Source of the DNA: a virus
Reading direction: 5' to 3' (one strand)
DNA: 42,978 nucleotides
IMG/VR virus record: IMGVR_UViG_3300037392_000014
Location: 1-42,978 of that record
In this document: positions 1 through 42,978 of the stretch, one piece after another
Numbering within the stretch: the first letter of the stretch is position 1
Layout of the letters: each line of letters begins with the position of its first letter
Program-made: the position numbers and the translations under genes
The notes under the pieces: generated by a model
Databases searched by the model: none
Told to the model about the DNA's origin: nothing
The model's input: only the letters and a program-made list of their open reading frames with translations

Positions 1-2261
1 GAGCTTGCATAGACAATCATATTCATGTTTGTGCCATCGCCTGGAGTATCGATTTCGTAATCAGTTACATAAGGAGCATCCCATGTGAACTGATCCCAGG
101 TAAATCTATCCCACCAACTACCAGCACCAACCAAATCTTGACTTGTTCTTACGCCTGATTCTGCATCATTATTTGCATAGCTTAAATCGTAACCAATTTC
201 CAATGTTGCAGTTCCGGTGCATGCTGCTTGCACGATTATACGCTTATAGTGCTTGCGATTACGTGGCGTTTTACTGGAATTGAATGACGTAATGAAATAA
301 GCGGTGATGTTATTTCCATCAAATGATGTCCCACGCTCCAATTCATATACGAATCCATTAGAGCAAGCTGCAAACGTTCGCTCAATACCAGTGATGTCAA
401 CAGTCGATGAAACCATGAACATATACTGATCTGATCCATAATCGAATTGCACAATTGCTCCAACTCGATCTGTAACAGATCCATCTTCCGATACGACACC
501 TGGCGTCATATACATAATCAAGCCAGTTCCATCACTAAAGAAAAGGCGATATTGATTTGTGGCCCGAACAATGCAGCTTGCAGTTAGCAAACCTCGCTTT
601 GCATCGATAATTGGTTGAACTTTCCTACTAATGGTAGAGGAAATGAAATTACCGTAATTACGAGTGGAATTGATCTGAACAACACCTTTTGTATCCAAAT
701 AATACGCATAGCCGATATTCTGAGCAGCATATGGATAAGTACCAGCATCAGGAGATTGCAGCACTAATTTAAAATCTGCCGAGCTATTTCCATACAAAAC
801 ATAAGTATTTCTTTGAGTGAAAGCCGCTAATGCACCAGTATTAGCATCGCCCAACTGCGGTAACAATCCTGTGATCGTATCTCCAAGACTCAATTCAGCC
901 GCACCAGTTAGTGCCGTCCAACTATAAGGTTGTCCAATACCGGAATTCTGAATTGATGAGCGAACGGCTACCATCAGCATGTTCTTCCATGCTGCTATGT
1001 ATTTAGGAGCATCGGGATTAATGCCGGTAGTAATAGGAACCAATCTAGTTCCGTCAAACTCAAACATTCGATTTACGCCGTCACAACCATACATACGATA
1101 GTTAGTCGTAGTGCCAGAGAAGTTGTAATTGGTGAATTCAAATCGCCCACCTGGAAGCAAGCTGATCTGAGTATCAGGTGCAGCCGCTTGCAGTCGAGCT
1201 TGCGTACTTACCGTCAATGCTTCACCAGCCTGAAATGCTCCAATGATGCCGTCGAATACGATGGTTCCGACAGGAGCGGAGCCAAATGTCCCGGTGCGCA
1301 GTAGAACCCGTCGAGCAGTCCCAGCAGCACCAGAAACACTACCAAAGACAATATCGCCTTCAGAAATGCCAACGCTAATCAATGTCGCAGTATGCACACC
1401 ACTTTGAGTACCAGAGGTAGTAATTGCTGCGCCACCAGACGTAGCAGAAACAGTGAAGGTATTCGCCGCTGGAGCCAGCACAAAATACGGTGTATTAGCC
1501 GTCAATCCAGTCGGTAGTGCGCCTGTAGTGGTAAAGATTACCTGCTGGCCTGCTTGCAATGCATGCGCATTCCATGTAACAACGCCTGGAGCAGCAATTG
1601 TGATTGTTACAGTAGAAGAACGGGCAACGAACTGCAATTCACGACCGAAGTTAATCAGTGTCCAACCAACTGTTGAAGAAGCATACATTGCACATGCTGT
1701 AGCGCCAACATTGTCACGGAATGCATAAACAGTGCCGTTGTAATACCAAACGCCACGAACCGGGCCAGAGCCAGGAACTGCCTGGATATCAGCACGATAA
1801 TTGTTAGCTGCAAGCGATTTGTATTGCGCATGCAAAGCGCTGGTAGATGCGCCATTTAGCTGCACTAACGAGACTGTGCCTTTTGGAACGGCAGACACAT
1901 TGATTGTTTCAGTTACAAATGTGCCAGTAAGCTTTGTTACTATGAGTTCTGTCGTTCCATTTACTTGTAGAACAACTGCAGTTGCGCCACTAGTCGCGCC
2001 GGTAACAATATTTCCAACTGCAACAGCAGCAGTAAGATTGACTTTCATCGTCCAATAGCTTCCAGCACTAGGAGACGTGCGACCGTCAAACCGCTCATAG
2101 CCATACATACGGCGATAGCCACCATTGATATCAGGCTCAAAATTCACGCCGCCAATAAGCATCCCAGGCGGAAGGCCAAGGGCTGGCGTGACAAGATCCA
2201 AGCCACCTTGGAGCGGGAATACTTCCGTCTGGATTTTTGGTACTGCTGGAGCGGTCGCCAT
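1..2261 (-). CDS. Large virion/tail protein, C-terminus beyond left edge
   Basis: This frame starts with ATG at 2261 (MATAPAVPKIQTEVFPLQGG) and stays open to position 1, about 753 codons. Its ATG overlaps the stop of the upstream adaptor gene (TAATG), so the two are translationally coupled. The N-terminus (LPPGMLIGGVNFEPDINGGY) and the following beta-rich, Ser/Thr/Gly-rich sequence, with repeated short units such as TSGAT and TTSGTQSG, resemble large tail or virion-stabilising proteins that follow the adaptor in podovirus operons. I do not recognise a named domain. Position immediately downstream of the adaptor and in the virion block supports a structural role, probably in the tail tube or nozzle. 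The C-terminus is missing because of the window edge, not because of a mutation. Confidence 0.85.
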   Translation of the reverse strand, partial: MATAPAVPKIQTEVFPLQGGLDLVTPALGLPPGMLIGGVNFEPDINGGYRRMYGYERFDGRTSPSAGSYWTMKVNLTAAVAVGNIVTGATSGATAVVLQVNGTTELIVTKLTGTFVTETINVSAVPKGTVSLVQLNGASTSALHAQYKSLAANNYRADIQAVPGSGPVRGVWYYNGTVYAFRDNVGATACAMYASSTVGWTLINFGRELQFVARSSTVTITIAAPGVVTWNAHALQAGQQVIFTTTGALPTGLTANTPYFVLAPAANTFTVSATSGGAAITTSGTQSGVHTATLISVGISEGDIVFGSVSGAAGTARRVLLRTGTFGSAPVGTIVFDGIIGAFQAGEALTVSTQARLQAAAPDTQISLLPGGRFEFTNYNFSGTTTNYRMYGCDGVNRMFEFDGTRLVPITTGINPDAPKYIAAWKNMLMVAVRSSIQNSGIGQPYSWTALTGAAELSLGDTITGLLPQLGDANTGALAAFTQRNTYVLYGNSSADFKLVLQSPDAGTYPYAAQNIGYAYYLDTKGVVQINSTRNYGNFISSTISRKVQPIIDAKRGLLTASCIVRATNQYRLFFSDGTGLIMYMTPGVVSEDGSVTDRVGAIVQFDYGSDQYMFMVSSTVDITGIERTFAACSNGFVYELERGTSFDGNNITAYFITSFNSSKTPRNRKHYKRIIVQAACTGTATLEIGYDLSYANNDAESGVRTSQDLVGAGSWWDRFTWDQFTWDAPYVTDYEIDTPGDGTNMNMIVYAS

Positions 2262-3244
2262 TATGTCAATGCCCCTGGAATGAGAATTTCAGGCAGGCGA
2301 TCTTTGCGCATGCGGCGCATCATCTTGTTAAATTCAATCTCTCCGCGCTGATAAGCATCACCTGCGCCCTCATAGGAGCCATAGAACATCAATGCTTTCC
2401 AGACAATCGCCATACGGAACTGAACAGGCAATGCGGGTTCGTCTGCATCGTTGACCATCTCAGTAGGGACAGAAAAATAATCACCGATGATCGTATATCC
2501 GCTTGCAGGGAATGGGCCAAGTCCAATCGATTTATCTGGAGTGATCGTTACTTCGTAAGGGCGCGTACGTGTCTGGCGATAACCACTATATTCATAGGTA
2601 TTACGCCACATTTCATATTCAATATACGAAAGGAAGATTTCATTATTGAAACCAGCAAAGATAGTGCTATTGCTGGAAGTAATCGTATGCGTACCGGATT
2701 GAGTACCAATCGTAACAACTGGAGAACCACCTTTCGAAAGCGAAATAACGAATGTGTCAGCGGTCAGAGCGCTTAAGACATAATAAGTGATGCCAGACAC
2801 AATACCGTTCGGCAGCACGCCATCTGTAAAGAACCGTACTTTGTCATTTGTGGACAGGCCATGCGACTGAAGGGTAATCACTGCAGGGTTAGCAATGCTA
2901 ATCGTCACTGTAGGATTCTGATAGCATCGGAATGTATCTCTTGCCCACATACCGAAATCAGTTAGTCCGATCAATGATGGAGAATAAGTCGGTACGCCGT
3001 TCTGAGTTGTAAACGTTACCGTTTTGCGCATCCACTGCCAATCCTGTTCGTCAGCTTGAATGTCGTTCCAAGCAGTATTGATCCACAACACAAGGCGCTC
3101 ATATTCGCCGTTTTGATTCAATACAGTAGAAGGGCCAGAACCAGATGCGCCAGCTTCAAGGCGAAGACGATCAACCAAGTCGAGGAAGGTCATTCCTCCT
3201 GGCTGGGCTGTCAGCGTTGAGGCGGTACTTACGACAAGAGACAT
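2261..3244 (-). CDS. Tail adaptor / head-tail connector-like protein
   Basis: This 327-residue protein begins MSLVVSTASTLTAQPGGMTF and then FLDLVDRLRLEAG, followed by VLWINTAWNDIQADEQDWQWM. That pattern (a short N-terminal helix pair with WI..AW..IQ....W.WMR) is typical of the phage adaptor family that sits between portal and tail. A central beta-rich insertion (residues about 100-180) carries two TSGTQSG-like turns also found in the neighbouring tail protein, suggesting shared beta modules. The C-terminal part (PVQFRMAIVWKALMFYGSYE and the following Arg-rich helix ending MMRRMRKDRLPE) is again adaptor-like. It lies between the 187-residue fibre-like gene and the large tail gene, and its stop overlaps the next start. 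Function is inferred from pattern and gene order. Confidence 0.75.
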   Translation of the reverse strand: MSLVVSTASTLTAQPGGMTFLDLVDRLRLEAGASGSGPSTVLNQNGEYERLVLWINTAWNDIQADEQDWQWMRKTVTFTTQNGVPTYSPSLIGLTDFGMWARDTFRCYQNPTVTISIANPAVITLQSHGLSTNDKVRFFTDGVLPNGIVSGITYYVLSALTADTFVISLSKGGSPVVTIGTQSGTHTITSSNSTIFAGFNNEIFLSYIEYEMWRNTYEYSGYRQTRTRPYEVTITPDKSIGLGPFPASGYTIIGDYFSVPTEMVNDADEPALPVQFRMAIVWKALMFYGSYEGAGDAYQRGEIEFNKMMRRMRKDRLPEILIPGALT

Positions 3245-3252
3245 AATCGGCC

Positions 3253-3816
3253 CTATGCAGGTTCAAAGATTTGATAAGCAACCGTAGAGGTATCGGTGCC
3301 GCTACTACTTGTGATGGTGAACGAAACACCGGCAGACCTGGCTGAAACTCTCAGGAATCCAGGCGTCCCACCATCAGCATTGCTAGTCAGGAAAATACGA
3401 CTAGTCGCAGTCACGCTGGTATTTGCCACAACTGCAGATCCAGCAGTCAGCGCTTGTACACCTTGTTTGGCATTAGCGCCTTCCTTTACGCTCAACCCTT
3501 GAGAAGTTCCAGAAACAACTAATGCTGACGCGGAAATTGGAGCAGTAATCACCATTCCATCATAAGGATCGAATAGTGTTACATTGGTAAATGTCTGCGT
3601 TGTAATACCTACGCCGCTAATAGTGATGCTATAAACTCCATCAGCAGCATAAAACGAAAAATAACCAAATGCATCGGTGAAAAACGGCTGAGGCTGTACA
3701 GTAATTCCATTATCTGAATATACCGTAGCAGGGGAACTGCCAATCGTGACACTTACTGATGCGCCAACGATAGGCGCACCAGTAGTATCAATCACGTTAT
3801 TGAAATATTTCTGCAT
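3253..3816 (-). CDS. Fibre-like virion protein with Ig/CarboxypepD-like N-terminus
   Basis: The 187-residue product has an N-terminal beta-sandwich-like segment (TTGAPIVGASVSVTIGSSPA and then FFTDAFGYFSFYAADGVYSI) that resembles carboxypeptidase-regulatory-like or Big-type domains found in phage fibres. The C-terminal half (GANAKQGVQALTAGSAVVAN, IFLTSNADGGTPGFLRVSA, ending VAYQIFEP) matches the style of the small trimerising head- or tail-fibre tips found in many phages. It lies between the 176-residue gene and the adaptor. It is probably a virion appendage displayed on the head or tail; no enzymatic motif is visible. Confidence 0.7.
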   Translation of the reverse strand: MQKYFNNVIDTTGAPIVGASVSVTIGSSPATVYSDNGITVQPQPFFTDAFGYFSFYAADGVYSITISGVGITTQTFTNVTLFDPYDGMVITAPISASALVVSGTSQGLSVKEGANAKQGVQALTAGSAVVANTSVTATSRIFLTSNADGGTPGFLRVSARSAGVSFTITSSSGTDTSTVAYQIFEPA

Positions 3817-3848
3817 CTAAATCTCCTGCGATAACAGGAATTTCAATA

Positions 3849-4379
3849 TCAATGCTGCAGTTTAATGCGTTGCAGCCATTCGTAGCCTTTGGCCGTATCA
3901 TTGATGATTGTCAGCGGATAAGCAGACGACGTACGACGGATGATACGTACAGGAACGCCTGGCTCTGGGCGGTCATCGTGATAGGTAGAGATTTCATCAG
4001 GCTTAGCACGCGCCAGAACTTCGACATATTTGCGTTTCAGCGTCAGTTCCATGCCAACCGGCAGATAGCCAGCCTTGATCCATTTGCCATCAATACGAAC
4101 TTCAGCAGCAGTGCCATTTACCCACACAGGAACGTGAGTCATTGGCGAATCAGATCGAGATTGCACTTCAATCTGACATACAACAGGCTCTTCCATGAAT
4201 GCCAGTTGAGCCTCATATTCTTTATCGATCAAATCGTATTCACCAGCCAGGGCAATGCCTTCGCCACGCTCGATAGGATCATCATACGAAACTACCAGAT
4301 CGTCCTTTTGAGACAGTTGCATATCATCGGTATGCACTTCACGACGACGACCACGACCAGATGGTTGAATTTCAGACAT
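3849..4379 (-). CDS. Virion-block protein of unknown function
   Basis: The 176-residue protein starts MSEIQPSGRGRRREV, is charged in its first third (an acidic ERGEGIALAGEYD stretch), and has a compact beta-rich remainder (VPVWVNGTAAEVRIDGKWIK, PGVPVRIIRRTSSAYPLTII). No named domain is recognised. It lies between the decoration-like tandem pair and the fibre-like gene in the same leftward transcript, so it is probably a minor virion or assembly protein. The spacing to neighbours is small (about 30-55 nt) with no terminator in between. Confidence 0.7.
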   Translation of the reverse strand: MSEIQPSGRGRRREVHTDDMQLSQKDDLVVSYDDPIERGEGIALAGEYDLIDKEYEAQLAFMEEPVVCQIEVQSRSDSPMTHVPVWVNGTAAEVRIDGKWIKAGYLPVGMELTLKRKYVEVLARAKPDEISTYHDDRPEPGVPVRIIRRTSSAYPLTIINDTAKGYEWLQRIKLQH

Positions 4380-4435
4380 TTTCTATTCCTTTAATTAAAT
4401 CGATAAAGAAAGCCTCCGAAGAGGCTTGGGCCTTA

Positions 4436-4936
4436 TTACAGGACTTGTGGACGATCCGGCAGCGTCATCACATCAACGAAAGTGTACGTAACACCGGTCA
4501 CACCAGAGAGATTGTTAGTGCCAAACGTCCATGGGGCTACAGCTGGGGTAGTAGCAGTGGCAGGAGCCAGGCGTACCAGCAGATAACCGAATGGGCACAT
4601 GGTATCTACAACATCAGGCAGCAGAGGTGCGGCAAAGAATGCGCCGGTGGGGTCCAAGTTCTCAATAGAACCTTGAGATACCTTCACATTACCGGAAGCA
4701 TCGTAACCGAATACGTACACCGAACCAGTGCCGATAGCTTGAGCCTTGAAGGCCAGACCACTATTGGCATCAGTAGTCGGAGTAGCGCCGTTAGTTACGG
4801 TAGCTTTAGAAAATGCTTTGCCGCGAATTGCATACAGCAGCGGATTGGCAGTGATAGAGTAAGTCGTAGTAGTGCCCGCAGTCAGACCGGCCTTATTGGT
4901 GGTCATAGTCAGCGGGACTTGCAGCAATTGATCCAT
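4436..4936 (-). CDS. Decoration/head-fibre-like protein (tandem copy 2)
   Basis: The 166-residue protein is beta-rich, low in charge and dominated by Thr, Ala and Gly. Motifs include GLTAGTTTTYSI, YAIRGKAFSKA, TPTTDANSGLAFKA and VYVFGYDASGNVKVSQG. The same plan appears in the adjacent 170-residue protein (TGAGSTTAKIGSVIYG followed by FVFSIDKAGNLTTQIG), so the two look like a diverged tandem duplication. Location directly downstream of the major capsid gene is the usual place for decoration or head-fibre proteins. The assignment is inferred from position and composition; a search with both copies together would test it. Confidence 0.7.
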   Translation of the reverse strand: MDQLLQVPLTMTTNKAGLTAGTTTTYSITANPLLYAIRGKAFSKATVTNGATPTTDANSGLAFKAQAIGTGSVYVFGYDASGNVKVSQGSIENLDPTGAFFAAPLLPDVVDTMCPFGYLLVRLAPATATTPAVAPWTFGTNNLSGVTGVTYTFVDVMTLPDRPQVL

Positions 4937-4948
4937 TTCAGTTTTCCT

Positions 4949-5461
4949 TTACGGGAGAATGGTGGCATCAAGCCCACCAGTAACGTTCACATAGACGGCA
5001 TTCGGAACAACAGTTGCATCATCCAGTGCCGTAGTGCCGCCGACAAAGTTACCAGTGCCAGTTGGATTGATGATTACGAAGCCGATAATGGCATTGTTGA
5101 ATATTGGCTCTGGCATTACTACCGTGTTGAGCGCAGAACCTTCCAAGCCGATTTGAGTAGTCAGATTGCCTGCTTTGTCGATACTGAAGACGAATACATT
5201 AAACTTTGTATTCGTTACAGTACCTACCAGAGCTGGCATGTTGGTATTGGCTGCTTTCGTATAGATCGCACCGTTAGCCACACCGTAAATAACGGAACCA
5301 ATCTTTGCAGTCGTAGAGCCAGCACCAGTAATGGCGAGAGCACCAGATACAATATTTTGGCTCGATTGACGGTCAGCAATAGGGTCAATTACCAGACGCA
5401 GCGAGCGAGCAGTAGAACTGTTCGCAATACCATTCAAAAATTGTCGTACGAGATTTTTCAT
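4949..5461 (-). CDS. Decoration/head-fibre-like protein (tandem copy 1)
   Basis: This 170-residue protein follows the major capsid gene directly. It begins MKNLVRQFLNGIANSSTARS and then becomes a beta-rich Thr/Ala/Gly/Asn protein with segments IGSVIYGVANGAIYTKA, FNVFVFSIDKAGNL and IIGFVIINPTGTGNFVGGTT. It parallels its 166-residue neighbour segment by segment, which suggests gene duplication. Placement right after the capsid gene suggests a capsid decoration or head-fibre protein; no catalytic motif is present. Confidence 0.7.
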   Translation of the reverse strand: MKNLVRQFLNGIANSSTARSLRLVIDPIADRQSSQNIVSGALAITGAGSTTAKIGSVIYGVANGAIYTKAANTNMPALVGTVTNTKFNVFVFSIDKAGNLTTQIGLEGSALNTVVMPEPIFNNAIIGFVIINPTGTGNFVGGTTALDDATVVPNAVYVNVTGGLDATILP

Positions 5462-5510
5462 GGTTTCTCCAATAACTCCGATGACAGCCTAAACCGTCAT
5501 CGGAAGTTCA

Positions 5511-6566
5511 TTAGGTCGGACGACCAACGTTTACCACAGCCATCCAGCCTTGGTTTTCCAGCATGGTAGCTTTGTACCATTTGGAACCAGCATAGCCACG
5601 CTGACCATGCGGGTCAGACTTGTCTTTCTGGCCTGGAGGCAGATAGGTAGGATCGAGCGACTGAGAACCACGAACAGCAATTTGGCTAAATGCATCTTGG
5701 CCCATCACGATCACTGGATAAACGTCGATGTTCGAACCAGAGGTCGAATACAGACCAGTAGCACCAACAGCCGCTCCTGCGTCCTGGAATGGGATCAATT
5801 CAGGAGAAGTGATCCAGCGGAAACGCTCAGTTTTGCCGATTTCGTTTGGCTGAGCTTCACCAGTTGCATATTTCTCAACCGGAGTAAATCCTGGCAGGTC
5901 ACGAATCATGCCTTCCAGATCGGTATGGCAGTAAGCGTAATAGCCTGCAGCAACAGCCGAAGTATCGAAGTTCGGCGAAGCCTTCAGGATACGGGTCATC
6001 GGCATTGCGTGGTTAGCTTGCAGACCACGAACAACAGCACGTTGCAGGTTCAGGGTCATCGAGCCGTTCACGGTAGCACGCGAAGTACCAGTACCACCAT
6101 AGAATTGATTGGTAGAGGTCTTCAGCTTACCGTAGCAGATCATTTCATTGACCAGCGCAACACGCTCGCCAATCTGAATCTTCATCTGCTCAGGGATATC
6201 ATCTTCGTACAGGTCGAAGGTCACATCAGTGAAACCATACAGGCACGAATACTGATAGATAACCTCAACAACGTCTTGAGGCGTGATGCTATCCGGATTA
6301 GGCGTAATGCCTTCAGCCGTCAGGTGAGCTTGAACCAGCGCATTACCACGGTCACCGGTGCCATTTTGGAAGAACTGGTTAGGCTGTGCCGCAGTAGCAC
6401 CATATGGCAGCCAACGACGTGCCACATAGGTTTTGCTATTGTTCTTCGGCATTTGGATTTGACGGCCTACCAGAGACAGGCATTCAAACGGTTTAGCGTG
6501 CTTCAGGATTTCGCCTTTGAAGCGCTCAATTCGCCCAGGGGTAAGGGCGTAACTTTGCATAGTCAT
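5511..6566 (-). CDS. Major capsid protein, N4-gp56-like family
   Basis: The 351-residue product shows the pattern I associate with the N4-gp56 major capsid family: KNNSKTYVARRWLPYGA near residue 40, a loop with LTAEGITPNPDSITPQDV, the E-loop-like VVEVIYQYSCLYGFTDVTFD, a spine-helix-like ERVALVNEMICYGKLKT, and a P-domain ending in YAGSKWYKATMLENQGWMA. The N-terminal MTMQSYALTPGRIERFKGEI offers ATG codons at residues 1 and 3; I keep the longer form. It sits immediately downstream of the scaffold gene, the canonical order. It would form the HK97-fold shell of the head. Family assignment is from memory of the motif pattern. Confidence 0.88.
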   Translation of the reverse strand: MTMQSYALTPGRIERFKGEILKHAKPFECLSLVGRQIQMPKNNSKTYVARRWLPYGATAAQPNQFFQNGTGDRGNALVQAHLTAEGITPNPDSITPQDVVEVIYQYSCLYGFTDVTFDLYEDDIPEQMKIQIGERVALVNEMICYGKLKTSTNQFYGGTGTSRATVNGSMTLNLQRAVVRGLQANHAMPMTRILKASPNFDTSAVAAGYYAYCHTDLEGMIRDLPGFTPVEKYATGEAQPNEIGKTERFRWITSPELIPFQDAGAAVGATGLYSTSGSNIDVYPVIVMGQDAFSQIAVRGSQSLDPTYLPPGQKDKSDPHGQRGYAGSKWYKATMLENQGWMAVVNVGRPT

Positions 6567-6585
6567 GTTACTTTTCCTTTATCGA

Positions 6586-7443
6586 TTAGCCAGCGTAGCC
6601 AGCCTCAAATTCATCAACTTGATTTGAGCTTGGAGAATGACCACCAATCCCACGAGGTTCGACAGCGGCCTCCAAACGTTTCTTACGATCGTTTTCCTTC
6701 TTGGCTGCGGATTTGTACTCGCTAATAGCTTTTCCAATTTCGTCAGCATCCCAGGATTCCGATAGCTTGGCCTTCAGGTCTGGCTTAGTATCCAGCCATT
6801 TACGAAAGTCAGTATTGGAATCAGGTGCGCCTACCACCATTTGCCAATCAGGGTGTTGCTTGCTCAAACTGCGAACTTCGAATTCCTGTGTCAGTTGCTG
6901 CTTGATAGAACCATGCAGCTCTTCTGTACGAGAATTCAACCGTTCATTCAACATCTGTTCAAGCTGATGCTGATCAAATTGCTGCTTGACCTGCTGCTGA
7001 GCATTTTCGATATCAGTCGGATTTGCTGCAGTACCAGTTCCTTGCAATTTGCCAACGATCTTTTGTAGTGCTTTCAATTGCAACTTGCCAAGTTCCGGGA
7101 ATTCTTCAGAGATGTCCTTAACATCATCCTCCGTAATTTCCACAGGCTTGCCACGCTGCGTTTGGGACTGCAATTTTTCGACAGCTTGTTTAAGACTGCC
7201 AGTATTACCTGCCAATTTGTCGAGAGTCTGTCGGCTGCTTTGCTCAAACTGCTCAAGGCGAGCTTTAGAAGCTTTTAACTCTTCCCATTCCTGGCGAGTA
7301 ATTTGCGCATACTCAGGCGCTTGTTGAGTTTCTTCAGGTTTCGTTACTTCTTCCGCTTTTTGCTCAGGCTGTGGTACTGCCTTTGCTGTGTCTGCATCAT
7401 TAAAACCAGATTCAAACTCCTGTTGCGCTTGATTATCGTCCAT
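6586..7443 (-). CDS. Capsid scaffolding protein
   Basis: The 285-residue protein is highly charged and almost wholly helical: Gln/Glu/Lys-rich from residue 1, a central coiled coil (WEELKASKARLEQFEQSSRQ and onward), a long QQ-rich helix and a basic C-terminal helix (AAKKENDRKKRLEAA). This is the composition expected of an internal scaffold that guides capsid assembly and is later lost. Its location between portal and major capsid genes fits exactly. No protease motif is visible in it. The family cannot be named from sequence alone, but the role is well supported by position and composition. Confidence 0.88.
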   Translation of the reverse strand: MDDNQAQQEFESGFNDADTAKAVPQPEQKAEEVTKPEETQQAPEYAQITRQEWEELKASKARLEQFEQSSRQTLDKLAGNTGSLKQAVEKLQSQTQRGKPVEITEDDVKDISEEFPELGKLQLKALQKIVGKLQGTGTAANPTDIENAQQQVKQQFDQHQLEQMLNERLNSRTEELHGSIKQQLTQEFEVRSLSKQHPDWQMVVGAPDSNTDFRKWLDTKPDLKAKLSESWDADEIGKAISEYKSAAKKENDRKKRLEAAVEPRGIGGHSPSSNQVDEFEAGYAG

Positions 7444-7555
7444 TTAAGCACTCCGTTTAAAGAAACGAGCATTTGGCCCGTCAAATTACCAATGGCGTTT
7501 CCGTCACTAGCTACTAATTCACCGTCTTTTACGATAAAGGCGGTTATTTAAAACA

Positions 7556-7768
7556 TCATTCAATGATCGGAATATCCCGATCCAAGGCCTTGCACATCTT
7601 CAATGCTTTGATCTGTCCACGAATTTTATCTGATTCGCGCAAATCCAAATCTTTTTCAAGACGCAATCGAAGATTATCAATCGTCATATCAAAATGAGCA
7701 TTTAGCTTCTTCCAGAGAATGCTTTCACGTTCTGCAGCATTGACAATCGGTTCGCTTTTATTGCTCAT
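7556..7768 (-). CDS. Small helical protein between portal and scaffold
   Basis: The 70-residue protein (starting MSNKSEPIVNAAERESIL) is predicted to be two charged helices, including MTIDNLRLRLEKDLDLRE and IRGQIKALKMCKALDRDI. Its ATG overlaps the portal stop codon by 4 nt, so it is translationally coupled to the portal gene. Small helical proteins at this position are common in podovirus head modules, but I cannot assign a specific role. Confidence 0.75.
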   Translation of the reverse strand: MSNKSEPIVNAAERESILWKKLNAHFDMTIDNLRLRLEKDLDLRESDKIRGQIKALKMCKALDRDIPIIE

Positions 7769-10383
7769 TTAGGAATTCCATCTTGTGTATCGATATTTTG
7801 TCGCATGTAATGGTGTTTAGTCAATTCAAGTGCGCGATCATTATGTCCTTCAGACTGCACTAATTGAATCTCTGCTGCAGACAAATCACGCTTAGTCTGT
7901 GAATCAATAGCTGCTTTAGCCAATTGAGTACGGACATTATCCAGGCTAAGTTTTTGCTCATTAGCATATTTAAGCAATTCCAACTCACGTTGCATTTGAA
8001 GCTCTGCCAGGCGGAATTGACCATTTTGCGCAGCAATTTCTTTCTCTTTCTCAGCGCGAGCCAATTCAGCCTGAGCACGAGATTCCTGAATTTGCGCAGA
8101 TGCCTCAGCACGAATACGCTCTTGTTCAAGCTTGGCACTGGCATTGACGATGTGCGGCGATGCTCCACCTTGAGCCAATTGCTGTTGTTCTGCCTGAGCT
8201 TCAGCAGCAATACGTTGCAGTTCCTGTTGGCCTTCCATTTGCTTGAGAGCCTGAGCATTCTGACCCTTAAGCTGCTCAACGGCAATTTGTATCGGAGGCT
8301 GCGGCGGCGCAGAAGCAAGCTTTTCTTGCTCTTCTTTGCTGTATTGAACCTTATTCGGATCAAGGCGTTTAGACTTCATCCATTCAGCAAATGCTTTTTT
8401 CGGATCGATGCCAAATGCAGGATTAGCAGTCATGCTCAAAAGCTGAACCATCACTTGCTCTTGAATACCCCGCTCAACCATGGCAATAGAGCCATGTGCA
8501 TTGATCTTGAAATCACCTTTTTCATCATCTGGGATATCAGGATCGAGCAACAGAATTTCGTAGAACTGCTTTACTACAGGCTCGGTAATGCAATCATCAA
8601 TCGCATAGCCAAGCGCACGGAACAACGTATTAGCATTGTCATTTAGCAGTTCAGCAGCCCCAAATGTATCAGGCATGCGTTCTGTAGGCTGGCCTTGAGC
8701 CATCAAAGGAAGATTGGTAGCTTCCTCTGCAAGCTTGAATCCATAATTGATAATGTTCTGCATCGCAGCGCCAACGTTTGGAATCTCGGTGGCAAAGAAC
8801 GCTTTGCGTACATCATCCGATCCAACCTCAGCCGACATGTACCAAATCTTGTTAGGCGTCAATGCCCAGCGGCCATCAGCAGGCTCGATGCAATTTCGAT
8901 CCACAACAATCTGCGCACCAGAAGAAACACCCGCATTATTCAGCAATGCACGAGTAGCGGCATTTACCATGCGCTGAGGCATAGATACCTGCTCAGCCAA
9001 GCCTACGCCAGCCCAATATCCGGCACGGCGCGACCAGGACAGGGCATGATATGGATATTCACCAGACTCCAGAGGATTGACGATCACTTTCACAACGGTG
9101 TCATTCACCATCGTGCAGATGCAATAGCAATCCTTCAATTCATCAGGAAGATCCTCAACACCAGCATCTTTGACAATGCCCATTTCTTCCGCAGTCAAAG
9201 TGCCGGTAAAAGTCCAACGCTCATAACGATTCTTGTTGATGACTTTATTCGGACCACGGCCTGCGCCTTCTTCTTCCATGTTGCATTTGCCTGGGCCTTC
9301 GCTTAGAACTTGGTCAATTTGCGAGGAAAGAACGCCAGAGCGGCCCTTCATCTCACGCAGGATTTTTGCTGAAACGAAATCTCGCTCAAGTACGTAATCG
9401 CCATGCTGAATATTTTCTCCGCATGCCGGATCGGGGAAGAAATTCCATGGGTCAATCCATTTGGCAGCAGGCACAACTTTTCTGACAATTTGCAACGCAA
9501 CACCTTTATCGGTCTTGCTCATTGCTTTATTCGTCTGCACATCGAAATAAGGAGCCTTCAGAATGCCTACTCCCATACGTGCTGCATCGTGAGCAACCTT
9601 GCGAATCTCAGCAGGATAATTACACTCAACCATCCAATCGTAAATGCGACGTTCGGCTTTGTCCGATGCCTCCTGCGCCTTGGACATTTTCTCTTGGAAC
9701 AGATCGGCAGCAGTCAGAGGCACGTGTGTTTCCGTAGCTGCGCCTGGAGGCTGCAGACCAAATCCTGGCTGTTGAGCGCCTTGCTGACCGCCTGCTGGTC
9801 CTGCAGGCGCTTGAGCCGCTTGAGGAGCCGCCTGCCCTGGCTGTTGCGCAGGCATAGCTTGTGGTGCTGCTGGCGGCTGTGGTGCGGCTTGTTGTGCCTG
9901 ATCTGGATTGAATGGAGCATCCTCTGGACGGCGCTCGCGCATCAATGGACCTAATTGCGGATGGACAATCTGTCGTAGATCATCCTTGTTCATTACCAAG
10001 TCAGGGACAGGAGTCGGATCAAACTTGAATGGCTTATCATCAATCGGCAGCGCAATTTCGCACAGTTTGGCCGCTCCAGCATCAACATATCGACTGGTCA
10101 GGCGGACAAAGGCAGTAGAGCGATGGTCTTCACGACGAGGAAGATTCTCGACCAACGGCCCTTGCATTGTTGTCGCCTTCGACCATTTGGCATTTGAATA
10201 TTCGTGGCGATTCATATCATCAACGCCGAGATATGCCTCTTCACACGATAGCCAAATAGATTCAATGCCAGAGCCTTTGCGAGCGTCTACAGCCTCTTTG
10301 CGCTTATCAGCAATAGCAGCGCCTAAAGCAGCCAATCGCTGCTCTAGATCCGCGCTATTCTGTTTGATCGATTTCTTTTTCAA
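7765..10383 (-). CDS. Portal protein (podovirus type, 872 residues)
   Basis: This is the dodecameric gateway for DNA at one capsid vertex. The N-terminal region (WLSCEEAYLGVDDMNRHEY) and the large core (VVPAAKWIDPWNFFPDPACG, YPYHALSWSRRAGYWAGVGL, AATNLPLMAQGQPTERMPDT) are the pattern of large podovirus portals. Residues about 160-225 are a Pro/Gln/Ala-rich low-complexity linker. The last roughly 170 residues are a long Gln/Glu/Ala coiled coil (EGQQELQRIAAEAQAEQQQL and onward), which would form the barrel projecting into the capsid. At 872 residues it is longer than P22-type portals (about 725), mainly because of the linker and barrel. It is coupled upstream (4-nt overlap with the fibre-like gene) and downstream. 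Confidence 0.92.
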   Translation of the reverse strand: MKKKSIKQNSADLEQRLAALGAAIADKRKEAVDARKGSGIESIWLSCEEAYLGVDDMNRHEYSNAKWSKATTMQGPLVENLPRREDHRSTAFVRLTSRYVDAGAAKLCEIALPIDDKPFKFDPTPVPDLVMNKDDLRQIVHPQLGPLMRERRPEDAPFNPDQAQQAAPQPPAAPQAMPAQQPGQAAPQAAQAPAGPAGGQQGAQQPGFGLQPPGAATETHVPLTAADLFQEKMSKAQEASDKAERRIYDWMVECNYPAEIRKVAHDAARMGVGILKAPYFDVQTNKAMSKTDKGVALQIVRKVVPAAKWIDPWNFFPDPACGENIQHGDYVLERDFVSAKILREMKGRSGVLSSQIDQVLSEGPGKCNMEEEGAGRGPNKVINKNRYERWTFTGTLTAEEMGIVKDAGVEDLPDELKDCYCICTMVNDTVVKVIVNPLESGEYPYHALSWSRRAGYWAGVGLAEQVSMPQRMVNAATRALLNNAGVSSGAQIVVDRNCIEPADGRWALTPNKIWYMSAEVGSDDVRKAFFATEIPNVGAAMQNIINYGFKLAEEATNLPLMAQGQPTERMPDTFGAAELLNDNANTLFRALGYAIDDCITEPVVKQFYEILLLDPDIPDDEKGDFKINAHGSIAMVERGIQEQVMVQLLSMTANPAFGIDPKKAFAEWMKSKRLDPNKVQYSKEEQEKLASAPPQPPIQIAVEQLKGQNAQALKQMEGQQELQRIAAEAQAEQQQLAQGGASPHIVNASAKLEQERIRAEASAQIQESRAQAELARAEKEKEIAAQNGQFRLAELQMQRELELLKYANEQKLSLDNVRTQLAKAAIDSQTKRDLSAAEIQLVQSEGHNDRALELTKHHYMRQNIDTQDGIPK

Positions 10384-11168
10384 AACAATACTTCCTGTGT
10401 AGATCGCATTGTGAATGTCGGAGTACCGGTATTATTTTCAGAAACAATCTGTACCCATGAGCCACCTTGAATCATGGCGCTCAATGTACCTGTGACATTC
10501 TGAGTCAATGCCAGACCAATGGTCAGCGTGCCTGTCTGTCCATTAACAAATCGGGCCTGCTCCTGAGTTCCAGTAGTGCATGTATTATTTGTATATGTGC
10601 GCAGATAAACCGTACCTTGTTGACCAGCAGTCAGGCTAAGACTTGTTGCGATATCGACGCTATAGTTTACAAATGCGTCACGTGTTGAGCTTACTTGGAA
10701 GCATGTATTGAGTGATCGTGCAGGATTGCCAAAGGATCTCGTAGGCTTATTTGTCAGATCGTTATAGCTACCAGAAGTAGCCACAGCAGCCAAAGCTGGC
10801 TTATTAAGGATCTGCGACACCCCGGCAGATGAATTCCAGTCTGAATTGACTTGAGCGGCTGGAATGGACGGCTTATTTAGAATCTGAGCAATGCCACTAG
10901 ATGCATTCCAGTCCGCATTTACCTGGCTTGCAACAGATACGTTCAACACGCCGCCAGAAGCACTCAAGCCAGTTCCTAGTGTTAGATATCCTGGCAACAG
11001 ATTAGGCTGATCATAAATAAGAATGCCGATCTGTCCACCACTCGGAGACGTCAACACGCGCTGAAACGTACCGGTATCAGTTGGATTGCGCTGACTAATG
11101 AGGATGTCATTAGCATCAGCGAGTGCCAGTGATGGAAGTAATGCGAGAATCGAAATAATGCACTTCAT
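10380..11168 (-). CDS. Fibre-like protein with N-terminal signal-peptide-like segment
   Basis: I choose the ATG at 11168, which overlaps the upstream stop (ATGA), giving 262 residues; an in-frame ATG at 11183 would add five residues. The N-terminus MKCIISILALLPSLALADA has a basic first residue, a hydrophobic core and an A-L-A-type cleavage site, so it looks like a Sec signal peptide. Three short repeats follow (VNADWNASSGIAQILNKPS, VNSDWNSSAGVSQILNKPA, then SYNDLTNKP), a repeat style common in phage tail fibres. The C-terminal domain has two Cys and a beta-rich composition. It lies directly upstream of the portal gene. A signal peptide on a virion-type protein is unusual. Confidence 0.75.
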   Translation of the reverse strand: MKCIISILALLPSLALADANDILISQRNPTDTGTFQRVLTSPSGGQIGILIYDQPNLLPGYLTLGTGLSASGGVLNVSVASQVNADWNASSGIAQILNKPSIPAAQVNSDWNSSAGVSQILNKPALAAVATSGSYNDLTNKPTRSFGNPARSLNTCFQVSSTRDAFVNYSVDIATSLSLTAGQQGTVYLRTYTNNTCTTGTQEQARFVNGQTGTLTIGLALTQNVTGTLSAMIQGGSWVQIVSENNTGTPTFTMRSTQEVLF

Positions 11169-11524
11169 ACCATTCTCATCCATGTGTTTGCTGCAGTCTT
11201 TTGGAAAGACACCAAATCACCCGAATTCATCGAAGCAGGCGCATCCAGGATCGTAGTTGCACCAGTCATCGTAAGTGCGGTAATGGATTTCGTAGTACTA
11301 ATCCGACGAATCTGCAGTAACGCAGAATTGGCATCGCTTGGCAATTGAACTGTCAAAGCGGCCAAATTTGCAGCAGGAGTTAGTACCAGAGTTCCATTAT
11401 TACTATCGTCAGTCATGACAACCGTAGATCCAGTAGTAGGAGAGGCCGATTGCATTACATCTTTGCCTGCAAATAGCGAGCTACCTTGCGCTTGTGTCAG
11501 GCCAGTTGTATTTACGTTAGTCAT
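11165..11524 (-). CDS. Small beta-rich virion-block protein
   Basis: The start at 11524 (MTNVNTTGLTQAQGSSLF) has a good GGAG site about 8 nt upstream, so I reject a longer upstream extension. The 119-residue product is beta-rich and neutral (TTGSTVVMTDDSNNGTLVL, AALTVQLPSDANSALLQIRR, MNSGDLVSFQKTAANTW). This pattern resembles trimeric fibre or decoration domains. The stop overlaps the start of the signal-peptide-bearing fibre-like gene. Probably a virion appendage subunit; no catalytic motif is seen. Confidence 0.7.
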   Translation of the reverse strand: MTNVNTTGLTQAQGSSLFAGKDVMQSASPTTGSTVVMTDDSNNGTLVLTPAANLAALTVQLPSDANSALLQIRRISTTKSITALTMTGATTILDAPASMNSGDLVSFQKTAANTWMRMV

Positions 11525-11561
11525 TTTCACTTCTCCATTTTCACTATTAGTTACCAGTGAA

Positions 11562-11909
11562 TTATGGCAGACTTTCACGCACAAAGAATTGGCAATCTGC
11601 CGCACCAATAGTTTTAGTTGGAGCAGTGCTGGAATTGCAAATATAGACGCCGTTCTTAAACGTCATCCCATATACGCCAAAATCAATACTGAAATTACTA
11701 GACGCAGGGACGGTTAGATTAAAGACTGGAACTGCTGTATCAGCAGGAGTTGTAGCAGAGTCATGCAATTGAATAAATTGAGCCGATGCTTTGCTGTTAT
11801 ATCCTGCAACACCCCATACAGTGCAGCCAGAAGCACTAGCCTGTAGTTGATTGGCTAATGCAGCTTGGGTTGCGTTATTAGCTGGCTGGAATGGAATTGA
11901 AATACCCAT
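11562..11909 (-). CDS. Small decoration-like protein
   Basis: The 115-residue protein begins MGISIPFQPANNATQAALAN and continues with a beta-rich core (GCTVWGVAGYNSKASAQFIQL, VPVFNLTVPASSNFSIDFGV, YGMTFKNGVYICNSS). This layout, a short N-terminal helix followed by a compact jelly-roll-like domain, is common in small phage head or tail decoration proteins. It lies directly after the large terminase gene. Assignment to the virion is by position and composition only. Confidence 0.7.
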   Translation of the reverse strand: MGISIPFQPANNATQAALANQLQASASGCTVWGVAGYNSKASAQFIQLHDSATTPADTAVPVFNLTVPASSNFSIDFGVYGMTFKNGVYICNSSTAPTKTIGAADCQFFVRESLP

Positions 11910-11926
11910 GATTGTCCCTTATACAG

Positions 11927-13480
11927 TTATCCCAGCGTGCCAAACATTGAATCGCTAGGTGAATATTGCTGAACCCTTGCTCGTGGCTGCTCTTTTTTTG
12001 CTAATGTCGGATATGCGAATGTCATTGCCAGGCTATCAGCACGATCTGGAGATTTCACACCACGCTTCTTTGCGTCATCTTTAGATTCAAGCAGCAATTC
12101 GCCACCTTTGAATAGATAACGCAACGCAGTTAGGTCAGTTCTCAAATCCTGATCATTTGGCAATGAAGCGTTTTTAAGCCATTCTTTCATTTCACGCCAC
12201 ATAAATGCACGCAGATTATAATCCTGCCCGTTATCCATGCGCAAAGAAGAATTAACATCTACAACGATTGGATATTTCTTGCCAGTATTTCGATCAACCT
12301 TGTCTGGATAATATCCACGCATAATATCTGCCACACCAGCGCCAATACCGATTGTATCGACCGCAATTTGTTCTGGCATTTCGTTGTAAGCTGCAATCTC
12401 ATTTCTTGCTCTGGCTGCAACCTGATCCACGCCAAGATGCGATAGAACAACTTGTTTCAGTAGAACACGTCCACGCCGGAAGCTGATACAGGTTTTATCA
12501 TCACCAAATCGAGCAACGTCAATGCCTACGCGAAGTCCACCCATCGGAATAATATCTGCTGGTCCTTTGGACATAGCCATGCTGACATATTCGCTAGGGA
12601 TGAATGCATTGCCGACAGAACTTTCGTAATTGCGGTCAATCTCTTGTGCTACAACAACAGGATCATTCTTTTCACACTGCTCTCTATACCAGTTTTCATC
12701 TTTTCTCGGATCGTCTTTCCAATCGAAAACAAATACTTTGATTTTCCCCGAATGGCGCTTCCGATAATAGACATTTCCTGAGCCATTTGGAGTAGAGATA
12801 TCAATCTTGCAGTTAGATGTTTGTGATAAGGCTGCGTCAATTGCTTCAGCACGCTCATAGAATGCTGACTCATCTTTGAAATAGATCGAAGTACGGTTGC
12901 CGCGACCGATATTGTCTCCAGCCTCACCTACGATTGCGGAACCATTCTCTGGATTAACAATTCGCATGTGCGATGCATGCTTGTCTTCAAAATAGCCTAT
13001 TGGACGAAGTTCTTTTGGAAGCAGATTGATAAACTGGCGGATCTTCCAGAACAGTGATTTAGGATCACCAATCTTATCTACATACTCTTCTTTGCGAGAT
13101 CCAAAGCCAATTACCGTGCCTGGATGGAAATTCCACATCCAAACAGAGATAGCCACGCATAGCCATGACACGCCCATATCACGCGATTTCTCGGCTAAGC
13201 CATCTTCCCGGCCCTTCCATCGATCAACAACCCAATTAATAAACTCTTCCTGCTTTGGGAAGAGTAGAAATGGAACGATAGAAGGAAGGCCGCGTTCTGG
13301 ATTGCGAGGATCGAATGTCGCGCCAAAGTCGTTCACAAACACAACTGGATTATCTTTGTAATACTGCTTTACGCCACCAATGATTTCTGGATTTTCACGC
13401 AAACGCTTAAGCCGCTCAATCCGTGCTTGATATATCGGCTCATAGTTTGGATTCTTCCAATCGAAATCTTCAGTTATCAT
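11927..13480 (-). CDS. terL: Terminase large subunit
   Basis: The 517-residue protein is the packaging motor and nuclease. The ATPase half has a Walker A-like EKSRDMGVSW (residues 97-106) and a Walker B IYFKDESAF with Asp203/Glu204. The C-terminal RNase H-fold nuclease half has three acidic positions at Asp321 (GIDVARFGDD), Asp375 (AVDTIGIG) and Asp482 (SPDRADSL). All key residues of the family are present. It lies directly downstream of the small terminase and upstream of the connector genes. The type of packaging (pac or cos) cannot be deduced from this window. Confidence 0.95.
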   Translation of the reverse strand: MITEDFDWKNPNYEPIYQARIERLKRLRENPEIIGGVKQYYKDNPVVFVNDFGATFDPRNPERGLPSIVPFLLFPKQEEFINWVVDRWKGREDGLAEKSRDMGVSWLCVAISVWMWNFHPGTVIGFGSRKEEYVDKIGDPKSLFWKIRQFINLLPKELRPIGYFEDKHASHMRIVNPENGSAIVGEAGDNIGRGNRTSIYFKDESAFYERAEAIDAALSQTSNCKIDISTPNGSGNVYYRKRHSGKIKVFVFDWKDDPRKDENWYREQCEKNDPVVVAQEIDRNYESSVGNAFIPSEYVSMAMSKGPADIIPMGGLRVGIDVARFGDDKTCISFRRGRVLLKQVVLSHLGVDQVAARARNEIAAYNEMPEQIAVDTIGIGAGVADIMRGYYPDKVDRNTGKKYPIVVDVNSSLRMDNGQDYNLRAFMWREMKEWLKNASLPNDQDLRTDLTALRYLFKGGELLLESKDDAKKRGVKSPDRADSLAMTFAYPTLAKKEQPRARVQQYSPSDSMFGTLG

Positions 13481-13568
13481 TTCTGGTTATTGAATGCTTG
13501 AAATGTTTCTCTAAACTTGAGTATTGTCCCGAGAATTTTGGCATTTGTTTTACTTTAACCAACGCCAT
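13470..13568 (-). CDS. Possible 32-residue peptide between terS and terL
   Basis: A short frame from ATG 13568 encodes MALVKVKQMPKFSGQYSSLE followed by a basic tail, and its stop overlaps the start of the large terminase gene. It fills the otherwise empty gap between the two terminase genes. The ribosome-binding site is weak and I recognise no family, so it may only be a leader peptide or chance reading frame. Confidence 0.3.
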   Translation of the reverse strand: MALVKVKQMPKFSGQYSSLEKHFKHSITRNDN

Positions 13569-13582
13569 GATATTCACGAAGC

Positions 13583-14137
13583 TTATTTCTTGCCAATCAT
13601 GGCGAGGTAAGCCTCTTCAGCAGTGATATTCACGTTATGCTCGATAGCATTGCCATCAGGCCCGCTAATCTCCTGAGCAAGCCTATCGCCATATCGTTTA
13701 GGCGCTACCTTTGATGCGTACCATTTACGAGCATCTACACGAAGTTTATTACGTGCGACCGCAGTTGGATCAAATACGACCTCAATTTCGCCTTCATCAT
13801 CTGGATTACCATGCTTAGATCGCTTTACCATTGTTACCTCTTCATCCGAGATATCAACAATGGATTCGGCATAATAATCAGCTTGATTACTTTTTGCTAT
13901 CAGATATTGTTTCAGAAAGTTTTGCTTCTCAGAATCTCCGAGCCAGTTATATACAGTAACAATACCTGGCATATGCTCATCTTTGCAGATAGTGCGTAGG
14001 CTCTGCCCTATTGAGATTCGAGCACAAATTTCCGCAGCAACATCTGCATTAAATTTTGATGGTCGCCCAGTATCGTTACCTTCAAGCTCTTCGCCGAACT
14101 TGAATGGGCCTTGGAGATTCTTTCGTCCGCGTGCCAT
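13583..14137 (-). CDS. terS: Terminase small subunit
   Basis: The 184-residue protein has a basic N-terminus (MARGRKNLQGPFKFGEELEG), a DNA-binding helix-turn-helix segment (NADVAAEICARISIGQSLRT then MPGIVTVYNWLGDSEKQNFL), a helical oligomerisation region with QADYYAESIVDISDEE, and a C-terminal part with VARNKLRVDARKWYASKVAPK, the usual pattern of this family. It recognises the packaging site and hands DNA to the large subunit encoded next downstream. It starts 2 nt from the end of the preceding small gene. Confidence 0.93.
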   Translation of the reverse strand: MARGRKNLQGPFKFGEELEGNDTGRPSKFNADVAAEICARISIGQSLRTICKDEHMPGIVTVYNWLGDSEKQNFLKQYLIAKSNQADYYAESIVDISDEEVTMVKRSKHGNPDDEGEIEVVFDPTAVARNKLRVDARKWYASKVAPKRYGDRLAQEISGPDGNAIEHNVNITAEEAYLAMIGKK

Positions 14138-14139
14138 CT

Positions 14140-14334
14140 TTACTCTGCCTGATAGTCTTTAAGTGCAACGAAATCAGAGCCTTCGATGATAGTGTTATCG
14201 TCGGGCATATAGATTTTTGCAGTTGGGTTATGCTGATCGTAATCAGTTTTGAGTATGAAGCGTTCGTCAATAGCGACTTCTGCGCCGCCTGAGTAACGAA
14301 TCCAGCCTTTGGAGTAGGTGTAGATTTCAGGCAT
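14140..14334 (-). CDS. Small protein upstream of terS
   Basis: The 64-residue product (start MPEIYTYSKGWIRYSGGAEV) is beta-rich and acidic, with KTDYDQHNPTAKIYMPDDN and a VALKDYQAE tail. It is separated by one base from the preceding 47-residue gene and by two bases from terS, so it is clearly part of the same transcript. I do not recognise a family and cannot give a function. Confidence 0.7.
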   Translation of the reverse strand: MPEIYTYSKGWIRYSGGAEVAIDERFILKTDYDQHNPTAKIYMPDDNTIIEGSDFVALKDYQAE

Positions 14335-14335
14335 A

Positions 14336-14479
14336 TTACTTGGCCTTTTTCTCTGATTTCTTTACGCCTTCAGATGCCATGCGTTTAGCATCTTTAGGTT
14401 TGATGCCGACTTTCTTTGCTACTTTGGGATCATGCGCAGCAGCTTCGAACAGTCTATGTTGTTTGGCAGTGTATGGCAT
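14336..14479 (-). CDS. 47-residue Lys-rich phage protein
   Basis: ATG at 14479 opens MPYTAKQHRLFEAAAHDPKV, followed by AKKVGIKPKDAKRMASEGV and a Lys-rich tail. Short proteins of the form MPY(T/S)xKQxRLFxAxAxxP...A are frequent beside phage terminase genes and belong to a recognisable small family of unknown function. It is 1 bp from the next gene and about 10 bp from the previous one, in a tightly packed run. Confidence 0.78.
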   Translation of the reverse strand: MPYTAKQHRLFEAAAHDPKVAKKVGIKPKDAKRMASEGVKKSEKKAK

Positions 14480-14490
14480 GGCGTTATCCT

Positions 14491-14706
14491 TTATTCGTGT
14501 AGCAGAGATAGATAGGATGCTGATCCTTCTGTGTGAGCCAACATCATCTTGCGCAGTTTAAAGTACGCGATGTTGCTATACAAATTCGTTACTGCCTGCT
14601 CCTTTGTCTTGCCGTATCCAACATGAGAAATATCACCTTTTCCATAGTTTTTACGGCTTTGCAAAGCTTCCCAGCCATGCCGGGTTTTACGAATGTGCGG
14701 CTTCAT
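14491..14706 (-). CDS. Small phage protein, dsRBD-like fold possible
   Basis: The 71-residue protein starts MKPHIRKTRHGWEALQSRKN and continues YGKGDISHVGYGKTKEQAVT and NLYSNIAYFKLRK. The pattern of a short beta strand pair (W...GxGxT) followed by EA/EQAVxxL resembles small phage proteins with a single beta-beta-alpha unit. No function can be assigned. Its start overlaps the end of the 97-residue gene by 4 nt. Confidence 0.7.
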   Translation of the reverse strand: MKPHIRKTRHGWEALQSRKNYGKGDISHVGYGKTKEQAVTNLYSNIAYFKLRKMMLAHTEGSASYLSLLHE

Positions 14707-14996
14707 ACTCGACGGACAGGCTGATCACCATTCAATTCACAGGCTACCAGAAGAACATACAGGATCTTGCCATCTGCATCACAGAATGCCTGGTGCTGGA
14801 ACCCGCAGAATTTCTCGTCCTGTTCTGCATATGCAATATCATCCAGGATATGTTGCAGTAATGCACCGGTAGCAGCGTCATCTTTCGTTACGCGCTCACC
14901 AGTCTCATTGAGGGGAATAACAGGTACTTTGCCCTCAATCGCATGATCAATACCAACGGTCTGCAGTTGGGCTTTCTGTTGTGCGCTGAGATTCAT
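14703..14996 (-). CDS. Hypothetical accessory protein
   Basis: The 97-residue product (MNLSAQQKAQLQTVGIDHAI at the start) is mixed alpha/beta with an acidic central helix (LLQHILDDIAYAEQDEKFCG) and a hydrophobic strand KILYVLLVACEL. I recognise no family. Its start shares one base with the stop of the upstream 113-residue gene (TAATG-type junction), so it is translated in a coupled array of small genes leading to terS. Confidence 0.65.
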   Translation of the reverse strand: MNLSAQQKAQLQTVGIDHAIEGKVPVIPLNETGERVTKDDAATGALLQHILDDIAYAEQDEKFCGFQHQAFCDADGKILYVLLVACELNGDQPVRRV

Positions 14997-15337
14997 TAGT
15001 AACCACCATTAGGATTCTGGCTGGCTTGCTTCATTGGCTTGTTGCCGTAGCCTGCATTCATCTGATCCATGCCGCCTTGCATGTCTGGCATTTCACCACC
15101 GGACTTGAAAATATCAAGTGCCATGCTCAGTGCCTCTTTTATAGACTTGGCTGGCGTCAGTTCGTCTTCTTGACCATTGTTCTGCTCTTCCTGGGCTTCT
15201 TGCTCGCCAGATTCGACGCCTACTAGAACTTGGCCAGTCTTCATGACGCGAATTTCGATGCAGTAATCAATACCGTTATCGTTTTCTTCGCCTTCCATTT
15301 GATCGGATTGATCAGTCTGATCCATTTGATCTGCCAT
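14996..15337 (-). CDS. Acidic Gln/Met-rich accessory protein
   Basis: The 113-residue product is dominated by Asp, Glu, Gln and Met at its N-terminus (MADQMDQTDQSDQMEGEEND), with a short folded region GIDYCIEIRVMKTGQVLVGV and a helix SIKEALSMALDIFKSG, then a Gly/Asn/Met-rich tail. The disordered ends and small core suggest a minor structural or accessory factor. The start has an AGGAG site about 8 nt upstream. Function unknown. Confidence 0.7.
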   Translation of the reverse strand: MADQMDQTDQSDQMEGEENDNGIDYCIEIRVMKTGQVLVGVESGEQEAQEEQNNGQEDELTPAKSIKEALSMALDIFKSGGEMPDMQGGMDQMNAGYGNKPMKQASQNPNGGY

Positions 15338-15360
15338 TTCTTAAACTCCTAGGTTAAATA

Positions 15361-15398
15361 AATGCCAGATAAAGGCATTGTTTGGTAAGTTGATTATA
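15361..15398 (-). promoter_or_regulatory. Candidate promoter -10 and leader hairpin
   Basis: Reading leftward, a perfect -10 hexamer TATAAT lies at 15398-15393, followed by a 6-bp hairpin (AATGCC/GGCATT, 15379-15361) in the leader of the 113-residue gene. No good -35 hexamer is present at the right distance, so use of this promoter by the host polymerase alone is uncertain. The hairpin is followed only by TATTT, a weak U-run. Confidence 0.35.
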
Positions 15399-15423
15399 CT
15401 CAAATAATAGTGATTCCACTATT

Positions 15424-16200
15424 TCACAACTTGTATAAATGTCCTTCCCATGCTGCACCTACCTGCATATTGTTGGCACTAGCGTAAGTACAGCGGATAA
15501 AGAAATCCGTCTTTTGCGTTACAGGAATCCCATCTAATGCGATAAGCATGTATGGCTGAACGTCTGTGCAAGTTAGCTTACGTGGGGTGAAATAGAATCC
15601 GTTGCTCTGCCTGAATACGAGAAATGCATCAGTTCCTCGTGCTGTGCCGCCTGCTGAACCGGGAATCTGCAATTCCATGGATTGGATCGTCAATAGGAAT
15701 CCATTAGGAACCGTATAAATAGCTTGCTGAGACGTTCCGATGCCTGGATTGATGATTGCCCTTGTCGTGCCGCCTCCAGCATCTCTAATCGTGATTGTAC
15801 CGATATTGGTCTGGCTGCCAGTAGTAGGAGTAATCAACGCACAGCGAGCGCTATTGATCCTGAAGAATTGAGTCGGCACAGCTACAACCGTTGTGCCATT
15901 CAGGTTGATAGTAGAAGTGATTGTGTTGTAATTAATGTCCAGGCCAGAAATGATAACCTGTTGTGCGCCCGTGCCAGCAGCAGTATCGTTGACATTATTG
16001 GATAGGACTTCAAGGCTGGTAGCAGCCGTCATGAATGGATAAACGGCAGCTCCAGGCCATATATCTTGTGGAACTGCTGATGTAGTAGCAATTGTTGCCA
16101 GGCCAAGAGACGTAATACGGCTTACGTTTGGTACGGTGCCAAGCAATACACGCTCAGCAAAATCATTGTCCTGACTTTGACCACTGACTAATGTAGTCAT
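15424..16200 (-). CDS. Beta-rich virion-like protein
   Basis: The 258-residue protein begins MTTLVSGQSQDNDFAERVLL and is mainly beta strands (NTITSTINLNGTTVVAVP, TNIGTITIRDAGGGTTRAII, ending VGAAWEGHLYKL). The composition and the terminal AAWEGHLY resemble phage virion proteins of the head-fibre or receptor-exposed type. It is the first gene of the leftward structural block and is separated from the next by about 85 nt with a hairpin and a possible promoter. The role is inferred from context and composition. Confidence 0.7.
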   Translation of the reverse strand: MTTLVSGQSQDNDFAERVLLGTVPNVSRITSLGLATIATTSAVPQDIWPGAAVYPFMTAATSLEVLSNNVNDTAAGTGAQQVIISGLDINYNTITSTINLNGTTVVAVPTQFFRINSARCALITPTTGSQTNIGTITIRDAGGGTTRAIINPGIGTSQQAIYTVPNGFLLTIQSMELQIPGSAGGTARGTDAFLVFRQSNGFYFTPRKLTCTDVQPYMLIALDGIPVTQKTDFFIRCTYASANNMQVGAAWEGHLYKL

Positions 16201-16262
16201 GATAAACCTCTGATATAAAACGAAAAATCGCCTTTCTCAGCAGTTTATCACCAATACTTTCA

Positions 16263-16379
16263 TCATTGGATGAACAATAAGTAACTTGTAATACAAATAA
16301 TCGCTAACCCAAACAGGCCACCAGCCAATAGTAGCGAATAAAGAATAATTTCCCGCATTTCCACATTTCCAGTTTTCAT
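16263..16379 (-). CDS. 38-residue single-span membrane protein
   Basis: ATG at 16379 gives MKTGNVEMREIILYSLLLAG followed by GLFGLAIICITSYLLF. After a short charged N-terminus the rest is one transmembrane segment. A different reading frame from a GTG at 16425 (62 residues) overlaps the same bases, but it lacks a clear signal and a plausible fold, so I prefer this one. The ribosome-binding site is modest. Size and topology would fit a small holin or inner-membrane effector, but neither can be shown. Confidence 0.4.
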   Translation of the reverse strand: MKTGNVEMREIILYSLLLAGGLFGLAIICITSYLLFIQ

Positions 16380-16406
16380 GCTCAGATTTTATCGCCTCAA
16401 TACTTC

Positions 16407-16416
16407 TCACATGTGA
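16407..16416. promoter_or_regulatory. Palindromic site TCACATGTGA (copy 1)
   Basis: A perfect 10-bp palindrome within GTTATCACATGTGAG (reverse strand reading) lies in the divergent gap between the leftward virion block and the rightward protease genes. The same core with the same TTATCACATGTGA flank occurs at 35531 and 37051, both intergenic. It is a candidate operator for a phage regulator. Confidence 0.5.
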
Positions 16417-16494
16417 TAACAGCACATGGGGAACCTATATGAGGTCTCATACCAACCACATGTCATGATATTCGTTGATATTATGCAATTCGTG

Positions 16495-16507
16495 TGTTAC
16501 GGTAACA
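16495..16507. promoter_or_regulatory. Palindrome TGTTACGGTAACA upstream of protease genes
   Basis: A perfect 6-1-6 inverted repeat sits 25 bp before the start of the 48-residue membrane gene, just downstream of a TATTAT hexamer at about 16480. The position fits an operator controlling the rightward protease unit. The binding protein is unknown. Confidence 0.4.
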
Positions 16508-16531
16508 TCAACTTAACACGCGGAGAACATC

Positions 16532-16678
16532 ATGAAGAAAGATGAATACAAAGACGATGTACAGGAAATCGATGGCAAAGACGTATTTGTCATGCTATCT
16601 ATTTTGATCTTGGGATTTTTTGTACTATGGGGAATTATCAGCGGATGGATTGATATCCCTCTGATAATGGCATACTAA
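16532..16678 (+). CDS. 48-residue single-span membrane protein
   Basis: ATG 16532 follows a GGAGAA site by 6 nt. The charged cytoplasmic-type N-terminus (MKKDEYKDDVQEIDGKD) is followed by one hydrophobic span (VMLSILILGFFVLWGIISGW). It is the first gene of a two-gene rightward unit and lies 32 nt before the protease gene, so the two proteins may act together. The function is unknown; topology suggests N-in, C-out. Confidence 0.65.
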   Translation: MKKDEYKDDVQEIDGKDVFVMLSILILGFFVLWGIISGWIDIPLIMAY

Positions 16679-16710
16679 CGATGCTTTTTTAAATTCAAAG
16701 GAGTAGCACG

Positions 16711-17940
16711 ATGAGTACAGTATCTTCAAAAATAGACTTGCGTTACGTTCAATCTACCATTCTCGACCAAGGAATCTACAATACTTGTGCTGAGAACACG
16801 CTGTCATCTGTATTGGAATCTCAAACGAAACTTGCCAATCATGCCTTTGGACTGGCATCCCGCATGCAAAGCTATGTTGATGCGCGCACGGCAGTACATG
16901 AGTTTGGGCCGCAATATGGTGACATAGGTACTTTTTCTGAAGTAATGCTGAATCAGTCGAAAACCACAGGACTTGCTCCTGAATCAATGTGGGATTATTC
17001 GCATAGCATTTACGATGTCCCGCCAGCATCCGTCTATACAGAAGCCGCTAAACACAAAGTTAGTGACTATTCTCAGATAGGAATGTATCAAAACTATGCT
17101 GGCATTGCTAGCACGATCAAGGCGCAACTGACTCAGGGGAAAGAAGTAATGTTGTCTTTCCATCCGCGAGATTATTTCTATGCTGAATCTGGATCTTCTC
17201 TGTCAGCACTAGTAGGAAATGGACTTACAGATAGCAGCCCTGGTGCGCTCCACATGGTGAAGGTTGTAGGTTACGACGATAACTTGAATGGTGGCTCGTA
17301 TATTATTCAGAATTCCTGGGGAACTAGTTGGGGAAATAATGGTTTTGGCATTATCAAATATTCCCAATTTTCCGGCAATTCAGATTTCAATGCTGCCTAT
17401 GTCGTAAATGGATTCAATGGCATGGATTGGACGTGGTCTGATAGTCGAGTCAATGTTGCTCAGCATTATGCGGCAATTCTTGGTCGTGCCGGTGAGTTAT
17501 CGGGTGTGGATTTCTACGCTAGTGCCAATGTCACAGATGAGGCATTGACTGGCTATCTACTGAACTCGACTGAAGGGCAGTTGATTTATGGCGGCCTGAC
17601 TGATAGTCAATTCGTAGAATCTATGTATGGCTCTGTTCTTGGCCGCCATTCGGATGCTGATGGCATGGCATTTTATACAGCAGCACTAGCGAATGGTTCT
17701 TCTCGCGCTTCGATCATGAATATGGTCATCAATGCAGTAGAAGCCCCAAATGCTGAGGCCGCTGCACATGATTTTTTGATGAATAAAACGAATATGTCTG
17801 CATTCATCTCAGTATCACTCCAATATACCGGAGGCCAGGATACTGTGACCCGAGCTGAATTGGCTCAGGTCACATCAGATGCTAATAGTCTTGAAATTAT
17901 CAAAACTGGTATAGCACACGATCTACATTATGTGACGTAG
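16711..17940 (+). CDS. Papain-like (C1) cysteine protease with DUF4214-type C-terminus
   Basis: The 409-residue protein has all papain-family catalytic residues in order: oxyanion Gln20 and nucleophile Cys26 (DQGIYNTCAEN, spaced six residues as in papain), His181 (ALHMVKVVGYDD) and Asn201 in the classic NSWGTSWG motif. Residues about 245-350 form repeats typical of DUF4214 (HYAAILGRAGELSGVDFYA and YGSVLGRHSDADGMAFYTAA). No signal peptide or prodomain is visible. It starts after a GGAG site and is monocistronic with a small membrane protein. Rightward orientation between leftward blocks suggests a separately acquired gene. It could be virion-associated, secreted by a host pathway, or act on host proteins; the target is unknown. 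Confidence 0.88.
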   Translation: MSTVSSKIDLRYVQSTILDQGIYNTCAENTLSSVLESQTKLANHAFGLASRMQSYVDARTAVHEFGPQYGDIGTFSEVMLNQSKTTGLAPESMWDYSHSIYDVPPASVYTEAAKHKVSDYSQIGMYQNYAGIASTIKAQLTQGKEVMLSFHPRDYFYAESGSSLSALVGNGLTDSSPGALHMVKVVGYDDNLNGGSYIIQNSWGTSWGNNGFGIIKYSQFSGNSDFNAAYVVNGFNGMDWTWSDSRVNVAQHYAAILGRAGELSGVDFYASANVTDEALTGYLLNSTEGQLIYGGLTDSQFVESMYGSVLGRHSDADGMAFYTAALANGSSRASIMNMVINAVEAPNAEAAAHDFLMNKTNMSAFISVSLQYTGGQDTVTRAELAQVTSDANSLEIIKTGIAHDLHYVT

Positions 17941-17950
17941 ATCACATTTT
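17920..17950. terminator. Inverted repeats at the convergent gene junction
   Basis: Two overlapping inverted repeats lie over the stop of the protease gene: GATCTAC/GTAGATC (17920-17926/17937-17943) and ATGTGA/TCACAT, the latter followed by TTTTA. They sit exactly where converging transcripts from the protease gene and the leftward accessory operon meet, so a weak bidirectional terminator is likely. The core also matches the CRP consensus TGTGA-N6-TCACA. Confidence 0.4.
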
Positions 17951-18389
17951 ACTCTTCCTGCTGTAGCGGTGCTGCGCGGTCATAAAGCGGCATCTTAGCC
18001 ACAAGGCGCTCATCGGCTTGCAGATCGTAGTCTATGGCCGCGAACTGTCGGCGCTGCCCCAAGCGCGGGCAATGCACATCGAACATGTATGCCACTGGCT
18101 CTTCTGCCTGCTGGGTGGCCGAAAAAGCGGCGCGGGCGTAGTCGCGCATCTGGTCGGCGGTGTAGCCTTTGATACGATGACCGTCAGGCCCGTCGATGTT
18201 GAAAAGCCCGAAATTCTTCGGCAGCGGCGGCAACTCTCTCCCTCCCTCTGGCGTGGTTTGCGCTGGGCTGGACCAGACTTCCGGCCGGTTTGCTGGATGG
18301 TTCGGGCAGTCCAGTTCGTGGCCGATGGCATTGCCGCAGACGAAGCAGCTTGCATCGGTGGCGCTGGTCACACTGTTTTCTTTTTTCAT
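17949..18389 (-). CDS. Hypothetical accessory protein with zinc-knuckle-like N-terminus
   Basis: The 146-residue product begins with CFVCGNAIGHELDCPNHP, a Cys-x2-Cys...Cys-x2-His cluster that could bind zinc, followed by a Pro-rich linker (GGRELPPLPKNFGLF). The central HRIKGYTADQMRDYARAAFSA and the C-terminal VAYMFDVHCP are elements often seen in mosaic proteins of proteobacterial phages. The start has AGGA 8 nt upstream. It is the last gene of the leftward accessory operon. Function unknown. Confidence 0.72.
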   Translation of the reverse strand: MKKENSVTSATDASCFVCGNAIGHELDCPNHPANRPEVWSSPAQTTPEGGRELPPLPKNFGLFNIDGPDGHRIKGYTADQMRDYARAAFSATQQAEEPVAYMFDVHCPRLGQRRQFAAIDYDLQADERLVAKMPLYDRAAPLQQEE

Positions 18390-18398
18390 GGTTTATTC

Positions 18399-18974
18399 CT
18401 AATCAGTGATTTTAATTTCCCACGCCATCAAGGCATCGAAAACACGGCTGTCGATCATTGGCTGCCATTGCTTGGCAACCTCTTTGATTCTCTGTTCCTT
18501 GGCCTCCTTGTACGCAGCAAAAGCTTCCTCCTTTGTCGGATATTTCCCAAGGTAGATAGTCTTCGGCTTCACCATGATCTGCGCCACAAAACCTCGTCCA
18601 TCTATCTTGATGCCAGTTGGCAGGTTTGCTTTCTTGCTCACTTTTGGGATGATGCAGGAGTTGATCTGCCCCGGCACGAAGGCGCATGTTTCTGGGCTAT
18701 AGATACGATTTCCACGAACCAAAATATCCTTGTCAATCTCAAATCCGCTAACACCGTAGCCAACTTGCTGCTCAGCCCACTCTCTGAAGAACGAGAAGCT
18801 CCAAAACCGCTGGTCAACATGGCAGTCGTTGTATTTTGCATAGTCGTACTTCCGGTATGCGCTATGGCAGCGACGCATCATGCTGTACCAAGTCTGGAAA
18901 ATTTTAGTCTTCTTGGTCACAGAGTCGAATTTTTCTGGATGACCAGTCAGGCAGAATAGTGGCTTCGCTTGCAT
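18399..18974 (-). CDS. HNH/AP2-type homing endonuclease-like protein
   Basis: I choose ATG 18974, which follows AAGGAG and overlaps the previous stop (TGATG). The 191-residue protein has the YSMMRRCHSAYRKYDYAKYN motif, then FWSFSFFREWAEQQVGYGV, the FEIDKDILVRGNRIYSPETC core (an HNH variant with LDKD and SPE), and a C-terminal AP2-like DNA-binding domain (TGIKIDGRGFVAQIMVKPKT, YLGKYPTKEEAFAAYKEA). This is the architecture of free-standing phage homing endonucleases. Its position between two accessory genes suggests an insertion, though it is now smoothly coupled to its neighbours. Confidence 0.85.
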   Translation of the reverse strand: MQAKPLFCLTGHPEKFDSVTKKTKIFQTWYSMMRRCHSAYRKYDYAKYNDCHVDQRFWSFSFFREWAEQQVGYGVSGFEIDKDILVRGNRIYSPETCAFVPGQINSCIIPKVSKKANLPTGIKIDGRGFVAQIMVKPKTIYLGKYPTKEEAFAAYKEAKEQRIKEVAKQWQPMIDSRVFDALMAWEIKITD

Positions 18975-19594
18975 CAGCACTCCTTTAAGGCCGTGTCATA
19001 GGCAGTGACGTGCGCAGGATTGATGCCGTTAGCCCATACGTCCTTGGCTGGCTCTTGCTGTGCGGGCGCGAGAAGGGCTTCGACCGTAGCAAGAGCCGAC
19101 AGATATTCGTTGATCCGCTCACCCGTGCTCAACGTGAGCGGCGGCCGCGACTTAACCAACCAGATTCGCACCTCTTCCAGCTTCGACAAATCAGGCGCTT
19201 GCCGGGCGGCGAGTGCGGCAATTCGCTCAGCAAGCACCACCTCGCCACTCAGAGGCCTGGCTGCCAGGAATTGTTCGGCGTTGGCACGGTGAACGGTGGG
19301 ATCTTGCAGCATGGCCTTTAGGTGGCCTAGCGCTTGCATGCGATGGCAATCGAACTGCAACGCCAGCCGCCGCCAATCATCGGTAGCCTCTTCCTCTTCC
19401 TTGCGCGCTTCTTCCCTATCCTTTTCGCGCACGGCTTCGATGTGGGCGATGAGTGCGTCGAATTCTTTCGCAACGTCTGTACGGTTCCTATCTCGCCGCG
19501 CATCGTTGTAGGCGTTCAGGACGTTCGCGAATTCTTTGTCATACTGAATGCTCTCTGCTTTGCCAGAGGTGATCTGGCTTTCGGTGGTCGTCAT
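18974..19594 (-). CDS. Accessory coiled-coil protein (paralogue of 33 kb gene at N-terminus)
   Basis: The 206-residue product starts MTTTESQITSGKAESIQYDK, and this first segment is repeated near the start of the 375-residue protein at 33 kb (TTESQITSGKAESI; DNA match of about 42 bp at 19547-19588 and 33717-33758). A charged helix (HIEAVREKDREEARKEEEEA) and an Ala-rich helical middle follow. The sequence resembles mosaic hypothetical proteins of proteobacterial phages, in which segments are shuffled. It follows AAGGA by 6 nt. No function can be assigned. Confidence 0.72.
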   Translation of the reverse strand: MTTTESQITSGKAESIQYDKEFANVLNAYNDARRDRNRTDVAKEFDALIAHIEAVREKDREEARKEEEEATDDWRRLALQFDCHRMQALGHLKAMLQDPTVHRANAEQFLAARPLSGEVVLAERIAALAARQAPDLSKLEEVRIWLVKSRPPLTLSTGERINEYLSALATVEALLAPAQQEPAKDVWANGINPAHVTAYDTALKEC

Positions 19595-19602
19595 AGTAGT
19601 CC

Positions 19603-19788
19603 TTATTGAGTTTTCCCTGCTTGGAGCGCCGCATCGGCTTCCAGCTTCGCCAGCTTTTGCAGCGCATCATTGAGCGCACCAGCGGCAAAGTCGTCGCCCC
19701 AAATGTAGTGATGCACTCCGGCGCCATCGGTCACGCGCATGATGAGCTTGTCATGCTTGCCGGGCTTTTTCGGCTTGGTGTCGCTCAT
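19603..19788 (-). CDS. Small basic protein
   Basis: The 61-residue product (start MSDTKPKKPGKHDKLIMRVT) has a Lys-rich N-terminus, a short YIWGDDFAAGALNDALQKLA segment and a C-terminal helix. The start has an AAGGGAG site 4 nt upstream. The corresponding place in the 33 kb cassette is occupied by the 375-residue gene instead, so this gene is specific to this copy of the cassette. Function unknown. Confidence 0.68.
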   Translation of the reverse strand: MSDTKPKKPGKHDKLIMRVTDGAGVHHYIWGDDFAAGALNDALQKLAKLEADAALQAGKTQ

Positions 19789-19817
19789 GTTTCTCCCTTA
19801 GAGGAATGAATGGGTGG

Positions 19818-19994
19818 TTAGTCGGCCAAATCGCGCAGCAAGTAATGCTTCATGATTTCCAGCGCTCCGACCGCAGCGGATAATGAAATCTCGCCGTCGT
19901 ATTCGTGGATCAGATCGTAGATGCGGCGCGTCAATTCGCCTGCTTTTGGATCTATCTTTGATGGCGGCGGAAGTTTAAGGTTACTATTCTCCAT
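19818..19994 (-). CDS. 58-residue cassette protein, copy 1
   Basis: ATG 19994 is preceded by GGAG at 6 nt, so I prefer it to an in-frame GTG at 20009. The product (MENSNLKLPPPSKIDPKAGE) is mainly helical with ELTRRIYDLIHEYDGEISLS and AAVGALEIMKHYLLRDLAD, and is nearly identical to the protein at 33838-34014. Its start overlaps the end of the membrane-protein gene. Conservation of both copies suggests function, but the family is unknown to me. Confidence 0.75.
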   Translation of the reverse strand: MENSNLKLPPPSKIDPKAGELTRRIYDLIHEYDGEISLSAAVGALEIMKHYLLRDLAD

Positions 19995-20136
19995 GTCCGT
20001 CTCCATCACTCAAGACATCAAGGCCAAAGCCAAAGATGCATGATGCGAAGATCCACGCAAGGATCGGCCCGAGGAAGAACGTAAGCGCAACAAAAGCGCC
20101 GAGCGCCGGGATCAGCGCGAACAGAAGCTTGCTCAT
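19984..20136 (-). CDS. 50-residue membrane protein, copy 1
   Basis: ATG 20136 overlaps the previous stop (ATGA). MSKLLFALIPALGAFVALTF is a strong transmembrane segment, and a second hydrophobic stretch (GPILAWIFASCIFGFG) follows, then an acidic tail. The paralogue at 34004-34156 keeps the same length and topology with conservative substitutions. A two-span or hairpin membrane protein of unknown function, co-transcribed with the 58-residue gene in both cassettes. Confidence 0.75.
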   Translation of the reverse strand: MSKLLFALIPALGAFVALTFFLGPILAWIFASCIFGFGLDVLSDGDGHGE

Positions 20137-20417
20137 CGCTTCTCCCCTGTATCCGCCTGTTCTGGATTGATGGTGCGCACATACACATCGCCAGTCTTGA
20201 CCACTGCAACGTGGCTAAGTTGCATGCCGCCATCGCAGGAGAACCAGCCACCCCATGGGATGCCGACAGACCCGCAAACAGGACAATGACTCTTGTCTTT
20301 CTCGTAGTCGTAGTGGTGCTCTGCGCTGTACTTCCACATGCCATCAAGGCCCGGGATGCGGATCGGCGGATCTTCTGGCAGCCAACTGGCGAATTCCAGG
20401 CCAGCGTAATCAGTCAT
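20133..20417 (-). CDS. Zinc-ribbon-like small protein
   Basis: The start at 20417 (MTDYAGLEFASWLPEDPPIR) follows GGAGGGCGATC and overlaps the upstream gene end; longer upstream extensions are rejected. The 94-residue product contains HCPVCGSVGIPWGG...FSCDGG, a Cys-rich segment that could bind zinc, and a C-terminal strand VKTGDVYVRTI. The last residues (PEQADTGEKR) are shared with the gene at 34153, another trace of cassette duplication. Function unknown. Confidence 0.72.
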   Translation of the reverse strand: MTDYAGLEFASWLPEDPPIRIPGLDGMWKYSAEHHYDYEKDKSHCPVCGSVGIPWGGWFSCDGGMQLSHVAVVKTGDVYVRTINPEQADTGEKR

Positions 20418-20964
20418 GATCGCCCTCCGCTGTATCAGCGCTTTGCGCGAGTTGAGCGGCGTCGATGGCAGCATCCATAGCTGTGCCAAGACGGTAATTG
20501 CCATCTATCCAGACTTCAGGCCCCTGAAAGCTTCCCGCCTGCTCACGCAACCAGCGATAACGCTGCGCATCGATCTTGTCCTGCTCTTGCGCTGGAACCT
20601 GTTTAGCAAGAGCGGCAGCAGCGTCAACAGGGACAGCAAACAGGCACATGTGAACATCTTTACTGGTTCGCACGAGTTTAAGTTGGAGCGCGTCTATTGC
20701 CTTGTTGTCTGGCTCGATGTCCCATGCGCTCAACTCTTCACCATCCACGCAGCCCAGTGACAGACTGCCCACATAAGTCATGGCCGAAGGAAAGGCAGTG
20801 GCGCTAGATGCTAAAGCTTGGCAATCGAGAGCGGCTTGCCAGAAGTTCCAGCGGCCCTGCATGTTCGGATTGCGATAACGGTCGCTGTCGTAATGGTCGA
20901 TTTCGAAGTCGTGATAGCCTTGGCTGGCAGCGTACATCTCAAATTTGGCGCGCATCTTATCCAT
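20410..20964 (-). CDS. Mosaic hypothetical phage protein with YRWLR motif
   Basis: I place the start at 20964 (MDKMRAKFEMYAASQGYHDF), inside the end of the upstream gene. The first half has the DFEIDHYDSDRYRNPNMQGRW motif and WQAALDCQALASSATA. The second half has AKQVPAQEQDKIDAQRYRWL followed by GTAMDAAIDAAQ, a module widespread in proteobacterial phages. The C-terminus (AQLAQSADTAEG) and the AKQVPAQEQDK patch recur in the gene at 34387-34998. Function unknown; the mosaic structure suggests recombination between small accessory modules. Confidence 0.72.
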   Translation of the reverse strand: MDKMRAKFEMYAASQGYHDFEIDHYDSDRYRNPNMQGRWNFWQAALDCQALASSATAFPSAMTYVGSLSLGCVDGEELSAWDIEPDNKAIDALQLKLVRTSKDVHMCLFAVPVDAAAALAKQVPAQEQDKIDAQRYRWLREQAGSFQGPEVWIDGNYRLGTAMDAAIDAAQLAQSADTAEGDHD

Positions 20965-21319
20965 GCTGCACCCCACTAGCAGAGAGCGACAGCACCACTT
21001 CCTGGTCATAGAGCGGCGCTACGGCGCGGGTCTGATCTTCGGTGAGGCGAGTCACGGTGATGTATTCGCCGTTGCCCACATCCAGCGCAAAGCCCCGGCC
21101 CTCGTCCATGTCGCCCACTTCGATGATCTTGCCGGTCATCTGCACTACTGCCGGAGCGGGAGAGGTGGCGGACATGGCGTAGTCTTCTGGAGACTTTCCA
21201 TTATGTGAGCGCCAAAAGCGTTGAAGGACTGCCTTTTCGGAAGGGCAACCATCAATATCCTTACAAAGGCCATCAACGGCTTCTCGCTCTGATACTGGAA
21301 ATTGTTTGATATTGCTCAT
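20957..21319 (-). CDS. Hypothetical accessory protein
   Basis: The 120-residue product begins MSNIKQFPVSEREAVDGLCK; its start shares a base with the previous stop (TAATG). A short region RFWRSHNGKSPEDYAMSATS is followed by a beta-rich domain (KIIEVGDMDEGRGFALDVGN, EYITVTRLTEDQTRAVAP) that might be a small barrel. I recognise no family. It is embedded in a tightly coupled run of genes. Confidence 0.68.
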   Translation of the reverse strand: MSNIKQFPVSEREAVDGLCKDIDGCPSEKAVLQRFWRSHNGKSPEDYAMSATSPAPAVVQMTGKIIEVGDMDEGRGFALDVGNGEYITVTRLTEDQTRAVAPLYDQEVVLSLSASGVQHG

Positions 21320-21498
21320 TACGACACCCCGCAGATACGAATTGCGGCATCGACAATAGGCTGCGTAAAGCCTTCGCTTTCAAGATGTCCTTCGATCTGA
21401 TCGAAATCGTCACCCCAGATTTCAACAAGCTCCCGGCAGCTAGCAATTGCAGCATTGAGACTAAAATCCATTGCAATTACAGTGGCACTGGTCTTCAT
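21319..21498 (-). CDS. 59-residue acidic protein
   Basis: ATG 21498 has AAGGAG 6 nt upstream. The product (MKTSATVIAMDFSLNAAIAS, then CRELVEIWGDDFDQIEGHLE, ending IVDAAIRICGVS) is small, acidic and helical. It fits exactly between its neighbours with a one-base stop/start overlap downstream. No family is recognised. Confidence 0.68.
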   Translation of the reverse strand: MKTSATVIAMDFSLNAAIASCRELVEIWGDDFDQIEGHLESEGFTQPIVDAAIRICGVS

Positions 21499-21507
21499 GT
21501 TTGCTCC

Positions 21508-21789
21508 TTATTTAGATGGTTGGGTAGCGGCCATAGCCTCTTCAAGCTGTTCTTCAAGCTCTGCCACTCGGTCAGTCAAACGCTCGACTTCCTTCTGCGC
21601 CTCGTCGCGCTCGTCTTCCATTTCAGCGCCCCAAGTGCGCAGCGTGTCGTTTGCCTCGCGCAGTTCTTCCAGCAGGCCGCGCCGTCCGATCAGGTCATCA
21701 AGGCCAGAAACCGCCTTTTGAACCTCGTCAATCGCGCTGATGCACTTGTCGATGTCTGGGCATGTATGCCCGATTGGTCCACGCGCCAT
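21508..21789 (-). CDS. Coiled-coil protein
   Basis: The 93-residue protein has a short N-terminal part (MARGPIGHTCPDIDKCISAI) and then a long charged coiled coil (LLEELREANDTLRTWGAEME and KEVERLTDRVAELEEQLEEA). The ribosome-binding site AGGAGG is strong. Its C-terminal AATQPSK resembles the end of a patch repeated near 35.0 kb. Probably an oligomerising accessory factor; function unknown. Confidence 0.7.
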   Translation of the reverse strand: MARGPIGHTCPDIDKCISAIDEVQKAVSGLDDLIGRRGLLEELREANDTLRTWGAEMEDERDEAQKEVERLTDRVAELEEQLEEAMAATQPSK

Positions 21790-21792
21790 CGC

Positions 21793-22353
21793 TTAGTCCT
21801 CCTGTTGCTTGGTCTGTTCTGCTGCTTGAGGGGCGGCGAGAACTTTGAGGACTTCGCTATGCATCCAAGCGATGCCGCGAATTGTGTAGCTCTTGTCGTC
21901 GTCATCCTCTTCGCCCTGGTCAACCTCGGCGATCAGACTATTCGCAATTGCAAACAGTCGCGCTCGATCGATGGTCGGCACTCCCCCTGCTGCTTTGAGT
22001 GCGGAGACTTGCGCTTCAAGGTCGGCAATACGAGCCTCAGCTTTTCGCAAGAGTACAGTTTTACGAGGTCCAGTATTGCCAGAGCATTTTGGGCAAACTA
22101 CGCAATTAAAGCCTTCCTGAGGTGGCCCCGGATAGACAATGGCGCATTTATCGCAAAGCCATTCACGAACTTCCGCAGTCAGTTCGGCAATGCGGGCAGC
22201 GCTCTTAGCTTCTGCTGCATCTTGCATGACACAGAATGCCTCCAAAGCGCGCTCAGGATCGCCCTTGAAGTAATCCCAATATTCGACGCGAGCAAACTCA
22301 CGAATCAGCGCCATAGCTTCAACTGCACGATCACCGTAGATATCGAAGGTCAT
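21793..22353 (-). CDS. Zinc-ribbon and coiled-coil accessory protein
   Basis: The 186-residue protein has a helical N-terminus (IYGDRAVEAMALIREFARVE), a zinc-ribbon-like pair WLCDKCAIVYPGPP and CVVCPKCSG near the middle, a coiled coil (KAEARIADLEAQVSALKAAG) and an acidic patch EEDDDDKS. Its start overlaps the stop of the small HTH gene (ATGA). The mixture suggests nucleic-acid or protein binding, but no enzyme motif is seen. Confidence 0.7.
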   Translation of the reverse strand: MTFDIYGDRAVEAMALIREFARVEYWDYFKGDPERALEAFCVMQDAAEAKSAARIAELTAEVREWLCDKCAIVYPGPPQEGFNCVVCPKCSGNTGPRKTVLLRKAEARIADLEAQVSALKAAGGVPTIDRARLFAIANSLIAEVDQGEEDDDDKSYTIRGIAWMHSEVLKVLAAPQAAEQTKQQED

Positions 22354-22526
22354 TTCGATTGCTCCTTTGCCTTTTGTTCTTCTAGTCGCTTGCGTGCGCG
22401 ATAGATCGTGGATTGGTTCACCTTATGTTTCTTTGCCAATTCAGCATCACTCGGTTTAACACCTTCTGGTGCACGCTGATACTGGCGCATGGCAGCTTCT
22501 ACTGCTGCGCTTGGTTTTCCTGTCAT
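22350..22526 (-). CDS. 58-residue HTH protein
   Basis: ATG 22526 follows a perfect AGGAGG site. The product (MTGKPSAAVEAAMRQYQRAP) carries PSDAELAKKHKVNQSTIYRA, a compact helix-turn-helix of the resolvase/homeodomain-like type, then a basic tail RKRLEEQKAKEQ. It is probably a small DNA-binding regulator encoded early in the leftward accessory operon. Its stop overlaps the next start. The target is unknown. Confidence 0.75.
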   Translation of the reverse strand: MTGKPSAAVEAAMRQYQRAPEGVKPSDAELAKKHKVNQSTIYRARKRLEEQKAKEQSK

Positions 22527-22575
22527 GACTTCCTCCTGTTACTAGTTATGATGCGCCCCGAAGTGCTCGGAGTTG

Positions 22576-22800
22576 TTAGGCGGCGCGACCCGCTTCGGTC
22601 AACGTGTATTTGACCTGCTCACCCCATCCAAAACCACTGACAACGCTTTTCTCCACCAAGCCGCGCCGCAAGAGCGACTCCATGATGCGAGTTGTCCCGC
22701 TGTGCGTGTCCCAGTACCAGCCGCAGCCAGCGTGCCAGTAACCGCCGCTGCGCTTAAGGGACGCCAGCACGTCCCTTTGCGTCTCTCCGAGCGGCCGCAT
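22576..22800 (-). CDS. Small winged-helix-like protein
   Basis: ATG 22800 shares a base with the upstream stop (TAATG). The 74-residue product (MRPLGETQRDVLASLKRSGG) looks like a winged helix: LGETQRDVLASLKR as helix 1, TTRIMESLLRRGLVEK as recognition helix, and VKYTLTEAGRAA as wing and tail. This is a common fold in small phage regulators. Function not assignable further. Confidence 0.72.
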   Translation of the reverse strand: MRPLGETQRDVLASLKRSGGYWHAGCGWYWDTHSGTTRIMESLLRRGLVEKSVVSGFGWGEQVKYTLTEAGRAA

Positions 22801-23009
22801 TACGACCACGCTTTCGCCAAATCCTCGGCAGTAAAATCTGGCCCGGTCGGAATCGAATGCGTGGCAATCTCATCGCGGATATAGCGCACAGCTGCCGTCC
22901 AGTGCTGCCCCTTCGTTGCCCTCAAAGCGCGGCGCGCAAACGCAGAATTCACCTTGCATGCTGCCATGATGAATTCTACGTTTTGCTGGTGAGACGATTT
23001 CGTTTTCAT
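22800..23009 (-). CDS. First gene of the leftward accessory operon, small helical protein
   Basis: ATG 23009 (MKTKSSHQQNVEFIMAACKV) follows GGGGCAAGGAA and is chosen over longer upstream extensions that would run through the promoter. The 69-residue product is helical with ARRALRATKGQHWTAAVRYI and a C-terminal DFTAEDLAKAWS helix. It is the first gene after the promoter at 23061-23089. The 5' leader carries a 30-bp motif shared with the operon at 27.5 kb. Function unknown. Confidence 0.75.
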   Translation of the reverse strand: MKTKSSHQQNVEFIMAACKVNSAFARRALRATKGQHWTAAVRYIRDEIATHSIPTGPDFTAEDLAKAWS

Positions 23010-23060
23010 TTCCTTGCCCCTTTCATTCCCGCCGCGCCCATGCGCTGCGTCCATGTAAGA

Positions 23061-23089
23061 ATAATAGCTCTTACTAATGCATGATGCAA
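23061..23089 (-). promoter_or_regulatory. sigma70-type promoter of the 17.9-23.0 kb leftward operon
   Basis: On the reverse strand TTGCAT (23089-23084) and TATTAT (23066-23061) are separated by exactly 17 bp. Inverted repeats overlap it: TGCAT-C-ATGCA at the -35 side and GTAAGA-N8-TCTTAC across the -10. Both are candidate operators. The first start codon is about 50 nt downstream. Confidence 0.75.
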
Positions 23090-23110
23090 GAAATATTTTA
23101 TGCATTGTGC

Positions 23111-23138
23111 AAAAATAAAGCCGCCACTAGGACGGCTT
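23111..23138 (-). terminator. Intrinsic terminator after the 23.1-25.7 kb leftward genes
   Basis: Reverse-strand hairpin AAGCCG/CGGCTT (23138-23133 with 23123-23118), extended by CC/GG pairs, is followed by TATTTTT. It lies just after the stop at 23144 and just before the next promoter, so it separates the recombination operon from the accessory operon. Confidence 0.75.
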
Positions 23139-23143
23139 GTTGC

Positions 23144-23437
23144 TCACTTCGGCCACGCTTTCGGCTTTAGCTCCGCTTTCTGCGTTGCCAGCTCATTAAT
23201 CTGATCGGCGCATTGCTGAATCTGATCTATGGTAGCCCGAGCATCCTTCAGAAGTCCGGAGATATCACATGGCTCGCCATCTTCGGGTTGCATCAGTCGA
23301 AGAATCTGCGAGCCAGCAGAGCTAAGCTGTCCGGTCAGGATTTGTAGGCGCTTGAGTTGATCTTCGTGCGCGGCTCGGGTGGTTGCATATTTTCCCCTAG
23401 CTAGAAGAAGATCTTGATCGAAATCATCGAAATTCAT
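23144..23437 (-). CDS. Small coiled-coil protein
   Basis: ATG 23437 overlaps the HNH gene stop (ATGA). The 97-residue product (MNFDDFDQDLLLARGKYATT) has two helical segments, HEDQLKRLQILTGQLSSAGS and DARATIDQIQQCADQINELA. It is the last gene before the terminator. The composition suggests an oligomeric helper protein; I recognise no family. Confidence 0.7.
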   Translation of the reverse strand: MNFDDFDQDLLLARGKYATTRAAHEDQLKRLQILTGQLSSAGSQILRLMQPEDGEPCDISGLLKDARATIDQIQQCADQINELATQKAELKPKAWPK

Positions 23438-23895
23438 TTTCCATGTACCTCGTTGTGATGTTTGTTGCATAGCCATATGACATCAAGCGGCCTGTCATAA
23501 TCAGGATGATGCGCCTCAACTTCTAATTCCCCACAAGTAAAGCAAGGATATTTGTCTAATCGTCCATAACGAATAGCTTCATTTAATAGCCGCCTCGCCA
23601 TACGTCGCTTAGGATATTTTTCATTCATGTACTTGGAGTAAAAAGCAGAATACTCTTTGCCTTTCTCTGTCTTTCTCCAATTCTTGGCGCATTGCTTGTA
23701 ATAAGCCTTCCATTTCTCTGTTTTTCTTAGATCTCTCATGGTTTTGGCGTTAGCAGCTCGTGCTTCAACTGTAGAATTTGCCTTCTTTGTACAGTCTTTG
23801 CATATAGTCCTAAGGCCATCCTTTTTATTGTTATCAACCGTGTAGCACGAACGATCTTTCTCTACATTGCATCGATTGCATGTCTTTGTAGTCAT
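23434..23895 (-). CDS. HNH endonuclease (homing-type)
   Basis: The 153-residue protein has an N-terminal zinc finger (CNRCNVEKDRSCYTV...CKDC), a basic helical linker rich in Lys, Arg and Tyr, and a C-terminal HNH core: CFTCGELEVEAHHPDYDRPL followed by IWLCNKHHNEVH. All expected Cys and His ligands and the catalytic His pair are present. Such free-standing HNH genes are often mobile. It is inserted between SSB and a coiled-coil gene, with overlap to the latter. It might nick DNA near recombination sites, or it may simply be a selfish insertion. Confidence 0.88.
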   Translation of the reverse strand: MTTKTCNRCNVEKDRSCYTVDNNKKDGLRTICKDCTKKANSTVEARAANAKTMRDLRKTEKWKAYYKQCAKNWRKTEKGKEYSAFYSKYMNEKYPKRRMARRLLNEAIRYGRLDKYPCFTCGELEVEAHHPDYDRPLDVIWLCNKHHNEVHGK

Positions 23896-23897
23896 TG

Positions 23898-24242
23898 CTA
23901 CGCATCCTGCTTCCCGCCAAGCATTTGCATTTGCTCAGCAATGATATCCGTAGCGTATTTTTCAATGCCGTCCTTATCAGTATATTTGCGAGTCTGCAAC
24001 CGTCCCTCGATATAGACGCTACTGCCCTTCTTCAAATACTGGCCGACAATCTCAGCCAGCTTTCCGAAGAAACTGATGCGGTGCCATTCAGTCTGCTCTT
24101 TCTGCTCGCCTGTGTTACGGTCTTTTGATTTGAAGCTTGTTGCTACCGCGATGTTAGCGATTGGATCGCCACTAGCGGTATAGCGTACTTCCGGATCACG
24201 GCCCAGGTTTCCAACGATGATGACCTTATTGACGCTTGCCAT
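23898..24242 (-). CDS. ssb: Single-stranded DNA-binding protein, lacking the acidic tip
   Basis: The 114-residue protein is a clear SSB OB-fold: [80 protein letters not shown], then [15 protein letters not shown]. It binds ssDNA during replication and recombination. It ends KQDA directly after the OB fold, so the usual disordered linker and the acidic DDDIPF-type C-terminal tip that recruits partner proteins are missing. AAGGAG precedes the start. It lies directly downstream of the ERF annealing gene, a typical pairing. Confidence 0.95.
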
Positions 24243-24244
24243 GT

Positions 24245-24856
24245 TTAGGCTCCTTTCTTGAGTTCGGCTATACGAGCCTTGAAGTGATCGGTGTAGTGCC
24301 GTGCCTGGTCAGCCGGCAGAGAATTCATGATCTTCGTCAGCTCTGGAATGTCTTTAGCAGCTGCAAACCTGGCTAGAACATCTGGGTCATGCTCGCTAGT
24401 GGATTGTTGTCTGTTTCCTTGTGGCGTAACTTGGTGCGTTTCTGCGTCAGGATCATGACTGGTTTCTTCTGTCGGGATGCAGAAGGCTTGGAATGCTGCA
24501 TATTTGTACGCAATGGACATTGCCTTGTTTGTTGCTTTATCGCCACTGTCCATCGCTTCCCCGAACATGGAGACAGTGTGCTTTGTCCCGTCAATAGCGC
24601 TAACGAAATCGAATTCTGCCTGCACGGTGACGTAGAAAAGGACGCCACCTTTAGCTGTCGTGCGCTCGGTGCTTTCACGCGATAGACAGCGTGGAAGGAT
24701 CAGTAGCTTATGCTTTGCAAGAAGTGGGGAAAGTGTGTTGTAGACAGCATCGATACCACGAAACATGAATCCTTGTTGCTGATTCTTGCTCGACTTGCTG
24801 ATGCCGATTTGAGCCAGTTCATCCTGAACTGCATTGATTGCTTTGTAGACTTCCAT
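24245..24856 (-). CDS. erf: ERF-family single-strand annealing protein
   Basis: I choose ATG 24856 ([20 protein letters not shown]), 7 nt after AAGGA, giving 203 residues. The ERF pattern is clear: [57 protein letters not shown] and [20 protein letters not shown] with FCIPTEE. These proteins promote annealing of complementary strands in phage recombination, like P22 Erf. Gene order (ERF, SSB) is classic. The C-terminal part ([20 protein letters not shown]) is a helical tail that may bind partners. Confidence 0.93.
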
Positions 24857-24910
24857 GATATTCCTTAGAGTTGTGTAATGCCTGAGAGGCAAAATTCCTA
24901 CTGTGGCTGC

Positions 24911-25078
24911 TTAAAAGGGCAGCCGTCCCGATTCTACATCTTTCTTCTGCTGCTCCTCCTGTTCTTTAGTCAGTGTTGGTCGCCAGACATATTCTCCCAT
25001 TGGATGTATCTTGTCAGAGTATGTCTGTACTAGACCGAGTTTTACGGCCTTGTCGTAAGGCATCACGTGAGGGATCAT
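24911..25078 (-). CDS. 55-residue protein ending in an SSB-like acidic/hydrophobic tip
   Basis: ATG 25078 has a perfect GGAGG site. The product (MIPHVMPYDKAVKLGLVQTY, then YVWRPTLTKEQEEQQKKDVE) ends SGRLPF. The last residues, an acidic stretch followed by LPF at the C-terminus, resemble the IPF tip of SSB proteins, which this phage's SSB lacks. It lies directly upstream of the ERF gene. Whether it recruits SSB-interacting proteins is only a hypothesis; the fold is otherwise unknown. Confidence 0.68.
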   Translation of the reverse strand: MIPHVMPYDKAVKLGLVQTYSDKIHPMGEYVWRPTLTKEQEEQQKKDVESGRLPF

Positions 25079-25320
25079 TTTTCCTCCATATGCCATTGCT
25101 CGATGTATTCGATCATCGCTTCATAAGGAGCACTGTCGCCAGGCGGTGCTGCACGATAACCCATTGCTAGCTCATGAAATTCTTGGCAATCAATCCCTTT
25201 CTTGGCTCGTTTTTCAATCGCTGCATCCAGCACTTTAACCCACGTCTGACGAGACACGATCACCCCGTTAGCCAAGTCTTGCTTTAATTGTTGAAGCTCT
25301 TTTAAATTCATGTCATTCAT
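25075..25320 (-). CDS. Small helical protein of the recombination operon
   Basis: The start is ambiguous between ATG 25320 (MNDMNLKELQQLKQDLANGV) and ATG 25311; I give the longer. The 81-residue product has a helix followed by a VIVSRQTWVKVLDAAIEKRA segment and a tail YEAMIEYIEQWHMEEK. Its stop overlaps the next start by 4 nt. No family is recognised. Confidence 0.68.
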   Translation of the reverse strand: MNDMNLKELQQLKQDLANGVIVSRQTWVKVLDAAIEKRAKKGIDCQEFHELAMGYRAAPPGDSAPYEAMIEYIEQWHMEEK

Positions 25321-25594
25321 CCTTTTTGTTGACAACGCGCTCGATATCTTCAGCCATTTGTGCTGTATTTTTCTTCCAGTTCAGCACCATGCCAGTGTTG
25401 AGATCGATATCTAGCATCAAATAGTCTCCATAGTGATCCCCTGGCATGAAATCTGGCACATAGCCATCATCCTGATCGAAAATGATATTGCCTTCTGTAT
25501 CTTTAAGCTGATAGGTAAAACGGTCTGTGACTTTGCAGCAGATACTAATCACTTTTACATCAACCAATACCATTTTTTGTTGATTAATGTTCAT
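25313..25594 (-). CDS. Small beta-rich protein
   Basis: The 93-residue protein begins MNINQQKMVLVDVKVISICC after a strong AGGAGG. It is beta-rich (FTYQLKDTEGNIIFDQDDGY, YGDYLMLDIDLNTGMVLNW) with an acidic C-terminal helix. It is co-transcribed with the ERF and SSB genes. I recognise no family and propose no function. Confidence 0.7.
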   Translation of the reverse strand: MNINQQKMVLVDVKVISICCKVTDRFTYQLKDTEGNIIFDQDDGYVPDFMPGDHYGDYLMLDIDLNTGMVLNWKKNTAQMAEDIERVVNKKDE

Positions 25595-25740
25595 TTACCC
25601 TCCTGATTGAATGCTGTCTCAAGCCTATCCTCAAGGTCAATTGCATTTACGGGTTCTTCATAGCCAAGACATTCGAGATGAGCGCCTTTTTCTTCGTCAA
25701 TCTTCGACCATAGCCGATATCCACATTCGCTGCATTCCAT
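25591..25740 (-). CDS. 49-residue zinc-finger-like protein, first gene after the leader RNA
   Basis: ATG 25740 follows AAGGAGAGGCA. The product MECSECGYRLWSKIDEEKGA starts with a CxxC pair and later has HLECLGYEE, so one zinc may be bound by C3/H. It is the first gene downstream of the structured leader at 25767-26158, only 27 nt from its last helix, and is coupled to the next gene by ATGA. Function unknown. Confidence 0.7.
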   Translation of the reverse strand: MECSECGYRLWSKIDEEKGAHLECLGYEEPVNAIDLEDRLETAFNQEGK

Positions 25741-25766
25741 TGCCTCTCCTTTTCTTTAGTCAATAA

Positions 25767-26158
25767 GGCAGGAACGAGGGGTTGATCCTCCCCGCTCTAG
25801 CCACACTCTCTATGCCTACTTGAGAATACTGCTACTGCCTAAGCCAATCATTCGTGATTTCCCGGGGACTTTGAGCGCCCAACTTTATCAACCATATTCC
25901 CGGTTCCTGTGGTCCCTGATTGAAGGCCACGCGCCGTTCCTGCCACCATAGCGCACTGTCTTTTCTTCCACGCCGGGAACAACATGCCCGCTTAATATCG
26001 CTCGGAGTGCGAACAGCGCGGGCCAGAATGCAAAAAGCCGTCAAAAGACTGGATTCTGGTGGGGCAAGATAAGATCGGACAATGAACAATCTTTATCTAC
26101 AGAACCCAAGCTTTTGACGGCTTGCTATGCTTCATCATCTGTACTTACTACCTGGCCC
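25767..26158 (-). ncRNA. Structured leader RNA, copy A (homologous to 37473-37871)
   Basis: No convincing gene lies in 25741-26211. Reading leftward it forms: an outer helix GGGCCAG/CTGGCCC (26158-26152 with 26026-26020); a long hairpin, 13 perfect pairs (26123-26111 with 26047-26035) plus 8 pairs (26107-26100 with 26058-26051) plus an apical helix (26098-26089 with 26075-26067), followed at once by a U5 run; then a conserved block with TTCGCACTCCGAGCGA; and a closing 9-bp helix GGCAGGAAC/GTTCCTGCC (25944-25936 with 25775-25767) around a 160-nt loop. Copy B has the same order, spacing and total length with compensatory changes. It lies 27 nt before the first gene of the recombination operon, as a 5' leader would. 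It is not a tmRNA, RNase P RNA or tRNA that I recognise. Confidence 0.75.
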
Positions 26159-26211
26159 CACGCCATTGAGAGCGATTCTAAACAACTACTTTCTACGAGT
26201 CAATCACTGAT

Positions 26212-26805
26212 TTATGTGTCGATCCTGCGCATGTTCAGAATTCTCCCATCTTTTGGGCTGATCAAACGGCCTTCGTTCAGAATTCGATCAAACAGGTTTT
26301 TTGTCCGATGAACATCAGTAAGGCAGTAATCAATTACTTTGCCGATCTGGCCGCTCTGCCATAGGACAGGGGCGAGAGATCCATTTCCAGTCTTCCCAGG
26401 CAGGGCATTAGCCTTGCAGGTATCATCCAGACCATATCCTGCATGGGATGGATACTCAAATTTGTTGCCTAGGCCAGAAGCGGCCCATAATTCGCGCAGA
26501 ATGTCATAGCATTCATCCAGCTCAGGAACTTTCCAACCGGTTTGTTCCAAAACTGCGTTGTCGAATGGGATGCTATTAAAGCCGACAGCGATAGGATTGC
26601 GTAGCAGAAGTTCATGCCATTCTTCCTTGTTATCTTCCGTGAAGACTCGATAACGATTCTGTTGATAGTCGTAGACCCCATTCACAGAAATCCCCATGTT
26701 GGCATGATCATGCCAGCCAGCACAATATTCCAATTTTTCATCGCGCACGCCATCGCGAGGCGGAATGCAACGAATAATTTCCAGATCATAGACGATTACA
26801 TTCAT
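26212..26805 (-). CDS. DEDDy-type 3'-5' exonuclease (DnaQ/PolB-exo-like)
   Basis: The 197-residue protein carries the three exonuclease motifs: Exo I VYDLEI (Asp7, Glu9), Exo II GFNSIPFDN (Asp82) and Exo III YCLTD (Tyr160, Asp164), which marks it as the DEDDy type with an RNase H-like fold. The nearest style is the free-standing PolB-exonuclease-like family. It would degrade DNA or RNA from 3' ends using two metal ions. AGGAG precedes the start. It lies in the recombination operon upstream of the leader RNA. A separate DNA polymerase is not in the window, so it is probably a stand-alone nuclease. Confidence 0.88.
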   Translation of the reverse strand: MNVIVYDLEIIRCIPPRDGVRDEKLEYCAGWHDHANMGISVNGVYDYQQNRYRVFTEDNKEEWHELLLRNPIAVGFNSIPFDNAVLEQTGWKVPELDECYDILRELWAASGLGNKFEYPSHAGYGLDDTCKANALPGKTGNGSLAPVLWQSGQIGKVIDYCLTDVHRTKNLFDRILNEGRLISPKDGRILNMRRIDT

Positions 26806-26814
26806 ACTCTTCTC

Positions 26815-27039
26815 CTAGTGTTGTAGAAGCCTTTCAGCTTCAGTGTAAATACTCATCGTTTTCTTGAACGGGAAGCGCTCGTTATCAGAGCCGAATTCGT
26901 CTTCCCATTCCTTTTGAGCGAACCATTGAGCCAGTGCATATGCTTCGTGGTAAGCCTCATCTTGCTCGTACTGAAGCCGCAGATACTCGTCTTGAGTGAC
27001 TGGCTTCTTGCTGCCATCAGGATAGTACCAAGTAGGCAT
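26815..27039 (-). CDS. Small acidic aromatic protein
   Basis: The 74-residue product (MPTWYYPDGSKKPVTQDEYL) is rich in Tyr, Trp, Glu and Phe, with a helix EAYHEAYALAQWFAQKEWED. Its start overlaps the stop of the 34-residue membrane gene (TAATG). It might be a small inhibitor or adaptor, but I recognise no family. Confidence 0.68.
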   Translation of the reverse strand: MPTWYYPDGSKKPVTQDEYLRLQYEQDEAYHEAYALAQWFAQKEWEDEFGSDNERFPFKKTMSIYTEAERLLQH

Positions 27040-27143
27040 TACAGACTCATCGCAAAATAGCCGAAAGCACTAGCTGACAGGATCAGAATCAGCAAGCAGG
27101 CCGGTACGTTGAGACGTGGTCGAGTAGTGGGAATTTTGTTCAT
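27039..27143 (-). CDS. 34-residue single-span membrane protein
   Basis: ATG 27143 follows AGGAGAAGAAG. The product MNKIPTTRPRLNVPACLLIL is basic, then one hydrophobic segment (LLILILSASAFGYFAM). It is coupled to the next gene by TAATG. Small inner-membrane proteins like this recur across the early regions of this genome. Function unknown. Confidence 0.6.
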   Translation of the reverse strand: MNKIPTTRPRLNVPACLLILILSASAFGYFAMSL

Positions 27144-27207
27144 CTTCTTCTCCTAGTTTGGTAGCGCCCCGTCATGCAGGGCGCGGGGTGGTGCTGGGTG
27201 GGTGGCT

Positions 27208-27468
27208 CTAGGCAGCTTTAAGTTCCGCCACAAAGTCTTCCATGCGCTTATCAGGAAATGCATACCCGTGCTTTCGCGCGATAGCCAACCAGTCTTGTTT
27301 ATTGGCGTGCTTTGCGTTGGCTACTGCAGAACGAACGCGCTTATCCAATTCTGAATAGGCTTTCGCCCCTTTTGAATCGCCACAGTGTTCACGGCGGTGA
27401 TAAGCAATGCCGATAGCCTCTAGCAGTTTAGAGAAATCGTCTTCTTCCAATTCAACTTTGATTTTCAT
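27208..27468 (-). CDS. First gene of the second leftward early operon
   Basis: The 86-residue product (MKIKVELEEDDFSKLLEAIG) is helical and charged, with IAYHRREHCGDSKGAKAYSE and KHANKQDWLAIARKHGYAFP. It follows AAAGGG. It is the first gene downstream of the promoter at 27518-27546, and its leader shares the 30-bp motif found before the gene at 23009. Function unknown. Confidence 0.75.
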   Translation of the reverse strand: MKIKVELEEDDFSKLLEAIGIAYHRREHCGDSKGAKAYSELDKRVRSAVANAKHANKQDWLAIARKHGYAFPDKRMEDFVAELKAA

Positions 27469-27517
27469 GATGCCCTTTCATTCTCGCCGCGCCCCATGCG
27501 CTGCTCCGATGTAGAGA

Positions 27518-27546
27518 ACTATAGCGCATAGAAATGCGTTTCGCAA
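27518..27546 (-). promoter_or_regulatory. sigma70-type leftward early promoter
   Basis: On the reverse strand TTGCGA (27546-27541) and TATAGT (27523-27518) are separated by 17 bp. The spacer holds an inverted repeat CGCAT-TTCT-ATGCG, a likely operator. It faces the rightward promoter 36 bp away, forming a divergent early control region. Confidence 0.8.
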
Positions 27547-27581
27547 GAACTATTTGCAGGCTGCCGGATGAACGAAATGTG

Positions 27582-27610
27582 TTGCGATCGCGAACAATAT
27601 GGCATATGAT
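27582..27610 (+). promoter_or_regulatory. sigma70-type rightward early promoter
   Basis: TTGCGA (27582-27587) and TATGAT (27605-27610) are separated by 17 bp. It drives the small HTH gene, NinB, methyltransferases and nucleases. The -10 region (ATCGCGAACA...TATGAT) resembles that of the promoter at 35485-35514, suggesting common ancestry or common control. Confidence 0.78.
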
Positions 27611-27639
27611 GAAGCCATCAACAATGAATTGGAGGGATC

Positions 27640-27876
27640 GTGACACGAACTAAAGGCCCAAAGAAACCGCATGCTTTACTTGATGCGATTCTTTCAGAGA
27701 ATCGTCTACGTAACGATTCCCATCTTGCAGATGAAATCGGTTATACCAAAGGCCGTATCTGCGAATATAGAAATGGAACACAAATGAGCGCAGAATTCAT
27801 CCTGACAATCATGCGCAAGTTTGGGTGGTCGCTAAAGAAAATCGATGCATTGCTATCCGAATCAAGGGAGAAATAA
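27640..27876 (+). CDS. Small HTH DNA-binding protein (Cro-like)
   Basis: GTG 27640 follows GGAGG. The 78-residue product contains NDSHLADEIGYTKGRICEYR, a helix-turn-helix of the XRE/Cro type, and then MSAEFILTIMRKFGWSLKKI. Its C-terminal GWS.K.I pattern is shared with the HTH protein at 35562, so the two are probably paralogues. Position at the divergent promoter region implies it regulates both early operons, as Cro does in lambdoid phages. The operator sequence is not proven. Confidence 0.82.
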   Translation: MTRTKGPKKPHALLDAILSENRLRNDSHLADEIGYTKGRICEYRNGTQMSAEFILTIMRKFGWSLKKIDALLSESREK

Positions 27877-27878
27877 TC

Positions 27879-28052
27879 ATGCTGACCTATGACGGAGTAA
27901 AGCGCGCAAACAACAATGAGCGTGCAGTATTGACTGAGGAACAAGCCCGTAAAGCACAGATTCTGGCGTCCTATGACCGCTTGGACGAGCGCGGTAAAGC
28001 TACTATCGTGGCAATGATTGGTGCTTTGGTTCGAATGATTGAGGCGCATTAA
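27879..28052 (+). CDS. 57-residue helical protein
   Basis: ATG 27879 (MLTYDGVKRANNNERAVLTE) follows GGGAG; a longer extension upstream overlaps the HTH gene and is rejected. The product is helical (ARKAQILASYDRLDERGKAT, IVAMIGALVRMIEAH). It lies between the HTH gene and NinB, coupled to the latter by one base. The C-terminal part resembles the dimerisation tails seen in small regulators, but no family can be named. Confidence 0.7.
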   Translation: MLTYDGVKRANNNERAVLTEEQARKAQILASYDRLDERGKATIVAMIGALVRMIEAH

Positions 28053-28498
28053 TGCAGACCTTTCCCAAGCGCACATTCTTCCTCCGCGAAGAGCGTAACC
28101 GCGACACTCTGCTAGGGCTTATCAGGAATTTGCCGCTCGATCAGGATAAGCCTATGCAAGTGACCGTAGAGCCATATAAGCGGCCACGTAAGCTGGATCA
28201 GAATGCATTGCTATGGAAGCTGCTCACAGAGATATCCGAGCAGCTTTTTATCGAAGGCAGGCAATTTGGTCCGGAAACTTTGCATCATTACTTCAAGGTG
28301 CAATTCCTACCTGAAGAATTCAATGATGAGGAATGCCTGGCTGATTACCAAAAATGGGCATATGACCCATCCGGCGAGCGGGTACTTATTGGGAGCAGTA
28401 CTCAACTTACTGTGCGCGGGTTTTCAGGGTACATTGAGGCTATAACGGCCTTCGCTGCAAACATGGGCGTTGAATTTCACACACGCGAGGAACGATGA
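28052..28498 (+). CDS. ninB: NinB-family recombination protein
   Basis: The 148-residue protein has the NinB signature: YKRPRKLDQNALLWKLLTEI, FKVQFLPEEFNDEECLADYQ, KWAYDPSGERVLIGSSTQLT and GFSGYIEAITAFAANMGVEF. NinB (Orf) of lambda binds SSB-coated DNA and helps load recombination proteins, in place of RecFOR. Length is about that of lambda NinB (146). It overlaps the methyltransferase gene start by 4 nt, an ordinary phage coupling. Confidence 0.92.
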   Translation: MQTFPKRTFFLREERNRDTLLGLIRNLPLDQDKPMQVTVEPYKRPRKLDQNALLWKLLTEISEQLFIEGRQFGPETLHHYFKVQFLPEEFNDEECLADYQKWAYDPSGERVLIGSSTQLTVRGFSGYIEAITAFAANMGVEFHTREER

Positions 28499-29262
28499 AT
28501 GACATGGCTATTCAGCAAAGCACTAATGGAGGATTACGAGAACTCGCGCTGTTCGCCGGCGCAGGAGGGGGGATCCTCGGAGGTCACTTGCTCGGCTGGC
28601 GAACCGTATGCGCAGTTGAACGTGAAGCTAGGGCCGCACAAGTTTTGGCACAGAGACAAAATGATCGATGCATCAAGCCTTTCCCGATTTGGTCTGACGT
28701 TACGACTTTTGACGGAAGACCATGGAGAGGCTGTATTGATGTGGTTTCAGCAGGGTTTCCTTGCCAAGGTATTTCCGTTGCTGGAAGGGGCGAAGGACTT
28801 GAAGATGAAAGATCAGGATTATGGAGAGAAGTCCCCCGCATCGTTCGCGAAACTGGAGCGAGATTCGTCTGGCTGGAAAACTCACTAGCTCTCACTTCTA
28901 GGGGGCTTGGAAGAGTTCTCGCAGACCTGGCCCAAATGGGGTTTGATGCTAAATGGGGAGTGCTGGGAGCTGGACACATCGGCGCTTGGCATTTACGAGA
29001 ACGAATCTGGATATTTGCTGCCAACAATCGGGAAAAACGAATACAAAGGCAGTTCTGCAAAACGGTTCAAAGGCTCTCCGCACTTCCGGGGTGCAAAAAT
29101 GGTGGAGGGCTTGAGGACTTGTTCAACCGATCCGATATACCTGACCCCCTCATTCGGGGAGACCGCAATGCTGTGGCCGATTACGTGGACAGAATTGCAT
29201 GTATCGGCAATGGACAAGTTCCAGCAGTGGCAGCAACAGCATGGAGGATTCTTAGCCAATGA
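28495..29262 (+). CDS. DNA (cytosine-5) methyltransferase
   Basis: The 255-residue protein has the C5 methyltransferase motifs in order: FAGAGGG (residues 20-26), the SAM-binding VCAVE, catalytic FPCQ with Cys90, ENS (128-130, ENV in most members), RERIW (168-172), and the late motif IGNGQVPAVAATAW. The target-recognition region (about 175-235) is short and poorly conserved. It transfers methyl groups to cytosine C5 to protect phage DNA or tune its expression. It overlaps NinB upstream and the HNH gene downstream. The same DNA carries a second conserved reading frame, offset by +1, described separately. Start could also be the Met at residue 4. Confidence 0.9.
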   Translation: MNDMAIQQSTNGGLRELALFAGAGGGILGGHLLGWRTVCAVEREARAAQVLAQRQNDRCIKPFPIWSDVTTFDGRPWRGCIDVVSAGFPCQGISVAGRGEGLEDERSGLWREVPRIVRETGARFVWLENSLALTSRGLGRVLADLAQMGFDAKWGVLGAGHIGAWHLRERIWIFAANNREKRIQRQFCKTVQRLSALPGCKNGGGLEDLFNRSDIPDPLIRGDRNAVADYVDRIACIGNGQVPAVAATAWRILSQ

Positions 29263-29272
29263 AACGAAATAA
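28499..29272 (+). pseudogene. Conserved overlapping frame (+1) within the methyltransferase gene, interrupted by amber
   Basis: From ATG 28499 this frame reads MTWLFSKALMEDYENSRCSP, continues through DGEPYAQLN-like SAGEPYAQLN, DASSLSRFGLTLRLLTEDHG and DRDSSGWKTH-like ERDSSGWKTH, meets TAG at 28886-28888, and resumes with LSLLGGLEEFSQTWPKWGLM, NGECWEL and AMDKFQQWQQQHGGF to 29272. I recall near-identical segments in proteins annotated independently from other phages (often next to or instead of a C5 methyltransferase). Removing the single TAG (where relatives have Gln) restores one frame of 257 codons. The methyltransferase frame is intact, so this frame is either decayed, read through, or a recurrent annotation artefact. 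Confidence 0.6.
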
Positions 29273-29579
29273 GCCAATGAAATCAAAGCAGCGTGCCGTG
29301 ACTTCTGAAGAGAAAAAGCTTTGGGATAAGCTAGCTCAGCTAGGTTGCATTGCTTGCATCAAGGATAAGCGCTATCAGCCGCATGTGAGCATTCATCATA
29401 TTGATGGCCGCACTAAGCCTGATTGCCACAAGCTAGTGTTGCCACTGTGTTCTGGTCATCATCAAGACGGAACAGGCGCACCAGGCTTGATTGCTGTACA
29501 TCCCTGGAAGGCTCGATTTGAGCGCGAATATGGCTCGCAGCTTGAATTGCTGGCCCAATGTATGGAGATGATTAGATGA
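29259..29579 (+). CDS. Ref-like HNH recombination nuclease
   Basis: The 106-residue protein has a basic N-terminus (MKRNKPMKSKQRAVTSEEKK), then LGCIACIKDK, the HNH core SIHHIDGRTKPDCHKLVLPL and LCSGHHQDGTGAPGLIAVHP, ending with FEREYGSQLELLAQ. This matches the Ref (recombination enhancement function, RecA-dependent) type of phage P1 and related DUF968-like proteins. It would cut DNA at RecA filaments and stimulate recombination. The zinc and catalytic His residues are present. Start overlaps the methyltransferase stop (ATGA). Confidence 0.87.
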   Translation: MKRNKPMKSKQRAVTSEEKKLWDKLAQLGCIACIKDKRYQPHVSIHHIDGRTKPDCHKLVLPLCSGHHQDGTGAPGLIAVHPWKARFEREYGSQLELLAQCMEMIR

Positions 29580-29872
29580 GAGCGGCCAAGGTAGATGCAA
29601 ACCAAAGGGAAATTGTTCAGACTCTGCGCAATATGGGGGCTAGTGTCCAGCCGCTTCATACTGTAGGCCAAGGGGTGCCGGATTTACTCGTCGCCATTGC
29701 TGGATTCAACGTCTTAATCGAAGTGAAGGATGGAGAGAAACCACCGAGCCAACAGAAGCTTACGCCGGATCAAATCGATTGGCATAGCAAGTGGAAAGCG
29801 CCAGTCTATATAGTTAATAGCGTTGCCCAGGTCATTGACTTGGTACAAAAAATCAAACAGGAGGAATCATGA
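29576..29872 (+). CDS. VRR-NUC domain nuclease
   Basis: The 98-residue protein is almost only a VRR-NUC domain: MGASVQPLHTVGQGVPDLLV, the catalytic PD...EVKDG pair (NVLIEVKDGEKPPSQQ), and KLTPDQIDWHSKWKAPVYIV. These minimal PD-(D/E)XK nucleases cleave branched DNA such as Holliday junctions. The asp, glu and lys of the motif are all present. It overlaps the upstream and downstream genes by 4 nt, and fits with NinB and Ref as a recombination set. Confidence 0.9.
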   Translation: MRAAKVDANQREIVQTLRNMGASVQPLHTVGQGVPDLLVAIAGFNVLIEVKDGEKPPSQQKLTPDQIDWHSKWKAPVYIVNSVAQVIDLVQKIKQEES

Positions 29873-30090
29873 ATGCTTTGTCGTTTTTGAATAATCTTAG
29901 ACCAGCCATCCCATTTTCAATCGAAAAGCCTTGTAAGCCAGCTAGCAATAGCGAGTTGAGGCGCTGGATGCAAAATGGATCTGTGCTTATTAATGGGGAG
30001 CGTGTTAGTTGGGATGAGGAGATTGATTTTCCTGTCTTCTCACTCGTATTTTTTCCAAATAGTCCACGCAGAAAAACAACACTTGTTTAG
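29869..30090 (+). CDS. Small protein with S4-like RNA-binding pattern
   Basis: The 73-residue product (MNALSFLNNLRPAIPFSIEK) contains ASNSELRRWMQNGSVLINGE followed by RVSWDEEIDFPVFSLVFFP. The pattern of a helix, a conserved GSVLINGERV turn and a strand resembles an S4-type RNA-binding element, but it is short and the match is not certain. It is coupled to the VRR-NUC gene by ATGA. Confidence 0.65.
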   Translation: MNALSFLNNLRPAIPFSIEKPCKPASNSELRRWMQNGSVLINGERVSWDEEIDFPVFSLVFFPNSPRRKTTLV

Positions 30091-30099
30091 GAGCCAATC

Positions 30100-30150
30100 A
30101 TGAAAGCAAGTCAGTGGATTGAAAAACCGACTTACGAGGTAGAAGCATGA
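30100..30150 (+). CDS. 16-codon leader-type peptide
   Basis: ATG 30100 has AGGAG 8 nt upstream and encodes MKASQWIEKPTYEVEA, with the stop overlapping the start of the methyltransferase (ATGA). It looks like a small coupling peptide or the remnant of a longer gene. It is supported only by a good ribosome-binding site and tight spacing. Confidence 0.45.
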   Translation: MKASQWIEKPTYEVEA

Positions 30151-30869
30151 AGCCGGTCATCATCGGCGATGCGACGCTGTACCTGGGCGACTGCATGGAC
30201 ATACTGCCGCTGATCGGCAAGGTCGATGCGGTGATCACTGATCCGCCATATGGTATCGGGGAAAGCAGCAAAAAAGTAAAATCGCGCCAGCGTGGTGGCA
30301 ATCTAGGAAAGCTTTTGGGAAGTAAATCCAAAGCAATGGCCGACCAGAAAGACTATGGTGATTTTGATTGGGATCAGACGCCACCTTCTGCAGAACTGAT
30401 ACAGGCCCTGCGTGATATGAGTCAATGGCAAGCATTTTTCGGCGGAAACTATTTCCACCTCCCTCCGACCTCGTGCTGGCTCGTGTGGGACAAACTGAAC
30501 GGCGCAAATGATTTTGCTGACTGCGAACTTGCTTGGACGAACTGGCCTAAGGCTGTACGCCGCATTCAGTGGCGTTGGAATGGGATGATACGCCAAGGCG
30601 GCGAGGAGCGATTTCACCCGACGCAAAAGCCGCTGGAAGTAATGAAATGGGTGATTGATATGTGCCCCAAAGCGGAAACGGTCTTTGATCCCTTTATGGG
30701 GAGCGGAACAACTGGAGTGGCCGCCGTCCAACTAGGCCGCAAGTTCATCGGAATTGAGCGCGACCCAAAGTATTTCGAAATTGCCAGTAACCGTATACGG
30801 CAAGCCGTCGCGCAAGGCCAATTATTCGCGCCTGAACCAATCAAACAAATCCAGGAGTCGTTGCTATGA
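30147..30869 (+). CDS. DNA N6-adenine/N4-cytosine methyltransferase
   Basis: The 240-residue enzyme has the catalytic DPPY (residues 32-35) followed by the SAM-binding DPFMGSGTTG (181-190) and a downstream RKFIGIERDPKYFEIASNRI. DPPY first and FxGxG-type second gives the beta class order. TRD is the variable middle (residues about 40-130). It methylates an exocyclic amine in a specific sequence, probably to protect phage DNA from host restriction. The two methyltransferases in one transcript suggest a layered anti-restriction strategy; no cognate endonuclease is visible. Confidence 0.92.
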   Translation: MKPVIIGDATLYLGDCMDILPLIGKVDAVITDPPYGIGESSKKVKSRQRGGNLGKLLGSKSKAMADQKDYGDFDWDQTPPSAELIQALRDMSQWQAFFGGNYFHLPPTSCWLVWDKLNGANDFADCELAWTNWPKAVRRIQWRWNGMIRQGGEERFHPTQKPLEVMKWVIDMCPKAETVFDPFMGSGTTGVAAVQLGRKFIGIERDPKYFEIASNRIRQAVAQGQLFAPEPIKQIQESLL

Positions 30870-31027
30870 AATCGCAATTGCATTTCCCATACGGCTACCC
30901 ACATACCTGCTATCGCACCGAACGTCGGCGTTCCTGGCCCCGCATCATGGGATGGCTACTAGCAGTAGCTTGCTGGATACCAGTAGTTGCTTTATGGGTG
31001 ATTACTTCAGATATGCAAAATATTTAG
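30866..31027 (+). CDS. 53-residue membrane protein
   Basis: ATG 30866 overlaps the methyltransferase stop (ATGA). MKSQLHFPYGYPHTCYRTER is a basic, aromatic N-terminus, then a transmembrane helix (IMGWLLAVACWIPVVALWVI). The positive-inside rule suggests N-in. It is the last gene of the rightward early operon, just before a leftward-acting terminator. Unknown function. Confidence 0.62.
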   Translation: MKSQLHFPYGYPHTCYRTERRRSWPRIMGWLLAVACWIPVVALWVITSDMQNI

Positions 31028-31039
31028 TTGTGTCACCAT

Positions 31040-31067
31040 AAAAAATCCCCGCTTTGTAGGCGGGGAT
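31040..31067 (-). terminator. Strong intrinsic terminator for the leftward tRNA operon
   Basis: A perfect 8-bp GC-rich hairpin (ATCCCCGC at 31045-31052 with GCGGGGAT at 31060-31067, 7-nt loop) is followed on the reverse strand by six U. It ends the leftward transcript that carries the tRNAs. On the forward strand it is followed only by ATAATTA, so rightward termination would be weaker. Confidence 0.85.
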
Positions 31068-31093
31068 AATTAAACTGACAAAATAACGAAAAC

Positions 31094-31168
31094 TGGAGCG
31101 CGGTCTGGATTCGAACCAGAATTTCCCTCTATGCCGAAGGTGTCCTAAGCCAATTAGACTATACGCGC
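31094..31168 (-). tRNA. tRNA gene, Cys-like (GCA), with shortened anticodon loop
   Basis: Reverse-strand sequence (75 nt) has GCGCG at the acceptor 5' end pairing with CGCGC, a discriminator T and an encoded CCA; D-arm GTCT..AGGAC; T-arm TCTGG-TTCGAAT-CCAGA. U73 is the discriminator typical of tRNA-Cys. The anticodon stem CCTTC/GAGGG is perfect, but the loop between is only GGCATA (6 nt); aligned to a normal loop the anticodon is GCA, with the U33 position missing or G. The acceptor 3' strand is also one base short. It is a tRNA by every general feature, but may be non-functional or unusual. Confidence 0.7.
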
Positions 31169-31269
31169 ATATGCCGAACTTTGTTCTACCTATATGTTAC
31201 TAAAACAATACGAACTAGCAATGATTATAGTAATTACGATTGCAACGCGGATTATTACAATGTACATGG

Positions 31270-31533
31270 CTAACAACCATGGCTTGCGATTGTCTTGCCA
31301 TGCTCGTTCATCACATAAGCATTACCGGTTACCTCATGGCTGCGCACTTTGCCATCCGACGATGCGACTTCCAATTGAAACCGATGTCCAAAGTGATTAC
31401 CAACCTGCCCATCTGGAACCAGGATCGGAACGAAGGCCATCACCTCATTATTCGCCACCGGAACCAGTTTGAAACAATGATCAGGGTGAGTATCTGACAT
31501 GTCACAGTCGGACATGATTTTTACATACAACAT
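31270..31533 (-). CDS. Small protein between the two tRNA genes
   Basis: ATG 31533 has a GGAG site 6-8 nt upstream. The 87-residue product (MLYVKIMSDCDMSDTHPDHC) is beta-rich: FKLVPVANNEVMAFVPILVP, GHRFQLEVASSDGKVRSHEV. It is placed between the tRNA genes in the leftward transcript. No family is recognised. Confidence 0.65.
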   Translation of the reverse strand: MLYVKIMSDCDMSDTHPDHCFKLVPVANNEVMAFVPILVPDGQVGNHFGHRFQLEVASSDGKVRSHEVTGNAYVMNEHGKTIASHGC

Positions 31534-31618
31534 GGTCTACTCCTAGTAAATGCCATCTCTGGCGAAATCTGGCCGGACTTCCACCGGCTTTGTCTGTATA
31601 GCGGTACTCGCTCTCAAT

Positions 31619-31723
31619 CTTGGATGGTGGGATTCGAACCCACGGTAAGAGGTTTGCCTATCTTTACTCCCCTACGCCACCTGCTATGCAGGAATGTACC
31701 TTAAGCCACTCAGCCACATCCGA
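31619..31723 (-). tRNA. Class-II tRNA-like gene, apparent GCA anticodon, long variable arm
   Basis: Reverse-strand sequence of about 105 nt has a tRNA-Ser/Leu-type D-arm (GGCTGAGTGGCTTAAGGT), a T-arm GTGGG-TTCGAAT-CCCAC, and an acceptor stem TCGGATG/CATCCAA with one mismatch, discriminator G and no encoded CCA. Standard numbering puts CTGCATA in the anticodon loop with U33 present and anticodon GCA (Cys codons). The variable region is about 34 nt with a possible 5-bp stem, much longer than usual. The anticodon stem pairs only 3 of 5. It could be a diverged serine/leucine tRNA, a pseudo-tRNA, or a noncanonical decoder. The identity is not settled. Confidence 0.6.
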
Positions 31724-31744
31724 TCTTACTACTAGAATTAACTC

Positions 31745-32085
31745 ATCCTAGCAAGAGTTTTGGCTTACAGTTCACCAACCTGACTACTCGACGCTTTCGC
31801 TTTCATTCAGGGTCATCTGACTTCGCCTTTGTGATGCCTGGCTCTCATCCCAAGCGGGCCTTTACTCTTGCCAGCGGCCTAGATTTTGCAAGTTCTCTAA
31901 TCGGAGGAATATCCGAACGTCATCACACATCATCGGGCTGGGCTTGATTCCAGCTACTTCGGCCTGATTGGAGCGCGAAGCTAATCTCGGCTTAGGTTGC
32001 AATCAGGACAGAGCCATTATTGCCGACGCACTTAGCACGTCCTTCCGTGCTGCCGATGATGTGTAATCCCTCGTTTCGTGAGGGA
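31745..32085 (-). ncRNA. Large structured noncoding RNA next to the tRNA genes
   Basis: No credible gene occupies 31740-32112. The region holds nested perfect inverted repeats: 12 bp (31926-31937 with 32054-32065), within it 8 bp (31964-31971 with 32001-32008), a 6-bp hairpin with a 6-nt loop (32035-32052), a 5-bp hairpin (31938-31955), and outside it a 5-bp hairpin (32069-32085) plus an 8-bp helix (31752-31759 with 31865-31872). The transcript probably runs leftward with the tRNAs. It is not tmRNA or RNase P RNA, as none of their conserved cores is present. Placement next to tRNA genes recalls large phage RNAs such as GOLLD and ROOL, but I cannot claim membership. Confidence 0.65.
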
Positions 32086-32112
32086 GACGGCAGAATTATC
32101 TGCTCCTACTAA

Positions 32113-32289
32113 TTAATCGCGTTTGCAAGACACGATATGGTTATACAGGCTATTGACCGCGATAGTACGATTGCAGATTGGGCATTTTCCAGTATTGCGC
32201 TCTTCTCCTGCTGCTTTCATTGCTGCAGCCATTGCAGAATTTTTTGCGCGCATACGACCTGCAGTACCAACGGATTTCTTTGCTGCCAT
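32113..32289 (-). CDS. 58-residue zinc-finger-like protein
   Basis: ATG 32289 has AAGGA 7 nt upstream. The product has a basic Ala-rich N-terminus (MAAKKSVGTAGRMRAKNSAM) and CPICNRTIAVNSLYNHIVSC, a C-x2-C-x12-H-x4-C knuckle that should bind one zinc. It might bind nucleic acid; the basic N-terminus supports this. It lies immediately upstream of the structured RNA in the same leftward transcript. Confidence 0.72.
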   Translation of the reverse strand: MAAKKSVGTAGRMRAKNSAMAAAMKAAGEERNTGKCPICNRTIAVNSLYNHIVSCKRD

Positions 32290-32360
32290 GACGTTTCCTT
32301 ATGAAGTTAACTTAGCGTCATGGTTCCCTCCTATTTGTTGTGTTTTCAGATATGGAAAAC

Positions 32361-32566
32361 TTACTTCTTAGCCTTCAGGACTTTATTTGCCTTAGCGTCA
32401 ATCTTCTTTTCGGTAGATTCTGACATGCGGCCAGCGTTTACAGCTTGAGTTGCCCTGCCTTGGCGTTTGCAGCGTGAGCACGGTCGTTAATCGGAAAGCT
32501 CTTGCCAGCACCAGCGAATTCAGATTTCGGCATTGCCTTGCGCTGTTTAGTAGTCAATTTAGACAT
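32361..32566 (-). pseudogene. Frameshifted small phage gene
   Basis: ATG 32566 opens MSKLTTKQRKAMPKSEFAGA and continues to NDRAHAANAKA, but the frame then ends after 42 residues at 32440-32438. In another frame the sequence continues ATQAVNAGRMSESTEKKIDA and ends at 32361 with KVLKAKK. Adding one base near 32456 restores a 68-residue protein of the KLTxKQRxxxPxxx.F...G...P.NDxxHAxxA family common in phages. A one-base deletion or a sequencing error is most likely; a -1 ribosomal shift on AGGGC is also possible. Confidence 0.7.
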
Positions 32567-32678
32567 TTCAGTCTCCGTAAAAGGTTTCCTTAGTTTAGCA
32601 CAAGTGTTATTCGTTAAGACAACGACAAATGCAGAATATGTATCATGAAACCAACAATGATCTTTGGATTGCTACCGA

Positions 32679-33806
32679 TCAATCTGATTCATTTTTCATG
32701 GCACGGAGAGCATTCAGCAGACCTTCATGTGAAATGACACGCTCGGCTTCGCCCATATAGCTTGCCACAGCATATGTGCGGCTATTGTCGAGAATTTTAA
32801 TCAGGTCTTCTACATATAAAGGAGTTTTATTAGCGCCATCTGGTGTGGATTGCATTGGGTAATGAATGCTCCGCGCTAGGTTCTCCATATCTGGTTCGGA
32901 TAGGCCGCTATGTATTTCTCTACCATCAGTAGGTCTGGCCGCTAAGCTGGAGCAGGATTGCCACTTCACTTCGCTCCACGCTTCTCCAGAAGCCTCCTTT
33001 GAACACATGCCTGCTTTCATATCATCAATCTGCGATAGCACTCCCATCATATAAGGTAGTGGTTTCCAGTTAGGTGCGTCGTGCTTGTAGTGGTTTTGCC
33101 AGATAAAGGTGGCGATATCTGTTGCGTATTGAAGCTCCTTTGCTAGCTCTTGATTTGAAGTCGAACAAAGGGCACGAGCATCTGCAAGCGCCTTTTCATA
33201 GCGCTTAACACACTTCTTGTATTCCTTTAGAGCATGTTGCTGGCGACAAGAGATGTCATAGAGTTCATGCGGCTTCAGGTCTTTGAGGTGTACTACGCTG
33301 GGGGCATCCAATAGCTTTCGAACCTCAGCACGGATCAGGCCGAAGCTTCCAAAGCAATTACGCACCGAGAAGCCAGCATCAGGCTCAAAAGATGCTTTGT
33401 GCAGCAGTTCCTGCAAGCCATCCAATGCCTCAATCAACTCCAATGGGTGGTGTATACCTTTTTCTTGCAACTGTGTTATCGACAGATCAGGCGCCTTCAG
33501 GGCGGCAAGTTCTGCTTCGGCTTTCTCTGCACGCTCGCGCCAATGATTACGTGCTTCTATAGCATCATTAAAATATACGCGCTGCGCTTGGGATTCTGCT
33601 ACGCGTCCAGCTTTCCGCTGCTTTTTACCCCAGGCTTCGATGTGGGCGTGAAAGTGATTTTCGCGAACGTAGCGCTCGCCTTCAAATATGAAGCGCGGAA
33701 TATGATCGTTTGTATCAATGCTCTCTGCTTTGCCAGAGGTGATCTGGCTTTCGGTGGTGGGAAGCGCGGCAATCGCGTCCAGCGCTTCTTTAAGTTCTTT
33801 GCTCAA
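32679..33806 (-). CDS. Accessory coiled-coil protein, paralogue of the 19 kb gene
   Basis: The start at 33806 is a TTG with AAGGGAG upstream. The 375-residue product begins MSKELKEALDAIAALPTTES, with QITSGKAESI shared with the 206-residue protein at 18974-19594. The middle contains WRERAEKAEAELAALKAPDL, a coiled coil, and CVKRYEKALADARALCSTS. The C-terminal half has ESGRTYAVASYMGEAE-like NSRTYAVASYMGEAERV. Mosaic phage protein, function unknown. It takes the place of the 61- and 206-residue genes of the 19 kb cassette. Confidence 0.72.
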   Translation of the reverse strand: MSKELKEALDAIAALPTTESQITSGKAESIDTNDHIPRFIFEGERYVRENHFHAHIEAWGKKQRKAGRVAESQAQRVYFNDAIEARNHWRERAEKAEAELAALKAPDLSITQLQEKGIHHPLELIEALDGLQELLHKASFEPDAGFSVRNCFGSFGLIRAEVRKLLDAPSVVHLKDLKPHELYDISCRQQHALKEYKKCVKRYEKALADARALCSTSNQELAKELQYATDIATFIWQNHYKHDAPNWKPLPYMMGVLSQIDDMKAGMCSKEASGEAWSEVKWQSCSSLAARPTDGREIHSGLSEPDMENLARSIHYPMQSTPDGANKTPLYVEDLIKILDNSRTYAVASYMGEAERVISHEGLLNALRAMKNESD

Positions 33807-33837
33807 TTCGTTCTCCCTTAGAGGAATGAATGGGTGG

Positions 33838-34014
33838 TTAGTCGGCCAAATCGCGCAGCAAGTAATACTTCACGATTTCGAGCGCTCCGACCGCAGCGGA
33901 TAGTGAAATCTCGCCGTCGTATTCATGAATCAGATAGTTGATGCGGCGTGTCAATTCGCCTGCTTTCGGATCGATCTTAGTAGGCAATGGGAGTTTTAGT
34001 TCATTATTCGCCAC
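33838..34014 (-). CDS. 58-residue cassette protein, copy 2
   Basis: The start is the GTG at 34014, aligned with the ATG of copy 1 and preceded by GGAG. The product (ANNELKLPLPTKIDPKAGEL after the initiator) keeps TRRINYLIHEYDGEISLSAA and VGALEIVKYYLLRDLAD. High protein conservation with drifted DNA implies selection on both copies. Function unknown. Confidence 0.75.
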   Translation of the reverse strand: MANNELKLPLPTKIDPKAGELTRRINYLIHEYDGEISLSAAVGALEIVKYYLLRDLAD

Positions 34015-34156
34015 GACTATCTCCATCACTCAGGACATCAAGGCCAAAGCCAAAGATGCAGGATGCAAAGATCCACGCCAGTATCGGGCCGATGAAGAAG
34101 GTCAGCACAATGAAGGCACCGAGTGCCGGGGTCAGCGCAAATAAAATCTTGCTCAT
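34004..34156 (-). CDS. 50-residue membrane protein, copy 2
   Basis: ATG 34156 overlaps the previous stop (ATGA). MSKILFALTPALGAFIVLTF and GPILAWIFASCIFGFG repeat the hydrophobic pattern of copy 1. Both copies have conservative changes only, so the membrane protein is probably expressed from both operons. Function unknown. Confidence 0.75.
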   Translation of the reverse strand: MSKILFALTPALGAFIVLTFFIGPILAWIFASCIFGFGLDVLSDGDSRGE

Positions 34157-34383
34157 CGCTTCTCCCCTGTATCCGCCTGTTCTGGCTTGGTGGTGCGCGG
34201 TTTGCGAATTCCTTTGATTGCAGCTTTCGCCTCTTCTCGCACGTTGTCGTAGGCCATTTCGATTGCCTCGCTGCCGGACAGGCCGTAGCGCTTCTCTGCC
34301 GTGCGGTGCAGCTTCTCAGGGCTGTCGTAGGATGCGATGCGAGTCAGCGCGGCATATAGCTTGATTTCCAAATTGGTCGCCAT
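34153..34383 (-). CDS. Small helical protein
   Basis: ATG 34383 (MATNLEIKLYAALTRIASYD) follows GGAGGG. The 76-residue product is helical (KLHRTAEKRYGLSGSEAIEM then VREEAKAAIKGIRKPRTTKP) and ends EQADTGEKR, the same end as the zinc-ribbon-like protein at 20133. It replaces that gene in this cassette, a module swap. No family recognised. Confidence 0.7.
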   Translation of the reverse strand: MATNLEIKLYAALTRIASYDSPEKLHRTAEKRYGLSGSEAIEMAYDNVREEAKAAIKGIRKPRTTKPEQADTGEKR

Positions 34384-34386
34384 CGC

Positions 34387-34998
34387 TTAGCCCTCCGCTG
34401 TATCAGCGCTTTGCGCGAGTTGAGCGGGCGCGGGTGGGAGTGGCATCCAGTGGCTGATCGCCTTCGCGTTGCCGTTGTCAAAATCTACGCACCAGCCCTG
34501 ATGATTCTCCGGGTCGTGCTGATCGTCGCTTCGCTGCGCAAGGGTTCGATAGCCGCACCAGATCAATACTTCCTGATTCAGTTCCGGCAGCCGCTCATCG
34601 ACGCTGATCCACTTGTCCTGCTCTTGCGCTGGAACCTGTTTAGCAAGAGCGGCAAGCAGTGACTGAATATCCGATGCCAAAAGCTCAAAGCCGCAATTGG
34701 GACCAACATCAAAGCCGTGGATGTGTTCGAAATCCAATGCTCGTGCTTTCTTGCGGCGAGCCATATACTGCTGTACTCGCTGTATCGCCGCAGCCAGGTC
34801 GGATGGCTGCTCGGTAGTGGCGCTAGATGCTAAAGCTGCGCGGCGGTTCCAATTCTCGATTGCTTTGAAGGCGGTGATTGCCGTTTGACCTTCGGCCTTG
34901 CAAACGTTGCAGATCACAACGCTCGAATAGACTTTGCCGCCGTCATATACATTTGCATCACTGCCGCAGAATGGGCAGGGTTCGAGTTTGTTGTCCAT
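34387..34998 (-). CDS. Lar-like zinc-ribbon plus DUF551 protein
   Basis: The 203-residue product starts MDNKLEPCPFCGSDANVYDG and continues VVICNVCKAEG and AIENWNRRA, which matches the Lar (restriction alleviation) zinc-ribbon family. The C-terminal part has KWISVDERLPELNQEVLIWC and ISHWMPLPPAPAQ, the DUF551 module. Lar proteins relieve host type I restriction in some prophages; activity here is unproven. The segment AKQVPAQEQDK and the end ADTAEG are shared with the gene at 20410-20964. Confidence 0.82.
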   Translation of the reverse strand: MDNKLEPCPFCGSDANVYDGGKVYSSVVICNVCKAEGQTAITAFKAIENWNRRAALASSATTEQPSDLAAAIQRVQQYMARRKKARALDFEHIHGFDVGPNCGFELLASDIQSLLAALAKQVPAQEQDKWISVDERLPELNQEVLIWCGYRTLAQRSDDQHDPENHQGWCVDFDNGNAKAISHWMPLPPAPAQLAQSADTAEG

Positions 34999-35084
34999 TA
35001 TTCTTCCTTCTTAGATGGTTGGGTGGCGGCCATAGTTGCAAAGAGGTCGCCGATAGATTCGTCTTTGACAGGTATTGCTTCTCG

Positions 35085-35294
35085 TTAGAGCTTGAAGATA
35101 CTGAGGATCCGCACGTATTGCGGGTCACATCCGACCATCTCCGCCACGTTCTTACGCACGCTATGGAGCACGGCACTCGCATCCGGCAAATAATTGCCCT
35201 CGGTTTCGATGGTCACACTCTGATTACCCCAATGGGTCGCGCCCTTGCCGTCGCTGGACCACACCTCATGATGCGTGATGTACTGATGCCTCAT
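35085..35294 (-). CDS. Small beta-rich protein
   Basis: ATG 35294 has AAGGA 7 nt upstream and overlaps the preceding stop (ATGA). The 69-residue product (MRHQYITHHEVWSSDGKGAT) is strand-rich, with HWGNQSVTIETEGNYLPDAS and a basic C-terminus. It lies near the start of the leftward accessory operon. No family recognised. Confidence 0.68.
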   Translation of the reverse strand: MRHQYITHHEVWSSDGKGATHWGNQSVTIETEGNYLPDASAVLHSVRKNVAEMVGCDPQYVRILSIFKL

Positions 35295-35368
35295 ACATTT
35301 CCTTGCTGTGCAACCACAGTTGCAAATGGTTGGAGCTCGTCATAGCTCATGCACCATTTCGATTTCAT
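35291..35368 (-). CDS. 25-residue leader peptide
   Basis: ATG 35368 opens MKSKWCMSYDELQPFATVVA and stops at the start of the 69-residue gene (ATGA overlap). It is the second short frame behind the promoter at 35433-35461 and has GGAG 8 nt upstream. Plausible coupling or leader peptide. Confidence 0.45.
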   Translation of the reverse strand: MKSKWCMSYDELQPFATVVAQQGNV

Positions 35369-35394
35369 TTCGGCTCCTGTTGCTTGGTTTTCAT
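35365..35394 (-). CDS. 9-residue upstream frame
   Basis: ATG 35394, preceded by GGGGAAG, encodes MKTKQQEPK and its stop overlaps the next ATG. The first gene of the 23 kb operon also begins MKTK after a similar ribosome-binding region, so this may be the remnant of a homologous gene. Low confidence as a functional product. Confidence 0.3.
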   Translation of the reverse strand: MKTKQQEPK

Positions 35395-35432
35395 TTCTTC
35401 CCCTTTACGTGTTCTACTTCACTCGTATGAAA

Positions 35433-35461
35433 ACTATAAGTTAATCGGACAATAAACGCAA
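35433..35461 (-). promoter_or_regulatory. sigma70-type leftward promoter of the 31-35 kb operon
   Basis: Reverse strand TTGCGT (35461-35456) and TATAGT (35438-35433), 17-bp spacer. AACT-TAT-AGTT, a short palindrome, overlaps the -10. It is divergent from the promoter at 35485, mirroring the 27.5 kb region. Confidence 0.78.
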
Positions 35462-35484
35462 CGTTCCTGGCGAAAATATTTTGC

Positions 35485-35514
35485 TTGTCATCATCGCGCA
35501 ACATGACCTATGAT
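35485..35514 (+). promoter_or_regulatory. sigma70-type rightward promoter of the second HTH gene
   Basis: TTGTCA (35485-35490) and TATGAT (35509-35514) with an 18-bp spacer. The -10-side sequence (ATCGCGCAACATG...TATGAT) resembles the rightward promoter at 27582. The repeated palindrome TCACATGTGA lies just downstream at 35531. Confidence 0.72.
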
Positions 35515-35530
35515 TCCCATGTAGTTTTTA

Positions 35531-35540
35531 TCACATGTGA
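35531..35540. promoter_or_regulatory. Palindromic site TCACATGTGA (copy 2)
   Basis: The site lies between the -10 of the rightward promoter and the start of the second HTH gene, an ideal place for an operator. Its flank TTTTATCACATGTGACA matches copy 3 at 37051 and copy 1 at 16407. Confidence 0.55.
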
Positions 35541-35561
35541 CAATCAAAAAAGGAAACTGTA

Positions 35562-35822
35562 ATGTCCAACTCTTCCCCGAAACACACTCCTGAACAGATC
35601 GCATCCCGTGCTGACAATCAAGCATCATTTCTGGATAAACTGCTTGATGTTCTGCGACTAAAGAACGATGCGGCACTGTCCCGCAAGATGGGCGTTCAGC
35701 CTCCAGTTATCAGTAAATTGCGCTCTGGCCTGATCCCGTTCGGTGCGTCCTATATCATCATCGTTCACGAGCTTACCGGATGGTCTATCAAGCAGATCAA
35801 AACTGATTTGAAGATGGTGTAA
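35562..35822 (+). CDS. Small HTH DNA-binding protein (second switch)
   Basis: ATG 35562 follows AAGGAAA. The 86-residue product has LRLKNDAALSRKMGVQPPVI, a helix-turn-helix of the XRE type, then SKLRSGLIPFGASYIIIVHE and the GWSIKQIKTDL C-terminal pattern shared with the protein at 27640. It probably controls the 35.4-35.5 kb divergent promoters, and may bind the repeated TCACATGTGA sites. This is inference. Confidence 0.8.
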   Translation: MSNSSPKHTPEQIASRADNQASFLDKLLDVLRLKNDAALSRKMGVQPPVISKLRSGLIPFGASYIIIVHELTGWSIKQIKTDLKMV

Positions 35823-35824
35823 TC

Positions 35825-36208
35825 ATGGCAAATCCGCATGCAGTATCAATCAATAAATTGCAAGCTATCGTAAACTTTGCACATCAATCCAAGGTTCCGA
35901 TTACTGTTCCTGATGTTGCGGATTTGCTACACGTATGTCCTAGTTCGGCACGTTCCTACTTGTCTAAACTAGTTGACATTGGATTTCTTGAGCGCACAAA
36001 GCCAGCGCATCAAAGTGACAAGTTTCAGTTTACACCGACATCAAAAACAACAATTCCAAATGACATCGTGCGCATTCGTGATCCTAAAAAACAACGAATC
36101 ATGTTCTCTGAGGACGGCTGCCGAGTCATGCAGTCTGTAGCTGTGCAGATCGGCATGGTACGCGATCCTCTGATTAAAGCGCTATTTGGCGACTGGAAAG
36201 CAGCGTAA
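35825..36208 (+). CDS. Winged-helix protein
   Basis: The 127-residue protein begins MANPHAVSINKLQAIVNFAH, with ITVPDVADLLHVCPSSARSY as a winged-helix recognition unit and LSKLVDIGFLERTKP as wing. The remainder (PNDIVRIRDPKKQRIMFSED) is an uncharacterised tail. It is coupled 2 nt after the HTH gene. Likely a second regulator; the target is unknown. Confidence 0.74.
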   Translation: MANPHAVSINKLQAIVNFAHQSKVPITVPDVADLLHVCPSSARSYLSKLVDIGFLERTKPAHQSDKFQFTPTSKTTIPNDIVRIRDPKKQRIMFSEDGCRVMQSVAVQIGMVRDPLIKALFGDWKAA

Positions 36209-36228
36209 TAAGTTGACATGCTGAAACA

Positions 36229-36248
36229 TATGTAATGTACATTACATA
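36229..36248. promoter_or_regulatory. Perfect 20-bp palindrome TATGTAATGT/ACATTACATA
   Basis: The palindrome lies in the intergenic gap after the winged-helix gene, next to a TTGACA hexamer at about 36213. A matching -10 is not clear. Possibly an operator for the winged-helix protein. Confidence 0.5.
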
Positions 36249-36252
36249 CAAC

Positions 36253-36280
36253 ACAAAAGGCCGTTTATGCGGTCTTTTGT
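36253..36280 (+). terminator. Intrinsic terminator after the winged-helix gene
   Basis: An 11-bp hairpin (36253-36263 with 36270-36280; one G-U pair) with a 6-nt loop ends with TTTTGT and is followed by CGTTTTT. It would end the two-gene regulatory transcript. The U-run is interrupted, so its strength is moderate. Confidence 0.65.
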
Positions 36281-36385
36281 CGTTTTTGCGCTACAAAACG
36301 AACATATTTTGTATATCCCAATCGTGCGCAACATAAGTGATGTGATTATGAAAACTCCTTTAAACAACTTGATGGAGTTTGTAAC

Positions 36386-36964
36386 ATGGATACGACAATT
36401 GTTGACCTGTCTTTCTGCACTAAAGCCTTAACTACGGCTCTTGCTATGAGCAAGCAATCAATTCAAGTAGAGGTTGCTGTAGCATTTGTGACGTTCTATG
36501 AGCTAGGCGGCACTGAATTGTCTATGAAACGCGATCTCAGACAGATTTACCATGATGCAGGCAGGGTAGATTGCTTGACGGCTGATTCACGCTCATATCA
36601 GACCGTTACACGCAGGATTAATCGTTGTGCAGCTCTGTATCAGAAAATCGGCTCCAAGCGTCTTGCTCGCGTCCTGAAGGGCAAAGAGAAGCAGGAATTA
36701 ATTGATGCCGTAATTGAGTTCCTCGCACCGCTTGAAATCGAATCAATGGATGACGTCGCAGCCCATGCAGGAATGACACGTAAGCGCGCAGAAGACGAAG
36801 CGACACACGAGCCTGACAAGCACGATAGACGAGCAACAGATGCACCTGGCACAACGCATGTGAAGACAAAACACATTGACGTTGCAGTACCACCAGACAC
36901 GCCAGCTAACGAGCTGATTGCATTGGCTAACAAGCTCTTGGCGTTAGCGCAGAAAATTGTGTAG
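36386..36964 (+). CDS. Hypothetical regulatory-type protein
   Basis: ATG 36386 follows GGAG. The 192-residue product has a helical first half (MSKQSIQVEVAVAFVTFYEL, YQTVTRRINRCAALYQKIGS, KGKEKQELIDAVIEFLAPLE), a charged linker (HEPDKHDRRATDAPGTTHVK) and a helical tail ANELIALANKLLALAQKIV. The pattern resembles phage proteins seen near replication or immunity regions but I cannot name a family. It is followed by a strong terminator. Confidence 0.7.
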   Translation: MDTTIVDLSFCTKALTTALAMSKQSIQVEVAVAFVTFYELGGTELSMKRDLRQIYHDAGRVDCLTADSRSYQTVTRRINRCAALYQKIGSKRLARVLKGKEKQELIDAVIEFLAPLEIESMDDVAAHAGMTRKRAEDEATHEPDKHDRRATDAPGTTHVKTKHIDVAVPPDTPANELIALANKLLALAQKIV

Positions 36965-37021
36965 AATTGATCTCGAAATCCTTTGTTTCCTCGTTCTTGT
37001 TTTACCATTCTTCTTCTCTTC

Positions 37022-37049
37022 AGACCGCTTCCCCAGCGGTCTTTTTTTT
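37022..37049 (+). terminator. Strong intrinsic terminator
   Basis: Perfect 8-bp hairpin AGACCGCT/AGCGGTCT with a 5-nt TCCCC loop, followed by eight T. It ends the transcript of the 192-residue gene. The palindrome copy 3 starts immediately after. Confidence 0.85.
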
Positions 37050-37050
37050 A

Positions 37051-37060
37051 TCACATGTGA
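37051..37060. promoter_or_regulatory. Palindromic site TCACATGTGA (copy 3)
   Basis: The core with flanks forms TATCACATGTGATA, a 14-bp perfect palindrome, directly after the terminator and about 70 bp before the 60-residue gene. It is the most symmetric of the three copies. Candidate operator for the transcript that leads into the structured leader RNA. Confidence 0.55.
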
Positions 37061-37129
37061 TAGCTTTTTCATAGCATTTCACCGGTAGTTGTCGTAATCT
37101 GTCTCCAGGCAAACCAAAGGAGACAGGAC

Positions 37130-37312
37130 ATGACTATGTTGGAATTTCGTCACATTATCCAAGCCCTTCACCAAGAGCGTTGCCTGCCAACCTGGCAGCG
37201 TGATTTCATTCGTCAAGCCTACGCAACGAGTCTAGGAGGCGAGAAGCCTTTTCACCTGACCGCTAAGCAGCAAGAGAACGTCATTGTCATCTATAAACAA
37301 CACTACCAATAG
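37130..37312 (+). CDS. 60-residue hypothetical protein
   Basis: ATG 37130 follows GGAGACAGGAC. The product (MTMLEFRHIIQALHQERCLP, then WQRDFIRQAYATSLGGEKPF) is basic and helical and ends QENVIVIYKQHYQ. No family recognised. It precedes a small membrane gene and the leader RNA. Confidence 0.68.
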   Translation: MTMLEFRHIIQALHQERCLPTWQRDFIRQAYATSLGGEKPFHLTAKQQENVIVIYKQHYQ

Positions 37313-37321
37313 GAGATTGAG

Positions 37322-37423
37322 ATGCAACGCTATTCGACCGTTTCTAGCTTCAACTGGCCTGTTGCTGTGCTGATTGCTCTTGTAGGACTGTTTTGGACCG
37401 TTGTGTATTGGCTTTGGTTATAA
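37322..37423 (+). CDS. 33-residue membrane protein
   Basis: ATG 37322 has AGGAGA 7 nt upstream. MQRYSTVSSFNWPVAVLIAL is followed by VGLFWTVVYWLWL, one hydrophobic segment rich in Trp. Tightly spaced after the 60-residue gene. One of many tiny membrane proteins in this genome; unknown role. Confidence 0.6.
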   Translation: MQRYSTVSSFNWPVAVLIALVGLFWTVVYWLWL

Positions 37424-37472
37424 GTGTTGACAGATCATAATATCTTCTGAGAAAATTCGTACTAATGGTGTG

Positions 37473-37871
37473 GTAGCCAGAGCACAAGGGAGAAACAGTA
37501 GCCAAGGCCGTTTAAGTCTTGGGCGCTGTTGAGATTGAGGGAGCTAAGCTGTTTCTCCGCCCTCACTCTCTCTACCTCCAGCGCTCAAGATTTAAGCGGC
37601 TTTTTTGCGTTCTGGCTACTCATCATTCGTACTCCGCACGACAGTAAGGGCCGCCCGGCCGCACGGAAGAGTAGGGCAGACATAAGTCCTCGCGTAATCT
37701 GACTAGGGGGCGATCAAGCGAGCACATTGCTTGAGGAAACCGCGTAAAAAGTGAAGGCCGAAAGGCTGGGCGTGTTGGCTCTACGAAGTGAGCAGCGGTT
37801 GTTACGGTCTTATGTCTTGAGTGCTCTATGGAATGATGTGTTTGGGGGGGATTCACTTTTAACCCCTAGTC
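37473..37871 (+). ncRNA. Structured leader RNA, copy B (homologous to 25767-26158)
   Basis: No gene on the forward strand fits 37424-37893. Elements in order: outer strand GTAGCCAGA (37473-37481) pairing with TCTGGCTAC (37611-37619); GGAGAAACAG (37489-37498) pairing with CTGTTTCTCC in the hairpin loop (37549-37558), a pseudoknot or switch; a 22-bp hairpin stem with every position paired (37507-37528 with 37579-37600, three G-U), an apical helix (37531-37541 with 37560-37570), then U6 at 37601-37606. Downstream: AGACATAAG/CTTATGTCT (37678-37686 with 37809-37817), AACCGC/GCGGTT, a GCC-GAAA-GGC tetraloop, and a closing GACTAGGGG/CCCCTAGTC (37701-37709 with 37863-37871). It ends 22 nt before the next gene. 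Possible promoters: TTGACA at 37427 or TTGGTT-N16-CATAAT (37414-37441). Confidence 0.78.
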
Positions 37872-37893
37872 TTGATACTCCTATGGAGAAAAG

Positions 37894-38241
37894 ATGATTA
37901 AACGTTATGCAGAACAAATCAAAGCCGCAAGACAGCATGCACTAGCTGTTCTCAAGGATCGAGGTAAAGTGGTTCCAGAATCATCCGGCGAAAGGGTCAG
38001 TAATAAAACAATGGTTGTGATGCTTGGAATCACTTTCCCGAATGGAAAGGCGATTAAAAAATGTCATGACAAAGCGCTTCTTCATTGGCATAAAACTGGA
38101 TTTGGAACTTATGCTCCAGCTCTGAAAAATCCAAGCAAGAAACAACTAGCAGCAAGTGACAAAGCATTGATGGCAAGCGCAATCGCGGAGACTATGAAGA
38201 ATCGGAAAACCTATCGAGGAAAAGAAAAGGAGTGGAAATGA
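37894..38241 (+). CDS. First gene after leader copy B; basic hypothetical protein
   Basis: ATG 37894 follows GGAGAAAAG. The 115-residue product (MIKRYAEQIKAARQHALAVL) is basic, with SNKTMVVMLGITFPNGKAIK and HKTGFGTYAPALKNPSKKQL. It may bind nucleic acid. The stop overlaps the next start (ATGA). No family recognised. Confidence 0.7.
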   Translation: MIKRYAEQIKAARQHALAVLKDRGKVVPESSGERVSNKTMVVMLGITFPNGKAIKKCHDKALLHWHKTGFGTYAPALKNPSKKQLAASDKALMASAIAETMKNRKTYRGKEKEWK

Positions 38242-38546
38242 GCGTATTCCCAGATTGGTTACCTAAGGACGCATGGGAAGGCTTCATTGAGATGCGCAAA
38301 GCTATAAAAAAGCCTCTCAAGACTGATCGTGCTATCACGCTTAACATCAATACTCTGGATCGTCTACGCAAAGAGGGGAACGATCCTGAAGAAGTTTTAA
38401 ATCAATCTGTGGCAAATTCATGGCTAGGGTTATTCCCTGTCCGCGTAGAGCGCCGAGGGCAGCCTAAAGGCGTGCAACTAAGTCCGCTGGGCAAAACGGG
38501 CCAAGCGACCGCAAATAACCTGCAAGACTGGCTGGAGGAAGCATGA
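38238..38546 (+). CDS. Phage replication-associated small protein
   Basis: I choose ATG 38238 (MSVFPDWLPKDAWEGFIEMR), 6 nt after AAGGAG, instead of an upstream GTG. The 102-residue product has KAIKKPLKTDRAITLNINTL and RKEGNDPEEVLNQSVANSWL, then GLFPVR. This WxxF.EMR.K.KKP.....L.KL..EGNDP..VL.QS..N.W.GL.P pattern is frequent at the C-terminus of phage replication proteins of the O type, here as a free-standing gene. Role in replication is inferred. Confidence 0.75.
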   Translation: MSVFPDWLPKDAWEGFIEMRKAIKKPLKTDRAITLNINTLDRLRKEGNDPEEVLNQSVANSWLGLFPVRVERRGQPKGVQLSPLGKTGQATANNLQDWLEEA

Positions 38547-38947
38547 GCGACAAGACACTAGCGCAGCACTTTAAGGCTTGGGAGGCTGACGTTTTTGGTT
38601 TTGGTTATGGGACAGGGGAAATGCATACATTATGCGAGTTGCAGAAATTTTTTGCTGTGTGCGAGACAAATGAGCATGAGGGCTATACCTACGACTATCG
38701 CAAAATGGAAGATGCAATGACGCCTGCTAATTTTTGGCTGATGCTAAACATCTTATGCCATGCAGACATCATTGAATATGGAACTTCGCCTCGGTTTGGT
38801 TGGTTGACTGATGAAGGCATTGCATTGCTTAAGTTTGTTATGACTCATAACATCAATGAGCTATATGAAATAGTCATGGGCGATTCTGATTTAGGTGACT
38901 ATTGCATAGAGGGGGACAACCCATTCAGAGGTAAACATGCTAGATAA
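38543..38947 (+). CDS. Hypothetical early protein
   Basis: The 134-residue product (MSDKTLAQHFKAWEADVFGF) is mixed alpha/beta with EMHTLCELQKFFAVCETNEH and FGWLTDEGIALLKFVMTHNI. It overlaps both neighbours by 4-11 nt, so it is in a coupled array with replication-type genes. I recognise no family. Confidence 0.7.
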   Translation: MSDKTLAQHFKAWEADVFGFGYGTGEMHTLCELQKFFAVCETNEHEGYTYDYRKMEDAMTPANFWLMLNILCHADIIEYGTSPRFGWLTDEGIALLKFVMTHNINELYEIVMGDSDLGDYCIEGDNPFRGKHAR

Positions 38948-39542
38948 CATCGAAGAGAAGCGCCGCTTCGCCCAGATCATGACCATGCTGGCCGACTATT
39001 ACGATAAGGAAGTGTCGAAAGCCAAGGCAACGATGTATTGGGAGGGACTAAAGCAATACGACCTGGAAGCGGTGGAAAAGGCGTTCAAGATGCACGCAGC
39101 ATCGCCGGACGAGAATAGCCGCTGGTTCCCGAAGATTGCCGACCTGCTGAAGTACATCGAGGGTAACACTGAAGACAAGGCGCAACTCGCATGGTCGAAG
39201 GTAGACAAAGCAATCCGGCAAGTAGGTACTTACACCGATGTTGTTTTTGACGATCCAATCATTCATGCAGTGATTATGGACATGGGTGGTTGGCATCTGT
39301 TAGGCGAAAAGGATGACGAGGCGTGGCCCTTCGTCGCCAAGGAGTTCGTTACTCGCTACAGAGGCTACAAGCAGAAGACACAGCAGCCGGACTATCCTGC
39401 TCGTTTGATTGGGTTGGCTAACACACACAATGCGTCAAATGGACTTCCATTAGCGCCGCCAAGGCTAGTTGGAGACATTCAAAAATGCAAATTGGTGCTG
39501 GCACTGGAAAACAAGAAGGACGAACTAAAGCAGCTTAACTAG
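38937..39542 (+). CDS. DUF6475-like phage protein (possible helicase-loading role)
   Basis: The 201-residue protein has FAQIMTMLADYYDKEVSKAK, MYWEGLKQYDLEAVEKAFKM, RWFPKIADLLKYIEG, KAQLAWSKVDKAIRQVGTYT, DVVFDDPIIHAVIMDMGGWH and FVTRYRGYKQK. This is the pattern of the DUF6475 family found in phage replication regions. The family may assist the replicative helicase, but that is not established. It lies downstream of the O-type fragment gene, supporting a replication context. Confidence 0.82.
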   Translation: MLDNIEEKRRFAQIMTMLADYYDKEVSKAKATMYWEGLKQYDLEAVEKAFKMHAASPDENSRWFPKIADLLKYIEGNTEDKAQLAWSKVDKAIRQVGTYTDVVFDDPIIHAVIMDMGGWHLLGEKDDEAWPFVAKEFVTRYRGYKQKTQQPDYPARLIGLANTHNASNGLPLAPPRLVGDIQKCKLVLALENKKDELKQLN

Positions 39543-39551
39543 GAGAAAGAA

Positions 39552-39737
39552 ATGGATGACGAATTTGTTGTGATTATGTTTTTAATAGTGCTAATGGGAA
39601 TTGGCGCAGCAGTTGGAGCCTTTGCATCTAATGTATCTACAAGCAATTCAACATTTAAAGACTGTCAGCGATATGGGAAAACTGTATTGCGAGATAAGAT
39701 TATTGAATGCAAGATTATTAGCGAGGATGTTAAATGA
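39552..39737 (+). CDS. 61-residue membrane protein
   Basis: ATG 39552 follows AGGAG. MDDEFVVIMFLIVLMGIGAA is an N-terminal transmembrane segment, then a polar region with Cys residues (STFKDCQRYGKTVLRD). It could be an uncleaved signal anchor. It overlaps the next gene by 4 nt. Unknown role. Confidence 0.65.
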   Translation: MDDEFVVIMFLIVLMGIGAAVGAFASNVSTSNSTFKDCQRYGKTVLRDKIIECKIISEDVK

Positions 39738-40066
39738 CTAAGGAATACACAGAAGCATTTGCACGCCAGGAAGTCATGCGGTTGCTGACAAAGGAATCTG
39801 CTGGCTACTCTGACATGATGATGAGCCGGAAGCTTGGTATTGGACTGCCAGCTCTGCGCCTGGTGCTAGAGAACATGGAGCGCGACAAGATCATCCGCAA
39901 AGAGCCGCTGGGCAAGTGCAAGCGCTATTACATTCCGTCGCCATCCCAACTTGCTGCAGAACAGGCCGAGAAACCGATTATGCGGCCCTTGGCGCCGCGC
40001 CCACAGCACAAGGCTATCATTGAGCGCATCATGGATGAACGCATGGCTATTGCTTCCGTTGGGTAA
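39734..40066 (+). CDS. Winged-helix-like protein, paralogue of 42001-42345
   Basis: The 110-residue product has EVMRLLTKESAGYSDMMMSR, LGIGLPALRLVLENMERDKI, and a wing with IRKEPLGKCKRYYIPSPSQL, the same plan as the protein at 42001. Both have a SxxQLAxEx(A/E)xx segment after the wing and a charged helical tail. Small phage DNA-binding proteins of this type probably regulate or modulate replication. The target is unknown. Confidence 0.72.
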   Translation: MTKEYTEAFARQEVMRLLTKESAGYSDMMMSRKLGIGLPALRLVLENMERDKIIRKEPLGKCKRYYIPSPSQLAAEQAEKPIMRPLAPRPQHKAIIERIMDERMAIASVG

Positions 40067-40069
40067 TAT

Positions 40070-40348
40070 ATGTCAAAGAGCTACGCTAAGATTTCTAGCA
40101 GGATCAGAAAGAGCCGAAGAGAAACTATCTACAAGATGCTGCTTAAAAAGCATGGGCAGGTCTTATGTTTCGTATGCGGCCTGCCTGTGGATGAATCAAA
40201 AGCTACACTTGAACATATCAAACCACGATCTTTGGGCGGTACATTAGCTATGGATAATTTGGCTATTTCGCATGCCAAGTGCAATCGCAAACGCGGTGCG
40301 AGCGAAGATATTGGAAACCGGAAGCTAACATTGGTAAATAAAAAATAA
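40070..40348 (+). CDS. HNH endonuclease
   Basis: The 92-residue protein has a basic N-terminus (MSKSYAKISSRIRKSRRETI), then CFVCGLPVDESKATLEHIKP, the catalytic His with RSLGGTLAMDNLAISHAKCN and a final basic tail. All HNH residues are present: two Cys pairs, the HI..., the Asn and the final His. Small phage HNH proteins of this kind can act in packaging or be mobile. It is not near terminase here. Confidence 0.88.
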   Translation: MSKSYAKISSRIRKSRRETIYKMLLKKHGQVLCFVCGLPVDESKATLEHIKPRSLGGTLAMDNLAISHAKCNRKRGASEDIGNRKLTLVNKK

Positions 40349-40356
40349 GGTGATAT

Positions 40357-40635
40357 ATGAATGTGAAACCGGGTGATTTGGCGATTCAAATTAATTCGAC
40401 AAGAGGGCTGGAGGGGCGAATTTGCAAAGTTATTAGGTATATTGGATTTTGCATGTACGATAATCTTTCATGTGACTACGATGCATGGGAATGCGAAATT
40501 CAAAGTCCTCAATTTAATATATTTGGTGTTAGATTTGATGCTGTGCCAATATCAGATTCTTGGCTCCGTCCTATCTCTGGACTTCCAGATACTGATAACG
40601 TGGAAGATAAAAAGCCTATCAAGGAGGTAGCATGA
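40357..40635 (+). CDS. Small phage protein of known style (SH3-like)
   Basis: The 92-residue product begins MNVKPGDLAIQINSTRGLEG and has KVIRYIGF, YDAWECEIQSPQFNIFGVRF and PISDSWLRPISGLPD. The pattern KPGDLAxxI....EG.ICxV and WLRPISG is common in proteobacterial phages and could be a small beta-barrel. No function is established. Start follows AGGTGAT. Confidence 0.72.
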   Translation: MNVKPGDLAIQINSTRGLEGRICKVIRYIGFCMYDNLSCDYDAWECEIQSPQFNIFGVRFDAVPISDSWLRPISGLPDTDNVEDKKPIKEVA

Positions 40636-40835
40636 GCGAATGCAAAGGATTACTTGGGAAAATATTCGGGCACAAATACTATGCAAATTATTCATTTGGT
40701 TCGCCAATGCTAATTGATGTAAAAAGGGTAACCGAGGAAGGATTCATTAGGATGATAGAAGCTACCAAGCCTGCCACTTATGAAGGCTCTATTTGCGAGC
40801 GATGCGGCCATAAAATCACAAAGGATAAAGAATGA
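40632..40835 (+). CDS. Small CxxC protein
   Basis: The 67-residue product (MSECKGLLGKIFGHKYYANY) has a GHK motif near the N-terminus and CERCGHKI near the C-terminus, typical of the tiny zinc-binding phage proteins that begin with a K(I/F)FGHK segment. It overlaps both neighbours by 4 nt. Function unknown. Confidence 0.7.
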   Translation: MSECKGLLGKIFGHKYYANYSFGSPMLIDVKRVTEEGFIRMIEATKPATYEGSICERCGHKITKDKE

Positions 40836-41056
40836 GCGACAACAAACAACAATCAGCATTCCCTCATCCTAAATTCGGTGGAGCATGGGGAAGTGATCCG
40901 GAGCCAGGGATGACACTGCGCGATGCATTCGCAATTGCTGCACTTCCGAGTTTACTTAACTCACTTTACAGTGGTGACAACTTTTGGTTTCCTAATATCG
41001 CGGAAGAGGCGTATAAGATGGCTGATTTTATGATGGTACAAAGGGAGAAGAAATGA
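40832..41056 (+). CDS. Small phage protein with GMTLRDAFA motif
   Basis: The 74-residue product contains AFPHPKFGG, EPGMTLRDAFAIAALPSLLN and AEEAYKMADFMMVQREKK. The GMTLRD.FA.AAL....A..A Y..AD.M...R pattern is widespread in proteobacterial phages. It is coupled by ATGA overlaps on both sides. No function is known. Confidence 0.78.
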   Translation: MSDNKQQSAFPHPKFGGAWGSDPEPGMTLRDAFAIAALPSLLNSLYSGDNFWFPNIAEEAYKMADFMMVQREKK

Positions 41057-41445
41057 GCGTTTGGTGCAATCGTACGTTGGTAATTTCCCCTCTATATTTT
41101 GGCTTATGCACGTCTGAAAAGATGCTTCATAAGGAATTGAAGAAATTAGGAATTCCAGTCACTACTTGGCCTCTATTTATCAGTAATGTATGGAATGGTG
41201 CAACTACACATTTTTTTGAAAGTGATAAAGGAAAACCATGTGCTCTGGTATGTATAAGAGATGTAGAAGGTGTTACAGGTATTGAGATGGCCGCTGTCTT
41301 AGTCCATGAGGCTGTTCACATTTGGCAAGCCATCAAAGAGAATTATGGAGAAAAAAACCCATCGGATGAATTTGAGGCTTATAGTATTCAGCATATTTCT
41401 GGCCAATTAATGGATGCATATGTTGAGCAAAAGGAGAAGAAATGA
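41053..41445 (+). CDS. HExxH zinc metallopeptidase-like protein
   Basis: The 130-residue protein has LVHEAVHIWQ, with H85, E86 and H89 of the zincin motif, and a downstream glutamate (DEFEAYSIQH, residues 105-113) that could be the third ligand. The N-terminal part has VISPLYFGLCTSEKMLHKEL. Small phage proteins with this motif are known but their substrate is not. It lies in the run of small early genes, overlapping both neighbours. Confidence 0.78.
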   Translation: MSVWCNRTLVISPLYFGLCTSEKMLHKELKKLGIPVTTWPLFISNVWNGATTHFFESDKGKPCALVCIRDVEGVTGIEMAAVLVHEAVHIWQAIKENYGEKNPSDEFEAYSIQHISGQLMDAYVEQKEKK

Positions 41446-41576
41446 CTGACACTCAAAGCGACATTGTGACTATTCTATCCATAGTAGGCATTGCATTGCT
41501 ATTTTCTGCTCTAGCAGAATATCTGGCAGAGAAATACTTTGGTAAGGATAAGAATGATAAGGAGGATGAGGAATGA
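41442..41576 (+). CDS. 44-residue membrane protein
   Basis: ATG 41442 follows AAGGAG and overlaps the zincin stop. MTDTQSDIVTILSIVGIALL is followed by FSALAEYLAEKYFGKDKNDK. One transmembrane span with an acidic and basic C-terminus. Coupled to the next gene by ATGA. Unknown role. Confidence 0.62.
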   Translation: MTDTQSDIVTILSIVGIALLFSALAEYLAEKYFGKDKNDKEDEE

Positions 41577-41893
41577 ATAAGCCGCATAAGCATGCAGAAT
41601 TGATTCACAAATGGGCCGATGGATTTGAAATTGAATTTAAAGATGAGGCTGATGGAAAGTGGAAGAGGCCGCCTGGCGTACCTCAATGGAACGAAGCTAC
41701 TGAATACCGCATCAAGCCAGAGCCTCAATATCCAAAGACAAATATATCAGACCAGCAAATTATGGCGATTTGGAATTCGTTTCCAGCACTAGCAAACATG
41801 GCTGGAGTAATTCTGGTAATGATGAACAAAGCAATTGCTCGTGCCATCGAAGACGGTCAAGTAATCATCGCTCCTGGTCAGATTGAAGGCTAG
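41573..41893 (+). CDS. Phage protein with ADGFEIE and TEYRIKP motif
   Basis: The 106-residue product has KHAELIHKWADGFEIEFKDE and WNEATEYRIKPEPQ, a short module very common in proteobacterial phage proteins, followed by a helical part (SDQQIMAIWNSFPALANMAG). Role unknown. It overlaps the membrane gene start and is separated by about 18 nt from the next. Confidence 0.78.
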   Translation: MNKPHKHAELIHKWADGFEIEFKDEADGKWKRPPGVPQWNEATEYRIKPEPQYPKTNISDQQIMAIWNSFPALANMAGVILVMMNKAIARAIEDGQVIIAPGQIEG

Positions 41894-41911
41894 GGACAAA
41901 GGAGAAGAATA

Positions 41912-42004
41912 ATGGAATTGTTTTATATCCTATTAGGCACATTGGCTCTTATTATTATTGCTCTAAGTTTTGGCAATGGTGACGATGAGGAAGAGGACAA
42001 ATGA
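41912..42004 (+). CDS. 30-residue membrane protein
   Basis: ATG 41912 follows AGGAGAAG. MELFYILLGTLALIIIALSF is a transmembrane segment and the tail is acidic (GNGDDEEEDK). The stop overlaps the next start (ATGA). Smallest credible gene in the region; supported by ribosome-binding site, spacing and topology. Confidence 0.6.
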   Translation: MELFYILLGTLALIIIALSFGNGDDEEEDK

Positions 42005-42345
42005 AAACGGAAGAAATTACTACATTTCAGCCGCAGATTCTAAATTATCTGCGCGGAAGGATTGGAGATATTGTCTCTGTTAAATCCGTAGCGAAATATT
42101 TGAAGGTTGGCGAAGCATCGGTCATGCATATCATGCTTAATATGGAATTGGATGGCCTCATTCGAAAAGGGCGAACTTCAAAAGGAACGTTAGGTTTCTT
42201 TTTGCCTAGCCGAGAGCAATTGGCGTCAGAAGAAGCTGCAGCAGGTAAAAGCCGTTTGTTCAAGAAACTGCGCTCTGATCCTCAAAAGCTTGAACGCCTG
42301 GAAGAGATTAAGCGCCAGCGAGAACTGTATAAGAGCATCGGATGA
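42001..42345 (+). CDS. Winged-helix-like protein, paralogue of 39734-40066
   Basis: The 114-residue product has ITTFQPQILNYLRGRIGDIV, SVAKYLKVGEASVMHIMLNM and a wing with GRTSKGTLGFFLPSREQLAS, then a basic helical tail (KKLRSDPQKLERLEEIKRQR). It shares the layout with the 110-residue protein at 39734. Probably DNA-binding; target unknown. Confidence 0.72.
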   Translation: MKTEEITTFQPQILNYLRGRIGDIVSVKSVAKYLKVGEASVMHIMLNMELDGLIRKGRTSKGTLGFFLPSREQLASEEAAAGKSRLFKKLRSDPQKLERLEEIKRQRELYKSIG

Positions 42346-42521
42346 TTAAGTATATTCCATTGGCTATTTTACTTTGCGCTTGCTCTAGCCAAAACGATAC
42401 AGAGCAAGCCATGAAAGCATTAATTGTTCAATGCGACAAACCAGTCAAGATTACTGCCAAATTCTCAAACTATGGCAATGAGATTGTTATGGTTTGCGAT
42501 GAGGTTAAGAAGATTAAATGA
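42342..42521 (+). CDS. 59-residue lipoprotein-like protein
   Basis: ATG 42342 overlaps the previous stop. MIKYIPLAILLCACSSQNDT has an n-region, a hydrophobic stretch and lipobox-like LLCAC or ACSS, so it should be lipidated in a Gram-negative host. The rest (ALIVQCDKPVKITAKFSNYG then EIVMVCDEVKKI) has two Cys that might form a disulfide. Roles such as spanin or superinfection exclusion are possible but unproven. Confidence 0.68.
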   Translation: MIKYIPLAILLCACSSQNDTEQAMKALIVQCDKPVKITAKFSNYGNEIVMVCDEVKKIK

Positions 42522-42978
42522 AAAAGCGTAACAAGAAATATTCCGGGCCGAAGCAGACGTACAACCCAATCGGCTTGGCATGTAATGCAGCTAAACTAAT
42601 CTCGCGTGAAAATCAGAAATGGCTTATTGGTCCAGCAATTGAAGCCTTCCAGAAATTCATGAAAGGAGAGGCTGGACGGGATGAATGGGAGCGTATTGTA
42701 GAGATACTAAATGCAGGAGAAGCACTTTGCGAATTGAATATCGGTAATAACCTGATTGAATATTTTAACAATGCTCATGAAGCAATGCATCAAATTGGAC
42801 TTCGAATGATTGCCGACAAAGGCTCGGTTTGTCATATGAGTGAATTGGAGGCCATACGCGAAGGGATCAATTGCTATGGAGTGCAAATAAAGCTTTGCTC
42901 GCAATCGGAATATAACCGCGCCGTAGATATGGTCAACAATCTTCGGAGAAGCGTTAAAACGATCAAGGTTAAGCAGTC
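42518..42978 (+). CDS. Hypothetical protein, C-terminus beyond right edge
   Basis: The frame starts at ATG 42518 (MKKRNKKYSGPKQTYNPIGL) coupled to the lipoprotein stop by ATGA, and stays open to the window end. It is helical with LACNAAKLISRENQKWLIGP, EAFQKFMKGEAGRDEWERIV and EALCELNIGNNLIEYF. No family recognised. It continues the small-gene array. Confidence 0.7.
   Translation, partial: MKKRNKKYSGPKQTYNPIGLACNAAKLISRENQKWLIGPAIEAFQKFMKGEAGRDEWERIVEILNAGEALCELNIGNNLIEYFNNAHEAMHQIGLRMIADKGSVCHMSELEAIREGINCYGVQIKLCSQSEYNRAVDMVNNLRRSVKTIKVKQ

Follow-up and report, generated by a model that had tools for sequence, protein, structure and literature searches.

The phage genome and its two leader RNAs

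The DNA analyzed here (the window) is a 42,978-base IMG/VR virus record, and its proteins, including terminase, head and tail proteins, an Erf-like annealing protein, NinB, methyltransferases and an O-like replication protein, are those of a lambda-like tailed phage. Two related elements, referred to as copies A and B, each precede an early operon (Table 1). A sequence-only reading of this genome had suggested that they are homologous leader RNAs of about 390–400 nt which end shortly before the first gene of the operon and share, in the same order, an outer helix, a long hairpin, a U-run, a TTCG(T/C)ACTCCG block and a 9-bp closing helix. The analysis bears this out: the copies are 399 and 392 nt long with gaps of 22 and 26 nt to the first gene, the order of parts is the same in both, with the closing helix enclosing 153 nt in copy A and 160 nt in copy B, and R1, a covariance model of the core, matches the window at exactly these two places. 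Copies A and B were included in the 56 sequences of the R1 training set; the result is not circular, because the other sequences covary and matches exist outside of the training set.

The predicted fold of copy A was better than 100 out of 100 shuffled sequences (z −4.3), and that of copy B better than 98 out of 100 (z −2.0). An alignment of the two window copies alone with MAFFT was poor past the core, since A and B belong to different subtypes, which have the core and the 5' module in common and fall into two separate groups over the last ~190 nt. A coding explanation for the elements was rejected, as the ORFs that cross the two copies are all short, with overlaps in several frames of either strand, and the RNA pairs covary.

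Table 1. Positions of the two leader RNAs, their structural parts and the adjacent genes in the window.
Feature	Position	Strand	Details
Copy A	37473-37871	+	399 nt; end 22 nt 5' of ATG 37894
Predicted sigma70-like promoter, copy A	37427..37456	+	TTGACA-18-GAAAAT; 10/12, joint best match within 36000-42978
Copy A outer helix, 5' strand	37472..37483	+	GGUAGCCAGAGC; pairs 37609-37620
Copy A long terminator-like hairpin	37507..37600	+	22-nt arms 37507-37528, 37579-37600; from fold; covarying homologous stem in L002
Copy A U-run	37601..37606	+	from sequence; kept in most relatives
Copy A outer helix, 3' strand	37609..37620	+	GUUCUGGCUACU; from fold; third-strand pairing above shuffled control in relatives
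Copy A core with pseudoknot	37625..37690	+	R1 56.3 bits (E 1.6e-14); covariation
Copy A core pairs	37628-37630 / 37638-37640; 37633-37636 / 37664-37667	+	CGU / ACG; UCCG / CGGA
Helix Pb, copy A	37678-37686 / 37809-37817	+	AGACAUAAG / CUUAUGUCU; different complementary strands in L004, L061, L172, L194
Helix Pa, copy A (9-bp closing helix)	37701-37709 / 37863-37871	+	GACUAGGGG / CCCCUAGUC; compensatory changes in L061, L172, L194
Helix Pc, copy A	37748-37755 / 37852-37859	+	AAAGUGAA / UUCACUUU; covaries in L004, L061, L172, L194
First gene after copy A	37894..38241	+	115 aa, unknown
O-like replication gene, following the first gene	38232-38546	+	
Distant helicase-loader-like gene after copy A	38937-39542	+	
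Copy B	26158-25767	-	392 nt; end 26 nt 5' of ATG 25740
Predicted sigma70-like promoter, copy B	26175..26203	-	TTGACT-17-TAGAAT; 10/12, best match within 14000-33900
Copy B long hairpin	26035..26123	-	arms 26123-26100 / 26058-26035, 88% complementary
Copy B U-run	26036-26032	-	adjoins long hairpin
Copy B core with pseudoknot	25944..26014	-	R1 53.9 bits (E 7.9e-14)
Copy B 3' domain	25767..25944	-	closing helix GGCAGGAAC 25944-25936 / GUUCCUGCC 25775-25767
Operon after copy B	24245..25742	-	small ORFs, then Erf-like ssDNA annealing protein (24892-24245)

Other features were recorded in the window. Two different DNA methyltransferase genes (28495-29262 and 30147-30869) are located near each other between the RNA copies. 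A block at 19183-20617 is duplicated in the same orientation about 14 kb away at 33479-34654, with an identity of 76-100% over some stretches (88% over 300 nt), and the second block adjoins an ORF with Lar-like similarity. Two weak tRNA-like calls on the minus strand (31095-31169 and 31619-31723), from ARAGORN with an odd two-base anticodon and from the Rfam tRNA model barely above its cut-off, probably represent a decayed or false tRNA.

A covarying, pseudoknotted core

The core is 68 nt long including its pseudoknot. In the alignment of 56 sequences, a CGY strand pairs with RCG, and the intervening loop contains ACUCC, of which UCCR pairs with YGGA about 30 nt downstream to form the pseudoknot. 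The base that follows pairs with a base beyond the RCG strand, and a variable hairpin comes thereafter. In total, 97.5% of the cells in this alignment are paired. Covariation, which had been suggested as a check on the proposed family, gave a core score of 0.532, as compared to 0.179 ± 0.013 in the shuffles and no more than 0.091 with slid partners. Both copies in another viral contig, L251, are outside of the R1 training set and keep the core pairs through compensatory states that are absent from the 56 sequences, namely CUCCU with AGG and CCCCG with CGGG. The core domain is the common denominator of the family, and the 5' module its almost constant companion.

Subtypes of the 3' domain

The family divides into subtypes 3' of the core. 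Type I, represented by 32 aligned sequences, has a structure of 45 pairs in 11 helices, including a second pseudoknot in which AUCAUC/GAUGAU crosses GGCU/AGCC. In this alignment 93.5% is paired, 26 pairs have changed on both sides (13.1 ± 1.7 in the control), and the covariation score is 0.328 as compared to 0.135 ± 0.007 in the control. The 3' end of type I is G-rich, and the G-rich stretch is paired within the covarying fold. As judged from these alignments, the covariation of the core and of type I shows that the RNA fold is conserved and functions at the RNA level. In five type I records (L047, L053, L099, L110, L162), a short hairpin of the GCCCC-GCAA-GGGGC type is found shortly after the leader RNA and ahead of the first gene; it may be a distinct element for translation or processing.

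Copy A belongs to a subtype with L002, L004, L061, L172 and L194, in which the long-range helices Pb, Pa and Pc are found in every sequence despite differing letters, Pb crossing both Pa and Pc. The subtype of copy B includes L006, L089 and, distantly, L094. Its closing helix is formed by different complementary strands in L006 and L089 (GGCAAGAC/GUCUUGCC), and the right copy of L251 has AGCAACCC/GGGUUGCU at the same position. The helices of the A and B subtypes were named by eye in each sequence, so that this part checks for consistency and is not a blind test.

Promoters and the 5' module

Both elements begin just 3' of a predicted promoter-like site. In the relatives, upstream promoter-like sites that match at 10 or more of 12 positions are found in 23% of cases, as compared to 3% in shuffles. 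Most relatives contain a terminator-like stem of 10-12 bp followed by a U-run, located about 20-35 nt 5' of the core. The strand 5' of this stem can pair with the loop of the stem (7 or more pairs in 90% of 62 sequences versus 32% of shuffles), and often it can also pair past the U-run (6 or more in 69% versus 38% of shuffles); these contrasts are approximate, being based on simple mononucleotide shuffles. In L046, L055 and L108, the core starts 13 nt past the end of an upstream ORF on its own strand and has no adjacent 5' module, and thus the core can work without it. In L143, L076, L073, L140 and L154, an insert of about 100 nt separates the core from the terminator-like stem and contains a shared motif like CTGCTTTATGTGAGC, perhaps another small module.

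A new RNA class in environmental viruses

The first homologs came from a contig found by pattern and through close relatives of two window genes, the helicase-loader-like and the Erf-like one. A scan with a degenerate pattern recovered at least 120 stretches, and two further patterns 65 and 46, partly overlapping. A few pattern matches were false and located within coding sequence, and L067, L121, L122, L135 and L161, which matched the core pattern without the other features of the family, were left out. In total, at least 180 core places were gathered, some contigs having been fetched twice, of which at least 141 differ over 125 nt. Pattern scans and the model together place the RNA core in more than 150 environmental viral contigs (the first scan minus five false matches, the model-confirmed matches of the second scan and the new ones of the third). 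Only five contigs in genome bins matched, of which four bear the name of the betaproteobacteria or of an order or genus within them, and one that of Paludibacter.

With blastn, neither copy A nor the 3' domains of two relatives matched anything among the deposited phages (50,697 records) and plasmids. The sequence-only reading had named no fitting Rfam family; searches of the window and 20 loci against Rfam 15 gave no match at the element that reached the gathering cut-off. At a relaxed threshold there was nothing convincing, and copy A matched no ribozyme or intron family even at E values of up to 5. Resemblances to riboswitches, introns and RNase P that were judged by eye were not upheld by Rfam. 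One of the contigs with the leader RNA, L043, also contains a Proteo-phage-1 RNA (RF03044) at 8990-9074. No description of the RNA class was found in the open-access literature. The suggestion that this is a new class of structured RNA that heads early phage operons is strongly supported by covariation far above both controls, the leader position in relatives and the absence of an Rfam match. The class is almost certainly real and new; what is new is the RNA class, and its function may prove to be of a known kind.

Genomic position and copy number

Gene families downstream of the element in the relatives include replication initiation, primosomal, primase and DnaB-like helicase proteins, while Sak/Erf annealing proteins and exonucleases are encoded upstream on the opposite strand. 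Of 61 ORFs that are each the longest on the strand of the element to end no more than 480 nt before it, 17 match P22_Cro and 16 YdaS (overlapping counts), and others match RusA or Toprim; since gene calls were mechanical, all counts of neighboring families are lower bounds. The distance from the element to the first gene is variable among the relatives.

One copy is present in 79 of the 80 other viral records with a match, many of which are fragments, and two copies in a single record, L251. In this contig of 40,451 bases, the copies (4124-4189, minus strand; 7694-7764, plus strand) are divergent and separated by 3.5 kb; NinG is located in this interval, and a methyltransferase and the helicase-loader-like gene are on the right. 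The window has the B type on the left and the A type on the right, and L251 has them swapped, with an A-like left and a B-like right copy, so that the subtype is independent of the downstream genes. In two other records, L004 and L006, the only copy is the left one. The pairing of different subtypes in one phage may reflect avoidance of recombination between inverted repeats.

Comparison with known phage RNAs

The put RNA of phage HK022 binds the zinc-binding domain of the RNA polymerase beta' subunit and suppresses pausing and termination in cis. In lambda, nut sites are found at the left operon and in the interval from cro to the replication genes. The HK022 put RNAs act without a dedicated phage protein, with putL located immediately 3' of PL and putR about 270 nt beyond PR (PMC9378689). 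The leader RNA is similarly found 3' of early left and/or right promoters (copies A and B in the window and both sides in L251; the promoters are predicted), and as for putR and nutR, a cro-like gene is located upstream in a sizeable fraction of the relatives. Its places between cro-like and replication genes and at the left operon correspond to those of nut/tR1. Unlike HK022 put, with ~70 nt and two stem-loops, the leader RNA has ~400 nt, crossing helices and its own terminator-like hairpin, and unlike the put pair it is present in one copy in most phages. It also differs from lambda nut in that a large fold replaces the short boxB hairpin, and in having no excess of boxA-like sites (at most two mismatches), which were found in 1.4% of the elements versus 2.4% in shuffles.

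The strong predicted promoter with a terminator-like stem soon after it recalls the lambdoid pR'-tR'-Q late switch, but the leader RNA is located at early rather than late genes, and no Q-family match (PF06530, PF03589) was obtained in 38 records, some of which are possibly fragments, using models that both match the E. coli control. N-like proteins are too short and variable to be recognized by sequence. GOLLD and ROOL are other large, pseudoknotted phage-borne RNAs, of unknown function (PMC12286853). Those are often found near tRNA islands, whereas the leader RNA heads early operons and matches no Rfam model.

Possible modes of action

We consider control of transcription elongation by a cis-acting RNA, in a manner resembling put, to be the most likely mechanism, with a probability of about 40%. 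From the conserved leader position and the co-orientation with the downstream genes, we infer that the RNA acts in cis; the element is presumably transcribed, with the polymerase as its probable target and antitermination or anti-pausing as its probable effect. The ~400-nt leader would be transcribed from its own promoter or through upstream readthrough, would fold into the 5' terminator-like module and the pseudoknotted 3' domain, and would set in cis whether RNA polymerase proceeds into the early replication or recombination operon. Judging from the pairing only, the 5' strand would first pair into the terminator loop and, after readthrough, may re-pair just beyond the U-run, the core folding afterwards. 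Since the terminator-like stem is located 5' of the core, the core would be unable to rescue transcripts from that terminator in cis, a point against a simple copy of the put model. Like HK022 put and lambda nut, the element would be a general operon-level switch, tied to no particular downstream gene; either subtype occurs before either operon in the window and L251. An operon-level effect on transcription is favored because the elements are co-oriented with the genes, interchangeable between left and right, located similarly to nutR and putR, and without a Q-family match. Against antitermination, intrinsic terminators are not enriched on the same strand in the downstream operons (20, as compared to 37 on the opposite strand, over 265 kb); one candidate terminator (23138-23118) is located inside the operon after copy B. 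The single copy without a left/right pair in most records, a size several times that of put, the different fold and the lack of a boxA-like excess also count against this mechanism.

Ranked second, although unlikely, is attenuation, in which the 5' module itself is the regulated switch: the strong promoter would lead into a terminator with its loop knotted to the 5' hairpin, readthrough would depend on a factor or an antisense RNA, and in the readthrough message the 3' domain would be a sensor or a structural clamp. The 5' module may contain such a switch, given the stem and U-run 5' of the core in most relatives and the excess over shuffles of both the loop pairing and the pairing past the U-run, but the three records without an adjacent module do not fit with this explanation, and no expression platform is visible 3' of the core, the start region of copy A being outside the helices.

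It is less probable still that an RNA processed from the leader acts in trans, as an immunity RNA similar to P4 CI or c4 or in an RNA-protein complex, with the early operon providing the timing only. The large and elaborate fold, the single copy in most genomes and the highly variable loops of the 5' module, which could permit lineage-specific pairing, are consistent with such a role, and c4 and P4 CI are likewise structured RNAs in an early-operon leader. However, the loci that were read show co-orientation with the downstream operon, the two divergent copies in two records would be redundant, and there is no match to c4 or any other Rfam model. We regard as improbable, and more so than the preceding, a 5' element that stabilizes or promotes translation of early messages, such as a nuclease-resistant knot or a ribosome-recruiting leader; this would account for the direct leader position and the strong folds, but not for the promoter and terminator-like module, and the ribosome-binding site of copy A is outside the structure. 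The spacing to the first gene also differs from relative to relative.

A role in replication, as a primer or origin RNA of the kind of ColE1 RNA II, is very improbable: replication genes are usually downstream, there is mostly one copy per genome and the 3' end of type I is G-rich, but the G-rich stretch is engaged in the covarying fold, an Erf operon rather than replication genes follows copy B and the elements in L004 and L006, and two records have two divergent copies. Least probable is a relationship to self-cleaving or splicing ribozymes or to introns, as the compact and multiply pseudoknotted core might suggest; copy A has no Rfam match to such families, and the intergenic location offers no exon pair for splicing.

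Put-like elongation control leads to a fuller claim, which we make more tentatively than that of the mechanism itself: a large pseudoknotted RNA, with a fold unrelated to put and a switch that includes a knotted terminator of its own, may reprogram the host RNA polymerase in cis without a phage antiterminator protein, and may be widespread in uncultured phages, probably of betaproteobacteria.

The results add a class of large RNAs whose pseudoknotted core is tight and almost invariant. The class is absent from the curated RNA library and is carried by many environmental phages, yet has no blastn match among the deposited phage records. Even under another mechanism, the covariance model and the subtype alignments make the RNA class directly testable. 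If the RNA acts on the polymerase, it would be a second and much larger solution to antitermination by RNA only, next to the established example of HK022 put, and could account for the switching of genes in lambda-like phages without a recognizable Q protein.
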